From: Candidatus Pelagibacter communis
GTDB taxonomy: Bacteria; Pseudomonadota; Alphaproteobacteria; Pelagibacterales; Pelagibacteraceae
Assembly: GCF_001179965.1 (NCBI RefSeq)
Contig: NZ_CVSH01000060.1
Span: 1 to 56,618, forward strand
Direction of reading: 5' to 3'
DNA length: 56,618 nucleotides
Below are positions 1 to 56,618 of this stretch, one piece after another (position 1 is the first letter of the stretch; each line of letters opens with the position of its first letter). The notes beneath the pieces were generated by a model. The model was given only the letters and a program-made list of their open reading frames with translations, was not told the DNA's origin and ran no database searches. The position numbers were made by a program, and so were the translations under genes.

Positions 1-1070
1 AAAACCGTTTTTCCAATTAATTCTTTCAAGAATTTTTAAAGCGTCTTTTTTGCTACTCTCAAATATTAATTACAAGTTCAACTATTAGCTCAGCTAAGGT
101 TTTTAATAAATTTAAATTTAAAAAAACTGTTCATCAGTTTTTTCCAATAGATGCAAATATAATTTCAAAAAAATTTCTTAATTATTGGAAACCGTGTATG
201 GCAATTTTTATAGATTCTGAAATTTGGCCAAATACAATACACAACTTGAATAAAAGAAAAGTTCCTACAATATTATTAAATGCAAGAATAACTAGAAAAT
301 CTTTTAAAAGATGGCGCCATCTGGGAAATTTTGGAAAAAAAATCTTTCATAGTTTTACATATGCATTCCCTTGTAATAAAGAAACTCTTAATTATTTGAA
401 ATTTCTAGGAGTGATTAATATCAAACTGATTGGAAATTTAAAATTTACTCAAAAAAGATTTAAAAAAGATATTGCTCCATCTAAATTAATTAAATTTTTA
501 AGTAAAAAGGTTTTTTGGTGTGCATCTAGTACCCATAAAGGTGAGGAGGAGTTTTGTATTGAAATACATAAAGGGTTAAAAAAACTTCATAAGAATATAG
601 TTACAATCATTATTCCCAGACATGTGAATAGAAAAGATGAAATAATTCAAATTATAAAAGAAAAAAACTTAAACTTTTATTGTCATAGTTCTAATAAAAT
701 AATTCCAGTTAATACCGATATATATTTAGTTGATACTTATGGTGAAACTGAGATTTTTTATAATCTTAATAAAATTGTTTTTATGGGTGGATCAATTGTA
801 AAGCACGGTGGTCAGAATCCATTAGAGCCTGTTAGATATGGATGTAAAATCATACACGGACCAAATGTAGAAAATTTTAATGATGTTTATAAATTATTAA
901 ATATAAATAATTTATCAAAAAAAATTTTGTTAAAAAAAAATTTTATCAGTGAAATAGAAAAATCTTTTAAAACAAAAAAAAGTTCAAGTTTGATTGTTAA
1001 AAAAATAGAGGATATAGGTATAAAAATACTTAAAAATACTACAAAGGAATTAAAAGCATTTATTAAATGA
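1..1070 (+). CDS. waaA: 3-deoxy-D-manno-octulosonic acid (Kdo) transferase, 5' partial, apparent frameshift
   Basis: Transfers Kdo from CMP-Kdo to lipid A precursor at the inner face of the inner membrane. The family pattern is clear: ILITSST near 70-90, the acceptor-side block FIDSEIWPN, then STHKGEE, a phosphate-binding IPRH and the C-terminal GGSIVKHGGQNPLEP signature. The ATG at 198 is internal to the family, because homologous sequence continues upstream in the same frame to base 21, where a stop lies at 18-20. Bases 1-36 carry a matching continuation in another frame (KTVFPINSFKNF). Adding one T to the T5 run at 33-37 would join the two frames. So either the gene is broken or the base call is wrong. 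The remainder of the N-terminus lies outside the window. The stop overlaps lpxK by 4 bases. Confidence 0.85.
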
Positions 1071-2005
1071 AATTTTATAAGCCGAAATTTTGGGATAAAA
1101 AAAAACCAAATCTTCTTGCTTTAATTCTTCTTCCATTAACCATTCTACTTTTAGCTAATAATTTACTTAGAAATTTTTTTAAAGCAAAAAAAAGTATAGA
1201 TATCATAAAAATATGTATAGGAAATATTTATGTTGGAGGCACAGGAAAAACTCCTTTAGCAATAAAATCTGAAAATATAATGAATGCTGCAAAATTAAAT
1301 TCTGTGATAATTAAAAAATTTTATAAAAATCAACTTGATGAACAGTTACTTATTAAAAAATATTCAAAACTTATTTGTAAAAAAAAAAGATTGGATGCTG
1401 TCAAAGAGGCTAAAGTCAAAAATTTTAAATACGCTATATTTGACGATGGATTGCAGGATTATTCAATTGATTATGATATAAAAATTGTTTGTTTTAATAA
1501 TATTCAATGGATAGGAAATGGCTTTCTTATTCCCGCAGGACCTTTAAGAGAAAAATTAGACTCAATAAAAAAATACGATGCAATTGTTATTAATGGCGAT
1601 CCAAGACTCAATGGTGACTTAGTTAATGAGATAAATAAAATAAAAAAAGATTTGCAGATTTTCGAAACTAAGTATGAAATATCTAACCTGGAAGAATTTG
1701 ATAAGAAACTTAACTATGTTATCTTTTCTGGAATTGGAAATCCAAAAAACTTTTTGAAAATTTTAAAAGAAAATAACTTAAATATATCGAAAGAATTTAT
1801 TTTTCCAGATCATCACAATTATACTGATAATGATTTGGGAGACATTATAAATTATTCTAAAACAAACAATCTAAAAATAATCACCACAGAAAAAGATTAT
1901 TTTAAACTTAATGAAAAGTTTCAAAATGAAATGTTATATTTAAAACTAAAACTTAAAATATTTAATGAAAAAAAATTTCTAGAATTTTTAACACACAAAA
2001 AATGA
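1067..2005 (+). CDS. lpxK: tetraacyldisaccharide 4'-kinase
   Basis: Phosphorylates the 4' position of the lipid A disaccharide at the inner membrane, using ATP. The 312-residue length suits LpxK. A hydrophobic N-terminal anchor (about 17-31) precedes the P-loop GGTGKT at 57-62; DDGLQD near 126 and PDHHNYTD near 245 are family motifs. The start overlaps the waaA stop (ATGA), and its own stop overlaps the acyltransferase start in the same way, so the three genes form a tightly coupled lipid A unit. Confidence 0.93.
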   Translation: MKFYKPKFWDKKKPNLLALILLPLTILLLANNLLRNFFKAKKSIDIIKICIGNIYVGGTGKTPLAIKSENIMNAAKLNSVIIKKFYKNQLDEQLLIKKYSKLICKKKRLDAVKEAKVKNFKYAIFDDGLQDYSIDYDIKIVCFNNIQWIGNGFLIPAGPLREKLDSIKKYDAIVINGDPRLNGDLVNEINKIKKDLQIFETKYEISNLEEFDKKLNYVIFSGIGNPKNFLKILKENNLNISKEFIFPDHHNYTDNDLGDIINYSKTNNLKIITTEKDYFKLNEKFQNEMLYLKLKLKIFNEKKFLEFLTHKK

Positions 2006-2865
2006 AAATTATTCTTTATTTTTTACAATATATTTTTATTAAATTATTTTTTTTAATTTGTAAAACTATTGGTTTTAAAAAAGCATCTAACTTTGGAAAA
2101 TTTGTTGGTGAAAAAATTGGTCCTATATTCAAATCAAAAGAGATTATTAAAAAAAACATAAATTTAATTTTACCTAACACAAGCCAAGAGAATATAGATA
2201 TAATTACAAAAAAAATGTGGGGAAACTATGGAAGAATATTATCAGAATATGTTTTTTTAAAAGGTTTTAGAAAAGGCAACTTGGAAAAATATCTCAATAT
2301 ATCTGGACTAGAGTATTTGAATGAAATAAAGAAAAAAAATATCCCTGTTGTTTTTATATCTGGTCATTTTAATAACTTTGAGTTAATGGCGATGCAAATT
2401 GAGAAATCTGGTCTAGAACTTGGGGCAATATATAGACCTCTAAATAATTTTTTCTTGAACAGCACTATGGAGAATATTAGAAAAAAATTTATTTGTAGAA
2501 ATCAAATTAAAAAAGGATTGTCTGGTATTAGAGAAATTTTAAATTTATTTAAAAAAAATATTTCAATAGCATTAATGATTGATCAAAGAGTTACTGAAGG
2601 TATAAAATCTAACTTTTTTAAAAAAGAAGCTTTCACTACTACAATACCTGCTCAATTAGTCAAAAAATTTGGTTGTCCAGTAGTTAGTATTTATATCGAA
2701 AGAATTGATGGGCATAATTTTAGAATGACTATAGAAAAACCAATATATTTTTCTAAAGATAAAAGCACAGAAGATATTACTCAACATTTAAATTATTTAC
2801 TTGAAAAGATGATTTTAAAAAATCCCGAACAATGGATTTTAACTCACAATAGATGGAAAATTTAA
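2002..2865 (+). CDS. LpxL/HtrB-family lipid A (lysophospholipid) acyltransferase
   Basis: A late acyltransferase that adds a secondary acyl chain to Kdo-lipid A, expected at the inner membrane. At 287 residues it has a hydrophobic N-terminus (about 1-25) and the HX4E catalytic motif H122-E127 inside SGHFNNFE. A downstream block MIDQRVTEGI and a C-terminal PEQWILTHNRW match the LpxL/LpxM superfamily (usually PExYxWxHRRW). It is the last gene of the waaA-lpxK unit. LpxL versus LpxM cannot be decided from sequence alone, so no symbol is given. Confidence 0.88.
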   Translation: MKIILYFLQYIFIKLFFLICKTIGFKKASNFGKFVGEKIGPIFKSKEIIKKNINLILPNTSQENIDIITKKMWGNYGRILSEYVFLKGFRKGNLEKYLNISGLEYLNEIKKKNIPVVFISGHFNNFELMAMQIEKSGLELGAIYRPLNNFFLNSTMENIRKKFICRNQIKKGLSGIREILNLFKKNISIALMIDQRVTEGIKSNFFKKEAFTTTIPAQLVKKFGCPVVSIYIERIDGHNFRMTIEKPIYFSKDKSTEDITQHLNYLLEKMILKNPEQWILTHNRWKI

Positions 2866-2869
2866 TTAC

Positions 2870-3058
2870 TTATTTGCTTTCCTTTTTTTTTGATGCCTCC
2901 ACATAAGAGTAATAAGCTTCTTGGTCTTCAACATTCCAGTAAGTCAAGTTTTCTATAGGTATTTTTTTATTTGAAATAGCGCATAATACGTAATCACCAG
3001 GCTCAATAATTTCAAAATTATTAGGCAAATATCTCAATTTAGCTAATTTATTTTCCAT
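2870..3058 (-). CDS. DUF2093 domain protein
   Basis: A 62-residue soluble protein that fits the alphaproteobacterial DUF2093 family over its whole length: an AKLRYLPNNFEIIEPGDYV opening, a CA(I/V)(S/T) block, then a PIENLTYWNVEDQEAYYSY core. Its function is not known. It converges on the acyltransferase (4-base gap) and diverges from purD, with only 26 bases between the start codons, so any promoter here must share that spacer with purD or reach into it. Confidence 0.85.
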   Translation of the reverse strand: MENKLAKLRYLPNNFEIIEPGDYVLCAISNKKIPIENLTYWNVEDQEAYYSYVEASKKKESK

Positions 3059-3084
3059 ACTTAAGTTATATAAAATATATATAT

Positions 3085-4344
3085 ATGAATATTGGAATTA
3101 TTGGAAGTGGTGGACGTGAACATGCGCTGTGTTTGAAATTGAAAGAGTCAGACCTCGTTAACAAAATTTATTGTTTTCCTGGAAACGCTGGAACAGAATT
3201 ACTAGCAGAGAATATTGATATAAATATTGACGACTTTAACGAGATTAAAAAAAAATCTCTAGAAAAAAATATTACCTTATTAGTTGTTGGCCCTGAAAAA
3301 CAACTCGTTAATGGAATAGTAGATTTTTTTAAAAATACTGGTATCCAAGTGTTTGGTCCAAATAAAATTTCTTCTCAACTTGAAGGTTCAAAAATTTTTA
3401 CAAAAAAACTTTGTAAAAAGTTTAATATCCCAACTTCAAAATTTGAGATATTTATAAAAAAAAGTGATGCTATTAATTATTTGGAAAATTCAAAATACCC
3501 TATAGTGATCAAGGCCGATGGCCTGGCATCAGGAAAGGGCGTTTATATTTGTAAATCAAAAAATAACGCAGAAGAAGCCGTAAATGAAATATTTAATGGA
3601 AAATTCGGTAAAGCTGACTCAATTTTAATAGAAGAATTTTTAGAAGGAGAGGAAATGAGTTATTTTGTTATATGTGATGGAAAAGATTATAAATTTTTTC
3701 AAACTGCACAAGATCATAAGAGAGTTGGTGAGGGAGATACAGGTCCTAATACTGGTGGGATGGGAGCATACTCACCATCTAGATTGAATAATGATAGTCT
3801 TCAAGACAAAATCAATAAAAAAATTATAGATCCAACCATGGCTGGGTTGAAAGAACTTAATACAAATTATATCGGCTTCTTGTATGTTGGACTTATGATA
3901 TGTGAAAATGAACCATACCTAATTGAATTTAATGTTAGAATGGGAGATCCAGAGTGCCAAACAATTCTCCCACTACTAAAGTCAGATTTAGCAAAAATCA
4001 TTCTATCATGTTGTAATCAAGAGCTAGGGGTGGAAAATATTGAATGGCTAGAAAAAAAAAGTTTGTGTATCGTCTTATGTTCAAATGGATATCCAGGTGA
4101 TTATAAAAAAAAAGTAATTATAAATAATGTAAAAAATTTAAGAGTTAAGGAGGGTCAATTTATTATTCATGCTGGTACTAAATTTATAAAAGAGGATTTA
4201 TATTCTTATGGGGGTAGAGTGTTAAATATAGTGGTAACCTCGGATAGTTTTGAGAGTAGCAAAAAAGACGCTTTAAAAATTCTTGAAAGAATTAATTGGA
4301 AAAACGGTTTTTATAGAAAAGATATTGGATACAAAGTTACATAA
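3085..4344 (+). CDS. purD: phosphoribosylamine-glycine ligase (GAR synthetase)
   Basis: Catalyses the second step of purine synthesis, joining glycine to 5-phosphoribosylamine with ATP in the cytosol. The 419 residues match full-length PurD: N-terminal IGSGGREHAL, the ATP-grasp block KADGLASGKGV near 147, GDTGPNTGGMGAYSP near 217-232, and the metal site FNVRMGDPECQ near 283. rsmD follows after 3 bases, so the two are probably co-transcribed. The leader is short and A/T only, with no clear Shine-Dalgarno sequence. Confidence 0.97.
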   Translation: MNIGIIGSGGREHALCLKLKESDLVNKIYCFPGNAGTELLAENIDINIDDFNEIKKKSLEKNITLLVVGPEKQLVNGIVDFFKNTGIQVFGPNKISSQLEGSKIFTKKLCKKFNIPTSKFEIFIKKSDAINYLENSKYPIVIKADGLASGKGVYICKSKNNAEEAVNEIFNGKFGKADSILIEEFLEGEEMSYFVICDGKDYKFFQTAQDHKRVGEGDTGPNTGGMGAYSPSRLNNDSLQDKINKKIIDPTMAGLKELNTNYIGFLYVGLMICENEPYLIEFNVRMGDPECQTILPLLKSDLAKIILSCCNQELGVENIEWLEKKSLCIVLCSNGYPGDYKKKVIINNVKNLRVKEGQFIIHAGTKFIKEDLYSYGGRVLNIVVTSDSFESSKKDALKILERINWKNGFYRKDIGYKVT

Positions 4345-4347
4345 TGC

Positions 4348-4908
4348 ATGAGAATAATATCTGGAAAATTTAAAGGGAAAAAATTGCATCATCCTTTAGA
4401 TAATTTAACTAGACCATTGAGAGACATGGTAAAAGAGGCGATCTTTAATTTTCTTGCTCACTCAGAACATATCAAAATCAATATGAAAGAAGCTTGTATT
4501 TTAGATCTTTTTTCTGGTTCAGGATCTTTTGGTATTGAATGTATTTCAAGAGAGGCGAAAAAGGTTGTTTTCTGTGAAAATTATGAGCCAGCATTACGTG
4601 TATTAAAAAAAAATATTAAATCTCTTAACGAAGTAAAAAAAATTGAAATAAATACACAAGATATTTATGAAATGCTGGATTCTCAAAATTTTAAAAATAG
4701 ATTTAATTTAATTTTTTTAGATCCGCCATTTAAAGAACAAAAAGTCAATGAGCTTTTGTCATTGATAAATAAATCAGATATTTTGGAGAAAGATGGTCTA
4801 ATTATTTTGCATAGAAACAAAAAAAGTAAAGATACGTTAAATATGAAATATGATATTTTGTTAGAAAAAATATATGGAATATCAAAGATATATTTTATTA
4901 AATTTTAG
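4348..4908 (+). CDS. rsmD: 16S rRNA (guanine966-N2)-methyltransferase
   Basis: Methylates G966 of 16S rRNA with S-adenosylmethionine during 30S assembly. The 186-residue protein has the RsmD opening MRIISGKFKGKKL, a TRPLRDMVKEAIF block, the SAM-binding motif DLFSGSGSFGIE near 53-64 and the catalytic DPPF near 125. It follows purD by 3 bases. Its stop is interleaved with the stop of the convergent pgi (bases TTAG at 4905-4908 serve both), and no terminator hairpin separates them. Confidence 0.95.
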   Translation: MRIISGKFKGKKLHHPLDNLTRPLRDMVKEAIFNFLAHSEHIKINMKEACILDLFSGSGSFGIECISREAKKVVFCENYEPALRVLKKNIKSLNEVKKIEINTQDIYEMLDSQNFKNRFNLIFLDPPFKEQKVNELLSLINKSDILEKDGLIILHRNKKSKDTLNMKYDILLEKIYGISKIYFIKF

Positions 4909-6017
4909 ATGTTTAATATTTTTTTAGTTTCAATTTTTATTAATTCGACTGCTGGCTGATCAAAAGGATCTAGATTTAAAGCCTCTCCTATCAAAATTGT
5001 TTCCAACATAAAGAAGGTAAACATCTCTCCTAAAGAACTCTCGGATCTGTCTAATAAATCAAAAGATCTAAACGGTATTTTTTTTCTCTTAAAGATCGTT
5101 TGTGTTGCATATTTTTGTGCTAATTTTATATTTGCTAGATGATTATTTTTTGAATGATCTAGAACATCGAAAAAAGTGTAAAAATTTGTGCTTGGTCCAT
5201 CTAAATATAGTTGCATCATACTGTGGTTGTCTCTTGGTAAATTTGAGACCACTGGCAAAAGTCCTTTTGATTTTTTTCCTAAACTTTCTGCTATAAGTTG
5301 CTGATACCAATGAAATAAACCTTCTGAGTTTTCATCAAAATTCAGAACGATTGAATTATATTTTTTTTTTCTAATTAAAGCGACAGTTGAAATTACATTG
5401 CTAATTAATGAATTAATAAATCTTTTATTTTTAATTAAATTATCAAATCTCTTAAATTTTTTTGGATTAAGACCCATTAATAAAGCTGGCAGCATACCAA
5501 CTTCAGACAAAACAGAATACCTTCCTCCAATATAATTTCTATGATCAATTATATCACTTTTAAGTTTTTTTGCTAAATTTCTAATTTGATTGTTTGAATT
5601 TTCACAAATAAATAAATTATTCTTTTTATTTTTTAAAGACTTGAAGTTAGAAATTGTTTCTAATGTATTTCCAGATTTTGAAATTACTAAATTTAATGGT
5701 TTTAAGTTTTGATTGTAGTTTTTTTTTAAATTTATATTATCAACAAAAGTAAATTTTTTTTTTATTTTAGGGCTAAAAAAGTTATAAATTGCTTTAGCAC
5801 CAAGCGCCGATCCCCCCATTCCGATTAAATTAATATTTTTAAAATTATTATATTTTTTAAAGTTAATATTTTTATATGAATATTTATATTTTTGAGAAAA
5901 GCTTTTTATAAGTTTTTCTTGAACACAGGTATCAAGTTTTTTTTTTAGCTTTATTTCAAGATTTCTGTTTTTTTTTATGTTTACAAAATTTTTAAAATTT
6001 ACAAAATGCTTTTGCAT
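4905..6017 (-). CDS. pgi: glucose-6-phosphate isomerase, compact form
   Basis: Interconverts glucose-6-phosphate and fructose-6-phosphate. The SIS folds are clear: NLIGMGGSALGAKA near 63, the phosphate-binding SKSGNTLETIS near 113, GGRYSVLSEVGMLPALLMG near 164, and a QQLIAESLGKKSKG block. At 370 residues it is much shorter than the roughly 550-residue Pgi of enteric bacteria, so it belongs to the short bacterial group. The N-terminal 55 residues are rich in K and N. It is the last gene of the HAD-ribF-ileS-lspA operon and its start touches the upstream lipoprotein stop. Confidence 0.9.
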   Translation of the reverse strand: MQKHFVNFKNFVNIKKNRNLEIKLKKKLDTCVQEKLIKSFSQKYKYSYKNINFKKYNNFKNINLIGMGGSALGAKAIYNFFSPKIKKKFTFVDNINLKKNYNQNLKPLNLVISKSGNTLETISNFKSLKNKKNNLFICENSNNQIRNLAKKLKSDIIDHRNYIGGRYSVLSEVGMLPALLMGLNPKKFKRFDNLIKNKRFINSLISNVISTVALIRKKKYNSIVLNFDENSEGLFHWYQQLIAESLGKKSKGLLPVVSNLPRDNHSMMQLYLDGPSTNFYTFFDVLDHSKNNHLANIKLAQKYATQTIFKRKKIPFRSFDLLDRSESSLGEMFTFFMLETILIGEALNLDPFDQPAVELIKIETKKILNI

Positions 6018-6334
6018 TAATCTTTATTTATTTGATCTATTACAAATTCTTCAGCAGATCTGTTACCTGTCTCGTTGCTCTTCACACTTTTCGAATTAAT
6101 AGATTTAATTAAGTCTTTAATTTCTTCATCAACTAACTCAGATTGATCATTTATTTTTTCTGATTGTGGAACTGGTAGTTCGTCAAAATTTGGTGGAATT
6201 TCTAATGGATTTTTTTTTATTACTAAAAATTCATCACTATTCTCCTGTTTTTTTCCTGTTAAACCATCTTTAACGGTTTGACAGGAGTATAAAAATAAAA
6301 AACAGGAAAAATAGAGTAAAATTTTTTTATTCAT
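6017..6334 (-). CDS. small lipoprotein, DUF3035-like
   Basis: A 105-residue predicted lipoprotein. The signal peptide (MNKKILLYF, hydrophobic core, lipobox LYSC) ends at a cysteine near residue 18. The segment after it, with EFLVIKKNPLEIPPNFDELP, resembles the DUF3035 lipoproteins of alphaproteobacteria, which have a similar conserved proline-rich stretch. I chose the start at 6334 because its ATG overlaps the lspA stop (ATGAATAA); an in-frame ATG 15 bases upstream is also possible. It follows the gene for signal peptidase II, the enzyme that would process it. Confidence 0.75.
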   Translation of the reverse strand: MNKKILLYFSCFLFLYSCQTVKDGLTGKKQENSDEFLVIKKNPLEIPPNFDELPVPQSEKINDQSELVDEEIKDLIKSINSKSVKSNETGNRSAEEFVIDQINKD

Positions 6335-6827
6335 TAGCTTTCTTTTCAACTTTATTAAAAATTATTTCAACAAAAATAAGGCATACAACACCTAATGTGA
6401 TAAAAACATCTGCTACATTAAATATAAACCAATGAAAATCATTGTAATTTAAATCAATAAAATCTGGAACTGCAGAATAATAAAGTCTGTCGAATAGGTT
6501 GCCAAGTGATCCACCCAAAATGACAAAAAATATAAGTCCTTTTAAATTACTTGACTTTACACCAAGGTATAAAATTACAAAATTAACTAATACAATTATT
6601 AATGTTATTAAATTATAAATAAATTGTTTTTCAAATGACAATAATCCAAACCCAATTCCTGTATTCCAAACTAAAATAATATTTACAAATTGATTTAGAT
6701 AAATATCCACTTTGCCATATGTTTCAGCAATATTTATTACATAAATCTTTGAAATTCTATCTAAAGTAAAAATTAATAATGTAATTAAAAAATAAATAAT
6801 AATTTTCTTATTTATAAAATTTATCAT
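6327..6827 (-). CDS. lspA: lipoprotein signal peptidase (signal peptidase II)
   Basis: An inner-membrane aspartyl protease that removes signal peptides from prolipoproteins. The 166 residues show four hydrophobic segments and the two catalytic blocks: GNLFDRLYYSAVPDFID, which includes the first catalytic aspartate, and FNVADVFITLG with the second. It lies 7 bases after ileS, the common bacterial ileS-lspA order, and is directly followed by a lipoprotein gene. Confidence 0.95.
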   Translation of the reverse strand: MINFINKKIIIYFLITLLIFTLDRISKIYVINIAETYGKVDIYLNQFVNIILVWNTGIGFGLLSFEKQFIYNLITLIIVLVNFVILYLGVKSSNLKGLIFFVILGGSLGNLFDRLYYSAVPDFIDLNYNDFHWFIFNVADVFITLGVVCLIFVEIIFNKVEKKANE

Positions 6828-6834
6828 TTAATTT

Positions 6835-9561
6835 TTATGTTGGATGCCTTTCGCATTCTGCTTCAGTAATTTTCCAACAAACAGGACATTTTTTTCCTTT
6901 TGCTTTTGAAGTTTTTACTTCTATGTTGTCTTTTGCATTTTCATCCAAAATAGTATTTGCAAGTGAAGTTATGCATATTTCTGAAAAATCATATTTTTTT
7001 GCAAGGTCATATAGATCCTTGGTCAATCTGATATCAATTGCGGTTTCTAAACTAGATCCTATCGTTTTGGCTGCTCTTTTTTCCTCAATACTGATATTTA
7101 CTATATCTCTTATTTTATTTATTTTATTCCAGTTGTTGTTAAGCTCATCATCTTTCCAAGATTTTGGAAATTCTGGAAACTTTTTTAAATGAATGCTATT
7201 TTTTTCATCTTTGTTTAAAAGACTGAAAATTTCCTCTGTAGTAAAAGATAAAATCGGTGCAAACCATTTTAGCAAGGCGTCTAATATCGTATTTAATATT
7301 AAAATACAACTTTGTCTCTTATCTGAATTTTTTTTATCACAATATAAAGTATCTTTTCTAATATCAAAATAAAATGAAGAAAGATCTACAGTGCAGAAGT
7401 TTAATAATTCTTTGTACAAAACATGAAAATTGTACTCTCTAAAATTTGCTTTAAATTTTTCATTCAAAATATACAATTTGTGTAGCATTAATTTTTCGAG
7501 TTCTGGAAGTTTGCTAATATCAATATTAGCATATTCTTGCTCTGAATAATTGTCATTTATATTTCCCATTAAGTATCTAAATGTATTTCTTATCTTTCTA
7601 TATGCTTCAGCATGTTGCTCTAAAATTGAGTAGTCTATTCTTAAATCTTCAGAGTAATCGGATGCAGTCACCCAAACTCTAAGGATATCTGCTCCATATT
7701 TTTTTAGAATATCCTCAGGAAAGATCTGGTTCCCTAAAGACTTTGACATTTTCAAACCTTTACCATCCATCACAAATCCGTGAGATAAGATACTTTCAAA
7801 TGGAGCTCTGCCTCTTGTTCCACAAGATTCTAATAATGAGGAGTGAAACCATCCTCTATGTTGATCAGATCCTTCTAGGTACATAGATGCAGGCCATTTT
7901 AAGTCTCCTCTTTTTTCAAGAACAAATGAATGTGTAGATCCACTGTCAAACCAAACCTCAACGATATCTTTTAGTTTAACAAAATCTTCAGCTTTATAAT
8001 GATCTCCTAAAAACTTTTGAGGGTCATCTGAAAACCAGCAATCTGATCCTTCTTTTTCGTAAATAGACGCAATATTTTCAAACACATCCTCATCTACTAA
8101 AACCTTGCCATCTGATTTAGAAATAAATATAGGCAATGGTACGCCCCAAACTCTTTGTCTAGAAACACACCAATCTGGTCTTGTTTCAATCATTGATCTC
8201 AATCTTTCTTTCCCTTTTGCAGGATAAAATTCTGTATCATCAATGGCTTTTAAAGCTTTATCTCTTAATTTGTGGCTTTCCATAGAAATAAACCATTGAG
8301 GTGTAGCTCTATGGACTAACGGAGCTTTAGATCTCCACGAATGAGGATATGAGTGGTTTAGTTTTCCATTCGCTAATAAATTTTTTTCATTTTTAAGCTT
8401 CTCAATAACAATTGGGTTTGCTTTAAAAATATGAATGCCTTCAAAATTTAAAACATGTTTTGTATACTTTCCATCATCATCAACTGTTTCAACAGCTTTA
8501 ATATTATTATTTAAACATAAATTAAAATCATCTGGTCCATGGCTTGGGGCGCAATGTACTATTCCTGAGCCTTGTTCTGTCGTAACAAACCTTGCCTCAA
8601 GCATCGGTATATCATAATTGTAGCCTATGCTCTTAAATGGATGGGAGCAAACTACTCCATCAAAATCGGATCCATTTATTTCAGTAATAATTTTGTAGTC
8701 GTTAATTTTACAATCTGCAACTACACTTTTTAAAAGATCTTTTGCAACTATAATTTTTCTTGTGTTAAAATCACCTTTATCGTTAATTTGTATTATAACA
8801 TATTTCAAAGATTTGTTGTAAGCTAAAGCTTTATTTGCTGGTATCGTCCATGGTGTAGTTGTCCAGATAATTACCTCAGTATCTAAAAGATTTTTTAATT
8901 TTGATTTTTGAATAGGAAACGAAACATAAATTGTATCCGATGTATGATCCATATATTCAACCTCTGCATCAGCTAGAGCGGTTTTCTCTACAGTGGACCA
9001 CAAAACTGGCTTGTAGCCTCTATATAAACTACCTTCTTTTAAAAATTTACCTAATTCTCTTACTATTTGAGCCTCAGCGTCATAACTCATTGTAGAATAA
9101 TAATTTTCCCAGTCTCCAACAACTCCAAGCCTTTTAAATTGTTCTTTATGAACTTTGATCCATTTATTAGCAAAATCTCTGCATTCTTTTCTAAATTCAA
9201 CGACTGGAACGTCATTTTTATTTTTTTTATTTTTTTTATATTGTTCCTCTATTTTCCATTCAATCGGCAAACCATGACAATCCCATCCTGGAACATATAC
9301 TGAGTCTTTACCATCCATTTGATGAAATTTTGTGATTATGTCTTTAAGAATTTTATTAAAAGCCGTACCCATATGAATATTACCATTTGCATAAGGAGGC
9401 CCATCGTGAAGAACGAACTTTTCTTTGCCTTTATTATTTTCTCTTAATAAATTGTAAAGATCAATTTTATTCCAATGTTCAACGATTTTAGGTTCTTTCA
9501 ATGGAAGATTTGCTTTCATTGAAAAAGCCGTTTTTGGAAGATTTATTTGATCTTTGCTCAT
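6835..9561 (-). CDS. ileS: isoleucyl-tRNA synthetase
   Basis: Charges tRNA-Ile and edits misactivated valine. The 908 residues carry the class I signature GNIHMG near 60-65 (HMGT in place of HIGH), the CP1 editing domain with TTTPWTIPANKALAYN, WFDSGSTHSFV, and KMSKSLGN near 604. The C-terminal zinc-binding block is KKCPVCWKITEAECERHP. The start overlaps the ribF stop by 4 bases, so translation is probably coupled within HAD-ribF-ileS-lspA. Confidence 0.97.
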   Translation of the reverse strand: MSKDQINLPKTAFSMKANLPLKEPKIVEHWNKIDLYNLLRENNKGKEKFVLHDGPPYANGNIHMGTAFNKILKDIITKFHQMDGKDSVYVPGWDCHGLPIEWKIEEQYKKNKKNKNDVPVVEFRKECRDFANKWIKVHKEQFKRLGVVGDWENYYSTMSYDAEAQIVRELGKFLKEGSLYRGYKPVLWSTVEKTALADAEVEYMDHTSDTIYVSFPIQKSKLKNLLDTEVIIWTTTPWTIPANKALAYNKSLKYVIIQINDKGDFNTRKIIVAKDLLKSVVADCKINDYKIITEINGSDFDGVVCSHPFKSIGYNYDIPMLEARFVTTEQGSGIVHCAPSHGPDDFNLCLNNNIKAVETVDDDGKYTKHVLNFEGIHIFKANPIVIEKLKNEKNLLANGKLNHSYPHSWRSKAPLVHRATPQWFISMESHKLRDKALKAIDDTEFYPAKGKERLRSMIETRPDWCVSRQRVWGVPLPIFISKSDGKVLVDEDVFENIASIYEKEGSDCWFSDDPQKFLGDHYKAEDFVKLKDIVEVWFDSGSTHSFVLEKRGDLKWPASMYLEGSDQHRGWFHSSLLESCGTRGRAPFESILSHGFVMDGKGLKMSKSLGNQIFPEDILKKYGADILRVWVTASDYSEDLRIDYSILEQHAEAYRKIRNTFRYLMGNINDNYSEQEYANIDISKLPELEKLMLHKLYILNEKFKANFREYNFHVLYKELLNFCTVDLSSFYFDIRKDTLYCDKKNSDKRQSCILILNTILDALLKWFAPILSFTTEEIFSLLNKDEKNSIHLKKFPEFPKSWKDDELNNNWNKINKIRDIVNISIEEKRAAKTIGSSLETAIDIRLTKDLYDLAKKYDFSEICITSLANTILDENAKDNIEVKTSKAKGKKCPVCWKITEAECERHPT

Positions 9562-10490
9562 TTTAGTTTTTTAGCTATTTTAACATCTATATTTATCTGT
9601 TTTTTTAATTCATCTATACCATTAAATTTTTTTTCACCTCTGATAAAGTTTAAAAACTCAACTGTTAGCTTTTTATTATAAAGATTTTTTTTAAAATTAA
9701 AAATATTTACCTCAAGAAGAATTTTATTTTGGTTAAATGTAGGTCTATAGCCCAAGTTTGCTATTCCACTTAGTTTTTTTTTTGTATTATTAATTAAGAT
9801 TTTAACTGCATAAACTCCTGGTTTAGCTATTACATAATTTCCAATATCTATGTTGCAAGTTGGGAATCCGATAGTTTTACCCAATCTTCTTCCAGGTTGT
9901 ACAATTCCCTGGATTGACCAATTTCTGTCTAAGTATTTATTGGCAGTATGGATTTGTCCTTTTTCTAAAAGTTTCCTTATAGATGTTGAGGATATAATCT
10001 TTTTCTTTTTTTTTAAAGGTGAAGGATTTATTATTCTATAATTAAATTTTTCTTCAAAAAACTTTAATAATTTTACATCTCCCTCGCGCTTATTACCAAA
10101 TCTAAAATTATTACTTACAAAAATTAATTTTGCAGATAATTTTTTGTAAAGGAATTTTTCAATAAATTGATTACATGTTATCTTTGAAAATTTTAGGTCG
10201 AATTTTTTGTTAATAACAAAATCAACTTTAAATTTTTTTAAAATTTCTAACTTTTGATTTAAGTTGGATATTCTATAATTTCTAATTTTTTTAAAAAAAA
10301 ACATTTTAGGGATTGGATCAAAAGTCACTACCCCAATTTTATATTTTTTTCTTCTTTTTAATATTAAAGCTTTTTTAAACAATTTTTGATGTCCTAAATG
10401 AACACCATCAAAATTACCAATTAATATAATTGAGTTTTTGTGTTTTTTGTGAACATCAAAATTTTTGTAATATTTTATTTTACTTACCAT
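9558..10490 (-). CDS. ribF: bifunctional riboflavin kinase / FAD synthetase
   Basis: Makes FMN and then FAD from riboflavin. The N-terminal nucleotidyltransferase has ILIGNFDGVHLGHQKLF (residues 21-37), VVTFDPIP and SSTSIRKLL near 167; the C-terminal flavokinase domain has GRRLGKTIGFPTCNI near 199 and ANLGYRPTF near 243. At 310 residues it is full length. It overlaps the HAD gene upstream by 7 bases and ileS downstream by 4. The order ribF-ileS-lspA is common in proteobacteria. Confidence 0.95.
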   Translation of the reverse strand: MVSKIKYYKNFDVHKKHKNSIILIGNFDGVHLGHQKLFKKALILKRRKKYKIGVVTFDPIPKMFFFKKIRNYRISNLNQKLEILKKFKVDFVINKKFDLKFSKITCNQFIEKFLYKKLSAKLIFVSNNFRFGNKREGDVKLLKFFEEKFNYRIINPSPLKKKKKIISSTSIRKLLEKGQIHTANKYLDRNWSIQGIVQPGRRLGKTIGFPTCNIDIGNYVIAKPGVYAVKILINNTKKKLSGIANLGYRPTFNQNKILLEVNIFNFKKNLYNKKLTVEFLNFIRGEKKFNGIDELKKQINIDVKIAKKLK

Positions 10491-11299
10491 TTTAAAAGTG
10501 ATTGATAATAATTAATCTTTACATTGTATTTTAATTGAACTTTTTCAATATTTTTATCTATTTCTTTTTTATGTATACCTGAGGATATTAGCATAGAGTC
10601 GAAATTTTGAATATTAGCACCTTTAATATCAGTATTAAGATTATCTCCGATACATAATATTTTTTTATCTTTTATGTCTATAGCTTGTTGATATACAGGT
10701 GGATAAGGTTTTCCAAAATATTCAACCTTTCCTCCAAGATCCTCAAATATTTTTGCTACTGAGCCTGCACAATATTCTGTAATATTGCCTCTATCTACAA
10801 TCAAATCAGGATTTGTACATATCATTATTTTACCAATTACACTTTTAAATAATTCTTTGTAATATTTTAGATCTTCTTCATATTCTTCGAAAAGTCCAGT
10901 GCACAATATAAAGTCGGATTGTTCTAAATTATCAATTTTATTTTTTTCAAACAGTTTAAAAAGATCAAAATCTCTTGGGGGTCCGATATGATAAAATTTT
11001 TTTTCTTTATAATTTTTTTCTAGATGTTTAAGTGCAGACTCCCCAGATGTATAAACTTTTTTACATTTATTTTCGTCTAATCCCATATTTTTTAAGAATT
11101 CAATTACTGTCCTATTTGGTCTTGGTGCATTAGTAAGCAAAATATAATTCTTATTTAATTTTTCTAATTCGTTTAAAACATTAACAGAATTTTGATACAG
11201 ATTTATTCCGTTATGAAGTACTCCCCAAATATCTATAAAAAACACATCGTAGCTGTTCGCTACTGACTTCAGTCCTAAATCATCTAAATTTTTTGGCAT
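10484..11299 (-). CDS. TIGR01459-type HAD-IIA hydrolase
   Basis: A HAD-superfamily class IIA phosphatase-like protein of 271 residues. It has the nucleophile region DVFFIDIWGVLHNG near 18-31, a LLTNAPRP motif II near 54, a lysine region GKPYPPVY, and the acidic motif CIGDNLNTDIKGA near 216. The tryptophan two residues after the nucleophile aspartate (DIWG) is typical of the alphaproteobacterial TIGR01459 group, not of standard phosphatases (DxD). The substrate is unknown. It heads the minus-strand ribF-ileS-lspA operon and diverges from groES. Confidence 0.85.
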   Translation of the reverse strand: MPKNLDDLGLKSVANSYDVFFIDIWGVLHNGINLYQNSVNVLNELEKLNKNYILLTNAPRPNRTVIEFLKNMGLDENKCKKVYTSGESALKHLEKNYKEKKFYHIGPPRDFDLFKLFEKNKIDNLEQSDFILCTGLFEEYEEDLKYYKELFKSVIGKIMICTNPDLIVDRGNITEYCAGSVAKIFEDLGGKVEYFGKPYPPVYQQAIDIKDKKILCIGDNLNTDIKGANIQNFDSMLISSGIHKKEIDKNIEKVQLKYNVKINYYQSLLKW

Positions 11300-11367
11300 T
11301 TAGGAGATATAGCTTAAAAATACCTATATTTCTTTGATTTTTTTACTTGATATATTTCTATGAATAT

Positions 11368-11396
11368 CTTGAAAAATTATATGCTTACCTCTATAT
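11368..11396 (+). promoter_or_regulatory. RpoH (sigma-32)-type promoter of groES-groEL
   Basis: The -35 element CTTGAAA (11368-11374) is followed after 14 bases by CTCTATAT (11389-11396), close to the heat-shock consensus CTTGAAA-N13-15-CCCCATNT. The predicted start site near 11403 leaves a short leader with AAGGAG just before the groES ATG at 11422. The hsp20 gene at 24744 has an equally good match, which supports a shared heat-shock regulon. Confidence 0.65.
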
Positions 11397-11421
11397 GACA
11401 TTCATATTTTAAGGAGTTTTT

Positions 11422-13387
<1,966 letters not shown>

Positions 13388-13439
13388 TACGTTTCCATTT
13401 AGAGAACACTCCAAATACATACACTAAACAAAATTAGAA

Positions 13440-13470
13440 CCCTCGGAGCGAATGTTTCGGGGGTTTTTTT
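13440..13470 (+). terminator. rho-independent terminator after groEL
   Basis: An 8-bp stem (CCCTCGGA at 13440-13447 with TTCGGGGG at 13456-13463, including two G-T pairs) with an 8-base loop, followed by seven T. It ends the groESL transcript, and the HIT gene starts 16 bases later. Confidence 0.85.
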
Positions 13471-13485
13471 ATGGTATAATTTTTT

Positions 13486-13848
13486 ATGAGCAGTCCTTTT
13501 CTCAAAGTAAAAGAGAGAATATTTGAAAATTCAGTTGGGTTTGTAATCTATGACAAATTTGCTGTAAACAAGGGTCATTGTTTAATCATTCCTAAAAGAG
13601 AATATGCAGATTACTTTGATTCAACGGATGAAGAGATAATAGGTCTAAATAAGTTATTATTTCAAACAAGAGAATATTTAAAAGAGAAATATAATCCCAA
13701 TGGTTTTAATGTTGGAATAAATTCTGGTGAATATGCGGGTCAAACAGTATTTCATATGCATATTCATCTTATTCCAAGATATAAAAATGATGTTAAAAAT
13801 CCTCGTGGAGGAGTAAGAAATATTATCCCTGGTAAAGGTGACTATTAA
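13486..13848 (+). CDS. HIT-family nucleotide-binding protein
   Basis: A 120-residue histidine-triad hydrolase, usually acting on nucleoside phosphoramidates or dinucleotides. The signature HMHIHLIPRY near 86-95 (HxHxHxx) is intact, preceded by GLNVGINSGEYAG-like sequence, as in most bacterial HIT proteins; KREYADYF and a C-terminal GKGDY are also seen. It lies between the groEL terminator and an HNH gene that starts 5 bases after its stop, so the latter two may be co-transcribed. The exact substrate cannot be told. Confidence 0.9.
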   Translation: MSSPFLKVKERIFENSVGFVIYDKFAVNKGHCLIIPKREYADYFDSTDEEIIGLNKLLFQTREYLKEKYNPNGFNVGINSGEYAGQTVFHMHIHLIPRYKNDVKNPRGGVRNIIPGKGDY

Positions 13849-13853
13849 TATTA

Positions 13854-14909
13854 ATGTATAGAAAAACATTTTCAGATTTTAAAAAAACTTTAGATAACGA
13901 TATTAGAACAATAATACATAAAGGTAAGAACGTAGCGTGTTATAAATTTCCATGGTTTCAAACAATATTAACTTTTGCAGAGCAGGGAAAAACTCATATT
14001 AAAAAAGAACAATTATCAAAACCTTTTGTTGAAAAAATAATAAAACATACAAAAAAAAGTCCATTTCAAGGTCAGACTAAAGTTAGAGATGGAAAGATGC
14101 TTAAAAGTGTAAAAGACCATGTTGATGGAAAAATCAATATGGAAGAGTTATTGTTAATAACAGAAAAAGAAGGATTTAAGGACGTAGTTAGAGCATTACC
14201 AATTATCGGTTCCAAAAAAATCACCGACGATTTGTATATTGATGAAATGAAAGTGAATAAAAGAATAATCCTTCAGGACAGTTTCTTAAAATTGGCACAA
14301 GATAAAAACCTAGTTAAATTATTAGATGCAGGAACCGACTCAAGATGGGATCTTCAACAAAGAGTGTGGGAAAAGAAGATACATCCTAGCGCACTAATAT
14401 CATTTGATGAAAATAATGAAATGCTTTTTGAAGAACGTTTCAATCAAAGAATTTACCTTACATCCACCAAACCAACATTAACTAATTATCAAGGAGATGT
14501 TTGTTTTTACTGCAGAAAACCATATTCATTAAATGACTTAGAGGTAGAGCACTTTATTCCATTAGATTTGAATAAACAATTTTATTTACATAAAAAGAAA
14601 AAATTAAATTACAATCTTAATAATATTGGAAATCTAGTTAATGCATGTCAAAAGTGTAATGGACCAAAAGGAAAATGGCATATTTACTTTCCCAAAAAAG
14701 AGTTTTGGTATGAACTTCACTCAAGAAATGAACAAATGTGTAACTCTGAAAAACCTCTTGAATTAACTCTTCAATCGAACTTAGGAAAAACAACAGAGCA
14801 AAGGTTGCAAAAACTTATAGAATTAAGAGATTTATGTTTTGAACTTTATTTGAAAGAATGGGAAGGTCCAATAGAAATATATGGTCCATTGCATTATTAC
14901 AAAAATTAA
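13854..14909 (+). CDS. HNH endonuclease domain protein
   Basis: A 351-residue protein with an HNH domain in its C-terminal half (about 217-280): CFYCRKPYSLNDLEVEHFIP, then NIGNLVNACQKCNGPKG. The CxxC pair, the EHF histidine, the asparagine and the second CxxC are all present, so metal binding and nicking or cutting activity are plausible. The N-terminal 200 residues carry charged helices and no motif I recognise. It starts 5 bases after the HIT gene. HNH proteins of this type occur in phage, restriction and house-keeping contexts; the neighbours do not tell which applies here. Confidence 0.75.
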   Translation: MYRKTFSDFKKTLDNDIRTIIHKGKNVACYKFPWFQTILTFAEQGKTHIKKEQLSKPFVEKIIKHTKKSPFQGQTKVRDGKMLKSVKDHVDGKINMEELLLITEKEGFKDVVRALPIIGSKKITDDLYIDEMKVNKRIILQDSFLKLAQDKNLVKLLDAGTDSRWDLQQRVWEKKIHPSALISFDENNEMLFEERFNQRIYLTSTKPTLTNYQGDVCFYCRKPYSLNDLEVEHFIPLDLNKQFYLHKKKKLNYNLNNIGNLVNACQKCNGPKGKWHIYFPKKEFWYELHSRNEQMCNSEKPLELTLQSNLGKTTEQRLQKLIELRDLCFELYLKEWEGPIEIYGPLHYYKN

Positions 14910-14935
14910 AAAATAAAAATTTATAAGTTTTATTT

Positions 14936-15376
14936 CTACGATCTACTTTTATGATGTTCAATCATATCTTTTAAATAAATTCCCGCAGGAGTACCAACTA
15001 GTAAAGAGTATAAATAATCAGAGGAATTTTTAAATTCAACAAATAAAAATCTTAGCACCGGGAAATCTCTTTTTAATTCTTCTAAACGTGATATCTGATC
15101 ATCTGTTAATTTTCTCAATTCAACACTAATTTCGTCAATAATCTTTCTTTGCATTTCTTTTTCCAAATCTCGATAAATTGGAGCAATATACCTTTTTTCT
15201 TCATCAGTTTTTGATAATTTTGTAATATTGGGAATTTTCCTATAAATTTTTAATTTAGAAATTAGAGTTGCTCTAAATGCAATTGCACCACAAGTTCCGC
15301 AATTCCATTTTGTACAAAATTCACCTTTTTTTTCCTTTTCAATTATATCCAACAAAAACTTATACAACCAACTCAT
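14936..15376 (-). CDS. hypothetical protein with N-terminal cysteine cluster
   Basis: A 146-residue protein I do not recognise. The N-terminal part has FCTKWNCGTCGAIAF (about 18-32), three cysteines that could bind a metal; the rest is charged and helical (SKTDEEKRYIAPIYRDLEKE, then VELRKLTDDQISRLEELK). I chose the ATG at 15376; an in-frame TTG at 15436 would add 20 hydrophobic residues but is less likely. It converges with the HNH gene and has its promoter somewhere in the long spacer 15377-15695. Confidence 0.6.
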   Translation of the reverse strand: MSWLYKFLLDIIEKEKKGEFCTKWNCGTCGAIAFRATLISKLKIYRKIPNITKLSKTDEEKRYIAPIYRDLEKEMQRKIIDEISVELRKLTDDQISRLEELKRDFPVLRFLFVEFKNSSDYLYSLLVGTPAGIYLKDMIEHHKSRS

Positions 15377-15570
15377 TTTACTATTAATCACATTTTTAAA
15401 AACCAAAAAATAATTTAGCAATATAAAACAACCCAAAACCTAGAATAATAAATAATATTATTCCACTTAATAATTGCCAAATAAAACTGAACATTGAGTT
15501 TTAGATATTAATTTTTTTTTAAAATTCAAGATTACTTGAAAGTTGTATCTTTTAACTTACTTTTAAATTA

Positions 15571-15709
15571 GAGGGTTTTCTCAATGAAGTTTTCAATGAA
15601 GTTCTTAAATAAATGAGTATTGGCGTACTAGAAATGAGAATGTAGGCGAATGTAATCCCCCATTTATTTCAAACAAAATTCAAAAAGGGCAGTTTTTACT
15701 GCCCTTTTT
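15571..15709 (+). ncRNA. possible small structured RNA in a 319-base gene-free spacer
   Basis: The spacer 15377-15695 has no convincing protein gene. Within it, AAATAAATG (15607-15615) pairs perfectly with CATTTATTT (15661-15669), enclosing a 45-base loop that is richer in G and C than its surroundings (GGCGTACTAG and TAGGCG). A strong hairpin with a T run follows at once (15687-15709). Upstream are a tandem repeat TCAATGAAGTT and a TTGAAA at 15536-15541, a possible -35 without a convincing -10. The arrangement could be a short transcript with its own terminator. It could also be only a leader remnant or chance pairing of A/T-rich arms. Confidence 0.25.
15682..15709. terminator. bidirectional terminator between spacer and fkbM-like gene
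   Basis: A 7-bp G/C-containing stem (GGGCAGT 15687-15693, ACTGCCC 15698-15704) with a TTTT loop, flanked by A5 on the left and a T run on the right, so it can work in both directions. The minus-strand methyltransferase stop codon (15696-15698) falls inside the hairpin, so the left arm encodes its last residues. Confidence 0.8.
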
Positions 15710-16379
15710 TTTTATTTCTATAAAGTACATCTTTATAATGTAACGTAGGATAGTAAAAACTCTTTACTGCCTCAAAGTCATTCTTTTTTAAAAAATTGTC
15801 TACTAAACTAAAATTATTGTGATATTGGCTAAACGTATGTTTCTCAATAAGTAGGAAAGGAATTTCTTTAATCTTATTTTTTGCTCCCAAAAGTACATTA
15901 AGCTCGTATCCTTCAACATCAACCTTAAGAAAGCTTTCTTTAAGTGAAATATTTTTAAAAACTGTATCAATTTTTTTTTGGTTTACTGATTGATATAAAT
16001 TAGTTTTATTTCTATCACCAACAATAAATTTTTTAATTTTGAACCATAATGACTTATCATTGATTTTAGACATTGTAGAAAGAGATGTAAGATTTGATAA
16101 ATAAATTTTTTTTTTACTATTACTATTTCCCAATGAGCAGTTATTCATTATTATATTTTTATTATTTTTAAATTTTTCTTTTAAATATTTAAAAATTTTT
16201 TTTTGTGGTTCAAAACAATAAAACTTGGTAAATTTTTTTGTTTTTAAAAAACTATTTAAAAAATCTCCTTTATGGCAGCCAACATCTATAAGGGTTTTGC
16301 AACCTAAATTTTTTGCATATGATGAAATTTTGTGATGGTGATAGTAACTTATAAAATCAAATATTTTCTCTATAAACAT
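15696..16379 (-). CDS. FkbM-family methyltransferase
   Basis: A 227-residue SAM-dependent methyltransferase. The SAM site is TLIDVGCHKGDFLNSF near 30-45, followed by FYCFEPQKKIF, and the FkbM signature FLKVDVEGYELNVLLGAKN sits near 151-169. Such enzymes O-methylate sugars, polysaccharides or secondary metabolites; the substrate cannot be read here. It is downstream of a YczE-like membrane gene by 18 bases, probably in the same transcript. Its last codons lie in the terminator hairpin. Confidence 0.85.
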   Translation of the reverse strand: MFIEKIFDFISYYHHHKISSYAKNLGCKTLIDVGCHKGDFLNSFLKTKKFTKFYCFEPQKKIFKYLKEKFKNNKNIIMNNCSLGNSNSKKKIYLSNLTSLSTMSKINDKSLWFKIKKFIVGDRNKTNLYQSVNQKKIDTVFKNISLKESFLKVDVEGYELNVLLGAKNKIKEIPFLLIEKHTFSQYHNNFSLVDNFLKKNDFEAVKSFYYPTLHYKDVLYRNKKKGQ

Positions 16380-16397
16380 ATTTCTTCTACTAAACTA

Positions 16398-17045
16398 TTA
16401 CGAAAAAATTCTATTCACAAGATAAAGTCCAAGAGCAACTGCGGGGCCTATCCCAAACGCGAATATTAATGTTCCTGGGCCTACAGTTCCACCTAAGTAC
16501 CAACCAATACTTACTACTGATATTTCTAAAAAAGCTCTTACAGAAGCAATTGGTAGATTTGTTTTCTTTTGCAAACCAACCATTAAACCGTCTCTTGGTC
16601 CCGCACCAAGATTAGCAACAAGATAAATTCCACCTCCTAAACCAACTGTTAAAACTGCAATAATGCCTAAAAAAATTTGATAATAATAGTTTTCTGGTGT
16701 CGGTACAAATTTAATACAAAGGTCTATCATAATTGCAATTATAAAAGCATTTAGAATTGTACCTATTCCTGGTTTTTGCTTTAGAGGTATCCAGAAAATT
16801 AGAACTGTTATGCTAATTATGAAAGTCATTAAACCAATTGATAAATTAACATTTAATGAAATTCCTTGAGCAAGTACGCTCCAAGGAGATGCCCCTGAAT
16901 TAGAAACAATTAGTAAGCCCTCTCCAAAGCCAAAAATTATAAGACCTAGACAAAGAAAAAATAGGGATGAAATTTTTGGTTTTAGGTTAAGTGGTTTCTT
17001 TGAGCTCCAAAATACCTGTGGAATTTTTTTAATTTTGAGAAACAT
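16398..17045 (-). CDS. YczE/YitT-like integral membrane protein
   Basis: A 215-residue protein with about six hydrophobic segments. The glycine-rich repeats GFGEGLLIVSNSGASPWSVL (about 37-56) and GGGIYLVANLGAGPRDGLM (137-155) are the two related halves typical of the YczE/YyaS group of membrane proteins. Their function is unclear; some are transport-like. It diverges from the DUF6134-like gene across 49 bases. Confidence 0.8.
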   Translation of the reverse strand: MFLKIKKIPQVFWSSKKPLNLKPKISSLFFLCLGLIIFGFGEGLLIVSNSGASPWSVLAQGISLNVNLSIGLMTFIISITVLIFWIPLKQKPGIGTILNAFIIAIMIDLCIKFVPTPENYYYQIFLGIIAVLTVGLGGGIYLVANLGAGPRDGLMVGLQKKTNLPIASVRAFLEISVVSIGWYLGGTVGPGTLIFAFGIGPAVALGLYLVNRIFS

Positions 17046-17094
17046 TTTTTAATGTGGTGTTTACAATTTGTTTATATGAAATACCATAACTTTT

Positions 17095-17781
17095 ATGAAA
17101 AAAATTTTACTGTGTTTTATATTGCTTATATATCCCCAAGCTTTAAGCAGCCATGTATCTCACTATAAAAATATTAAAAAAATTGAAATGGAGATTTTTA
17201 AGGATGGGAAAAATATAGGATACTGTAATTATGAATTTTCAAAAAATAATGGCACTATAGAAATATTTAATGAAACAAATTTTGAAGTAAAATTACTTGG
17301 TATCAAAGTTTTTTCAATAATAAGCAAAGGTAGAGAAGTTTATAAGAATAATAAATTATTTTCATTTAGCTCAAACACACTTCAAAATGATAAAAAAAAA
17401 TTTGTAAATTTAGTATTTGATGAAACTGAAAATGTATTTAATATTAAAGGTTCCTCCTACACTGGTAAAGCTAATCGAAACTATATTATTGGTAATTGGT
17501 GGAATCATAGAATTTTAGAAAGCGAAACTCAAATAAGTCCAATGTCAGGAAGTATTAAGGATCAGGTTGTAACATTTTTAAAAAAGGAAAAAATTCAAAT
17601 TTATGGAAAAGAATACCTTGCTCATAAATTTTCTTTAAAATCTAAAGATGAAAGCTTAAATGAGAATAAAAAATTAGACTTTGAAATATGGTTTGAGCCA
17701 AAAAAAAATTTAATATTAAAAGTAAGGTATAATAAAATGGGTACTTGGGAGTATGTTTTAAGAAATGTTATCACAAATTGA
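17095..17781 (+). CDS. exported DUF6134-like protein
   Basis: A 228-residue protein with an N-terminal signal peptide (MKKILLCFILLIYPQALSSH, likely cut after ALSS). The mature part looks like a beta-rich lipid- or ligand-binding fold, with repeated strands such as GKNIGYCNYEFSKNNGTIEI and a YIIGNWWNHRILES core, resembling DUF6134 family proteins. It is expected in the periplasm. The last 11 bases overlap the end of the convergent lysine-rich gene. Confidence 0.65.
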   Translation: MKKILLCFILLIYPQALSSHVSHYKNIKKIEMEIFKDGKNIGYCNYEFSKNNGTIEIFNETNFEVKLLGIKVFSIISKGREVYKNNKLFSFSSNTLQNDKKKFVNLVFDETENVFNIKGSSYTGKANRNYIIGNWWNHRILESETQISPMSGSIKDQVVTFLKKEKIQIYGKEYLAHKFSLKSKDESLNENKKLDFEIWFEPKKNLILKVRYNKMGTWEYVLRNVITN

Positions 17782-18943
17782 CATTTATTTTTTTCTTTCT
17801 AATTTTAGATATTAATTGTGTTAAAGAATCTACCATCAAATCTGAGGCTTTAAAAATCTCTGTATGTTTAAATTCGTGAGATATATTTCTATCCGGATTT
17901 GTTTTATCCTCAATAATTATACCTTCATCTGGTGAGTTGTTCTTAATATATATTAACAAAAGCCATTTATCATCCTCGCTTTCGTCCCATTTAATAAAAA
18001 TTTCTCCAGTTTCAAATCTTCTATCTATGCATCTTAGAATTGACATATGTCGTGTTATATGTCTTTTATTTAATTGAAATACAAGACTACTTGAACTTCT
18101 ATAAAAACTCTCAAGTGCAAACTCTATTTTTTGTCTGGCTAAAGTATAATCTCTTTCTTTTTGTAATAGAGTTTCTCTATCCTCATCTCCTAAAGTTTTT
18201 ATACCAAGAGCCTCTACTCTTTCTCTGATTTTTTGGTCTCTAATAATCTGATATTTTTGTTTTAAATTATCTATTCTTTCTTGAAGACTCGCATAATCTT
18301 CGCGTTTCTCTTTTAGAGAGATCTTTTCTAACTGCTCCAACTCTTTAATTTCTCTAATTCTAAACTTTTCGATTTGCTTCTCTATTTTAATTTGTTCTAA
18401 AAATTTTCTCTGTTTTTCTGCTTGCTCTTGACGAATAATTGCCTGCTCTTTTCTAAGGAAAAGTTTTATATCTTTTGCCCTTTCTTTCTCTAATTTTACC
18501 TCATCTTTTAAAATTTGTTCTTTTAGTTTAGACTGAAGATCTTTCTCTTCTTTGATTCTTTTTTCTTTTTCTAGTTTTTCTTTTTCAATCCTCTCAAGCT
18601 CCTTGATCTTTGAAATTCTTTTTTGTTCTTTCTTAAGTGATTTATATTCAATAATAGTATTAGACACATTCTCAAAAAATCTTTGTAAAAATCTGTCAAT
18701 TGATACAAAGGGGTTAAATTTGATTTTGATATTTGGTTTAATTTTTTCTTGAAAATTAATTATATCTATAAGTATTTTTTTTTTCCCTTTTAAACTAAAA
18801 TTATTTTTTTTTTTTAAAGATGTTTTTTTTTTCTTGAACTTCTTAATTTTTCTTTTTACTGAAAATTTTTTCTTATTTTTTCCTAATTTTTTAATATTTT
18901 TTTTTTTTGTTTTATTGACTTTCTTTTTACGCTTTTTTTTCAT
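17771..18943 (-). CDS. lysine-rich coiled-coil protein of unknown function
   Basis: A 390-residue protein I cannot place in a named family. The first 60 residues are almost all K with some N, R and F, like a nucleic-acid-binding tail. Residues about 105-245 are a long charged coiled coil (K/E/L/R heptads such as KLEKEKRIKEEKDLQ). The last 150 residues look globular and conserved, with ITRHMSILRCIDRRFETGEI and FIKWDESEDDKWLLLIYIKN. It is 24 bases upstream of nothing on its own strand and follows cfa by 24 bases, probably in the same transcript. The reading frame is open through biased sequence, so some of the tail could be compositional. Confidence 0.65.
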   Translation of the reverse strand: MKKKRKKKVNKTKKKNIKKLGKNKKKFSVKRKIKKFKKKKTSLKKKNNFSLKGKKKILIDIINFQEKIKPNIKIKFNPFVSIDRFLQRFFENVSNTIIEYKSLKKEQKRISKIKELERIEKEKLEKEKRIKEEKDLQSKLKEQILKDEVKLEKERAKDIKLFLRKEQAIIRQEQAEKQRKFLEQIKIEKQIEKFRIREIKELEQLEKISLKEKREDYASLQERIDNLKQKYQIIRDQKIRERVEALGIKTLGDEDRETLLQKERDYTLARQKIEFALESFYRSSSSLVFQLNKRHITRHMSILRCIDRRFETGEIFIKWDESEDDKWLLLIYIKNNSPDEGIIIEDKTNPDRNISHEFKHTEIFKASDLMVDSLTQLISKIRKKKINVNL

Positions 18944-18967
18944 TATCAGAGCTTAAAACTTATCAAT

Positions 18968-20161
18968 TTATAACTGATAAATATAGTCTCTTATATTTGG
19001 AATGGTGTTATTTTTTTTTGTAAGTTGAAATTGAAATACAACCTGGTCGCCCCATTTAAATGCCATTTCACAACCTGCTAGATAAAATTCCCACATTCTT
19101 AAAAAACGTTCATCAAACATTTCTAAAACCTCGTTTTTTTTGCTTAGGAACCTTTCTTTCCAATTTTTTAAAGTATACGCATAATGCATTCTTAAAACTT
19201 CGAGATCTGTAATAATCAAACCTGACTTTTCTATGGGAAGAGAAACTTCACTTAAACTAGGAGTATATCCTCCAGGAAAAATATACTTGGTTATCCATGG
19301 ATGAGGGTTTCTGGGTGGCATACTTGAACCAATTGTATGTATTAATGCAACACCGTTATCATTTAGTAGCTTTGAAACAATATTAAAATACGTTTGATAA
19401 AATTTTCTACCTACATGTTCAAACATACCTACACTTACAATCCGATCAAACTTTTCGTTTAGTTGTCTATAATCAATTAGACGAAAATCTACCTGATTTT
19501 CTAAATTCAATTCTTTTGCTTTTTGCTTGCTATATTTAAGTTGATTTTCTGAGAGAGTAATCCCAACAACCTCACATTTAGATTTTTTTGCTATTTCAAT
19601 AGCTAGTGTTCCCCATCCACTTCCTATATCTAAAACTCTTTGATTTGGTTTCAAATTAAGTTTTTTTATTATATGATTCATTTTATTCTCTTGAGCTTGT
19701 TCTAAAGTTTCATTTTCATTTTTAAAGTATGCACATGAGTATTGTCTGTTCTTATCTAAAAAGAGATCATACAATTTTTCAGATATATCATAATGATGAG
19801 CAACATTTTGTTTTGATTTTTTAATTAAATTAAAGTTTGTTAAAGATCTATATAATCCTTTTATTTGATTTAACGCTCTGCTGTAAAAATTTATTTCACC
19901 TCTACCAACATTTTTTAGAATAATTTCTAAAAATTCAGTTAGACTTCCATTTTCTATTAATACTGATCCGTTTGTATAAGCCTCTCCAAAATATAAATCT
20001 GGATGCAATAGAAGCTTATGATGCAAATTTTTATCCAAGATTTTTAATTTTATTGGGTCTTTTTTTTCTGGTTTGCCAATAATGTACTGATTTTTGTCAG
20101 CATCTATTAGCATAAAACCATCTTTTTTAATAAGCTTATTTAAAAAGTTAATAAGTTTCAT
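18968..20161 (-). CDS. cfa: cyclopropane-fatty-acyl-phospholipid synthase family protein
   Basis: Adds a methylene group from SAM to unsaturated acyl chains of membrane phospholipids. The 397 residues contain the N-terminal lipid-binding part, a VAHHYDISEKLYDLFLD block near 122, the SAM site VLDIGSGWGTLAIEIA near 175, SVGMFEHVGRKFYQTYF near 233 and GGYTPSLSEV near 292, all typical of Cfa. Related members modify fatty acids differently, so the exact product is not certain. It follows the DapA-like gene by 17 bases. Confidence 0.9.
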   Translation of the reverse strand: MKLINFLNKLIKKDGFMLIDADKNQYIIGKPEKKDPIKLKILDKNLHHKLLLHPDLYFGEAYTNGSVLIENGSLTEFLEIILKNVGRGEINFYSRALNQIKGLYRSLTNFNLIKKSKQNVAHHYDISEKLYDLFLDKNRQYSCAYFKNENETLEQAQENKMNHIIKKLNLKPNQRVLDIGSGWGTLAIEIAKKSKCEVVGITLSENQLKYSKQKAKELNLENQVDFRLIDYRQLNEKFDRIVSVGMFEHVGRKFYQTYFNIVSKLLNDNGVALIHTIGSSMPPRNPHPWITKYIFPGGYTPSLSEVSLPIEKSGLIITDLEVLRMHYAYTLKNWKERFLSKKNEVLEMFDERFLRMWEFYLAGCEMAFKWGDQVVFQFQLTKKNNTIPNIRDYIYQL

Positions 20162-20178
20162 CGGCTACTTCCAAAAAA

Positions 20179-21042
20179 CTAATTAAAATCTAATTTTTTT
20201 AATTCTTCAAGTAGTTTTTTTTTATCATTTTCTTTAAGTAAACTAAGCGGTGGTAATAAATTTTGAAAAGATTTATCTTTTTTAGATAAATAAGTATGTA
20301 ATCCAGAGATTAGGTTGTATCTATCAAAAGCTATTCTTACATTGCATAATTTATTATTATGTGTTTGATTTTTTTTATTTATAAAATCATCATAAACTTT
20401 CCTCGATAAACTAGCTGTAACGTTACATGTAGCTGTTATAATGCCAGAACAACCTATTTCTAATCCTTTAAGAAGTTTTAATTCAGATCCAGGTAAAATA
20501 GAGAAGTTTTTTAATTTTAAATGCTCAAATAAATTATATGAACTATCTTTTACACCAATTATATTTTCAGGAAAAAGACTTGCTAATTTTTCTACACTTT
20601 CTTTACTAAATTTATAACCAGAAAGTTTTTCAAAGTTGTATAAAATTATTTTACAATTAGATAACTTTTCAATTAATTTTATATAAAATCTAATTACATC
20701 TTTATCTTCATACATATAATAGGCTGGTGGCATTATCAAAAAATTGTTAAAATTATATGAGTTGCTTATTTTAATTAGGGATATAGTGTCTTGTAAGGAA
20801 TTAAGTCCAGTCCCAATTATAAATTTATCTTTAAATATACTTTTTGAAATATTTTGAATTAACTCAAATTTTTCCTCTAATGAAATTAGTTGAGACTGCC
20901 CAGTGCTACCAAATATTACAACCCCGTGACATCCACTCTTTATTAAATTTTCTGCGTGTCGAATTGTTTTGTGTATATCTAATTTGAGATTTTCATCTAA
21001 AATAGATACTGAAGCCGCATAAATGCCATTAATTTTACTCAT
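20179..21042 (-). CDS. dihydrodipicolinate synthase / N-acetylneuraminate lyase family aldolase
   Basis: A 287-residue Schiff-base TIM barrel. It has GVVIFGSTGQSQLISLEEK near 40-58 (family GTTGE), a tyrosine in ILYNFEKLSGY near 132 and the catalytic lysine in IIGVKDSS near 161. The usual YNVPGRTG is changed to YNFEKLSGY, so it is probably not the true lysine-pathway DapA but a paralogue acting on another 2-keto acid. It heads the cfa transcript and diverges from the GT9 gene. Confidence 0.8.
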   Translation of the reverse strand: MSKINGIYAASVSILDENLKLDIHKTIRHAENLIKSGCHGVVIFGSTGQSQLISLEEKFELIQNISKSIFKDKFIIGTGLNSLQDTISLIKISNSYNFNNFLIMPPAYYMYEDKDVIRFYIKLIEKLSNCKIILYNFEKLSGYKFSKESVEKLASLFPENIIGVKDSSYNLFEHLKLKNFSILPGSELKLLKGLEIGCSGIITATCNVTASLSRKVYDDFINKKNQTHNNKLCNVRIAFDRYNLISGLHTYLSKKDKSFQNLLPPLSLLKENDKKKLLEELKKLDFN

Positions 21043-21088
21043 AAATTAAGCTTATATAAAAAGAAAAAATTAGTAAACATATTAGAAA

Positions 21089-22054
21089 ATGAAAATTTTA
21101 ATTGTTCAAAATAAAAAAGGTATTGGCGATTTAATTATTTTTTTACCGTTTATTGAGGCTTTAGCAAAAAAATTCGAAACCCAAGTTTATCTTCTTGTAA
21201 AAGAAAATTCTAAAGCTTTGGATATAGTAGAGGATAATAAATACATTAAAGAAATAATAGTATTAGATAGAGATAATCAAAGTAATGATGGTATTCATGA
21301 AGGAGTATTTGGGACTTTTAGATTAATTAAAAAACTTAAACAATATAAATTTGATAAAATTTTCATTTTTAATTCTTCTCTAAGATTTAATTTAATAGCA
21401 AAACTATGTTACATTAAAGATGTATATCAATATCCATTATTCTTTAAAAAAAATCAAAATATTACACTCGCAGCTCAAAAATTACTTGAAAGTAAAATGG
21501 GTATTAAGGTTAAGAGTGATCCTCAAATTCTAGTCGATGAGAAAAAAATAAATAGCATAAAAATTATTAATAATATTTCTAGTAATGAAAAAAACATTCT
21601 ACTTGGCATTGGGGGATCTGGTTCCACAAAGCGTATCCCAGCAAAGACTTTTTTAAAATTTATGGATTATTGCGATGAAAATTATAAGTGTCGTTTTTTT
21701 TTAGCTACTGGCAAATTACATGAAGAGCAAATTATATTAGATGAGATTTTAAATTCTAAATTCAAACAAAAGTGTATAAGACTGGATAATCTAAGATTAA
21801 AAGAAACATTGCCTTATATAAAAAATTGTAACATTTCGATTTGTAATGACTCAAGCTTTAGTCACTTATCAGCTGCATTAGGTATACCAACAATTGTTCT
21901 AATGGCTGATACTCCAATTATATATGGAAGTTACAGTCCTAGAATGCATCCAATACTACCTGATGGAGTTAAAGAGGTTAAGCATGATACTTTGGGTAAA
22001 GATAAAATAAATGCGCAAAAAATTTACGAAAAATTCGAGTTTTTAATTAATTAA
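21089..22054 (+). CDS. glycosyltransferase family 9 (heptosyltransferase-like)
   Basis: A 321-residue GT-B enzyme of the ADP-heptose:LPS heptosyltransferase group. It has the opening ILIVQNKKGIGDLIIFLPFI, a central LGIGGSGSTKRIPAKTF near 178 and a C-terminal CNDSSFSHLSAALGIPTIVLM near 251, all family landmarks. It probably acts in LPS core or a related glycan at the inner membrane. Its stop is interleaved by 4 bases with the stop of the convergent DnaJ-like gene. Confidence 0.85.
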   Translation: MKILIVQNKKGIGDLIIFLPFIEALAKKFETQVYLLVKENSKALDIVEDNKYIKEIIVLDRDNQSNDGIHEGVFGTFRLIKKLKQYKFDKIFIFNSSLRFNLIAKLCYIKDVYQYPLFFKKNQNITLAAQKLLESKMGIKVKSDPQILVDEKKINSIKIINNISSNEKNILLGIGGSGSTKRIPAKTFLKFMDYCDENYKCRFFLATGKLHEEQIILDEILNSKFKQKCIRLDNLRLKETLPYIKNCNISICNDSSFSHLSAALGIPTIVLMADTPIIYGSYSPRMHPILPDGVKEVKHDTLGKDKINAQKIYEKFEFLIN

Positions 22055-22560
22055 GCTATATCCTTAATTACAATTTCTTTTGCTTCATTGACAATCGATG
22101 CTAGCCTTGACAACTCAGGGCTAACATCAGGGTGAATTTTTTTCATAATTTTTTTGTATGAGTTCAGAATTTCCTCTTTTGAATATTTTTTACCTGGTTC
22201 TAAATTTAAAATTTTATAAGCTTCATCACGTGACATATTTTGATTATTTAAGTTTGAACCTGTCTGATTAAAGTTAAATCTTCCTGAATTTTTTAGAATT
22301 CTTAATAAGCTCCAAAACCTCAAAACCTGTAGTAATGTAAAACCAGCTTTTGTTTTAACTAAAGGTAATATCATCATTAAAAAAGGTAATGAAAAAATGA
22401 ACCTTCCCGCATAAGCCATTATCACGGCCAAAACTATTGAGGAAATAATAACAAAAGTTCTTATGCTCTTTGAAATTTTGGCACTAGACGTTTTTATAAA
22501 CCAGTTAAGAACTAGGTAAATTAGGACAAAAATTAATAGTGTCAAAAAAAAAATATTCAT
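22051..22560 (-). CDS. membrane-anchored DnaJ-domain protein
   Basis: A 169-residue protein with two N-terminal hydrophobic segments (about 3-20 and 35-75) and a C-terminal J domain (about 110-165). The J domain has DEAYKILNLEPGKKYSKEEI and the HPD motif in KKIHPDVSPE, so it can stimulate an Hsp70; the layout resembles Pam18-like or DjlA-like alphaproteobacterial proteins. I chose the ATG at 22560 over the one at 22575 because the latter would overlap the start codon of the divergent peptidase gene. Confidence 0.8.
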   Translation of the reverse strand: MNIFFLTLLIFVLIYLVLNWFIKTSSAKISKSIRTFVIISSIVLAVIMAYAGRFIFSLPFLMMILPLVKTKAGFTLLQVLRFWSLLRILKNSGRFNFNQTGSNLNNQNMSRDEAYKILNLEPGKKYSKEEILNSYKKIMKKIHPDVSPELSRLASIVNEAKEIVIKDIA

Positions 22561-22573
22561 ATAATAAGCTCTC

Positions 22574-24649
22574 ATGAAAATACCACAATTAGCAAAAAAA
22601 CCTGAGAAAAAATCTTGTCACGGTATTGAATGGGAGGATAATTATAGCTGGATACATCAAAAGAATATTCTTGAAGTTTTAAAAGATGGATCAAAATTAA
22701 TACCAGAGGTTAGGGATTATTTAGAAAAAGAGAATGCCTATACGGAATTTCATCTTAAAGATACGAAGGAAATTCAAAAAAAACTTTTTGACGAGATAAA
22801 AGGTAGAATTAAACTAGATGACGAGTCGTTACCGTTTAAAGATCTAAAATATTTCTATTGGACCAAAACAACTGAAAAAGGAAATTATTCTATAAAGCTT
22901 AGAAAAAAAATTGGAACTGATGAAGAGGAAGAGATTTGGAATGGAGATAAAGAGAAAAATAAATTAAAAACCGAATATTTTGGTGTGGGTGATCTTGAGG
23001 TTAGTTGGAATGATGAGTTTTTAGGATACTCCTTGGATTTAAAAGGATCCGAGTATTATACAATTTTTGTTCGAAATATAAAAACCGAAAAATTTGTTAC
23101 TGAAGAAATAAAAGATACTTCTGGTTCAATTTTATTTAGTCTGGATGATAGATATATTTTCTATTCGAAACTAGATGAAAATCATCGACCAAGAAAAATT
23201 TTTAGACACAAATTAGGTACATCCGTCAACGAAGATGTTTTAATATTTGAGGAAAAAACTGAAGCATTTACTGTAAGTATAGGATTAAGTTCAGATGAAA
23301 AATATTACTTTATATCAACTTCAGATCATAACACATCAGAACAATACTATTTTTCTGTGAATGAGGAAAAACCAAAGCCTAAGTTAATTCAAAGAAGGGA
23401 GAAAGGTATTATTTACAGTGTTAACTCTTGGAACGATAGTTTTTATATGCATACAAATAAAGATGCCGAGGACTTCAAAATTGAAAAAACTAAAGACATA
23501 AATTTTAAAAAATGGGACACCTATGTGCCTGCAAAAGATGAAACATTAATTGGTGGTTTAACCTTTCTAAAAAATTGGGAAATTAGATCAGAAGTAACAA
23601 ATGCATTAGGAAAAATATTCGTTAAAAATTTAAAAGATAATAAAGAGGAAGAATTAATTTTTTCAGATGAGGAAGTATTTGATGGTGGGGTTTCTTTAGT
23701 TCAAAAAGATAAAAATACTGATTTAATTCATATTTCTTACTCAACTCCAAAGACACAATCCAGAGTTTATTTATATAATTTGAGAACTAAGGAGAAAAAA
23801 TTAGTAAAAGAACAGATTATCCCATCAGGACATAATTCAAATGATTATGTTGTTGAAAGACTAGAATGTTTGTCTCATGATGGAAGAAAAGTTCCATTAA
23901 CTATTACAAGACACAAAAAAACTAAAATTGATGGAAATGCTAATGTATTGCTTTATGGATACGGATCTTATGGAAATTCCATGTCGCCTAATTTTTCATC
24001 TACAAGACTTAGTTTAATAAATAGGGATATTATTTGGGTAACAGCCCATATTAGAGGTGGATTGGAGAGAGGCATGAAGTGGTGGAAAGAGGGAAAACTG
24101 CTTAATAAAAAAAATACATTTAAAGATTATCTAGCAGTTGCAAAATTTTTGATTGAGAAAAAGTATACATCAAAAGGTAAAATTGTTGGAATGGGTGGTT
24201 CTGCAGGAGGGTTATTAATGGGAGTAGCAGTAAATGAATCTCCTGAATTATTCTGCGCAGTTGTTATGGCTGTCCCATTTGTGGATAGCTTGACGACTAA
24301 TTTAGACCATTCCTTACCTTTAACTATTGGCGAGTTTGATGAATTTGGTAATGCAAAAGATAATGAAGAGCATTTTAATTATATTTATTCTTATGCTCCA
24401 TATAACAATATAAAAAAAATGGATTATCCAAACATTTTAATTACAACAAGCTTAAGCGACAATAGAGTTCTTTTTGATGAACCTGCAAAATTCACTGCAA
24501 AATTAAGAGAATATAAAACTGACAATAACATTTTATTGCTCAAGACAGAAATGAATGCTGGTCACGGTGGAAAATCTGGAAGAGATGGTGCAATCGAAGA
24601 AATAGCTTTTGATTATAGTTTCATTCTTAAAATGACAAAAAAAATATAA
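22574..24649 (+). CDS. S9 family (oligopeptidase B-like) serine peptidase
   Basis: A 691-residue cytosolic prolyl-oligopeptidase family enzyme. An N-terminal seven-bladed propeller region (about 70-410) precedes an alpha/beta-hydrolase domain. The catalytic serine lies in GMGGSAGGLLMG near 536-547, the aspartate in the SLSDNRVLFDEPAKF block near 620, and the histidine in NAGHGGKSGR near 664. The WWKEGKL and ANVLLYGYGSYG blocks fit oligopeptidase B, which cleaves after basic residues. The gene starts 13 bases from the divergent DnaJ-like gene. Confidence 0.9.
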   Translation: MKIPQLAKKPEKKSCHGIEWEDNYSWIHQKNILEVLKDGSKLIPEVRDYLEKENAYTEFHLKDTKEIQKKLFDEIKGRIKLDDESLPFKDLKYFYWTKTTEKGNYSIKLRKKIGTDEEEEIWNGDKEKNKLKTEYFGVGDLEVSWNDEFLGYSLDLKGSEYYTIFVRNIKTEKFVTEEIKDTSGSILFSLDDRYIFYSKLDENHRPRKIFRHKLGTSVNEDVLIFEEKTEAFTVSIGLSSDEKYYFISTSDHNTSEQYYFSVNEEKPKPKLIQRREKGIIYSVNSWNDSFYMHTNKDAEDFKIEKTKDINFKKWDTYVPAKDETLIGGLTFLKNWEIRSEVTNALGKIFVKNLKDNKEEELIFSDEEVFDGGVSLVQKDKNTDLIHISYSTPKTQSRVYLYNLRTKEKKLVKEQIIPSGHNSNDYVVERLECLSHDGRKVPLTITRHKKTKIDGNANVLLYGYGSYGNSMSPNFSSTRLSLINRDIIWVTAHIRGGLERGMKWWKEGKLLNKKNTFKDYLAVAKFLIEKKYTSKGKIVGMGGSAGGLLMGVAVNESPELFCAVVMAVPFVDSLTTNLDHSLPLTIGEFDEFGNAKDNEEHFNYIYSYAPYNNIKKMDYPNILITTSLSDNRVLFDEPAKFTAKLREYKTDNNILLLKTEMNAGHGGKSGRDGAIEEIAFDYSFILKMTKKI

Positions 24650-24658
24650 TTTTTGTAG

Positions 24659-24686
24659 CTTGAATTATTAAAATTTATTCCCATAT
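24659..24686 (+). promoter_or_regulatory. RpoH (sigma-32)-type promoter of hsp20
   Basis: CTTGAAT at 24659-24665, a 13-base spacer and TCCCATAT at 24679-24686 match the heat-shock consensus closely. The predicted start near 24693 leaves a leader of about 50 bases, which includes the hairpin-prone CGCCTAATGGGGTTTACGCT and a strong AAAGGAGG site before the ATG at 24744. Confidence 0.75.
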
Positions 24687-24743
24687 AAATAATGTAAATC
24701 GCCTAATGGGGTTTACGCTAACCTTGCTAACAAAGGAGGAAAA

Positions 24744-25190
24744 ATGACAAGTAAGGATCTATCTATATTTAATTCTCTACGACCTTTTTCAATTGGTTTT
24801 GACGACATGTTTGACCAATTTGAAAATATGTTAGGGAATGGGAATTTGGCTATGCAGTCAAATTATCCACCATATAACATAAGGAAAACAGGTAATGATA
24901 AGTACTCAATTGAGGTTGCTTTAGCTGGTTTTTCAAAAAAAGATGTAGAGGTTGAGTTTGAGGATAATTTGTTAACAGTTAGAACAAAACAAGTTAACAA
25001 ATCAGAAGATAAGAATGTAAATGGTGAAATTCTTCATAAAGGCATTTCACAAAGACAATTTGCAAGATCATTTACAATAGCTGATGATGTTAAGGTAAAT
25101 GGTGCTGAGCTGAAAGATGGTCTTTTAACAATTGCATGTGAAAGAATTGTGCCAGAGTACAAAAAAAAGAAGTTAATAGAAATTAAGTAA
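24744..25190 (+). CDS. small heat shock protein, Hsp20/alpha-crystallin family
   Basis: A 148-residue ATP-independent holdase that keeps unfolded proteins soluble. The alpha-crystallin domain (about 40-140) has YSIEVALAGFSKKDVEVEFE, the NLLTVRT strand and the closing DGLLTIACER with a C-terminal basic tail, closest to the IbpA type. It has its own heat-shock-type promoter, a very good AAAGGAGG ribosome binding site and a terminator at 25203-25228, so it is a single-gene unit. Confidence 0.95.
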   Translation: MTSKDLSIFNSLRPFSIGFDDMFDQFENMLGNGNLAMQSNYPPYNIRKTGNDKYSIEVALAGFSKKDVEVEFEDNLLTVRTKQVNKSEDKNVNGEILHKGISQRQFARSFTIADDVKVNGAELKDGLLTIACERIVPEYKKKKLIEIK

Positions 25191-25202
25191 TCTTTAACCT
25201 TG

Positions 25203-25228
25203 CTTGTGGGGGTAACCCCACAAGTTTT
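25203..25228 (+). terminator. rho-independent terminator after hsp20
   Basis: A perfect 9-bp stem (CTTGTGGGG 25203-25211, CCCCACAAG 25216-25224) with a GTAA tetraloop (GNRA type), followed by TTTT. The T run overlaps the stop codon of the convergent lipoprotein gene. Confidence 0.9.
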
Positions 25229-25520
25229 AAAAACAGCCTTTAGACATAAATCCTATTACAATTTCTTTGTTATTTATCTCAAATTTTCTCTCGCAAGGGA
25301 TTCCATATTTTTTAGTTTTATATACAAAGATTTTTTTTCCTGTGTCACTCAATTCTTCCGAATCCGGTATTCCCATTTCTATTTTTAATTCCTTTGATGA
25401 TTTTCCTATAAATTGACTTAGTTTTTCGTTTTCTTTCTCAACAATCTCATCCGTTTTATTTTTTACAGTGCTACAGTTTGAAATTATTAAAAATATTACA
25501 ATCAGAGCAATTTTTTTCAT
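25227..25520 (-). CDS. small lipoprotein of unknown function
   Basis: A 97-residue predicted lipoprotein: signal peptide with lipobox IISNC (cysteine near residue 16), then a charged linker and a compact domain with SQFIGKSSKELKIEMGIPDS (about 40-59). Two C-terminal cysteines (IPCERKF and SKGCF) may form a disulfide. The fold of the last part is reminiscent of SmpA/OmlA-like proteins, but I do not assign it. It converges on hsp20. Confidence 0.7.
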   Translation of the reverse strand: MKKIALIVIFLIISNCSTVKNKTDEIVEKENEKLSQFIGKSSKELKIEMGIPDSEELSDTGKKIFVYKTKKYGIPCERKFEINNKEIVIGFMSKGCF

Positions 25521-25645
25521 AATTTTTAATTTATCATGATTTTCTTAACAAGAAACTAACTCTTGAGTTGAAAAATGTTAACAACCAAAAGTTTTAAAGA
25601 GATAAATTTCAGAGAATCGAATAATTTTAACATTTAGGAGGAATT

Positions 25646-26956
25646 ATGCTTGATAAATATTTTGAATATAAAAAACATAAAACTGATTTTAAAACTGAAG
25701 TAATTGCCGGTGTAACGACTTTTTTAACAATGGCATACATCATGTTTTTAAATCCATTTATATTAAGTGGTGAGTTTGCTGGACCTGACGCAGGATTTTT
25801 TGATTTTGGTGCAGTTTTTACAGCTACAATTTTAGCAACTGCTTTGGCTTGTTTTATAATGGCTTTCTACGGAAAAACTTGGCCAATTGGTTTAGCGCCA
25901 GGGATGGGAATTAATGCTTTTGTTGCATTTGGTGTTGTCGCTGGAATGGGTTATACCCCTCAAGCAGCGTTAGGAGCTGTTCTTGTTGCGGGTATATTAT
26001 TTTTAATTATTTCATTAACACCGATTAGAGCATGGTTAATTAACTCAATACCAAGAAGTCTTAAACTTGGAATTGGAGCTGGTATTGGATTATTTTTAGC
26101 GATAATTGGATTAGAAATCATGGGCGTTGTTGGAGATCATCCCGTTACTTTAGTCACCTTAGGAGATATTAAAAATCCACTAGTTTTGTTAGGTTGTTTA
26201 ACATTCGTAGCAATTGTTGTTTTGGAAAAACTTAAAGTAAAAGGAAATATTATTATTGGTATAATTGCCTTTAGTATAATTGCGTGGGTCACAGGTCTTG
26301 CAAAATTTAATGGAGTAGTTGGTTCAATACCTCCAATGACATATTTATTTGATTTTGATATTAAAGCTGCACTTACTGCAAGTATGTCTACTGTGGTATT
26401 TACTTTATTGTTTATAGATTTTTTTGACACTGCAGGTACTCTAACATCTGTTGCAAATGTAGCTGGTAAAGTAGATAGCAAAGGAAGGGTTAAAGACATT
26501 AACAAAGCAATGTTGTCGGACAGTGTTGGAACAGTTGCTGGAGCGTTAATGGGAACTACAACCGTTACAAGTTATGTTGAGTCTGGTGCTGGAGTAAAAG
26601 CAGGTGGTAGAACTGGTATGACATCTTTGGTTATTGGAATTCTTTTTTTAATGTGTTTGTTTTTTGCACCTTTAGCTACAAGTCTACCAAAAGAAATTGA
26701 TGGTGCAGCACTTCTATATGTTGCAGTATTATTTGTAAGAAACATAACTGATATTGAGTGGGATGACATAGCAGAGTCAGCTCCTGCTATAGTAGCTATG
26801 ATTGCTATGCCATTAACTTACAGTATTAGTAATGGAATAGCTTTAGCATTTATAGCTTATGCTCTTATAAAAATTTTGACAGGTAAATTTAGTTCAACTT
26901 CTCCTGCAATATGGGTGATTGCAATTTTAAGTGTAATAAGTTTTGCAGTTGCTTAA
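25646..26956 (+). CDS. NCS2/AzgA-type purine permease
   Basis: A 436-residue inner-membrane transporter with about 12-13 hydrophobic helices. The AzgA landmarks are present: EVIAGVTTFLTMAYIMFLNP at the start, APGMGINAFVAFG near 89, LFIDFFDTAGTLTSVANVAG near 253 and GTTTVTSYVESGAGVKAGGR near 304-323. This group imports guanine, hypoxanthine or adenine. A strong AGGAGG site precedes the ATG. It faces a purine phosphoribosyltransferase gene, so uptake and salvage are next to each other. Confidence 0.93.
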   Translation: MLDKYFEYKKHKTDFKTEVIAGVTTFLTMAYIMFLNPFILSGEFAGPDAGFFDFGAVFTATILATALACFIMAFYGKTWPIGLAPGMGINAFVAFGVVAGMGYTPQAALGAVLVAGILFLIISLTPIRAWLINSIPRSLKLGIGAGIGLFLAIIGLEIMGVVGDHPVTLVTLGDIKNPLVLLGCLTFVAIVVLEKLKVKGNIIIGIIAFSIIAWVTGLAKFNGVVGSIPPMTYLFDFDIKAALTASMSTVVFTLLFIDFFDTAGTLTSVANVAGKVDSKGRVKDINKAMLSDSVGTVAGALMGTTTVTSYVESGAGVKAGGRTGMTSLVIGILFLMCLFFAPLATSLPKEIDGAALLYVAVLFVRNITDIEWDDIAESAPAIVAMIAMPLTYSISNGIALAFIAYALIKILTGKFSSTSPAIWVIAILSVISFAVA

Positions 26957-26964
26957 AATTTTCT

Positions 26965-26996
26965 AAAAAGGGCTAGAGAGATCTAGCCCTTTTTTT
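26965..26996. terminator. bidirectional terminator between permease and phosphoribosyltransferase genes
   Basis: An 8-bp stem (GGGCTAGA 26970-26977, TCTAGCCC 26982-26989) with a GAGA loop, flanked by A5 and T7. It can stop both convergent transcripts. The stop codon of the minus-strand gene (26983-26985) lies inside the right arm, so that arm is also coding or stop sequence. Confidence 0.9.
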
Positions 26997-27510
26997 GTTT
27001 AGAAATTATTTTATCGATAGATAGCTCTTCATAATGCTCTGTGGGTTGTACAATCCAAGGATCGCTATTAAGCATCACTGGGCAATAATCTGGATTAAAT
27101 TTCGAGGATTTTTTCTTCCATAAACAGGCTGTTTTAATATCTTTAATATAATTTTTAACTGGCTCGTATTTTTTTAACCAATCAATACTTTTATTTAAAG
27201 TTAAACCAGTATCTGAAAGATCATCTACTAGTAAAACCTTTTCAAAATCTTTTTCGCTAGCTATTGAGCTTATCTCACGTGCAAAAATTAATTCACCTTG
27301 TCTATCTTCTGTGCCTTTTCCTGAATAGGATTGAATAACTATGTAAGCAGTCGGTAATTTAAAAATTCTTGATAAAATATCTATTATTTGTGCTCCACCT
27401 CTCATAATACCAACTAGAACTGTTGGTTTAAAACTTTTACTCACATCTATTGCGAGTTTTTCTACAGTATCAAGATACTCATCAAAGCTAATTATTAATT
27501 TTTTTCCCAT
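26983..27510 (-). CDS. purine phosphoribosyltransferase (xanthine/hypoxanthine type)
   Basis: A 175-residue phosphoribosyltransferase with the PRPP-binding motif VLLVDDLSDTGLTL near 92-105 and VLVGIMRGGAQIIDIL near 31. A C-terminal DPWIVQPTEHYEEL block resembles the xanthine-guanine/hypoxanthine group. It would convert an imported base to the nucleotide monophosphate in the cytosol. The convergent purine permease gene supports a salvage role. The exact base preference cannot be told. Confidence 0.85.
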   Translation of the reverse strand: MGKKLIISFDEYLDTVEKLAIDVSKSFKPTVLVGIMRGGAQIIDILSRIFKLPTAYIVIQSYSGKGTEDRQGELIFAREISSIASEKDFEKVLLVDDLSDTGLTLNKSIDWLKKYEPVKNYIKDIKTACLWKKKSSKFNPDYCPVMLNSDPWIVQPTEHYEELSIDKIISKQKKG

Positions 27511-27552
27511 TTAATTCTTTTAATATAGTATTAAGTTGAATTAAATAAATTT

Positions 27553-28443
27553 ATGAAAGTATACGACTGTTTCATGTATTTTGATGAAGATTTAGTTTTA
27601 GATCTAAGACTTAATTTGCTTGATAAATATGTTGATTATTTTGTAATTGTAGAGAGTAAATATAACCATAAAGGGGAGACTAAAAAACTTAATTTTAATA
27701 TTCAAAATTACAAAAAGTTTGAAAAAAAAATAATATATTTAGTCTTCGATCAAGAGCCATCAGATCTTTTTAAATTTGAAAAAAGTGATACTCAATCAGA
27801 TATTACCAGTAAGTACATATTTAATGCAGGCAAAAGAGAAAATGGACAAAGAAATTTCATTACTCAAGGTTTAAAAGATGCAGCCAATGAAGATATAATT
27901 ATAATTTCAGACTTGGATGAAATACCAAATCTTACGGAAATAAATTTTAATACAATTAAAAACGAAATAATAATATTTAGGCATGAGATGTTTTACTATA
28001 GGTTTAATCTGAAACTACCTAATTATAAATGGACAGGTTCAAAAGCCTGTAGGATGAAGAATTTAAAAAGTCCTCAATGGTTAAGAAACATTAAAGATAA
28101 AAAATTTGGTTTTTACAGAATAGATACTTTTTTTTCAGATACAAAGTACAGAAATCTAATTATTGTTGATAATGGTGGTTGGCACTATACAAATATTAAA
28201 ACTGCAAAAGAAATTGAGCACAAATTAAGATCATATTTGCATCATCAAGAATTTGATCAAAATCCACTTAGTGTAGAGCAAATTGAAAATATAATTAAAA
28301 ATAGAAGAGCAATTTATAATCTGGAAGTAGATCAAAGACAAAATAAATTTGGAAATGGACCATCTCTTATTAAAATTGGGCAACAAGAAATTCCTGATTA
28401 TTTAAAAAATAATCCTGATATTTTTAATAAGTGGTTAGATTAA
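27553..28443 (+). CDS. glycosyltransferase family 17
   Basis: A 296-residue protein similar to family GT17 (N-acetylglucosaminyltransferase group). It has the opening VYDCFMYFDEDLVLDLRL, a FVIVESKYNHKGE block near 36, the acidic metal site IISDLDEIPN near 116-125 and GGWHYTNIKTAKEIEHKL near 204. It could modify a surface glycan. Its stop is 1 base from trpF, so it probably leads the trpF-trpB-trpA-accD-folC transcript, an unusual partner for those genes. Confidence 0.85.
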   Translation: MKVYDCFMYFDEDLVLDLRLNLLDKYVDYFVIVESKYNHKGETKKLNFNIQNYKKFEKKIIYLVFDQEPSDLFKFEKSDTQSDITSKYIFNAGKRENGQRNFITQGLKDAANEDIIIISDLDEIPNLTEINFNTIKNEIIIFRHEMFYYRFNLKLPNYKWTGSKACRMKNLKSPQWLRNIKDKKFGFYRIDTFFSDTKYRNLIIVDNGGWHYTNIKTAKEIEHKLRSYLHHQEFDQNPLSVEQIENIIKNRRAIYNLEVDQRQNKFGNGPSLIKIGQQEIPDYLKNNPDIFNKWLD

Positions 28444-28444
28444 A

Positions 28445-29056
28445 ATGAAAGCAAAAATTTGTGGTATTAAAGATGAAAATACATTACGATTTTTAATAGA
28501 TCACAGCTACCCACCTGAGTTCATAGGCTTCATATGCAATTTTCCAAAATCAAAAAGATTTGTTGAAATAGAAAAGCTCAAATATTTAACAAATATAAAT
28601 AAAAAAAATTCTAAATTTGTGGCAGTTTTAGTTAATCCTTCAGAAAAAACCCTTGAGGAAATTAAAAATTTTAACTTTGATTTTTATCAACTTTACGATG
28701 TTCCAGCAGAAAGAACAAAAGTTATTAAAAATACTTATAAAAGAAAAATCATCACCGCATTGACAATAAAAGAAAAAAACGACGTCAGTAAGTACAAAGA
28801 TTACTTAAATATTTCTGATATTTTTTTATTTGATGGAAAAGGTTATGAAAAATCAATAAGTTTTCAGCACTCTTTTTTAGAGGACTTGCCAAATAATATT
28901 GAAAAAATGATAGCTGGAGATATAAAATACGATGACAACTTTGATAATTTAAAAAAATTTGCAGAAATAATTGATTTATCAGGAAGTCTCGAAACTAAAG
29001 ATAATAAGGATTTTAAAAAAATTGATAAGTTTTTGAATACAATACATAATATATAA
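28445..29056 (+). CDS. trpF: phosphoribosylanthranilate isomerase-like protein
   Basis: A 203-residue TIM barrel similar to TrpF, which isomerises phosphoribosylanthranilate in tryptophan synthesis. The catalytic cysteine is in KICGI (C6) and the catalytic aspartate in LFDGKG near 130; PKSKR near 34 is kept. Other usual motifs are changed: QLHG reads QLYD, SGGL reads AGDI, and DVSSGVE reads DLSGSLE. It lies between a GT17 gene (1-base gap) and trpB (15-base gap). Confidence 0.8.
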   Translation: MKAKICGIKDENTLRFLIDHSYPPEFIGFICNFPKSKRFVEIEKLKYLTNINKKNSKFVAVLVNPSEKTLEEIKNFNFDFYQLYDVPAERTKVIKNTYKRKIITALTIKEKNDVSKYKDYLNISDIFLFDGKGYEKSISFQHSFLEDLPNNIEKMIAGDIKYDDNFDNLKKFAEIIDLSGSLETKDNKDFKKIDKFLNTIHNI

Positions 29057-29071
29057 TTATTTAAAAAAAAT

Positions 29072-30262
29072 ATGACAAAAAACTCACTTAAAACTGGTCC
29101 AGACGAACTAGGATATTACGGAGAAGATGATAACGCTATGGGCGGAATGGCGGTTGGAGAAACGTTAATGCCAGCTTTACACGAGTTAAATAAAGGTTTT
29201 GAAGATGCAATTAAAGATCAAGAATTTTTAGATGAATATGCTTACTACTGCAAACACTACATAGGAAGACCTTCGCCTTTATACTTTGCTGAAGGCCTTA
29301 CAAATAGTTTGGGTGGTGCAAAAATATTATTTAAACAAGAACATCTTAATCACACAGGGAGCCATAAGATAAATAATAGTTTGTTTCAAGTTTTGCTTGC
29401 AAGAAGAATGGGGAAATCTCATTTAATTTGCGAGTCTGGTGCGGGTCAACATTTTTCTGCAACTGCTGCTGTGGCTGCTAAATTCTCAATGCCTTTAATT
29501 GGGGTGATGGGAAAAACCGATGTCGCTAGAGTCAATCAAAATGTAATAAAAGCTAAACATTATGGTGCTAAGTTGAAAACTGTCCCAGGAAGTCTTCGGG
29601 AAGCTATAACTTTTGCAATTAAAATGTGGACCAGTAATCCTGATTATGCATATGTAATTGGATCATGTGTTTCTAGCTCGCCCTTTCCAAAGATAGTAAC
29701 TTTTGCGCAAAGTATTATTGGTAAAGAAATAAGAGAACAGTCAATGGCTCAAGAAGGAAAAATTCCTGATATGATAATTGGTTGTCTTGGCGGCGGCTCT
29801 AATTTTGCAGGAAGTATTTATGAATTTTTAGATGAACCGAGCGTTAAAAAAATTGGAGTGGAAGCTGCGGAAACGGCTGCTTTAAGTAATGGAACACCCG
29901 GGATAATGCAGGGTATGAAAACGTATATGCTGCAATCCAAAGATGGTTCAAAATCATTGGGAGGTTCGTCGCTGGGAGCAGGGATACAATATTTTAGCGT
30001 TGGTCCAATGCATGCATATCTTAAAAATTTAGGGGCAGTTGAATATACGTCTGCAACTGATAAAGAAATTTTAGATGCTTATAAATTAGTAGCTAAAACT
30101 GAAGGAATTTCTTCAGCACTAGAACCAATGGCAGGAGCAGCGGAGGTAATCAAGCAGGCAAAAAATAAATCAAAAGATTATATAATATGTCTAAGTCTGT
30201 GTGGGAGAGGTGAAAAGGATTTAGACACAATTCAACAACATATTGGTAAAGACTTTGAGTAA
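29072..30262 (+). CDS. trpB: tryptophan synthase beta chain-like PLP enzyme, divergent
   Basis: A 396-residue protein clearly related to TrpB, which joins indole and serine using PLP. The PLP lysine (K99 in HTGSHKINN), the catalytic glutamate (E121 in CESGAGQH) and the phosphate loop GGGSN (240-244) are present. Several positions nearly constant in TrpB are changed: the GTxAGPHPYP segment reads GSCVSSSPFP, the loop aspartate (D305 in Salmonella) is Q306, and the PLP-ring serine (SGRGDKD) is C377 in LCGRGEKD. It overlaps trpA. It may be a true but drifted TrpB or a related beta-replacement enzyme. Confidence 0.82.
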   Translation: MTKNSLKTGPDELGYYGEDDNAMGGMAVGETLMPALHELNKGFEDAIKDQEFLDEYAYYCKHYIGRPSPLYFAEGLTNSLGGAKILFKQEHLNHTGSHKINNSLFQVLLARRMGKSHLICESGAGQHFSATAAVAAKFSMPLIGVMGKTDVARVNQNVIKAKHYGAKLKTVPGSLREAITFAIKMWTSNPDYAYVIGSCVSSSPFPKIVTFAQSIIGKEIREQSMAQEGKIPDMIIGCLGGGSNFAGSIYEFLDEPSVKKIGVEAAETAALSNGTPGIMQGMKTYMLQSKDGSKSLGGSSLGAGIQYFSVGPMHAYLKNLGAVEYTSATDKEILDAYKLVAKTEGISSALEPMAGAAEVIKQAKNKSKDYIICLSLCGRGEKDLDTIQQHIGKDFE

Positions 30263-31058
30263 AAGGCTTAAAAAAATTTTTGAATCTAAAGTTCCAAAAA
30301 CGAAATTAATTGCATATTTTGTTGGATGTTACCCAAATTATAAAACTAGTCTAGAAATAATTAAAAAAGCAATTGATAATGGAGTTTCAGTGGTAGAAGT
30401 TGGTTATGTTACATCAGAAGCTTCAAGCGAAGGGCCAATAATTAAAGAGGCTCATGACCACGTTTTAGCGAATGGAGGGACACTTAATGAAACAATAAAA
30501 TTAGTTAAAGAAATAAGAAGCTATAATAATGATGTTGGAATATTATTAATGGGATATATTGCAAACTTATATAAATACCCAATAAACAAATTTGTAAAAG
30601 ATATTAGAGATGCTGGTGCAGATGCATGTTTAGTTGTTGATGCCCCTCACGAGCTTAAAGAGGAAAATCAATTAAGAGAACAATTAGATAAGCATAATTT
30701 ATCATTAATTAAATTGGTTGCTCCAACAACTGATGATAAACGGTTAAGGGATATAATAAATATTTCATCTGGATTCATTTACCAGGTCAATGTAGCAGGT
30801 GTGACGGGTGTAAAAGATGCAAAAAATGAAGATGTAAGAAATTTCATAAAGAGAATTAGAAAACTAACAGATATTCCTATTTGCTCAGGTTTTGGGATAA
30901 AAACACCGAAAGATGCAAAAAATATTGCTAACAGCGGTGCAAATGGAATTGTAATTGGATCTGCATTTGTTAAATATATACAAGAGAATATGAAAGCCAC
31001 AAATTTACCACAAAAGCTGGGTACTTACATCTCATCTTACTCGAGGATACTAAAGTGA
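30243..31058 (+). CDS. trpA: tryptophan synthase alpha chain-like protein, divergent
   Basis: A TIM-barrel protein of 271 residues related to TrpA, which releases indole from indole-3-glycerol phosphate. Of the two catalytic acids, Glu49 is kept (E52 in VEVGYVTSEA), but Asp60 is replaced by Glu (E63 in SSEGP). The segment PFSDPLADGP reads VTSEASSEGP, and GDP after strand 1 reads CYP. Phosphate-site motifs (AGVTG, GFGI, IGSAFV) look intact. Only TTG starts exist: 30243, used here, or 30255, which gives the more usual short N-terminus; both overlap trpB. Residue numbers count from the first TTG. Confidence 0.8.
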   Translation: MVKTLSKRLKKIFESKVPKTKLIAYFVGCYPNYKTSLEIIKKAIDNGVSVVEVGYVTSEASSEGPIIKEAHDHVLANGGTLNETIKLVKEIRSYNNDVGILLMGYIANLYKYPINKFVKDIRDAGADACLVVDAPHELKEENQLREQLDKHNLSLIKLVAPTTDDKRLRDIINISSGFIYQVNVAGVTGVKDAKNEDVRNFIKRIRKLTDIPICSGFGIKTPKDAKNIANSGANGIVIGSAFVKYIQENMKATNLPQKLGTYISSYSRILK

Positions 31059-31990
31059 ATTGGATAACGCGGATTATAAAAGCTGGTCAAAATTTAAAGA
31101 CCAAAATCAAAAAAACAATGGCAACTAAAGCTGAACAAATGGCTAGTCCATATATGTCTTGTCATGGTTCGCCTGTACTTAAAAAAAATATTTATGATAA
31201 TGATTTTGTTTGTCCTGAATGCAACTTTCACCATAAGATGGAGCCTAGGGACTATTATGAAAGAATTTTTTTTGGAAAAAATAATTATACAAAAATTAAT
31301 CATGGCATTCCTTACGAGGATGTTTTGGGTTGGGAAGATACAAAAAAATATACTGATAGATTAAAACAGGCAAAAAAACTATCTGGACTTGAATGTGGAA
31401 TTTTATCAGTTGAGGGAAAAATTAAAAATATTGAAGTAGTCATGTCATGTCAGTCTTGGTCCTTTATAGCTGGATCAATCTCCATGCCAGAATCAGAAAG
31501 TGTACTTGCGGCTGTTCAGAGAGCTATAGAAAAAAAAGTGCCATACATTTTTATAGCAAAGTCATCCGGCATGAGAATGATGACAAATAATCTATCATTA
31601 ATACAAATGAGCCGCATGACGATGGCAATAAATGAACTAAAAAGAAATAATTTACCATTTATTTCAATAATTACGAATCCCACCACGGGTGGAACTTCTG
31701 CGAGTATTGTTCCAATCGCCGATATTATTGTTAGCGAAAAAAATGCAGTTTACGGTTTTGCTGGAAAAAAAATTGTTCAAAATTCAAGCTCGGAACCTTT
31801 ACCAGAGGACTTTCAAAGTTCTGAATGGGCTCAGAAAAATGGGCAGATTGATAAGATCGTAGACAGAAAAGAACTAAAAGACACTATCTACAATTTATTA
31901 TCAATTCTACTTAAACGTGATTCAAATTTGAATTCCTTAAAAAATGATGATGTTTCTGAAATAAATATTAAAATAGAAAAAGCCTCTTAA
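31055..31990 (+). CDS. accD: acetyl-CoA carboxylase carboxyltransferase beta-like protein, divergent
   Basis: A 311-residue crotonase-fold protein related to AccD, which with AccA transfers CO2 from biotin to acetyl-CoA. The N-terminal zinc finger is incomplete: the second pair CPEC (C53, C56) is present, but the first CxxC is replaced by a single C36 with H37. In the active-site region, FMGGSMGS reads FIAGSISM and SGGARM reads SSGMRM (170-174). PTTGG and GFAG blocks are kept. The GTG start overlaps the trpA stop. No accA lies in the window. It may be a drifted AccD or a paralogue. Confidence 0.8.
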   Translation: MNWITRIIKAGQNLKTKIKKTMATKAEQMASPYMSCHGSPVLKKNIYDNDFVCPECNFHHKMEPRDYYERIFFGKNNYTKINHGIPYEDVLGWEDTKKYTDRLKQAKKLSGLECGILSVEGKIKNIEVVMSCQSWSFIAGSISMPESESVLAAVQRAIEKKVPYIFIAKSSGMRMMTNNLSLIQMSRMTMAINELKRNNLPFISIITNPTTGGTSASIVPIADIIVSEKNAVYGFAGKKIVQNSSSEPLPEDFQSSEWAQKNGQIDKIVDRKELKDTIYNLLSILLKRDSNLNSLKNDDVSEINIKIEKAS

Positions 31991-32003
31991 TTAGTTAATC
32001 AAA

Positions 32004-33260
32004 ATGATTAACTCAGAGATTTATTACAATCATTTACAAAAAAAATATTCTAGGAGTATTACATTAGGAACATCAAGAATTAAGAAAGCGCTTACATTGC
32101 TTAATAATCCCCATGAAAAATTAAACAATCCTATAAACATAATAGGTAGCGATGGTAAGTTCACTTGTATTAAAGCGCTCCAATATTTCTTTGAAGCAAA
32201 TGGCAATACTGCAACTGCTAACTTTTCACCTCATCTTTATGATTTACGAACTCGTTTCTGGTTAAAAAATAGATTTATTTCTCTAAAAGAAATTAAAAAA
32301 TATGAAAAAAAAATCTCAAAACTCAAAATTAAACTTAGCTTATTTGAGGTTTTAACTTTAGTTCATATCTTAGCAGCCTCAAAAGAAAATGCTGATTTTT
32401 CTTTGCAGGAGGCGGGACTTCTGTTCAAGGGAGATGCATCCCGAGTATGGGATAAGCCTTTTATACAGATATGTACAAATTTAAATAAGCAGCACCTTGA
32501 GTGGGTTTATCCTAAAACTATTAATGAAATTTGTAGACAAAAAGTTGGGTATATGAGCAATAATACAAATATTTATATAGGAAAACAGAAGCCAAAAGTT
32601 TTAAGAATAGTAAAAAAAATACTTAAAAAGAATAAGAGTAATATTACTTACCCCTCTTCTTGGAAAATAATAAAGAAGAATAGAAATATTTTTTATAAAG
32701 ATAAAAATAATATAATTAAAATTAACTCAAAATATATTCACAGTAATGGTTTGATTGAAAATTTAGGACTTGCTATTAAAATAGCTTTGGATCTTAAAAT
32801 CAGCAAAATAATAATTGAAAAAACTATACCAAAAATTAAATTTGAAGGTAGAATTGAATATATAAGACGAGGAAAATTAAGGAAATTACTTAATAACAAA
32901 GAAAACCTAATCTTAGACGGGGCACACTCTGAAACATCTGCAGAAAATTTATATAACTATTTAAATACTTTAAAAGGTCCAATATATGGAATTTGGGGTA
33001 TGCAAAAAAATAAAATGCCTGAAAAATTTTTACAGAAATTCAAAAAGATATTTAAAAAAATTTATACATTGAAAATTGAAAATGAAATAAACTCTTGTAA
33101 TCCACTTAAATTAAAAAAAATTGCAAAAAAACAGGGCTATGACACAGAAGATGTTAAAAATCTTAAAATGGCTTTATCGAAAATACATTCGAAGCAGCCT
33201 AAAACAATTTGTATTTTTGGATCCTTATATTTAGTAGGATCAGTTCTGAAAAAAAATTAA
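32004..33260 (+). CDS. folC: folylpolyglutamate synthase / Mur ligase-like protein, divergent
   Basis: A 418-residue Mur-ligase-fold protein in the position where alphaproteobacteria usually carry folC. The P-loop GTNGKGS reads GSDGKFT (48-54), keeping the lysine and the threonine but with F where glycine is usual. The EVGLGGRLDATN block reads EAGLLFKGDASR, and the C-terminal D-AHNP motif reads DGAHSETSA. SPHLYDLRTRFW matches FolC SPHL. FolC adds glutamate to folates. The changes make folate activity uncertain. Its stop is interleaved with that of the convergent thioredoxin gene. Confidence 0.75.
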   Translation: MINSEIYYNHLQKKYSRSITLGTSRIKKALTLLNNPHEKLNNPINIIGSDGKFTCIKALQYFFEANGNTATANFSPHLYDLRTRFWLKNRFISLKEIKKYEKKISKLKIKLSLFEVLTLVHILAASKENADFSLQEAGLLFKGDASRVWDKPFIQICTNLNKQHLEWVYPKTINEICRQKVGYMSNNTNIYIGKQKPKVLRIVKKILKKNKSNITYPSSWKIIKKNRNIFYKDKNNIIKINSKYIHSNGLIENLGLAIKIALDLKISKIIIEKTIPKIKFEGRIEYIRRGKLRKLLNNKENLILDGAHSETSAENLYNYLNTLKGPIYGIWGMQKNKMPEKFLQKFKKIFKKIYTLKIENEINSCNPLKLKKIAKKQGYDTEDVKNLKMALSKIHSKQPKTICIFGSLYLVGSVLKKN

Positions 33261-33571
33261 TCTTTAAGAAAAAATTCTTTTAGGTCCTGTTCAGAAGAAC
33301 CACCAACTTTTCTTTTTGACTCATTTCCGAATTGATATTTAACTATAGTGGGAACGCCACGAATCCCAGCATCACTACTAGTATTGATATTCTCGTCGAC
33401 ATCACAGTAATATATATTTATATTTTTAAATTCCTCAGAGTTTGACAACTTTTCTAATAAAGGTAATTGTCTTTTACATGGAGCACACCAACTTGCACTA
33501 TAATTGATATATGCAACTTCTTCTTTAGAAATTTTTTCTTTAAAATCAGTGTCATTCATTTTTTTTATCAT
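33257..33571 (-). CDS. thioredoxin-like protein
   Basis: A 104-residue thioredoxin fold with the redox motif SWCAPCKRQ near 28-36 (WCAPC in place of the classic WCGPC) and the cis-proline loop RGVPTIV near 74. It is likely a cytosolic disulfide reductase. An in-frame ATG four codons in (33559) is an alternative start. In many alphaproteobacteria a thioredoxin gene sits between folC and addA; here it is next to folC but convergent with it, and its upstream neighbour is a nuclease gene. Confidence 0.85.
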   Translation of the reverse strand: MIKKMNDTDFKEKISKEEVAYINYSASWCAPCKRQLPLLEKLSNSEEFKNINIYYCDVDENINTSSDAGIRGVPTIVKYQFGNESKRKVGGSSEQDLKEFFLKD

Positions 33572-33673
33572 AATTTTTTTTATTTAAATTTTAAAACAAT
33601 GTCAATTTATCATTTTAAACTTGTTAACAGTTAAAGAAAGTTGTTTAATAAATAAAATCAACATTATTAATAT

Positions 33674-34438
33674 ATGGATAAAGATTTTCCTTGGTCAATC
33701 AAATACTATCCAGGTAGCAAAGATCCTTTTATAATTAGTAGATCCAAAATCGACCTATATTTAAGATGTAAAAGATGCGCTTATCTTGATATGAGACTTG
33801 GAATAAAAGGGCCAAAGCCTTTTCCTTATAATTTAAATTCAAGAATTGATACACTTTTAAAAAATGATTTTGATGAGGCACGTAATAAAAATGAAAAAAC
33901 CAAATATCAAAAAGAAGCAAAGATAAACTGTATTCCATATAGTCACGCTGAGCTTAATATTTGGCGTGAACCTTTTAAGGCAGCAAGGTTTCATCACAAA
34001 GAAACTAATATTATTGTAGCAGGATCAGTAGATGATTTATGGCAAGATATTGATACTAAACAGATATCTGTTGTAGATTATAAGTCAACCTTTACAGATA
34101 AGTTTGATAAGTTAAAAAAATTTGATGCTCCTTATTTGATTAATTATAAAAGGCAAGTTGAAATATATCAGTGGATATTATCTAATTTAGGGTTAGATAT
34201 AAGTTTAACAAGCTATTTTTTATATGTTAATGCCAAGATAGATCAAAAAACTTTTGATGATAAATTAGATTTTGAATGGACAATTATCCCTTACAAATCA
34301 AAAGATTACAGCTGGGTGAGTAAAACTATTATAGAAATTAAAAATTTTTTAGAAACAAATAATATTCCATCATCTTCTAATGATTGCGATCTTTGTAAAT
34401 ATATGAGCAAGTTTTTTGATTTTATCAAAAAAAAATAA
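33674..34438 (+). CDS. PD-(D/E)XK nuclease, Cas4/AddB-like with cysteine cluster
   Basis: A 254-residue predicted nuclease. The PD-(D/E)XK core is seen as AGSVDDLW near 116 and SVVDYKST near 133. Four cysteines, C32 and C35 near the N-terminus and CDLC near 240, are placed like the iron-sulphur cluster of AddB, Cas4 and RecB-type nucleases. It probably acts on DNA ends. It is monocistronic, converges on the 1119-residue helicase-nuclease gene across 4 bases, and marks the left end of the island. No Cas1 or Cas2 is present, so a CRISPR role is not supported. Confidence 0.75.
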   Translation: MDKDFPWSIKYYPGSKDPFIISRSKIDLYLRCKRCAYLDMRLGIKGPKPFPYNLNSRIDTLLKNDFDEARNKNEKTKYQKEAKINCIPYSHAELNIWREPFKAARFHHKETNIIVAGSVDDLWQDIDTKQISVVDYKSTFTDKFDKLKKFDAPYLINYKRQVEIYQWILSNLGLDISLTSYFLYVNAKIDQKTFDDKLDFEWTIIPYKSKDYSWVSKTIIEIKNFLETNNIPSSSNDCDLCKYMSKFFDFIKKK

Positions 34439-34442
34439 ATAG

Positions 34443-37400
34443 TTAGTTAATTTGAAATTTTAATAATTTATGAAAATTATTAAGCAATTTAATTTCCTCA
34501 TAATCTGATGGGGCTGTTTCTAAAAGTTTTGGATTAAATAGAATGATTGAGCTGCACTGACTTCTTGATAATGCTACATTTAATCTATTTCGATTAAAAA
34601 ACCATGCTTTATTCCTAGGTAAACTATCAGTATCAGAGGATACCATCGAAATTATTGTAATTGGCGCTTGTTGCCCCTGGAATTTGTCCACAGTTCCGCA
34701 ACGTGACCCTTCAGGTAAATTTGCTAATAAAAAGTTTACTTGAACATTGTAAGGACTTACAATTAAAATATCCTGTATATCTAATTTTCTCTCAATACCA
34801 TTATCTAAAAATTTTACTCCAAAAAGTTGTTTTGTTAATTTTTGAATTACTTTTAGCTCTTCCTCGCTTTTTTGAGAATTATCTGTATGATCCATTGGAA
34901 CAAAATGGATACCATCATTTTGAATTATACAGTTTTTTGGATATTCTATTTTTCTATTCTCTGATTTTTTATTAGTTAGAAGTCTACCATCATAAAAACT
35001 AGATGAGGTAAAACTGTTTATTTTAGGATGAAGTCTAAATGTTTTATTTAAAAATATTCCCTTACCTTCACTAATAGTATCTTTATTCTCTAATAGGTAG
35101 TCTAAAATAGATTTTCCAGAATCATTAGGATGACTTCCGCGGTTCGGTTGACCGAGTTGTAATTGATCGCCAACTAAAATTATATTTTTTGCCATTACAC
35201 CTACTGCTATAATATCTGTGATATTTAATTGTCCAGCTTCATCTACAAATAAATAATCTATTTTTTGATGATAATAAGCATTTGATAAATGATATTTTGT
35301 TCCTGCATAAAGGTTAACGGACTCTTCGTGAAGGCCTTTTAGAAATGGCCTATCATCTGTGGCTGTAACAATAAACTTTCCTTGAAAATGTGTTTCTTCA
35401 TCATCTTTATTACCCTTTTTTATCCCTGAAAAAGTAAATTTTTTTTCAATTGCTATTTGCTCAATTTTTTCAAGTAAATTATGAATTACTTTATGGCTAT
35501 TTGCAGTTACTGCTACAGTTTTTTTGTTTTGCATAAGCTCAACTATTGCAGACGCTGCTTGAAAAGTTTTTCCTGTTCCTGGTGGACCTTGGCAAAAAAG
35601 GTAGCTATCCTTTAAATTTAGAAGAATTTTTGGTATTTCATTTTCAAAATTGTCAGTTTTAATAATTTTTTCACCTAATTGAATCCCTTTTATATTTGGG
35701 AAATCTTTATTTAGTAATGTGGTTATTGCTTTGTAGGTATTTTTATTTTGAATAACATCATCACAATACTTATAGATATTTGAATTTAAATTTTTATATC
35801 TAGATGCTTTTGGAGGTTTTTCACCAATCGAGAGAATGTTTGGAAGAGATTTATCATTCTTAGAAATTCCTTTTCTTAGAACAACTATCTTTTTAATAGG
35901 ATCTAATTCTTCTATTTTTCCAGCAGCATCTGATCGATCCAGCTCAACATTGTTAGCTATAGAGACCTGTTTTCCTTTCTTTAATTTAAATTCTTGATCA
36001 GGGTACATATACTTATAAATTATAGATCTACGTCTAGGGGTTGGATCTTTATAACTTGAAATTAATTTCATATTTGCAATAACCTCTCTATCCTCTATAA
36101 GTTCAGCATCAGTTAGATCCCTTCTATCAAAAAATTCTCTCCACGAAGGTTTATCCTCTCTTGTATAGAAACCAATAATATCTAGCAAAATCTGTTTCAA
36201 TTTTTTATTTTTTAATTTGGAGTCTTGAATTTTATTTGAATATTCGATCATTAACTCTTCGTGAGGTCGAATTTCCTCATGTTCTTCAGTTGTTTCAAAC
36301 CATTTAATTCCCTCGGGTTTTATTTTCAAAAGCCACTGTCTTAGCTCAAATGTAGACTCACAGTCCTCCTTATTATAAAATTCAATCTCATCAAGTAATT
36401 TTTGATTTTTTGTCTTGGTCCATTCAACATAGAATTGTTCTGATTGCTCTCCTTTTTTTACATCTCCTTGACGTTTAAAATTATAAAATTTTTCTAGATT
36501 TTTGATGCTGTAGCTATTCTCTGAAACAAGTATAGCTTGTTTAGTAACTCTGAATAAGTCTACAAACTTTTCTGATCTGAGATAAAAATCATATTCTATA
36601 CCTTTAACTTTATGTAATGAGGTAAGTCTCTCCAAAGCATTTATCTCATAGGCTGCATAGTGATAAATTTTTGCATTTGGGTATTTTTTAAAATGATTTT
36701 TAGTAAGATCAAAAAATTTAATTAAATTTTTTTTTTCTTCTTCTTTGTTATGTGACCATAAAGAAATATATTTTTTTTCATTATTTTCATAATAAAAAAT
36801 ACCAAACAAATATTCTATTTTTGTATCATAAGCGTATTGAGAGCTTTCAAGATCAAAAAATAGATCTCCATCAGAGGGCTTTGGAAGAAGATTAAATCCT
36901 TTTCTTACATATAAGTTTTCATCTATATTTTTAAAAATAGGACTTCCAGTTTTTTCAAAATCTAATTGTAGTTTTGCTTGTTGGATTCTTTTATTTATTA
37001 TTTCATCTCTTAAACCAGATAACCTTGTATTTGGTTTTAGTTTACCAAGATCATCAATTGTTTTAATGCCATTGTTTTTAAATTTTTTTATATTAGATTT
37101 ATTAATTCCACCCACTTGATTAAGATGCCTTTTTTTTTTCCAATCCTCCTCACAAATTTCTTGCCAGTCGCAAAATTTACAGAAGTTACATTTTTCAGGC
37201 TTTGTGCTAATAATTTCTTTCGCTAAAAATTTTTCGTAACTTTTTTTTTGTGAACTATATACTTCAAATACATCATTTAAATTTACTTTTTCTTTTGATC
37301 CATCTTTTAATAAAATAAAAAAGTTTTCTGGCAATATCCCTTGAGCCTTTTTTAAAAGATCACAATAAATTCCAACTTGATATATATGATCTCCTTTTAT

Positions 37401-37802
37401 TTTACTCGAATTTTTAGTATCAATTACTGAATAAGAGTAATCACCTAAATTTGATTTTATTTTTTTATTTATTTCAAGAAAATCGAATTCTCCTCTCCAT
37501 TTCCCATCGGTTAACCAGCCACCATAAATAATTTCGAAACCATCCTTCATGGCTTTGGCTGTCTCTTTAAATTTATCTACATTTTTTAATTTTTTAATAT
37601 CTTTTATTTTTTTATATTTTTTCTTTAATTCTTGAAAATAGTTCTTTTCATGAATATTACCTTTTTCAAAAATCAACTCATCTAAAATAGTTTTTTCCTT
37701 TCGCTTTAATTTCAATATTTTTTCATTTTTTTCATTAAAAATAATATGTTTGCAGCTTAGATACTTTTTAAGCATGCTAGGAGAATAAAAGTTCTTAGTC
37801 AC
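34443..37802 (-). CDS. TM0106-type RecB-like nuclease / RNase H-like / SF1 helicase fusion
   Basis: A 1119-residue three-part protein. The N-terminal RecB-like nuclease has GEFDF (104-108), VIDTK (126-130) and five cysteines at C17 and within CNFCKFCDWQEIC (205-217), likely a 4Fe-4S cluster. Next are a helix-hairpin-helix-like stretch (227-253) and an RNase H/DEDDy-like domain with FFDLES (315-320), HYAAYE (381-386) and YNKEDCEST (476-484). The C-terminal UPF1/DNA2-like helicase has GPPGTGKT (739-746), DEAGQ (854-858), GDQLQLGQP (878-886), DKFQGQQ (1039-1045) and NVALSRS (1075-1081). All motifs look intact. It ends the seven-gene minus operon; such proteins process DNA or RNA ends. Confidence 0.88.
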   Translation of the reverse strand: MTKNFYSPSMLKKYLSCKHIIFNEKNEKILKLKRKEKTILDELIFEKGNIHEKNYFQELKKKYKKIKDIKKLKNVDKFKETAKAMKDGFEIIYGGWLTDGKWRGEFDFLEINKKIKSNLGDYSYSVIDTKNSSKIKGDHIYQVGIYCDLLKKAQGILPENFFILLKDGSKEKVNLNDVFEVYSSQKKSYEKFLAKEIISTKPEKCNFCKFCDWQEICEEDWKKKRHLNQVGGINKSNIKKFKNNGIKTIDDLGKLKPNTRLSGLRDEIINKRIQQAKLQLDFEKTGSPIFKNIDENLYVRKGFNLLPKPSDGDLFFDLESSQYAYDTKIEYLFGIFYYENNEKKYISLWSHNKEEEKKNLIKFFDLTKNHFKKYPNAKIYHYAAYEINALERLTSLHKVKGIEYDFYLRSEKFVDLFRVTKQAILVSENSYSIKNLEKFYNFKRQGDVKKGEQSEQFYVEWTKTKNQKLLDEIEFYNKEDCESTFELRQWLLKIKPEGIKWFETTEEHEEIRPHEELMIEYSNKIQDSKLKNKKLKQILLDIIGFYTREDKPSWREFFDRRDLTDAELIEDREVIANMKLISSYKDPTPRRRSIIYKYMYPDQEFKLKKGKQVSIANNVELDRSDAAGKIEELDPIKKIVVLRKGISKNDKSLPNILSIGEKPPKASRYKNLNSNIYKYCDDVIQNKNTYKAITTLLNKDFPNIKGIQLGEKIIKTDNFENEIPKILLNLKDSYLFCQGPPGTGKTFQAASAIVELMQNKKTVAVTANSHKVIHNLLEKIEQIAIEKKFTFSGIKKGNKDDEETHFQGKFIVTATDDRPFLKGLHEESVNLYAGTKYHLSNAYYHQKIDYLFVDEAGQLNITDIIAVGVMAKNIILVGDQLQLGQPNRGSHPNDSGKSILDYLLENKDTISEGKGIFLNKTFRLHPKINSFTSSSFYDGRLLTNKKSENRKIEYPKNCIIQNDGIHFVPMDHTDNSQKSEEELKVIQKLTKQLFGVKFLDNGIERKLDIQDILIVSPYNVQVNFLLANLPEGSRCGTVDKFQGQQAPITIISMVSSDTDSLPRNKAWFFNRNRLNVALSRSQCSSIILFNPKLLETAPSDYEEIKLLNNFHKLLKFQIN

Positions 37803-37804
37803 AA

Positions 37805-38365
37805 TTAGTTTGGTTTTTTTAATAATTTATCTAATTGTGATTTTCTACTTTTTTTTAAAACCGATGATACTAATTTTCTATTGCAGTTTACATTTAATAG
37901 TTTTGTTACTTCTGCAGCAATTTTTGTTGTTGTATAACATTTATTCCATTTTATATCTCTCAATTTTTGTTTTTCTTTTCGATTAGGAATTTTACTTATT
38001 TTATCTTCATAATCTTGTGCACTTGGTGCTGCATCAAAAATTTCTAAAATTTTTTTTTTTTTCTTTTCTAAAAATTCAGCACCAATTAAAGATGTATTAT
38101 TATTTTTACAGTTTTGAAAAATTTCCTGGAGTTTCGTTTCAGTTGGTTTAAGGTAAATAGTTGGTGTAGATCCTGCTGAGCCAACCCTAACTAATCTTGA
38201 CATTTTAATATTATTATTGTTTGCAAATCTAGGAAGGTTATCTTTTCTTTCGATTTTTATATTTTTACTGTTTAAAAGTTTAATTAATTCATCATCCGTT
38301 AAGTATCCTTGAGGTTTTTCCTTAAAAGGGTCTATATTATTAAGTTTTTCGTAATATTTTTGCAT
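37805..38365 (-). CDS. hypothetical protein, possible C-terminal helix-turn-helix
   Basis: A 186-residue basic protein I do not recognise. It begins with a helical region (YLTDDELIKLLNSKNIKI), followed by LVRVGSAGSTPTIYLKP, which looks like a beta-hairpin. Its C-terminal 45 residues (TTTKIAAEVTKLLNVNCNRK, then LVSSVLKKSRKS) read like a winged helix or helix-turn-helix. It sits 2 bases upstream of the helicase-nuclease gene and 7 bases after rmuC, so it is translated with them and may serve as a DNA-binding partner. That role is inference. Confidence 0.65.
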   Translation of the reverse strand: MQKYYEKLNNIDPFKEKPQGYLTDDELIKLLNSKNIKIERKDNLPRFANNNNIKMSRLVRVGSAGSTPTIYLKPTETKLQEIFQNCKNNNTSLIGAEFLEKKKKKILEIFDAAPSAQDYEDKISKIPNRKEKQKLRDIKWNKCYTTTKIAAEVTKLLNVNCNRKLVSSVLKKSRKSQLDKLLKKPN

Positions 38366-38372
38366 AAATTTT

Positions 38373-39512
38373 TTATTTTTTATAATTTATTACTTTTTTT
38401 TCTTCGGGGTCACTAATGTAGTCTAAGTTTTTATCATTTTCATTAGACACTTTTAAATCTCTTGTGTTTAGGCCATGTTCATTTTTTAATTTTTTTATTT
38501 TGCTTTCTAAACCTTGGTCCGAGCCAAACGCGCTATGTATTACATCTTTAAGAGCATTAGTATGAGTTTTATGTGAGTTTATTGCAGTTCTTAAGCTATC
38601 TTTTAATATTGAGTATTTATCATAAATATCCTCTGCTTTTTTAATCATTCCACCAACTTTAGAAATTTGTTTTTCCTGGTTTTTTATACTCGTGACTGTA
38701 CTAATTAAACCCATTATCGATATTGGACCACAAAGTAAAATTTTTTTCTCAAAACATTTATCAAAAATAGACTCATTTTCATGTTCTAATACTGATAAAT
38801 AACACGCATCAAATGGCATAAATAAAATTACATATTGAAAACTTTGTAAATTATAAATTTTTAGATAATCTTTATTTGATAATTCATCTATATGGTTTTT
38901 TACAGAGTCAATATGCTTTTTAATATATATATCTCTTGATTGCTTATCCTTGGAGTTTGCAAATTGTTCAAATGCTTTTAGTGAGACTTTACAATCAACT
39001 ATAATTTTTTGATTATCAGGTAGATGTAAAATAAAATCAGGATTAATTCTTTTCTCTTTACCTGTAATGGGATCAATATTTTTTTTTCCTTTTCTTTCCT
39101 CAAAATCATCGTTCTCTTTAAGTCCATGCTTTTCAAATATTCTTCTTAGTTTTAATTCATTAAATCTACCCTGGTATTTTGCATCACCTGTTAATTTTTC
39201 ATGGAAGTTTTTATGTTCAGTGATAACTGCTTGATATTCTTGAAAACTTTTTTGGCTTATCTCTTTAAAACTATTTACATCTGTCCTGCTTTGAATAAGC
39301 TCTTGTTTGTCTTGTTTTAGATCTAAAATATATTGATTTTTTATATTGAGCTCTTTGTCTAAACCCTCATAATCTTTTTGTAATTTAATAAAATCTGGAT
39401 CTGTGTCTTTATCGATTAACTGATTATGCTTATTTTTTTTTACAAAATAAAAAATTAATCCAACTAATGTAAATGCTAGTGTAATGTTAATTATTGGTAA
39501 AAGTTCAATCAT
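38373..39512 (-). CDS. rmuC: DNA recombination protein RmuC
   Basis: A 379-residue RmuC: an N-terminal membrane anchor (about 4-24), a long coiled coil (about 45-120) and a PD-(D/E)XK-like domain with RFNELKLRRIFEKHGL near 131, NPDFILHLPDNQKIIVDCKV near 168-187 and FMPFDACYLSVL near 240. RmuC restrains recombination at inverted repeats and is often found near defence genes. It follows the GHKL-like gene by 23 bases in the minus operon. A standard rmuC would usually be a stand-alone house-keeping gene, so its place here is notable. Confidence 0.88.
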   Translation of the reverse strand: MIELLPIINITLAFTLVGLIFYFVKKNKHNQLIDKDTDPDFIKLQKDYEGLDKELNIKNQYILDLKQDKQELIQSRTDVNSFKEISQKSFQEYQAVITEHKNFHEKLTGDAKYQGRFNELKLRRIFEKHGLKENDDFEERKGKKNIDPITGKEKRINPDFILHLPDNQKIIVDCKVSLKAFEQFANSKDKQSRDIYIKKHIDSVKNHIDELSNKDYLKIYNLQSFQYVILFMPFDACYLSVLEHENESIFDKCFEKKILLCGPISIMGLISTVTSIKNQEKQISKVGGMIKKAEDIYDKYSILKDSLRTAINSHKTHTNALKDVIHSAFGSDQGLESKIKKLKNEHGLNTRDLKVSNENDKNLDYISDPEEKKVINYKK

Positions 39513-39535
39513 ATATCACTGTTATTATTTATATA

Positions 39536-41125
39536 CTAGTTTGTAAGTTTTCTCCATTCTTTTGAATATTTTTTTACCGAGTGATTGTTGTCAATACACT
39601 TTTGAATTAATATTGTTAAGCAGTCACTAAAACTTCTATCTCCATCATAACCACCTAAACTATGACTAAGCTCATGAAGAAAAGTTGAAAACATTTTACC
39701 GAAAGATTCTTTAAATAGCGATTTGTGTAAATAAATTACTTTATGATTGTAATCATATTTATCTTTTAGTTGTCCTAATAAATCTTTGCATGTAATAGTT
39801 TTGAATTTCACATTATATAAAGGATCGTCATAATCATCCGATGTAAATAATTTAGCAAAAGATGGTGAAATACTTTTTGCTGCTGAAAATAAAAAATCAA
39901 TCGATTTTTGCTCTTGAGGTGTCAAATCTTTCGTTTTTTTATTTTTAATTCTATTTTCAGAGTTTTTCCTATTTTTAATAAAGCTTTCAAGAGCACTCAT
40001 TACTCCAAAGTTTGTAAAATAAGCAGGTAAGATTTTCTTTTTCTTTTTTTCTCTTGCGGTTCTGCTTCTAATAAAATTCTGAGTACTTGTTGAAAACCAA
40101 TCAGAGTAGCTTATATCTCTAGAATAAGTATATCTTGACTCAGCATAATAATTATTTCCAAATAATTCCTTAAGATTTTTATCATTCTTGAGGCGAGAGT
40201 AACTATTATTGGCAATTGCAGACAATAGTAAATGACCCTTTTCCCAAATAGGTTTGCTTTTTTCTAATATGTATTTTATTGCGATATTGCCTGGTAAATC
40301 CATATAATAAAAACCACTCCTAGCTAAAATCGAGAAATATGTTGCCTGTAATTTTGTATCAAAAGCTTTTCTATCTCTATCCATTTTTACTTTCTTATCC
40401 AAAGCTGCGTAAGATTTATTAATATGAACCACTACTGGAATTCCTATTATATCTATTCTTTTTAAATTTTTATAAAAACCTGCACCGTTTGCAGTATTTG
40501 ATTTAAAAATTGTTATTCCGTTATATTCATTCAATACCTCGCCGATTTGATCGTTTTCCTTGTAGAAGAAATTTGACATGCCAAATTTAAAAGCTTTTTT
40601 TAATTTTTTATTAATAGTCTTAATTATTAAATAATTTCCCTTAAGTTTATTTATTTTAAAATAGTTATAAATTAATGGTCTTAACCCATCAGTATTGGGC
40701 ACTTCTTCACCAACTGATATTATTAAGGCCTTATCGCCACTAATTAGAATTGGGTTAAAAACACCCATTCTAGCTAAGTCAGAAAATACTTTTTTTCCAC
40801 CTTCACCATGTGCCCCTATCATTTGAATATCGGACTCTGATTTTGTGGACCCAATATAATATAGTTTTTCTAAATTAAATTCATTTGGTGCAAATATTTT
40901 AATTGTATCATTGTCTGTTGTAATCTTAATACTTGATATAGGCAAATTATTTTCTTTACAGCCGTCGAAATGGTTTTGCAAAGCATCTCTTGCGATCATA
41001 TCTTCGGTCCATATCTCTTCTGACCAACTCGTTGTAATTGCAGAAGGAACTGATTTAATATGCTCTGCTTCTTTAATTTCTTTTACATCAAACAACAATT
41101 CTTTAATTTTTTTAATATCTGTCAT
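39536..41125 (-). CDS. GHKL (Bergerat) ATPase-like region fused to HExxH metallopeptidase-like region
   Basis: A 529-residue protein. Near the N-terminus, ARDALQNHFDG (45-55) resembles the N box of GHKL ATPases, and MIGAHGEGGKKVFSDLARMG (102-121) the glycine-rich G2/lid box. Between them IKIFAPNEFNLEKLYYIGS occupies the DxGxG (G1) position, but its Asp and Gly are missing. The middle (130-270) continues like the GHKL/S5 fold. The C-terminal part has TFLHELSHSLGGYDGDRSF (481-499), a HExxH zinc-peptidase motif (H484, E485, H488). I know of no firm function for this pairing. It lies between a small unknown gene and rmuC in one operon, separated by 6 and 23 bases. Confidence 0.7.
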   Translation of the reverse strand: MTDIKKIKELLFDVKEIKEAEHIKSVPSAITTSWSEEIWTEDMIARDALQNHFDGCKENNLPISSIKITTDNDTIKIFAPNEFNLEKLYYIGSTKSESDIQMIGAHGEGGKKVFSDLARMGVFNPILISGDKALIISVGEEVPNTDGLRPLIYNYFKINKLKGNYLIIKTINKKLKKAFKFGMSNFFYKENDQIGEVLNEYNGITIFKSNTANGAGFYKNLKRIDIIGIPVVVHINKSYAALDKKVKMDRDRKAFDTKLQATYFSILARSGFYYMDLPGNIAIKYILEKSKPIWEKGHLLLSAIANNSYSRLKNDKNLKELFGNNYYAESRYTYSRDISYSDWFSTSTQNFIRSRTAREKKKKKILPAYFTNFGVMSALESFIKNRKNSENRIKNKKTKDLTPQEQKSIDFLFSAAKSISPSFAKLFTSDDYDDPLYNVKFKTITCKDLLGQLKDKYDYNHKVIYLHKSLFKESFGKMFSTFLHELSHSLGGYDGDRSFSDCLTILIQKCIDNNHSVKKYSKEWRKLTN

Positions 41126-41131
41126 ATTTAT

Positions 41132-41425
41132 TTACCTCCATTTTTGATTATTATTAATTATATCCAATTCTTCTTTTAAAACTGCTATCATACTTAAAAC
41201 TTTCTTGTAAGAATGCTGAGCTCTTTTTTTTTGATAATATTTTAAAAGATTAATTGGTAAAAAATAAAAATTTAATATTGCACAAAAAAATCTTTTATCT
41301 TTGTAAAATTTTTTTTTTGCTTTTTCAATTATTTCTTGATTTTTAAACCAGTTTTGCCAATCAGCTTCCCAATCAAGATAAAATGATAACTTTTCTTGTA
41401 ATAAATATTTATGGTTTTTTTTCAT
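41132..41425 (-). CDS. small basic hypothetical protein
   Basis: A 97-residue lysine-rich protein that I do not recognise. It has an aromatic patch (FYLDWEADWQNWFKNQ, 15-30), a hydrophobic segment near 46-62 (FFCAILNFYFLPINLLKYY) that might touch a membrane, and a helical C-terminus. It is packed between the WGR gene (2 bases) and the GHKL-like gene (6 bases), so it is almost certainly co-expressed with them. Confidence 0.55.
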   Translation of the reverse strand: MKKNHKYLLQEKLSFYLDWEADWQNWFKNQEIIEKAKKKFYKDKRFFCAILNFYFLPINLLKYYQKKRAQHSYKKVLSMIAVLKEELDIINNNQKWR

Positions 41426-41427
41426 TA

Positions 41428-41664
41428 TTAATTTATCTCAACATAGCCTTTGTTAATTTTTTCTCTTATTTTTTTTGTACGAAATTTTTCAGCATCTTCT
41501 TTTGTTTTAAAGCCTTCCTTTGTATTAGAAGTTGGAAACTTATAAGTTTTAATGACTGGAGTTTTACCTATACGTCCAAATGAAATGATTAATTTTTTAG
41601 ACTCTAAATTTATTTTCCAGAACTTAAATGCGTTTTCATTATGGTTGATATATTCTAATCTCAT
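41428..41664 (-). CDS. WGR-domain protein
   Basis: A 78-residue stand-alone WGR domain: LEYINHNENAFKFWKINLE, then the signature SFGRIG (29-34, for WGRIG) and a helix KTKEDAEKFRTKKIREKINK leading to GYVEI. WGR domains bind DNA or RNA ends and are found in eukaryotic PARPs and bacterial DNA-repair proteins. A clear AAGGAG ribosome binding site precedes the ATG, one of few in this region. It is the second gene of the minus-strand operon. Confidence 0.8.
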   Translation of the reverse strand: MRLEYINHNENAFKFWKINLESKKLIISFGRIGKTPVIKTYKFPTSNTKEGFKTKEDAEKFRTKKIREKINKGYVEIN

Positions 41665-41675
41665 ATTATTTCTCC

Positions 41676-42092
41676 TTAATTTAATGTTTTATTTTTACTT
41701 GTTTTTCTTCGACCAAAAAGATCGTATTCCTCATCTGGGTCGCTAGTCCACTCATCAATAGAATTCATAAAATTTTTATGACTCTTTAATAATTGGCGTG
41801 ATGTCCAATTTGTGTAAAATTTGAATGATGGGTACGACATTTCATGCTGCATTCTTTGCATCACTCTGAAATAAAATATATACCAACACTCTTCTGAGCT
41901 TAGAGCTTCCCTGGTGCTTTTTTCTTTAAATGCATCTACCAATTCCTTTGAAAAAGCATCCATTTTTTCCCAAATTTCATTATGAGTTTCGATTTTTTTT
42001 TCTTTTAAGGATTTAGTTTTAAAAGGAAGCAAATTAGTTACTTTTGAATTTCCACCTTTTAAATCCTTTTTTTTGTCGTTATTTTTGCTCAT
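41676..42092 (-). CDS. hypothetical protein, first gene of the minus island operon
   Basis: A 138-residue protein without a recognised family. The first 45 residues are charged and probably disordered; the rest has a helical core with ALSSEECWYIFYFRVMQRMQ (about 70-89), an aromatic FKFYTNWTSRQLLKSHKNF stretch and an acidic C-terminus (TSDPDEEYDLFGRRK). I chose the ATG at 42092; an in-frame TTG at 42149 would run into the promoter palindrome. It leads the WGR-GHKL-rmuC-helicase operon. Confidence 0.6.
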   Translation of the reverse strand: MSKNNDKKKDLKGGNSKVTNLLPFKTKSLKEKKIETHNEIWEKMDAFSKELVDAFKEKSTREALSSEECWYIFYFRVMQRMQHEMSYPSFKFYTNWTSRQLLKSHKNFMNSIDEWTSDPDEEYDLFGRRKTSKNKTLN

Positions 42093-42121
42093 ATAAGCCT
42101 TTTTATCAGGTATTTTGCTAA

Positions 42122-42196
42122 TGTCAAGATTTTTTTGTATTAAACACAAAAAAAATTAATAAAAAGTCTTGAATTTTTGTTTTTTTAGTATATATA
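42122..42196. promoter_or_regulatory. back-to-back promoters with a palindrome between them
   Basis: On the minus strand TTGACA (42127-42122) fits a -35 exactly, with GATAAA/ATAAAA 14-15 bases downstream. On the plus strand TTGAAT (42169-42174) is followed after 16 bases by TATATA (42191-42196), 12 bases before the ATG at 42208. Between the two -35 elements lies an inverted repeat, TTTTTTTGT (42130-42138) and ACAAAAAAA (42146-42154), with a 7-base centre. This is the right place for a regulator of both operons, but the repeat is made of A/T runs, so chance is possible. Confidence 0.5.
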
Positions 42197-42207
42197 AAGA
42201 GTAATAC

Positions 42208-43515
42208 ATGAATAAAAATTTTTATAATAATAATTTATCAAAAAGTGCGAGATTGCTTAAAAACATTCTCGATTTATCGAACGTAGGCCAGAGAGAATGT
42301 TCAGAAAACATGGGAAAAAAAGAACAATTCTTAAGAAACTATATTTACACCGACAAAAATACAAAATTTGGTAGAGACTTTGCCTATAATTTTCTTGCGA
42401 GCATTTACCATGAAATTTCAATTAAGAGAAAAAAAAATATTAACGATGAATTTCAGACTATTTTAAAAAATAAAATAAATATTGATAATGATATAGAAAA
42501 TAATTTAATTTTACCTTCTATAGAAAGACATGTTTTAGCACTAGCAAAAATCGATAAAGAGGTTTTTGATATTGGTGAGATAGCCATTCTAGATAATTAT
42601 TTACAAAAAATTTTCCCGCAAGAAAGTGATGAATATATAAATTATTTAAGATCAAATGATTACCCAAGAGAAGGTTTTAAAAATATAGATAATTTACAAT
42701 CTACTTTTGAAAATAATTTAAATACATCTGATGTGGCGAAATTTAAATTATTTGAGAAAAGAGCAGAGTCAATTAATAATTTTTATTTTATTTGTGAAAA
42801 ACTTAGAGAAAGTTATTTACCTAACTTCATCTCGTTATCGGACTGGAAAGAAATTGAAATGGAATATTTTAATAAAGGAAATTTTTTGATCAAAAGAAGT
42901 AAAATTAATAACCTTAAGCAATCAAAGATTTCTGGTGGAGAAGTAATAATTAAAAGTGGTAAATTTACTTTCGAACCTCTTCGAAAAGACTCTAAAGGAA
43001 TTAAAAAAACAAGCTGGTTTTTTGGAAACAAAAAAGAAGAAGTTTTTGAAGAAAAAAATTTAGAATTAAAAATTGAAAAAGCAAAACTCGAAGCTACAAG
43101 AATTGCAGAGGAAACTGCAAAAATTATCGAGCATGAGACAGCCAAAAGAGCTGCTGCAGCAAAAGCTGATATAGGTAAAGTAATAGAAAAACAAAATAAA
43201 CAACAAGATATAATTAGTAAATTTACAAGCGAAAATTTAAGACTACAAAAAGAAGTTTCTCATTATAAAAAATTATTTGAAAAAAGAAATCGAAGACAAG
43301 ATAAGAATTCCGATGAAGCAACTCTTGCCATAATTGATTTATGGCAAAAAGGAAAAGATATTAGAATTCATGAAATTGATCAATATATAAATAAATTTGG
43401 TAAAAATGAATTAATTAAAAACTTTGTAAAAAATTATTTTATGACAAAAATATTTGATAACAGTGATGAATTAAATTTGTTGAAAGATTTTAAAGAAGAA
43501 AAAAAGAGAGCTTAA
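42208..43515 (+). CDS. coiled-coil protein of unknown function
   Basis: A 435-residue protein, first gene of the plus-strand operon. The N-terminus (SARLLKNILDLSNVGQRECS, 12-31) might be a helix-turn-helix. The middle is soluble and mixed, with GGEVIIKSGKFTFEPLRKDS near 247. Residues about 285-375 form a coiled coil with an alanine-rich stretch (EHETAKRAAAAKADIGKVIE). The C-terminus is helical. It precedes the exonuclease I-like gene by 3 bases. I cannot assign a function; a scaffold or DNA-binding role is a guess. Confidence 0.65.
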   Translation: MNKNFYNNNLSKSARLLKNILDLSNVGQRECSENMGKKEQFLRNYIYTDKNTKFGRDFAYNFLASIYHEISIKRKKNINDEFQTILKNKINIDNDIENNLILPSIERHVLALAKIDKEVFDIGEIAILDNYLQKIFPQESDEYINYLRSNDYPREGFKNIDNLQSTFENNLNTSDVAKFKLFEKRAESINNFYFICEKLRESYLPNFISLSDWKEIEMEYFNKGNFLIKRSKINNLKQSKISGGEVIIKSGKFTFEPLRKDSKGIKKTSWFFGNKKEEVFEEKNLELKIEKAKLEATRIAEETAKIIEHETAKRAAAAKADIGKVIEKQNKQQDIISKFTSENLRLQKEVSHYKKLFEKRNRRQDKNSDEATLAIIDLWQKGKDIRIHEIDQYINKFGKNELIKNFVKNYFMTKIFDNSDELNLLKDFKEEKKRA

Positions 43516-43518
43516 ATA

Positions 43519-44982
43519 ATGAAACAAAAACTTGTAACATATTTTGATTGTGAAAGCACGTCTGGTAGAGCTAGCACTGCTTGTTGCCTTTCAGTTTCTT
43601 ATATAACGTGTGATATAAACAATAATTTTAAAATAATTAATAGTTTATCAGGGACTATAAATTCTAAATTTAAAAAATCTCGTCCATTTGAGGTTGATGC
43701 GATGCTCGCTCATAATATTCCGATTGATAAAATTGAAAATGAAAAAAATTCAAATGCAGAGTTGGTAGATAAATGGGACAAGGCTTTTAGAGAGTTAAGT
43801 GATATGGGAAGTATTTTTTGCGGTTTTAATAATTTTAACTACGATAATATTCTTTTAAATAACTCTCTATTCATTAACTTAAAGTTTCCATTCATAATCA
43901 ATAAAGAACAATGGGATTTATTACCTGCAATAAGAGCTGCCTCAGTTTTTGCTCCGGGGTCCTTAAATTATGAACTAAATGCAAAAGGTAATACATCTTA
44001 TAAATTGCAATCGATGCTGAGGGCAAATAATATAATACCTAAAAAAGAACACGATAGCTACGAAGATACGCTGTCAACACTTAAACTGAGTAAACTTTTA
44101 AAAGATAAAGCTCCCCAAATATTTGATGCGGCATTAGCCCTTAGAAGAAAAATTGATGTACTGCCTAAAATTAAAAAAGAGGAGATTTTTTGTTGGCATG
44201 AATCATATTTCAGAACAAGGATATTTTGTGGGACATTATTAGGCGACACTATATTCCCAGGTTGGTTCTATTTATTTGATTTAAGAAAAAATCCAGATGA
44301 AATCTTGTCTTTAAATATACAAGATTTGAAAAGTGATTTATCAAATTCAAAAATAAAATATATACGTACTTTAAAATCTAATCGAGCACCTATCATATTA
44401 GATAAAAAATTTAGTGCTTTAGATGATGATTATAAAGAATTAGGAATGAAAGAAATTAAAAGAAGGTTTAACTTAATAAAAAATAATAAAGAAGAATTAT
44501 CAAGTAAAATAAAATTAATTCAGGAAGAAAAATATAATGATAAACAAGAAATTAATCAAGATGAGCTACGTCCTGAAGAAAAAATCTATACATTAAACAT
44601 CACTGCCGAAGAAAGAAATCTTGCAAATAATTTTAATCTCAACCCAAATCCAAAAGAGAAAAAGAATATTTATAATAAGTTTAAAAGAGATGATGTAAAA
44701 CTTTTAGCAAAAATGAGAGTTTTTGATAATTTTGATGAAGATGTGTTTTGTGAAGTTTTTTCTAGAAGAGAGTACAAAACATTAAAAAAAGAAATCGCTG
44801 ATTTAATTTTAGATACAAGTAATTCTCCAAGCCCATTTACAAAAATTCCTGAACAACAAGCTAGAATTGATACATTAAGGGTAATTGCAGAAAAAAGTGA
44901 AGATGAATTTAAAATCAATCAATTAAACAGTTTTGATAGATACTTAGAAGATATGAAAAATAAATTTTTACAAGCTTCTTAA
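43519..44982 (+). CDS. exonuclease I (SbcB)-like DEDDh 3'-5' exonuclease
   Basis: A 487-residue protein whose N-terminal 210 residues match the DnaQ-like core of exonuclease I. It has YFDCEST (D10, E12), CGFNNFNYDN (D109), EQWDLLPAIRAASVFAPGS near 130-148 as in SbcB, and HDSYEDT (H178, D183), so all four metal residues and the histidine are present. Exonuclease I degrades single-stranded DNA 3' to 5'. The C-terminal half aligns less clearly and ends in charged helices. Neighbours on both sides are within 5 bases. Confidence 0.8.
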   Translation: MKQKLVTYFDCESTSGRASTACCLSVSYITCDINNNFKIINSLSGTINSKFKKSRPFEVDAMLAHNIPIDKIENEKNSNAELVDKWDKAFRELSDMGSIFCGFNNFNYDNILLNNSLFINLKFPFIINKEQWDLLPAIRAASVFAPGSLNYELNAKGNTSYKLQSMLRANNIIPKKEHDSYEDTLSTLKLSKLLKDKAPQIFDAALALRRKIDVLPKIKKEEIFCWHESYFRTRIFCGTLLGDTIFPGWFYLFDLRKNPDEILSLNIQDLKSDLSNSKIKYIRTLKSNRAPIILDKKFSALDDDYKELGMKEIKRRFNLIKNNKEELSSKIKLIQEEKYNDKQEINQDELRPEEKIYTLNITAEERNLANNFNLNPNPKEKKNIYNKFKRDDVKLLAKMRVFDNFDEDVFCEVFSRREYKTLKKEIADLILDTSNSPSPFTKIPEQQARIDTLRVIAEKSEDEFKINQLNSFDRYLEDMKNKFLQAS

Positions 44983-44986
44983 ACAA

Positions 44987-45544
44987 ATGACTTCTTTAGA
45001 TGAAAATACGGTAAAAAAAATATTTAATAGTTACTTTGTCCCAAGCTATGTGGGCCAATTAAAAGATATAAATTTAATATTAAAAATTTTAGTAGAATTA
45101 CAAAAAGAACCTTCTCCAACTGCAACTAAAGTTGTTGAAGAAATAAAAAAAAGTACAAAAAATAAGATTAAATTAAATGAGAGCAATATTAAAAGAATAA
45201 GAATTAAGGCAAGAGAGCATAATTTGATCAATTACCCAAAAGTTAAATTTGAACACGCTACATCAAAAAATAAATATTTAAAAATTCTTCCAGTTGATAA
45301 ATATAATTTTCCTCCATACGTACGAAAAGGTCAAAAAGTTGCGACACAAAATGATAGATATAAAGTTGATTTTAAAAACCCTCATGGGAAATCAAATATA
45401 CCAGATTATTTAAGAGGTGTGCAATTTTATAAAAATAAAAGTGATGCTGAAAGTGCTATTAAAGAAAAAAAAAATTTTACAGATACATGGTTTAAAAGTA
45501 AAAAATTTAAAAATAAAAGAAAAATAAACAAGATTCATGACTAA
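44987..45544 (+). CDS. hypothetical protein with possible winged-helix N-terminus
   Basis: A 185-residue basic protein, not recognised. Residues 20-85 (LILKILVELQKEPSPTATKV, a basic turn, then KLNESNIKRIRIKAREHNL) look like a winged-helix fold. The following YLKILPVDKYNFPPYVRKGQ and NPHGKSNIPDYLRGVQFYK are conserved-looking and possibly nucleic-acid binding. It starts 4 bases after the exonuclease gene and overlaps the next gene by 8 bases, so it belongs to the same operon. Confidence 0.6.
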   Translation: MTSLDENTVKKIFNSYFVPSYVGQLKDINLILKILVELQKEPSPTATKVVEEIKKSTKNKIKLNESNIKRIRIKAREHNLINYPKVKFEHATSKNKYLKILPVDKYNFPPYVRKGQKVATQNDRYKVDFKNPHGKSNIPDYLRGVQFYKNKSDAESAIKEKKNFTDTWFKSKKFKNKRKINKIHD

Positions 45545-46175
45545 TAAACTTGAGGAATATTTAGAGCTTCAAATTAAAAATGGTAATATTAATTGGGATA
45601 GTAAAAGCAAATTAATTAGGTCATCTGGAGAAAAGGTTAACGGATATACAAATAAAATTATAAAAAAATTTGAAAATAAATTTAATTTTTCAATAGATCT
45701 TAAAAATAAAGAAATTAAAAAATACTTTGATAAATTACCAAAAAATAGCTTCGTAAACGTGTTAAAAGCAAGGGATGAAATTAATAAAAATTTGTCATCA
45801 AATAATCAAATAGGTGGAGAAAGAAGTTGTAAGATAATTTATGATCGTCTTGATGATCCAAAATTTAATACAAATGGTTTAAAGCCTCAAAGTTTAAAAA
45901 GAGAAAGTTCTCATAAATATCCAAGTGCTGTGTCAAAACAGATTGAGATGAAAATAAAAAAACTAAATGAGAAGCTCAAAGTAGATAAAAAATTTGCATT
46001 TGTATATTTAGAGAATACACAAGCTGGAAATCAAACTCTCAGGTTTCATTCATATAATACTGAATATTCACAAGACAAAGAAAGGGATATATTTGCTAAA
46101 ACAAATAAAAGTACTTCTTTTTATCCAAATAATGAATCCTTAGAAAAAATTAAAAAAATAATTTATAAGAATTAA
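45537..46175 (+). CDS. hypothetical protein, last gene of the plus island operon
   Basis: A 212-residue protein I do not recognise. It is charged and helical at the N-terminus, has a central IGGERSCKIIYDRLDDPKFN (about 92-111) and a C-terminal FAFVYLENTQAGNQTLRFHS (about 154-173) that reads like beta strands. It overlaps the upstream gene by 8 bases. Its stop is 6 bases from the convergent hisG stop, so it forms the right edge of the island. Confidence 0.6.
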   Translation: MTNKLEEYLELQIKNGNINWDSKSKLIRSSGEKVNGYTNKIIKKFENKFNFSIDLKNKEIKKYFDKLPKNSFVNVLKARDEINKNLSSNNQIGGERSCKIIYDRLDDPKFNTNGLKPQSLKRESSHKYPSAVSKQIEMKIKKLNEKLKVDKKFAFVYLENTQAGNQTLRFHSYNTEYSQDKERDIFAKTNKSTSFYPNNESLEKIKKIIYKN

Positions 46176-46181
46176 AATATT

Positions 46182-46862
46182 CTATTTTGATAATTGTTTT
46201 ATTATTTTACTAACACCCTTTTTTTTTAAAGATTTTTTTGAGTAAAATAGGCATGCAGATGATTTCAAAATGGTGTCAATTACTTTTAAATTATTCTGAC
46301 GTAAAGTTTCACCAGTACTCGATAGATCAGTGCAAATATCTGAAACCCCCAATTTATTCGCGACCTCGGTAGCACCTTTGGATGGAATTAATTCATATTG
46401 TGTAATACCCTTAGAACTAAACCATTTTCGAGTTAGATTTTGAAATTTTGTGGAACAACGCATAAGCCTTTTTTTCTTTTTATAAAATTCATAAGATATA
46501 TCCTCTAAATCGGCGCTGTTAATACAATCTATCCAATTTGTGTCAACACAAACAACAAGATTACTTAATCCCCACCTATACTCTTTAGCAATTGATACTT
46601 TAGATTGAATATTTGGTTCACTCTCTTTCCAAAGATCTTTACCACTGATCCCGATATCACCTATATTTCTTGCTAAAGAAGGGATTATTTCAGATGTATT
46701 CATATATAATACTCTTAACAGAGGATGACCTTTTATAGTTGCCTCTAGTGTTCTTTTTCCTTTCTTAAGTATTTTCAATTTATTTTTCTTAAATAGTTTT
46801 TCAACCTGGTTGGCCATCCGTCCTTTTGCTTGAATCAAAATATTAATTGTTTGTTTCTTCAT
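46182..46862 (-). CDS. hisG: ATP phosphoribosyltransferase, short (HisZ-dependent) form
   Basis: First enzyme of histidine synthesis: joins ATP and PRPP. At 226 residues it is the short HisG_S form that lacks the regulatory ACT domain and needs HisZ. It has QAKGRMANQVEKLFKKN, the DIGISGKDLWKE block near 72-83, and the PRPP loop SKGATEVANKLGVSDICTDL near 163-182, ending LSSTGETLRQNNL. It overlaps hisZ by 4 bases, which fits complex formation. The active site appears intact. Confidence 0.92.
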   Translation of the reverse strand: MKKQTINILIQAKGRMANQVEKLFKKNKLKILKKGKRTLEATIKGHPLLRVLYMNTSEIIPSLARNIGDIGISGKDLWKESEPNIQSKVSIAKEYRWGLSNLVVCVDTNWIDCINSADLEDISYEFYKKKKRLMRCSTKFQNLTRKWFSSKGITQYELIPSKGATEVANKLGVSDICTDLSSTGETLRQNNLKVIDTILKSSACLFYSKKSLKKKGVSKIIKQLSK

Positions 46863-47902
46863 AAAATATCAGAATTTATAGCTGCCCCTACTGCTGGAAT
46901 ATTTTTATTACTTAAATCACTTACTAACTTATCAAATCTTCCACCACTAATAAAAATAATATCCTTTTTCTTTTTATTGACGGTAATATTAAAAGTCATG
47001 CCTGTATAATATTCTATTGATCTATTAATATTTGGTGAAAATAGCACTTTAATATTATTAATTTTGTTTTTTTTAATTGGAAAATAGTCTTTGGTAATAA
47101 AGATATTAAGATTATGTTTTTTAAAAAAATTATTTAAAATTGTTGGAGCGTTATTAATGGGACATAATATTTTCAAATATTCACGTAGAATTTTTATATC
47201 TCTTTTATAAGATTTATTACGGACATCTTTATAGTTTTTTAAATCAAATCGTTCTAGAATATCTGATAATGTTCTTCCTGAATAAATTTTATTTAAATTT
47301 GCTTTTCTCAGTTTGTCTGCACGATTTTTATCTATTTCAACAATTTTAGGATTTATATCTTTATCATCAGATAGTTTTTTTAAGAGTTCTTCAAAATATT
47401 CTTCTCTTGAGAAGTGTCGTTTAATTTTCTCGCGCCATCTATTTGGAAGAGAGGTCTTATCGACTAAAACATTAAATATCTCAATATTGCTTATGTTTAG
47501 TTTGCACTTGGTATAATTTGATTTTCTGAATAATTTAATCGAAGTTTGAATAATTTCACTATCATCTTTATTTTTGTTTTTTGAAATACCAAAAATCTCA
47601 AAACCAGTTTGTTTAACTATTGGAGATTTATTACTTTTATCTTGTTTCTTATATGCGTCACCACTGTAAAACCATTTAGTTTTCTTATCGGTTTTACTTT
47701 GTATATATTTTTTGACACTTGCTATACTTAAATCTGAAATAAGCGACCACTCTTTATTATTTTTATCAAAAAAGGAGAATAAATATTGACTTAAATTACC
47801 TCCTGACCTTTTTAAAACATATTTAGATTCAATTATATTATCAAGTTCTATATTCACAAATCCATTAGATTTTAGAATATTAGATATATTTTTTAACTTC
47901 AT
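46859..47902 (-). CDS. hisZ: ATP phosphoribosyltransferase regulatory subunit HisZ
   Basis: A HisRS-like protein of 347 residues that forms the regulatory part of the HisZ-HisG enzyme. It keeps the class II fold, seen as SDLSIASVKKYIQSK, a motif 2-like WFYSGDAYKKQDK near 88 and FISGGRFDKLVSDLSN near 316-331 near the end, but not all synthetase catalytic residues. It is more divergent than hisG and hisS. It overlaps hisS by 23 bases and hisG by 4, indicating coupled translation. Confidence 0.85.
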   Translation of the reverse strand: MKLKNISNILKSNGFVNIELDNIIESKYVLKRSGGNLSQYLFSFFDKNNKEWSLISDLSIASVKKYIQSKTDKKTKWFYSGDAYKKQDKSNKSPIVKQTGFEIFGISKNKNKDDSEIIQTSIKLFRKSNYTKCKLNISNIEIFNVLVDKTSLPNRWREKIKRHFSREEYFEELLKKLSDDKDINPKIVEIDKNRADKLRKANLNKIYSGRTLSDILERFDLKNYKDVRNKSYKRDIKILREYLKILCPINNAPTILNNFFKKHNLNIFITKDYFPIKKNKINNIKVLFSPNINRSIEYYTGMTFNITVNKKKKDIIFISGGRFDKLVSDLSNKNIPAVGAAINSDIL

Positions 47903-49268
47903 TGATTAAATTTTGTTTTGAGACTGTAATCTGATCGTTTTCCTTATCAGAATTTAATTTTTTAATTAAAAGTTTATTTTCTTTAAATTCATCTTCACCC
48001 ATTATTATTGCAATATCTATATTTTTCCGATCAGCATATTGAAGTTGTTTCTTTAAATTTTTATTTTGATCTAAATATATTTCAGAAATAATACCATTTT
48101 CTCTTAATTTGCTCACAATCTCATAACAATTTTTTGTATATTTTGTATCTTGGATACACATTAGAACTTTTTGTTCTTTTTTTACTTTAAGTTGTTTAAT
48201 TTGGTTGAGAACATATAATACTCTATCAATACCTATGCTCATCCCAGATCCTTTATAGTCGACACCTTTAAATCTAGAAATAAGAGAATTATAGCGACCT
48301 CCGCTCGCCAAGCTTCCCACTGATACCTCTTTTCCTTTGGAATTTTTTACTTTAAAATTAAGATTTGTCTCAACTAAAAACGAAGAATAGTAGGAGAGGC
48401 CCCTCGTAATACTTAACATAGGCTTAACCTGGCCTGAATTTGTTCCATATGATAATACTTCATACAATTCCTCTAATTCATTTATTCCTTCAATGCTCAA
48501 TTTATTCTTCATGTTATACTTAAATTCACTTATATTTTTTAGATTAATTGTATTTTTTATTTGACTAACTTGATCATCAGAGAGTTGACATCCTTTTATA
48601 AATGCTCCTGAGCCATCTTTTCGACCCTCTTTAAGTAATTGCTCAACTCCTTCTAAACCTAATCTTTCAAGTTTATCTATCGTTTTAAGCACCTGGTACT
48701 GTTTATCCTTGGGAATTTTAATTTCTGACAACAAACCTTGAAGAATTTTTTTATTGGAAACATTTATAGTAAATTGTTCCTTTTTAAGACCACAATCTAA
48801 AAAAGACTCAGCAATCAAATTGCATATTTCTGAGTCAACTTGAGCCTCATTAGCATCACCAATAATATCTGAATCAAATTGTGTAAAAGATCTAAAACGT
48901 GTTACATCTGCTTTGTCTTGCCTAAATACATCTCCACAAGCGAATCTTTTAAAAGGAAACACTAAATCCATAAAATTTTTTGCAACAAATCTAGAAAGTG
49001 GGGCGCTTAAATCATATCTTAATGTGAGTTTCTCCTTTTCATCTGTAAATGAAAATACATCACTCATTGGGTTTGATGGGTCGTCTGCTAGAAATGAACC
49101 GATATTTTCGCTAAACTCGAAAGCAGGTGTCTCAAGCGGTTCATAACCATAGTTAAGAAAAATTCTCTCAATTTTTGAAATTATCTTTTTCTTTAGTTCT
49201 AACTCAGATCCAAACCTATCCTTAAATCCCTTTGGTAAGCTTGGTATTAATTTTTTATCTTTGGTCAT
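47880..49268 (-). CDS. hisS: histidyl-tRNA synthetase
   Basis: Charges tRNA-His. With the start at 49268 the protein has 462 residues: SLPKGFKDRFGSELEL at the N-terminus, motif 1 FLNYGYEPLETPAFEF, motif 2 FACGDVFRQDKADVTRFRSF near 121, and the histidine motif LSITRGLSYYSSFLVET, then motif 3 GGRYNSLISRF. An in-frame codon at 49316 would add 16 residues, but that extension lies inside the tRNA-His gene and is not homologous to HisRS, so I reject it. The ATG comes only 9 bases after the tRNA 3' end. Confidence 0.93.
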   Translation of the reverse strand: MTKDKKLIPSLPKGFKDRFGSELELKKKIISKIERIFLNYGYEPLETPAFEFSENIGSFLADDPSNPMSDVFSFTDEKEKLTLRYDLSAPLSRFVAKNFMDLVFPFKRFACGDVFRQDKADVTRFRSFTQFDSDIIGDANEAQVDSEICNLIAESFLDCGLKKEQFTINVSNKKILQGLLSEIKIPKDKQYQVLKTIDKLERLGLEGVEQLLKEGRKDGSGAFIKGCQLSDDQVSQIKNTINLKNISEFKYNMKNKLSIEGINELEELYEVLSYGTNSGQVKPMLSITRGLSYYSSFLVETNLNFKVKNSKGKEVSVGSLASGGRYNSLISRFKGVDYKGSGMSIGIDRVLYVLNQIKQLKVKKEQKVLMCIQDTKYTKNCYEIVSKLRENGIISEIYLDQNKNLKKQLQYADRKNIDIAIIMGEDEFKENKLLIKKLNSDKENDQITVSKQNLINEVKKYI

Positions 49269-49277
49269 TTTGTGATG

Positions 49278-49348
49278 TACCCGATCCAGTATTCGCAACT
49301 GGCCCTCAACTTCCACAGAGTTACGTGCTTCTACTACACCAATCGGGC
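49278..49348 (-). tRNA. tRNA-His (anticodon GTG), lacking G-1
   Basis: A 71-base cloverleaf: acceptor GCCCGAT with ATCGGGT (a G1-T72 wobble at the end), D stem GTGT/GCAC, anticodon stem TAACT/AGTTG with loop CTGTGGA (anticodon GTG at 49314-49316), T stem CCAGT/ACTGG, discriminator A73. There is no G at position -1 (the base is T), and CCA is not encoded. Most bacteria need G-1 for HisRS recognition; a large alphaproteobacterial group is known to lack it and to use A73 with a G1-U72 pair, which fits here. The D loop (AGTAGAA) lacks the usual GG, and the T loop is TGCGAAT. Confidence 0.85.
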
Positions 49349-49365
49349 ATATACCTTTCTTAATT

Positions 49366-49371
49366 ATTATA
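49366..49371 (-). promoter_or_regulatory. -10 element (TATAAT) upstream of tRNA-His
   Basis: A perfect TATAAT on the minus strand, placed 17 bases before the mature 5' end of tRNA-His. No good -35 is seen. It would drive a transcript through tRNA-His, hisS, hisZ and hisG. Confidence 0.5.
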
Positions 49372-49518
49372 CTAATTATTATGAAATTTAAATTTTTAAA
49401 TGATTAATAAATGGCCCTACAGCCATGATGATAATGTCTGTGTGTAGATATCAATATAAATGTGATCTTAATCATTGGTGATTTACTAACATATGAAATT
49501 TAGAATGCAATCATAATT

Positions 49519-49567
49519 TGTATAGGAATAAAAAGCCTTTACACAAGACTTTTTAAATTCCTATACA
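49519..49567. terminator. long hairpin downstream of cspA, putative terminator
   Basis: The outer arms TGTATAGGAAT (49519-49529) and ATTCCTATACA (49557-49567) pair over 11 bases, and AAAAAG/CTTTTT (49530-49535, 49549-49554) extends the stem inward with a two-base bulge and a 13-base loop. It begins 19 bases after the cspA stop on that strand. There is no strong T tract after it, so it may protect the mRNA 3' end or terminate weakly. The rest of 49349-49585 holds only a small ATGGC/GCCAT hairpin (49412-49427) and the tRNA-His promoter. Confidence 0.5.
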
Positions 49568-49585
49568 TAATTATTGATTTATAAA

Positions 49586-49801
49586 TTAACCTAACTTCTT
49601 AAGTGAGACCGCCGAGGGTCCCTTTGGTCCATCTTCAATAGAAAATTCCAACTGGTCAGATTCATTCAAAAAGCGAAGCCCAGCATCACGAACAGCAGAT
49701 GCATGCACAAAAACGTCCTTCTGGCCGTCCTCACGCTCTATGAATCCATATCCTTTTTTACCGTTAAACCACTTCACTTTACCCTTAAGTACTTCCGTCA
49801 T
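49586..49801 (-). CDS. cold shock / nucleic-acid chaperone protein, CspA family
   Basis: A 71-residue single cold-shock domain that binds single-stranded RNA or DNA. It has [19 protein letters not shown] with the RNP1-like KGYGFI, the RNP2-like DVFVHASAV, and the ending [15 protein letters not shown]. The 205-base spacer upstream (49802-50006, to tRNA-Phe) has no gene and could include a long regulatory leader, as in other csp genes, though no thermosensor structure is clear to me. A/T content is lower in the coding part than nearby, as for highly expressed genes. Confidence 0.95.
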
Positions 49802-50006
49802 TTTTACTCTTTCTTCTTATAGTTTACTTATAGCTAAAATAGCTGATGGTTTAGTATTAGATTTTAAAATTTAATGCAAGAAAATTATTCTCAATAATAT
49901 TTTATTAAAATCACATCTGTATTAGGTACACCAATGTTAAATGTAACAAACCTTTTTTTGTTTGAGGTAAATAATTTATATAGAATTAATATATACAAAA
50001 TTAAGG

Positions 50007-50079
50007 TGGAACCCCCTAAAATCGAATTAGGTCCTAACGCTTTTCAGGCGTTCGTGCGCACCAGCTACACCAGGGTTCC
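50007..50079 (-). tRNA. tRNA-Phe (anticodon GAA)
   Basis: A 73-base cloverleaf: acceptor GGAACCC/GGGTTCC, D stem GTGT/GCAC with loop AGCTGGTGC (contains GG), anticodon stem AACGC/GCGTT with loop CTGAAAA (anticodon GAA at 50043-50045), a 4-base variable loop, T stem CCTAA/TTAGG with loop TTCGATT, discriminator A. CCA is not encoded (the next bases are CCT). It starts 5 bases after the infA stop, so it is probably cut from the infA mRNA. Confidence 0.9.
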
Positions 50080-50084
50080 ATTAT

Positions 50085-50297
50085 TTAAAACCTAAACGTG
50101 ATACGGCCAAGAGATAAATTGTACGGGCTGATGGACACTTTCACCTTGTCCCCTAATAAACACCGAATCCTATTTTTGCGAAGCTTGCCGCTTGCATGCG
50201 CCAAAATCACGTGGTTGTTCTCGAGACGAACGCGAAATTGAGCATTTTTCATAAGCTCAATAATTTCGCCGGAGAACTCCAAGGTTTCTTCTTTCAA
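50085..50297 (-). CDS. infA: translation initiation factor IF-1
   Basis: A 70-residue OB-fold protein that binds the ribosomal A site during initiation. It has [20 protein letters not shown] at the start, then [20 protein letters not shown], a [19 protein letters not shown] block and the end SLGRITFRF, close to the usual IF-1 (LTKGRITYR). It overlaps hisD by 4 bases and is followed after 5 bases by tRNA-Phe, an economical link of translation genes. Its codons are less A/T-rich than its neighbours. Confidence 0.95.
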
Positions 50298-51565
50298 TCT
50301 TTGCCTCTTTTCATTCTAGATTTTATACTTAAAGCATGAAATTTTAAATTTTCATACTCGGCCAAAGTTATAGCTTTCTTGCCAATAACTTCAACGCCTT
50401 TTTTTGTTAAAGAAAACATACTTATTTTTTTATAATAATCGTTTAAATTTAAACCAGATGCAAATTTACTCGAGCCCATCACGCCTAAGGTGTGATTTAC
50501 ACCTACGGCATAATCACTTGAAGCAACTGGACTATATTTATTAAGACCAATACAGCCTGCATTTTTTATTTTGGGTATATATTTTTTACAGTCTTTATTC
50601 AGGAGTTCTAAATGTTCAGGACATATCATCAAATTTATGGCTTCTATAATGTGGCTATCCTTTTTTGCATAAATAATAATTCCATTTTTTCTTAATCCCT
50701 CCCTAACAATTTTTGCCCTTGGAAAAGTATTTATTGCTTTAAAAATTCTTTTTTTGAACTTTTGAATAAATTTTTTATCTTTACTAATAAGAATACATTG
50801 TGAATTTAATCCATGCTCTTGCTGGGCTGCAATACTGGTAACAGCATGGTCAACATTAGTTGCACTATCAGCAACAACTGTTACTTCTGAAGGTCCCATT
50901 ATGGCTCCTTCAATACCAACATCACCAAATACTAATTGCTTTGCTCTTGCAACAAAATCATTTCCTGGTCCAAATATTTTTGATGTTTTGTGAATATATG
51001 CCATGCTTGCTATTGCTTGTGCACCACCAACACTCAAAATATTTTTTATTCCAAGTTTTTTTGCAACATACATGACTGCTGGATTTAACTTTCCATTATG
51101 TCTTGGGTTTGCTAGAATAATTCTTTTTACACCTGCTATCACAGCCGGTACTCCAACCATTAGTGCAGTGGATGGTAAATTAGCAGGTACATATAAACCC
51201 ACGCTATCTACTACAACATTTCTATACTGTATTTTGTTCCTTAAACTATCTACATAATTTATGTCTTTTACTTTTTGTAATTTATGAAATTTTAATATTC
51301 TTTTATAAGCAAAATCTATTGCTTTTTTAACTTTTGGATCTAACAGCTTTATAGATTCATTAATTTCGCTTTTTTTAGGATAAATTTTAGTATTTTTACT
51401 GAATCTTTTTTCGTATTTTACAACTGCTCGGATCTTTGTTTTTTTAACGTCCCTTAATATTTTATCTACTATTGATAAATTAATATTTTTTCTAGACCTT
51501 CTTTTTTCTAGAAATTTTTCTAAATATTTCCTGCTTTTGTTATTATTATAATCAATTATTTTCAT
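50294..51565 (-). CDS. hisD: histidinol dehydrogenase
   Basis: Catalyses the last two steps of histidine synthesis, oxidising histidinol with NAD. At 423 residues it is full length, with [20 protein letters not shown] near 114-133, [13 protein letters not shown] near 245 (zinc-binding Q and H), [10 protein letters not shown] near 315 and the [18 protein letters not shown] zinc block near 356. It is in the usual alphaproteobacterial order murA-DUF2948-hisD-infA, with 4-14-base overlaps on each side, away from hisG, hisZ and hisS. Confidence 0.96.
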
Positions 51566-51959
51566 CTTTATCCAACTTTTGATCTTCTAAAATTACCTCA
51601 ATAATTTCAGCGGACAGAGTTATAATTTTATTATCAGAAAATAAAAGCATTATTTCAAAAATATTATTTTTTTTAAATACTTCAATTGATAATAACTTTA
51701 ATTCCTCATTGTGATTTTTTTGATCTATATTTTTTGACCTTGAATTATAAATATATTCAAACCTAATTATACTATTTATTCTACTTTGATCATTTTCTAA
51801 TTCTTTAGCATTTCTATTGATTGATATGAGAAAAATTTGATTTTTTTTTAAAAATTTAATATCACTTATTTTTAAAGTTCCCTCTGAGCATAAAGCAGAA
51901 ATTATTTTTAAATCCTCACCTGATTGAGCAATTATTTTTTTTAAATATGCCTTATTCAT
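51552..51959 (-). CDS. DUF2948 family protein
   Basis: A 135-residue protein matching the alphaproteobacterial DUF2948 family: LKIISALCSEGTLKISDIKF (17-36), FLISINRNAKELEN, then IRFEYIYNSRSKNI and ELKLLSIEVF with a C-terminal ITLSAEIIEVILEDQ strand. Its function is unknown. It lies between murA and hisD in the order typical of the group, overlapping murA by 4 bases and hisD by 14. Context gives no clue beyond coupling. Confidence 0.82.
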   Translation of the reverse strand: MNKAYLKKIIAQSGEDLKIISALCSEGTLKISDIKFLKKNQIFLISINRNAKELENDQSRINSIIRFEYIYNSRSKNIDQKNHNEELKLLSIEVFKKNNIFEIMLLFSDNKIITLSAEIIEVILEDQKLDKDENN

Positions 51960-53233
51960 CCAGAAACTCTTTTTATATTTGCTCCAATTTTTTTCAGTTT
52001 CTTTTCAAATTGCTCATAACCTCTATCTAAATGATAGACCCTTGATATTGTAGTTATGCCCTTAGAAGTTAGACCTGCAAGTACCAAAGCAGCAGATGCT
52101 CTTAGATCACTACTCATTACCTCAGCGCCTATACCAAAGTTTGGATTTCCATTGATCACTGCTTTGGCATTTTTGATGGATATTTGAGCTCCTAACCTTT
52201 GTAACTCCATCACATGTAAAAATCTGCCTTGAAAAATTTTTTCCGTGATGGTGCTAATACCTTCTGCTTTACACAGCAGTACCATAAATATTGGCTGAAG
52301 ATCTGTAGGAAATCCTCCATACTCTTTGGTAACAATATTTCTTATATTTTTAATTTTTTTTGGTCCTTCTATCAAAATTTGATTTTTTGACTCTTTAATT
52401 TTTGCTCCAGCTTTTTTTAATATTTTTAACTCAGTTTGAATTAATTTTGGATCAAAATTTTTAATTTTTAACTTACCCTTAGTCAGTGTTGCAGCAACAC
52501 AAAATGTTCCTGTTTCTATTCTATCTCCCATCACCGAGTATCTAATTCCTTTTAGTTTTTTTACACCAATAATTCTGCATGTTCTTTTGCCAACCCATTT
52601 AATTTTTGCACCTGCTTTTTTTAAAAAATTAGTTAAATCTTTTACCTCAGGTTCAGTAGCTAGACCAGAAATCAACGACACTCCACTCGCTAGCACCGAG
52701 GATATAATTAGCTGTTGGCTTGCACCCACACTTATAGTTGGAAATTTTATAGACGTTCCTTTTAATTTTCCCTTTGAACTTGCTCGAATATATCCATTTT
52801 TAATGGAATATTTCATTCCAAGTTTTTGTAATGCACTTAAATGTAAATCAATTGGTCTGCCTGAATTTCCATTTAAAATACATCCCCCAGGAAAACTTGA
52901 GATTGATTTATGATACTTAGCAACCAAAGGTCCTAAAACCAAAATTCCAGCCCTCATTGTTTTGACGATGGAATAAGAGGCGAAATACTTCGGCCTTTTT
53001 GCCTTTGAAATTTTTACTATTCTCCTATTTTTAGAAAATTTAATAATTTTACCAAGTGATTTCAAAAGATTTAACATGGTATTGCAATCCTGTACTCGTG
53101 GAATATTTTCTAATATAACATCTTCATCAAACAATATTGTTGATGCAAGCAATGGAAGAGCTGAGTTTTTTGAGCCACTGATTGAAACCTGTCCCCTTAC
53201 TTTACAAGGACCTTTTATAACAAATTTGTCCAT
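51956..53233 (-). CDS. murA: UDP-N-acetylglucosamine 1-carboxyvinyltransferase
   Basis: First committed step of peptidoglycan synthesis: adds enolpyruvate to UDP-GlcNAc. The 425 residues contain the KNSALPLLASTIL opening block (22-34), the loop PGGCILNGNSGRPIDLHL (near 116-133) with the catalytic cysteine, and the DLRASAALVLAGL block near 374 followed by YHLDRGYE. The presence of cysteine suggests fosfomycin binding is possible; some bacteria carry Asp here. It is followed by dcd with a 3-base gap on the upstream side. Confidence 0.95.
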   Translation of the reverse strand: MDKFVIKGPCKVRGQVSISGSKNSALPLLASTILFDEDVILENIPRVQDCNTMLNLLKSLGKIIKFSKNRRIVKISKAKRPKYFASYSIVKTMRAGILVLGPLVAKYHKSISSFPGGCILNGNSGRPIDLHLSALQKLGMKYSIKNGYIRASSKGKLKGTSIKFPTISVGASQQLIISSVLASGVSLISGLATEPEVKDLTNFLKKAGAKIKWVGKRTCRIIGVKKLKGIRYSVMGDRIETGTFCVAATLTKGKLKIKNFDPKLIQTELKILKKAGAKIKESKNQILIEGPKKIKNIRNIVTKEYGGFPTDLQPIFMVLLCKAEGISTITEKIFQGRFLHVMELQRLGAQISIKNAKAVINGNPNFGIGAEVMSSDLRASAALVLAGLTSKGITTISRVYHLDRGYEQFEKKLKKIGANIKRVSG

Positions 53234-53236
53234 TCC

Positions 53237-53794
53237 TTATTTTACTTTTGCTGTGACAATGGTTGTTTGGTTTTGGTATTTCCCTTTTTTTGTTTCATAG
53301 GAAGCATCTGGCATTGTCTCTGATTTAAAAAATAAAAATTGTGCAATACCTTCGTTAGAATACACTTTAGCAGGATTCGGAGTTGTGTTCGAAAGCTCGA
53401 TCACGATGTTTCCTTTGAACTCATTCTCTATCGGGGTGACATTCACTATAATGCCACAACGAGCATACGTGCTCTTCCCAACACAAATACAAAGTACATT
53501 TTTAGGAATGCGAAAAAATTCTACTGTTTTTCCAAGAACAAATGAGTTAGGTGGAATAATGCAATAAGGTCCTTTTCTTTCTACAAAATTCTCTTCAGAA
53601 AAATTTTTTGGATCGACTAATGAATTATTTACATTGGTAAAAATACGATACTCATCAGATATTTTTACATCATAACCAAAACCACTTTGTCCATATGAAA
53701 TTTTTCCTTTAGAAACTTGGTTTTCCTCGTAAGGTTCAATCATATTGTGCTCTTTGCACATTTTTTTTATCCAAGAATCCGGCTGAATAGACAT
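53237..53794 (-). CDS. dcd: dCTP deaminase
   Basis: Converts dCTP to dUTP in pyrimidine deoxynucleotide synthesis. The 185 residues contain [20 protein letters not shown] (34-53), a central [20 protein letters not shown] near 102-121, [20 protein letters not shown] near 131-150 and EGIAQFLFF, all typical of the trimeric Dcd/DUT fold. It is not of the bifunctional length. It sits between a small basic gene and murA in the long minus operon. Confidence 0.94.
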
Positions 53795-53803
53795 TTTGAT
53801 TCT

Positions 53804-53899
53804 TTATTTTTTTTGATTTTTTTTCTGGAAAATTTTTCTTTTTTTTAAATTCTTCTTTAACGCGGTAGCTAACTTTATATATTTTTTTTTATCTTTCAT
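53804..53899 (-). CDS. 31-residue basic small protein
   Basis: A short coding region: start codon at 53899-53897, stop at 53806-53804. The protein has LATALKKNLKKRK (10-22), a motif that resembles a small conserved alphaproteobacterial protein whose core reads LRxNLxRRK. The start codon overlaps the stop of the upstream gene as ATGA, which suggests translational coupling and supports a real gene. It is followed by dcd after 9 bases. Function unknown; a nucleic-acid or ribosome partner is a guess from its charge. Confidence 0.55.
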   Translation of the reverse strand: MKDKKKYIKLATALKKNLKKRKIFQKKNQKK

Positions 53900-54096
53900 T
53901 TCTTGTCCGGTCGTGTCAAATCATCAAGTGTAATGGCTTTTGAAATATCGTGCATAGTAGTTTCATTATTTGGTTTCTTTGAACCCTCTTTAGCAGCTTT
54001 TCGCGCTCGTCGTTCAGCGAGTTTCTTTTCTTTTTTAGCCTGCTTCTCCATTTTCTTTGCAGATTTAAACGCCCCATATGTATAGTGTATGCCCAC
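53896..54096 (-). CDS. 66-residue basic hypothetical protein
   Basis: A small protein opening with MGIHYTYGAFKSAKKMEKQA, then a K/A/R-rich helix (EKKLAERRARKAAKEG) and a polar C-terminus with TMHDISKAITLDDLTRPDKK. The G/C content of its codons is higher than the surroundings and the frame is free of A/T-run bias, so I take it as real against an overlapping frame (54110-53916). It heads the operon that includes the 31-residue gene, dcd and murA. Confidence 0.6.
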   Translation of the reverse strand: MGIHYTYGAFKSAKKMEKQAKKEKKLAERRARKAAKEGSKKPNNETTMHDISKAITLDDLTRPDKK

Positions 54097-54123
54097 GTTA
54101 AGCCTCTCATTATTTATGTTTTA

Positions 54124-54151
54124 TTTACAAATTGCTTTAATCTCTTATACA
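54124..54151 (+). promoter_or_regulatory. promoter upstream of tRNA-Thr
   Basis: TTTACA (54124-54129), a 16-base spacer and TATACA (54146-54151) resemble a sigma-70-type promoter. The predicted start near 54158 leaves about 20 bases before the mature tRNA 5' end. Confidence 0.45.
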
Positions 54152-54178
54152 TTTAATAGTCTAATATGGCAATAATAT

Positions 54179-54256
54179 GCTGGAGCAGCACGAAGGTGGG
54201 TGCAATGCATTGGTAATGCATAGATTATCAGGTTCGAGTCCTGTTCTCCAGCACCA
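54179..54256 (+). tRNA. tRNA-Thr (anticodon GGT), with irregular T arm
   Basis: Acceptor GCTGGAG (54179-54185) pairs with CTCCAGC (54146 is not in it; the 3' arm is 54246-54252), then A and an encoded CCA to 54256. D stem GCAC/GTGC with loop GAAGGTGG, anticodon stem ATGCA/TGCAT with loop TTGGTAA (anticodon GGT at 54212-54214). The T arm is two bases longer than normal: TCAGG-TTCGAGT-CCTGT, with extra A and T outside it, or a 6-bp stem with a T-T mismatch. Position 8 is C, not T. It lies 7 bases from the convergent TVP38-like gene. Confidence 0.75.
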
Positions 54257-54263
54257 TAATTTA

Positions 54264-54974
54264 TCAACTTTTTTTAAATATTTTTTTTCTAACTGAGATT
54301 GAAAGCAAAATAAAAACTATGAATCCTAATATTGGTAAATAAATTTTTGGAAGAAAAATAATTTCCATAATAGATGGTGGAGTATCATTTGTATTTATTA
54401 TCTCTGAAATAGAATTTCCAATTGTTGATATAATATAAATTTGTGGGACCATTCCTAAATGCGCAAAGAAAAAATTTTTCCATTTAACATTAAAAATAGT
54501 TGGGATTACATGGCTAATTGCAAAAGGTATGCCTCCCACTAGTCTATATAAGAAAAGATAAAAGAACTCATTTTTTTCAAAAAAACTTTTTAAATATGAA
54601 AATTTTTTACCAAACTTGTTCTCAACTAAATCTTTAACAAAAAAGTTTGCGAATAAGTAAAATGTTGTGGCTCCAAGCGCTAATGCAATTGTGGATAAAA
54701 TTGTTCCCAAATAAGTACCGAACAAAAAGCCAGAAAATAAAACAACTGGGGATCCGAAACCAGCTAGCATAACCCATGCCCAAACTCCACAAATAAATAT
54801 AATTATGGTAAATATCAAACTTCGTTCTTTAAATTGAACTAAAGTGTCTCTATTATCTTTGTAAAAATCGTAGCTTGTAATCTCATCAATGGAAAAATAT
54901 TTGAAGAAAAATAATAGAAAAATAAATACAACCAATAAATAAATAATACCAATTATAATTTTATTTTTACCCAT
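54264..54974 (-). CDS. TVP38/TMEM64 (VTT/DedA-like) membrane protein
   Basis: A 236-residue inner-membrane protein with about five hydrophobic helices. The VTT domain is clear: GFGSPVVLFSGFLFGTYLGT near 72-91 (two reentrant-loop glycines and proline), then LYRLVGGIPFAISHVIPTIF near 142-161. DedA/VTT proteins are linked to lipid flipping and membrane homeostasis. I chose the ATG at 54974 over a TTG at 54992. It converges with tRNA-Thr and diverges from rpmH. Confidence 0.85.
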   Translation of the reverse strand: MGKNKIIIGIIYLLVVFIFLLFFFKYFSIDEITSYDFYKDNRDTLVQFKERSLIFTIIIFICGVWAWVMLAGFGSPVVLFSGFLFGTYLGTILSTIALALGATTFYLFANFFVKDLVENKFGKKFSYLKSFFEKNEFFYLFLYRLVGGIPFAISHVIPTIFNVKWKNFFFAHLGMVPQIYIISTIGNSISEIINTNDTPPSIMEIIFLPKIYLPILGFIVFILLSISVRKKIFKKS

Positions 54975-55070
54975 AAAATGTAGAATATACAATTATTTAG
55001 AATAACGAAATAATATGTGTACTTAATTTACTAAATTACTTATAAGTACTAAAAATTTTAAAAAAATTAT

Positions 55071-55205
55071 ATGAAACGAACGTATCAGCCAAGTTCAGTC
55101 AAACGTAGGAAGACAGGTTTCCGAGCAAGAATGAAGACAAAAGGAGGTAGGAAACTCATCGCCAGACGTCGAAAAAAGAAAAGACGTAAAATTATCGTTA
55201 AATGA
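55071..55205 (+). CDS. rpmH: 50S ribosomal protein L34
   Basis: A 44-residue L34, complete: [20 protein letters not shown] followed by [20 protein letters not shown] and a short IIVK end. It shows the family pattern of KRTYQPS, GFRARM and ARRRKKRK. Start is the ATG at 55071 after an A/T leader. Its stop overlaps the rnpA start (ATGA). rpmH-rnpA-yidD-yidC is the common bacterial order near the origin of replication. No DnaA boxes or dnaA are in view, so the origin is not located here. Confidence 0.97.
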
Positions 55206-55546
55206 AATTGAAAATAGTTAGTCTTAAAAAGAATACTGAATTTTTATCAGTATTAAAAGGAAAAAAAATTATCAACAAATACTCTACTATTTTTTATAAA
55301 AAAATTTCAAATAAAAGTAGTGAGTCTTTAAATGCTAGTATTATTGCAAAAAAAAAGATTTTTTCAAAAGCTGTAACTAGAAATCTTGTAAAGAGAAGAT
55401 TAAAATCTATTATGCTAGATGCTCTAAAAAAAATTGATTTAGACCTAAGCTACTCTTATTTGTTTATTGCAAGAAAAAACTTTTTTGATAACGAATACAA
55501 AAATATCAAAGAAAGTATTTTTAAGGACTTAAGCAGAATAAGATAA
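55202..55546 (+). CDS. rnpA: ribonuclease P protein component
   Basis: The 114-residue protein partner of the RNase P RNA, which trims 5' ends of tRNA precursors. It is strongly basic with the RNR-like signature [16 protein letters not shown] near 58-73 and a short N-terminal [16 protein letters not shown] region, with [10 protein letters not shown] in the last third. It overlaps rpmH and the next gene yidD by 4 and 1 bases. The RNA component gene is not in the window. Confidence 0.93.
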
Positions 55547-55779
55547 TGAAATATATGAATTTCCCTTTTATTGTTTTAATTAAAGCTTACAGATTTTTAA
55601 TAAGTCCATTCTTTCCAAATTCGTGTAAATTTGAGCCTACATGTTCAACTTATGTGTTAGAGTGTTTTAAAAACTATAATTTTTTTAAGGCTACTTACAA
55701 AAGTTTTTTAAGAATATTAAAATGTAATCCATGGTTTAACACTGGTGGTTATGATCCAGTTAATAGAGAGAAAAATTAA
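55546..55779 (+). CDS. yidD: membrane protein insertion efficiency factor YidD
   Basis: A 77-residue small protein of the YidD family, with an amphipathic N-terminus (FPFIVLIKAYRFLISPFFPN), the conserved SCKFEPTCSTYVLECFKNY (near 26-44, cysteines at CKFEPTC) and the closing CNPWFNTGGYDPV. YidD helps YidC insert membrane proteins. It overlaps rnpA by one base and the yidC start by one base (TAATG). Confidence 0.95.
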   Translation: MKYMNFPFIVLIKAYRFLISPFFPNSCKFEPTCSTYVLECFKNYNFFKATYKSFLRILKCNPWFNTGGYDPVNREKN

Positions 55780-56618
55780 TGGATCAAAATTTAAAAAATG
55801 TTATAGCTGCCATTAGCTTATCAATTGCAGTTGTGGTCCTTTACTCGCTTTTTTTCCTAGACCCAAATAAGACCGCAGATCCTAGTGATAAAAAAAATAA
55901 AGAAATTTTGGAAAAATCTGAAGCCCCAACAGTTACTGAAAAAAAAGAAATTACCAAAAAAATTTCTAGAGAGGAGGCTTTAAAAGTCTCAAATAGAATT
56001 TATTTTGAAAATCAAACTGTTAGAGGATCAATCAACCTTGAGGGTGGAATGATTGATGATCTTGAATTAAAAAAATATGATAAGACTTTAAATAGTATTG
56101 AAAAAATAAAATTATTAAACCCAATCTCAACAGATAAAGGTTATACTTTTAATACAGGATGGGCAACAAATGATAATATTTCGGTTCCGGATACTAAATC
56201 TATATGGAAGGTCGAGGGTAATAATAAACTTCAGCCAAATAGCTCTGTAAAAATTTACTATGAAAATAAACAAGGGATTAGATTTGAAAGATTAATCTCC
56301 TTAGATGAAAATTACCTATTTACGATAAAACAAAGTTTAGTCAATAACTCAAAAGACTTCTTTAAATTCTATCCCTATGCCACAATAAAAAGAAATAATA
56401 TTCCAGAAGACTTAACAGACTTTTATATCGTTCATGAAGGCTATTCAATAATAGATCCATCAAATAATGACTTAGATGAGGTTGATTATGATGATGTATT
56501 GGAAAAAGATTTCTCAAAAAAAGTTATAAATGGAGTTTTAGTTCAAGGAGATAAATATTGGATGACATCAATTTTACCAGAAAAAGGTAGAGAGGTAAGA
56601 TTTGATATAAAATATAAC
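55779..56618 (+). CDS. yidC: membrane protein insertase YidC, 3' partial
   Basis: The N-terminal 280 residues of the YidC/Oxa1 insertase; the gene runs off the window. It has the first transmembrane helix (KNVIAAISLSIAVVVLYSLF, 6-25), a charged linker and the start of the periplasmic P1 domain, with IYFENQTVRGSINLEGGMID near 87-106 and VQGDKYWMTSILPEKGREV near 255-273. The C-terminal five-helix core lies beyond the window. It follows yidD directly. Confidence 0.93.
   Translation, partial: MDQNLKNVIAAISLSIAVVVLYSLFFLDPNKTADPSDKKNKEILEKSEAPTVTEKKEITKKISREEALKVSNRIYFENQTVRGSINLEGGMIDDLELKKYDKTLNSIEKIKLLNPISTDKGYTFNTGWATNDNISVPDTKSIWKVEGNNKLQPNSSVKIYYENKQGIRFERLISLDENYLFTIKQSLVNNSKDFFKFYPYATIKRNNIPEDLTDFYIVHEGYSIIDPSNNDLDEVDYDDVLEKDFSKKVINGVLVQGDKYWMTSILPEKGREVRFDIKYN

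What the first reader, a model, noticed from the sequence alone, without database searches (positions are those of the whole stretch)
33674..46175. Two divergent operons form a candidate nucleic-acid maintenance or defence island
A seven-gene minus operon (unknown, WGR, small unknown, GHKL-like/HExxH fusion, rmuC, unknown, nuclease-helicase) and a four-gene plus operon (coiled coil, ExoI-like, two unknowns) diverge from one 115-base region. A further nuclease gene lies at the left edge. Spacings inside each operon are 2-23 bases or overlaps, so the genes are very likely expressed together. Several domains known for DNA ends (PD-(D/E)XK, SF1 helicase, WGR, DEDDh exonuclease, RmuC) are combined with six proteins I cannot name. 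I know of no described system with this exact set; this is inference from content and packing, and no phage, plasmid or integrase gene is in view.
Basis: partly seen in the sequence, partly recalled or inferred. Interest (0 to 1): 0.85.

Follow-up and report, generated by a model that had tools for sequence, protein, structure and literature searches.

The report
Swappable SAR11 DNA-end nuclease locus
In SAR11, the most abundant ocean bacteria, one fixed chromosomal spot carried RmuC and exonuclease I genes in almost every genome examined, and this window holds a rare enlarged version with an unusual ATPase-protease, which may help destroy or clean up DNA ends during phage attack or DNA damage.

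Summary
The two divergent operons are real, but they are not a free-standing island. They are one rare haplotype of a SAR11-wide locus between folC/trxA and hisG. Most loci read hold a compact cassette there: ExoI-like exonuclease, PD-(D/E)XK nuclease, RmuC (9 of the first 20, 38 of 40 further loci). RmuC is single-copy in 20 of 20 genomes.

In about 3% of genomes (8 of 297 after dropping one spurious hit) the locus carries protein D: a GHKL (MutL/MORC/Hsp90-type) ATPase fused to an HExxH zinc-peptidase-like domain, with no Pfam, NCBIfam or PADLOC name. D lies 0-2 genes from RmuC, same strand, in 25 of 26 loci; the 26th is cut by a contig end. The window-type RmuC and ExoI are about 15% and 28% identical to the standard forms; RmuC keeps PD...DCK where most standard ones read VE...DSH. 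Genes inserted beside the cassette were known or candidate defence genes in 12 of 16 loci I chose to scan.

Best reading: an ATP-gated, membrane-tethered DNA-end destruction machine shaped by phage conflict. Main rival: repair of protein-blocked ends. Function is inferred, not shown.

The parts
33257..33571 (-). trxA, left flank of the locus
   Evidence: Thioredoxin PF00085 5.2e-19; flanks the locus in the loci
33674..34438 (+). nuc: PD-(D/E)XK (Cas4-like) nuclease, loosely linked passenger
   Evidence: PDDEXK_1 7.3e-06; position changes between loci
34443..37802 (-). A: RecB-like nuclease (TM0106 type) + RNase H-like + SF1 helicase
   Evidence: found in 15 of 297 genomes, not always in this locus
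37805..38365 (-). B: unknown
   Evidence: no family over cut-off; in 18 D loci shared for distance comparison
38373..39512 (-). C: RmuC with N-terminal hydrophobic stretch and intact PD...DCK
   Evidence: PF02646 4.4e-50; hydropathy; motif
39536..41125 (-). D: GHKL ATPase (about residues 27-297) fused to HExxH zinc-peptidase-like domain (about 372-529)
41132..41425 (-). E: small protein of unknown function
   Evidence: no family over cut-off; weak PADLOC HEC-01B 0.0034; adjacent to D in type-1 loci
41428..41664 (-). F: WGR-domain protein
   Evidence: PF05406 5.4e-11
41676..42092 (-). G: unknown, first gene of the minus operon
   Evidence: no family
42093..42207 (.). 115-base divergent region
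   Evidence: no excess of sigma-70-like or terminator-like sites
42208..43515 (+). H: probable regulator or scaffold; relatives carry an S24-like domain
   Evidence: alignment; Peptidase_S24 1.3e-05 over cut-off in L071's H, 0.0057 under cut-off in L081's, none in L082's
43519..44982 (+). I: ExoI-like DEDDh exonuclease
44987..45544 (+). J: unknown, rare
45537..46175 (+). K: unknown, rare; one relative found, in L092
46182..46862 (-). hisG, right flank of the locus
   Evidence: HisG 9.6e-33

Best explanation
The window carries a rare, enlarged haplotype of a SAR11-wide nuclease locus (folC-trxA ... hisG) whose resident parts are RmuC and an ExoI-like exonuclease. Shown: the position, one RmuC per genome, the replacement of the standard RmuC and ExoI by very distant alleles, the recurrent D-RmuC linkage, and defence genes inserted beside the cassette. 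Inferred mechanism: D closes its MutL/MORC-like GHKL part on DNA or on a partner in an ATP-dependent way; its C-terminal zinc peptidase then removes or cleaves a protein, either a phage protein capping a DNA end or a partner that restrains the machine; this licenses membrane-anchored RmuC and ExoI, helped where present by helicase-nuclease A and the WGR protein, to degrade the DNA. H, read from the divergent region, regulates or scaffolds. SAR11 genomes tested show no AddA, so the locus may do a RecBCD-like job of destroying foreign linear DNA, and its variability would be the mark of phage conflict.
For: RmuC once in each of 20 genomes with or without D; RmuC and ExoI at the same place in 59 and 60 of 60 loci without D. 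Standard against type-1 identity: RmuC 15%, ExoI 28%, hisS 52%. D 0-2 genes from RmuC on the same strand in 25 of 26 loci. Type-1 RmuC with intact PD...DCK (16 of 84 sequences). Inserted genes: RM types I, II and IIG, Mza, Druantia, PbeA and ATPase families in 12 of 16 loci scanned. No AddA over cut-off in 12 of 12 genomes. Precedent: Shield, a membrane RmuC nuclease with a metallopeptidase-like partner (PMC10270631).
Against: The resident genes look like housekeeping genes; D is rare. The loci scanned for defence genes were chosen by me; four of 16 gave none, and five of the 12 positive loci lack D, so the hotspot belongs to the locus, not to D. D distances also follow folC (0.64) and hisS (0.59), so shared descent or linkage explains part of the correlation. 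In type 2 D is 60% alike while RmuC is only 19% alike, so D is not tied to one RmuC. A distant relative of D in G461 has no RmuC in the 8.1-kb contig. No expression or phage data.
Confidence: 0.48

Rival explanations
1. DNA repair of blocked ends. D is a DNA-clamping protease, comparable to eukaryotic Wss1/SPRTN, that digests proteins crosslinked to DNA; RmuC, ExoI, A and WGR then process the freed end in place of the missing AddAB. Allele swapping is a by-product of recombination.
For: Best fold matches of the C-terminal domain are Wss1 (Z 8.6) and the crosslink-protease entry 6mdw (8.2); weak WLM and SprT-like Pfam hits in 2 and 4 of 23 members and SprT-like 0.0061, under cut-off, in a distant relative; GHKL fold of the MutL kind; WGR here and BRCT in some type-2 loci; no AddA over cut-off in 12 of 12 genomes; resident single-copy genes.
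Against: Other zinc peptidases score within 1 Z (selecase 8.2, abylysin 8.0) and other peptidase families hit more members. Repair genes are not expected to be replaced by 15%-identical alleles, and defence genes cluster here.
Confidence: 0.27
2. Shield-like control. D's peptidase acts on RmuC itself or its membrane anchor and holds the nuclease off until ATP binding or phage infection changes D; DNA-bound proteins are not its substrate.
For: D is next to RmuC in 16 loci and 1-2 genes away in 9; a hydrophobic N-terminal stretch in 44 of 44 RmuC sequences examined; in Shield a metallopeptidase-like protein lowers the level of a membrane RmuC nuclease (PMC10270631, passages).
Against: D is found with several unrelated RmuC types, including VE...DAH forms, which a dedicated RmuC protease would have to tolerate. 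ShdB has an M15-type fold by that paper; D's matches are other zinc peptidases.
Confidence: 0.13
3. No system: independent defence or repair genes that pile up at a recombination hotspot next to a resident RmuC-ExoI pair.
For: A occurs in 15 of 297 genomes and in G015 and G054 lies away from the ExoI gene; A and nuc change position, J and K are rare; unrelated defence genes insert nearby.
Against: The B-C-D-E-(F)-G || H-I block keeps its order and divergence in type-1 loci and is inverted as one unit in L070; distances of D correlate with G 0.96, ExoI 0.87, RmuC 0.76, E 0.69, H 0.62 and B 0.58 against hisG 0.02.
Confidence: 0.12

Closest known systems
Shield (ShdA with ShdB), Pseudomonas anti-phage system (PMC10270631: outline, abstract and passages seen)
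   Same: Membrane-bound RmuC-domain nuclease as core; a metallopeptidase-like partner encoded beside it; found near defence genes
   Different: D carries a GHKL ATPase and another peptidase type; ExoI, WGR and the divergent operon are absent from Shield; the authors found Shield only in Pseudomonas
Standard SAR11 cassette trxA-ExoI-PDX-RmuC-hisG
   Same: Same chromosomal position, same RmuC and ExoI roles, one RmuC per genome
   Different: Very distant alleles (RmuC 15%, ExoI 28%); standard RmuC mostly VE...DSH; D, E, F, G, H, B and A missing
Wss1/SPRTN-type crosslink proteases
   Same: Predicted zinc-peptidase fold with HExxH (Z 8.6 and 8.2)
   Different: Fused to a GHKL ATPase; similarity to other zinc peptidases is about as strong; no sequence family hit over cut-off for the window protein
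GHKL ATPases MutL, MORC, Hsp90; phage RIIA and phrog_6077 proteins
   Same: N-terminal fold (Z 11.4 and 11.0); phrog_6077 hits 18 of 23 members; RIIA proteins in the viral fold list
   Different: Three phage relatives read have no HExxH
RecBCD/AddAB (recalled comparison)
   Same: Works-like: RecB-like nuclease, helicase and exonuclease acting on DNA ends
   Different: Not a homologous complex; A is TM0106/IGHMBP2 type

Membership tests
Shield anti-phage system | Membrane RmuC-domain nuclease (ShdA) | tested here: inconclusive
   RmuC over cut-off, hydrophobic N-terminus by hydropathy only, PD...DCK intact; homology to ShdA itself was not compared
Shield anti-phage system | ShdB-type (M15-like) metallopeptidase | tested here: inconclusive
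   D's peptidase part matches Wss1, selecase and abylysin; M15 is not in the listed rows, which does not exclude it
Resident SAR11 RmuC-ExoI locus | Position folC-trxA ... hisG with one RmuC and an ExoI-like gene | tested here: met
Resident SAR11 RmuC-ExoI locus | Compact trxA-ExoI-PDX-RmuC order | tested here: not met
   0 of 26 D loci have it
GHKL ATPase | Fold and N-box plus GxGxG lid | tested here: met
   N51, G104, G107, E108, G109 invariant in 23 members; MutL Z 11.4
GHKL ATPase | Adenine-binding Asp of the DxGxG motif (recalled) | tested here: inconclusive
   No clear DxGxG in the alignment; read by eye
SprT/Wss1 (SPRTN) protease | Family profile over cut-off | tested here: not met
   window: WLM 0.035 under cut-off; SprT-like hits 4 of 23 members, best 0.009
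SprT/Wss1 (SPRTN) protease | Fold | tested here: inconclusive
   Z 8.6 and 8.2, within 1 of other zinc peptidases; Foldseek none at E<=0.001
Reverse-transcriptase defence (PADLOC RTasRmuC, RTasSbcB) | A reverse transcriptase gene in the system | tested here: not met
   No RT family among the twelve proteins; the rest of the window was not scanned
Mokosh (MkoA, hit of protein A) | Full MkoA-type protein | tested here: not met
   Best hit stretch covers only A's helicase part, 824-1087; A's N-terminus is TIGR03491
Published hypervariable region HVR3 of HTCC1062 | Same chromosomal place as SAR11_1162-1173 | tested here: not met
   G011, whose contig has the recalled HTCC1062 length of 1,308,759, holds the standard cassette at about 472 kb; the osmC-like and betaine-homocysteine methyltransferase genes that end HVR3 are not seen there by eye. 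Rests on that identification

The most novel reading that the evidence does not exclude
D founds a bacterial class of DNA-clamp proteases: a MutL/MORC-like ATPase fused to a Wss1/SPRTN-like peptidase that strips protecting proteins off DNA ends so that a membrane-tethered RmuC nuclease and ExoI can destroy capped phage DNA, in a near-universal but allele-swapping immune locus of the most abundant bacteria in the ocean.
Probability: 0.2. Interest if true: 0.9.

Novelty: new variant of a known kind. Interest (0 to 1): 0.62.

Why it matters
Here is a fixed locus in SAR11 where resident nucleases are replaced by very distant alleles and known defence systems insert. If it is an immune locus, it gives a single-copy target to test whether RmuC and ExoI are a basic SAR11 barrier to phage DNA. 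D offers a possible bacterial counterpart of crosslink proteases, with its own ATPase. A cultured strain, HTCC9565, carries the D haplotype by record title, so the question can be tested.

Tried and rejected
Independent island: rejected as stated, because RmuC and ExoI are resident genes of the locus.

Mobile origin of D: no relative in viral contigs, phage records or plasmids by sequence. Distant phage relatives exist by profile and fold.

D outside SAR11: of 398 genomes of the phylum only G000 and G461. G461's relative is at the end of an 8.1-kb contig beside genes that look like sensor kinases and response regulators (by eye), with no RmuC. Profile phrog_6077 found 8 of 299 genomes; one of them, G526, has a GHKL-HELIH protein next to a DUF2130 gene. 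DUF2130 as a nuclease is recalled; the paper search gave nothing useful.

One search's hit in G239 (22 bits) lies in a 282-aa frame that looks like an unrelated methyltransferase (by eye); dropped. PDB sequence search with D found only low-scoring matches to unrelated molecules, and with its C-terminal part also two weak metalloproteinase matches. Promoter and terminator scan of the divergent region: 1 found against 2.5 expected. Labels 'PDX' beside hisZ and 'J154' were wrong and were replaced.

Paper searches (listings only, except PMC10270631 and PMC2217521, of which I saw passages and named sections); none listed a paper on this locus. One search (ARPP-1) returned unrelated papers.
Full report
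What is there. The region lies in a SAR11 genome (G000, 801,227 bases in 63 contigs, 68% complete). The eleven genes, the left-edge nuclease and the 115-base divergent region are as described. Families: WGR, RmuC, Cas4-like + RNase_H_2 + SF1 helicase, PDDEXK_1; TM0106 RecB-like nuclease with IGHMBP2-type helicase for A; ExoI-like for I. B, D, E, G, H, J and K have no Pfam family over cut-off. PADLOC was run on ten of the twelve proteins (not J, K) and NCBIfam on ten (not E, K).

A resident locus. An ExoI-like protein was found in 275 of 297 genomes of the order, in the printed rows mostly at 25-33% identity. I read 20 of those loci, chosen among complete genomes and the best matches, and 40 more picked from the printed, best-scoring part of the list. 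RmuC is in 19 of 20 and 40 of 40 (the miss, L065, is cut by a contig end), ExoI in 20 of 20 and 40 of 40, and the compact order trxA-ExoI-PDX-RmuC in 9 of 20 and 38 of 40. Three more loci, L158-L160, have it too, though trxA was not labelled in L160. RmuC occurs once in each of 20 genomes, eight of them D carriers. So RmuC and ExoI are slots that are almost always filled, and the window's versions replace the standard ones.

How different the alleles are. Median identity between 8 standard and 7 type-1 loci: RmuC 15% (13-18), ExoI 28% (23-32), folC 29% (26-68), hisG 46%, hisZ 46%, hisS 52%. Within standard loci: RmuC 86%, ExoI 56%, hisS 81%. In 84 RmuC sequences the PD-(D/E)XK signature reads VE...DSH in 49, PD...DCK in 16 (window included), VD...DSK in 7, PD...DSK in 6, PD...DAK in 3 and VE...DAH in 3. 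Most standard RmuC thus seem to lack the canonical Lys; the type-1 form has it.

The D haplotypes. D matched 9 of 297 genomes, one spuriously, so 8. A genome-collection scan gave 25 loci, all SAR11 by title, including cultured HTCC9565; with the window, 26 loci, some near-duplicates. Type 1 keeps G-F-E-D-C-B divergent from H-I; in L070 the block is inverted as one unit. In six loci (L074-L078, L080) A lies beyond nuc and trxA, so A and nuc are separate passengers. A is in 15 of 297 genomes at E<=1e-60, seven of them inside this locus as read. H is in 7 of 297: five D carriers plus G040 and G082, which have the block without D and F. Type 2 reads D-ARPP1-RmuC-ExoI with other genes in some. Type 3 (L093) has D-RmuC with ExoI and an HTH gene. 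D is 0 (16 loci), 1 (8) or 2 (1) genes from RmuC on the same strand; L088 ends first. Distance correlations with D: G 0.96, ExoI 0.87, RmuC 0.76, E 0.69, folC 0.64, H 0.62, hisS 0.59, B 0.58, A 0.33, trxA 0.27, hisZ 0.03, hisG 0.02, on 11 to 25 shared loci. The folC and hisS values show that descent or linkage explains part of this. Within type 2 RmuC is only 19% alike (14-97) while D is 60%: D goes with the slot, not with one RmuC.

What D is. Twenty-three members share N51, GxxGEG (104-109), DRDR (249-252) and HExxH...DGxRxFSD (484-501). The full model (pLDDT 84.5, pTM 0.70) resembles MutL (Z 11.4), MORC2 (11.0) and TRAP1/Hsp90; Foldseek's one hit at E<=0.001 is TRAP1. The C-terminal 158 residues (pLDDT 82.9) resemble Wss1 (Z 8.6, rmsd 2.8, 100 residues), 6mdw (8.2), selecase (8.2) and abylysin (8.0); Foldseek has none at E<=0.001. 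Z near 8 is middling by the tool's own note. The five Pfam families hit by most members are zinc peptidases, weakly. 'Zinc-peptidase-like' is fairly safe; 'SPRTN-like' is a lead.

Neighbours. I looked up inserted genes at 16 loci chosen by eye. PADLOC hits in 11 of 12 loci: L071 MzaC, L075 and L077 type IIG RM, L076 C5 methylase, L086 methylase and PbeA-like helicase, L090 HsdS and HsdR, L093 Helicase_II/MzaC, L054 PbeA, L060 DruA and MzaB, L114 NsnB/AriA/GajA-like ATPase, L133 C5 methylase and PDC-M33A; none in L132 (one protein). By Pfam alone: DruA in L064; a PIF1-like helicase in L082; nothing in L070 and L073 (one protein each). So 12 of 16, and five of the 12 lack D. In 35 of the 40 later loci hisG follows the cassette directly; L128 and L137 end first; L114, L132 and L133 have insertions.

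Function. No AddA over cut-off in 12 of 12 SAR11 genomes; printed hits lie in frames of 676-753 aa, which I take for UvrD. RecB was not searched separately. The closest functional precedent is Shield, where a membrane RmuC nuclease gives defence and a metallopeptidase-like protein restrains it (PMC10270631, abstract and passages). I favour a phage-facing DNA-end destruction machine with D as ATP-gated peptidase (0.48) over repair of protein-blocked ends (0.27), peptidase control of RmuC (0.13) and mere clustering (0.12). All functional steps are inference.

Against my reading. The resident genes look like housekeeping genes; D is rare; no phage test exists; G461's D relative has no RmuC on its short contig; the C-terminal fold scores are middling; loci for the defence scan and for the cassette count were not drawn at random.

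Noticed in passing
window 29072-31058 and 32004-33260: trpB, trpA and folC beside the locus are also very distant alleles: trpB is 33-38% identical to most loci read but 78-81% in L012 and L054; trpA 24-32% against 68-70%.
   Followed up: partly
loci with the standard cassette, e.g. L053:11198-12292: Most SAR11 RmuC read VE...DSH in place of the PD-(D/E)XK signature (49 of 84), so the common form may be a dead or altered nuclease.
   Followed up: partly
L062:7536-10876 (G040): The A gene is broken into two frames, with a TAG counted in the match, while G082 has an intact copy.
   Followed up: no
L152:4793-7719 (G526): A distant GHKL-HELIH protein lies next to a DUF2130 gene, among genes that look like dnaN, recF and gyrB by eye; an independent pairing of this architecture with a possible nuclease.
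   Followed up: partly
L071:7574-9055, L081:1336-2811: Relatives of H carry an S24 (LexA/CI-like) domain (over cut-off only in L071), which suggests a repressor-type regulator.
   Followed up: partly
12 SAR11 genomes: No AddA over the family cut-off; end processing in SAR11 may depend on other nucleases such as this locus.
   Followed up: partly
phage proteins of phrog_6077; L146, L147, L148: A phage family of GHKL proteins related to D's N-terminal half, with RIIA proteins in the viral fold list.
   Followed up: partly
L086, L090, L092: A small BRCT-domain protein, beside the WGR gene in L092, in type-2 loci.
   Followed up: no
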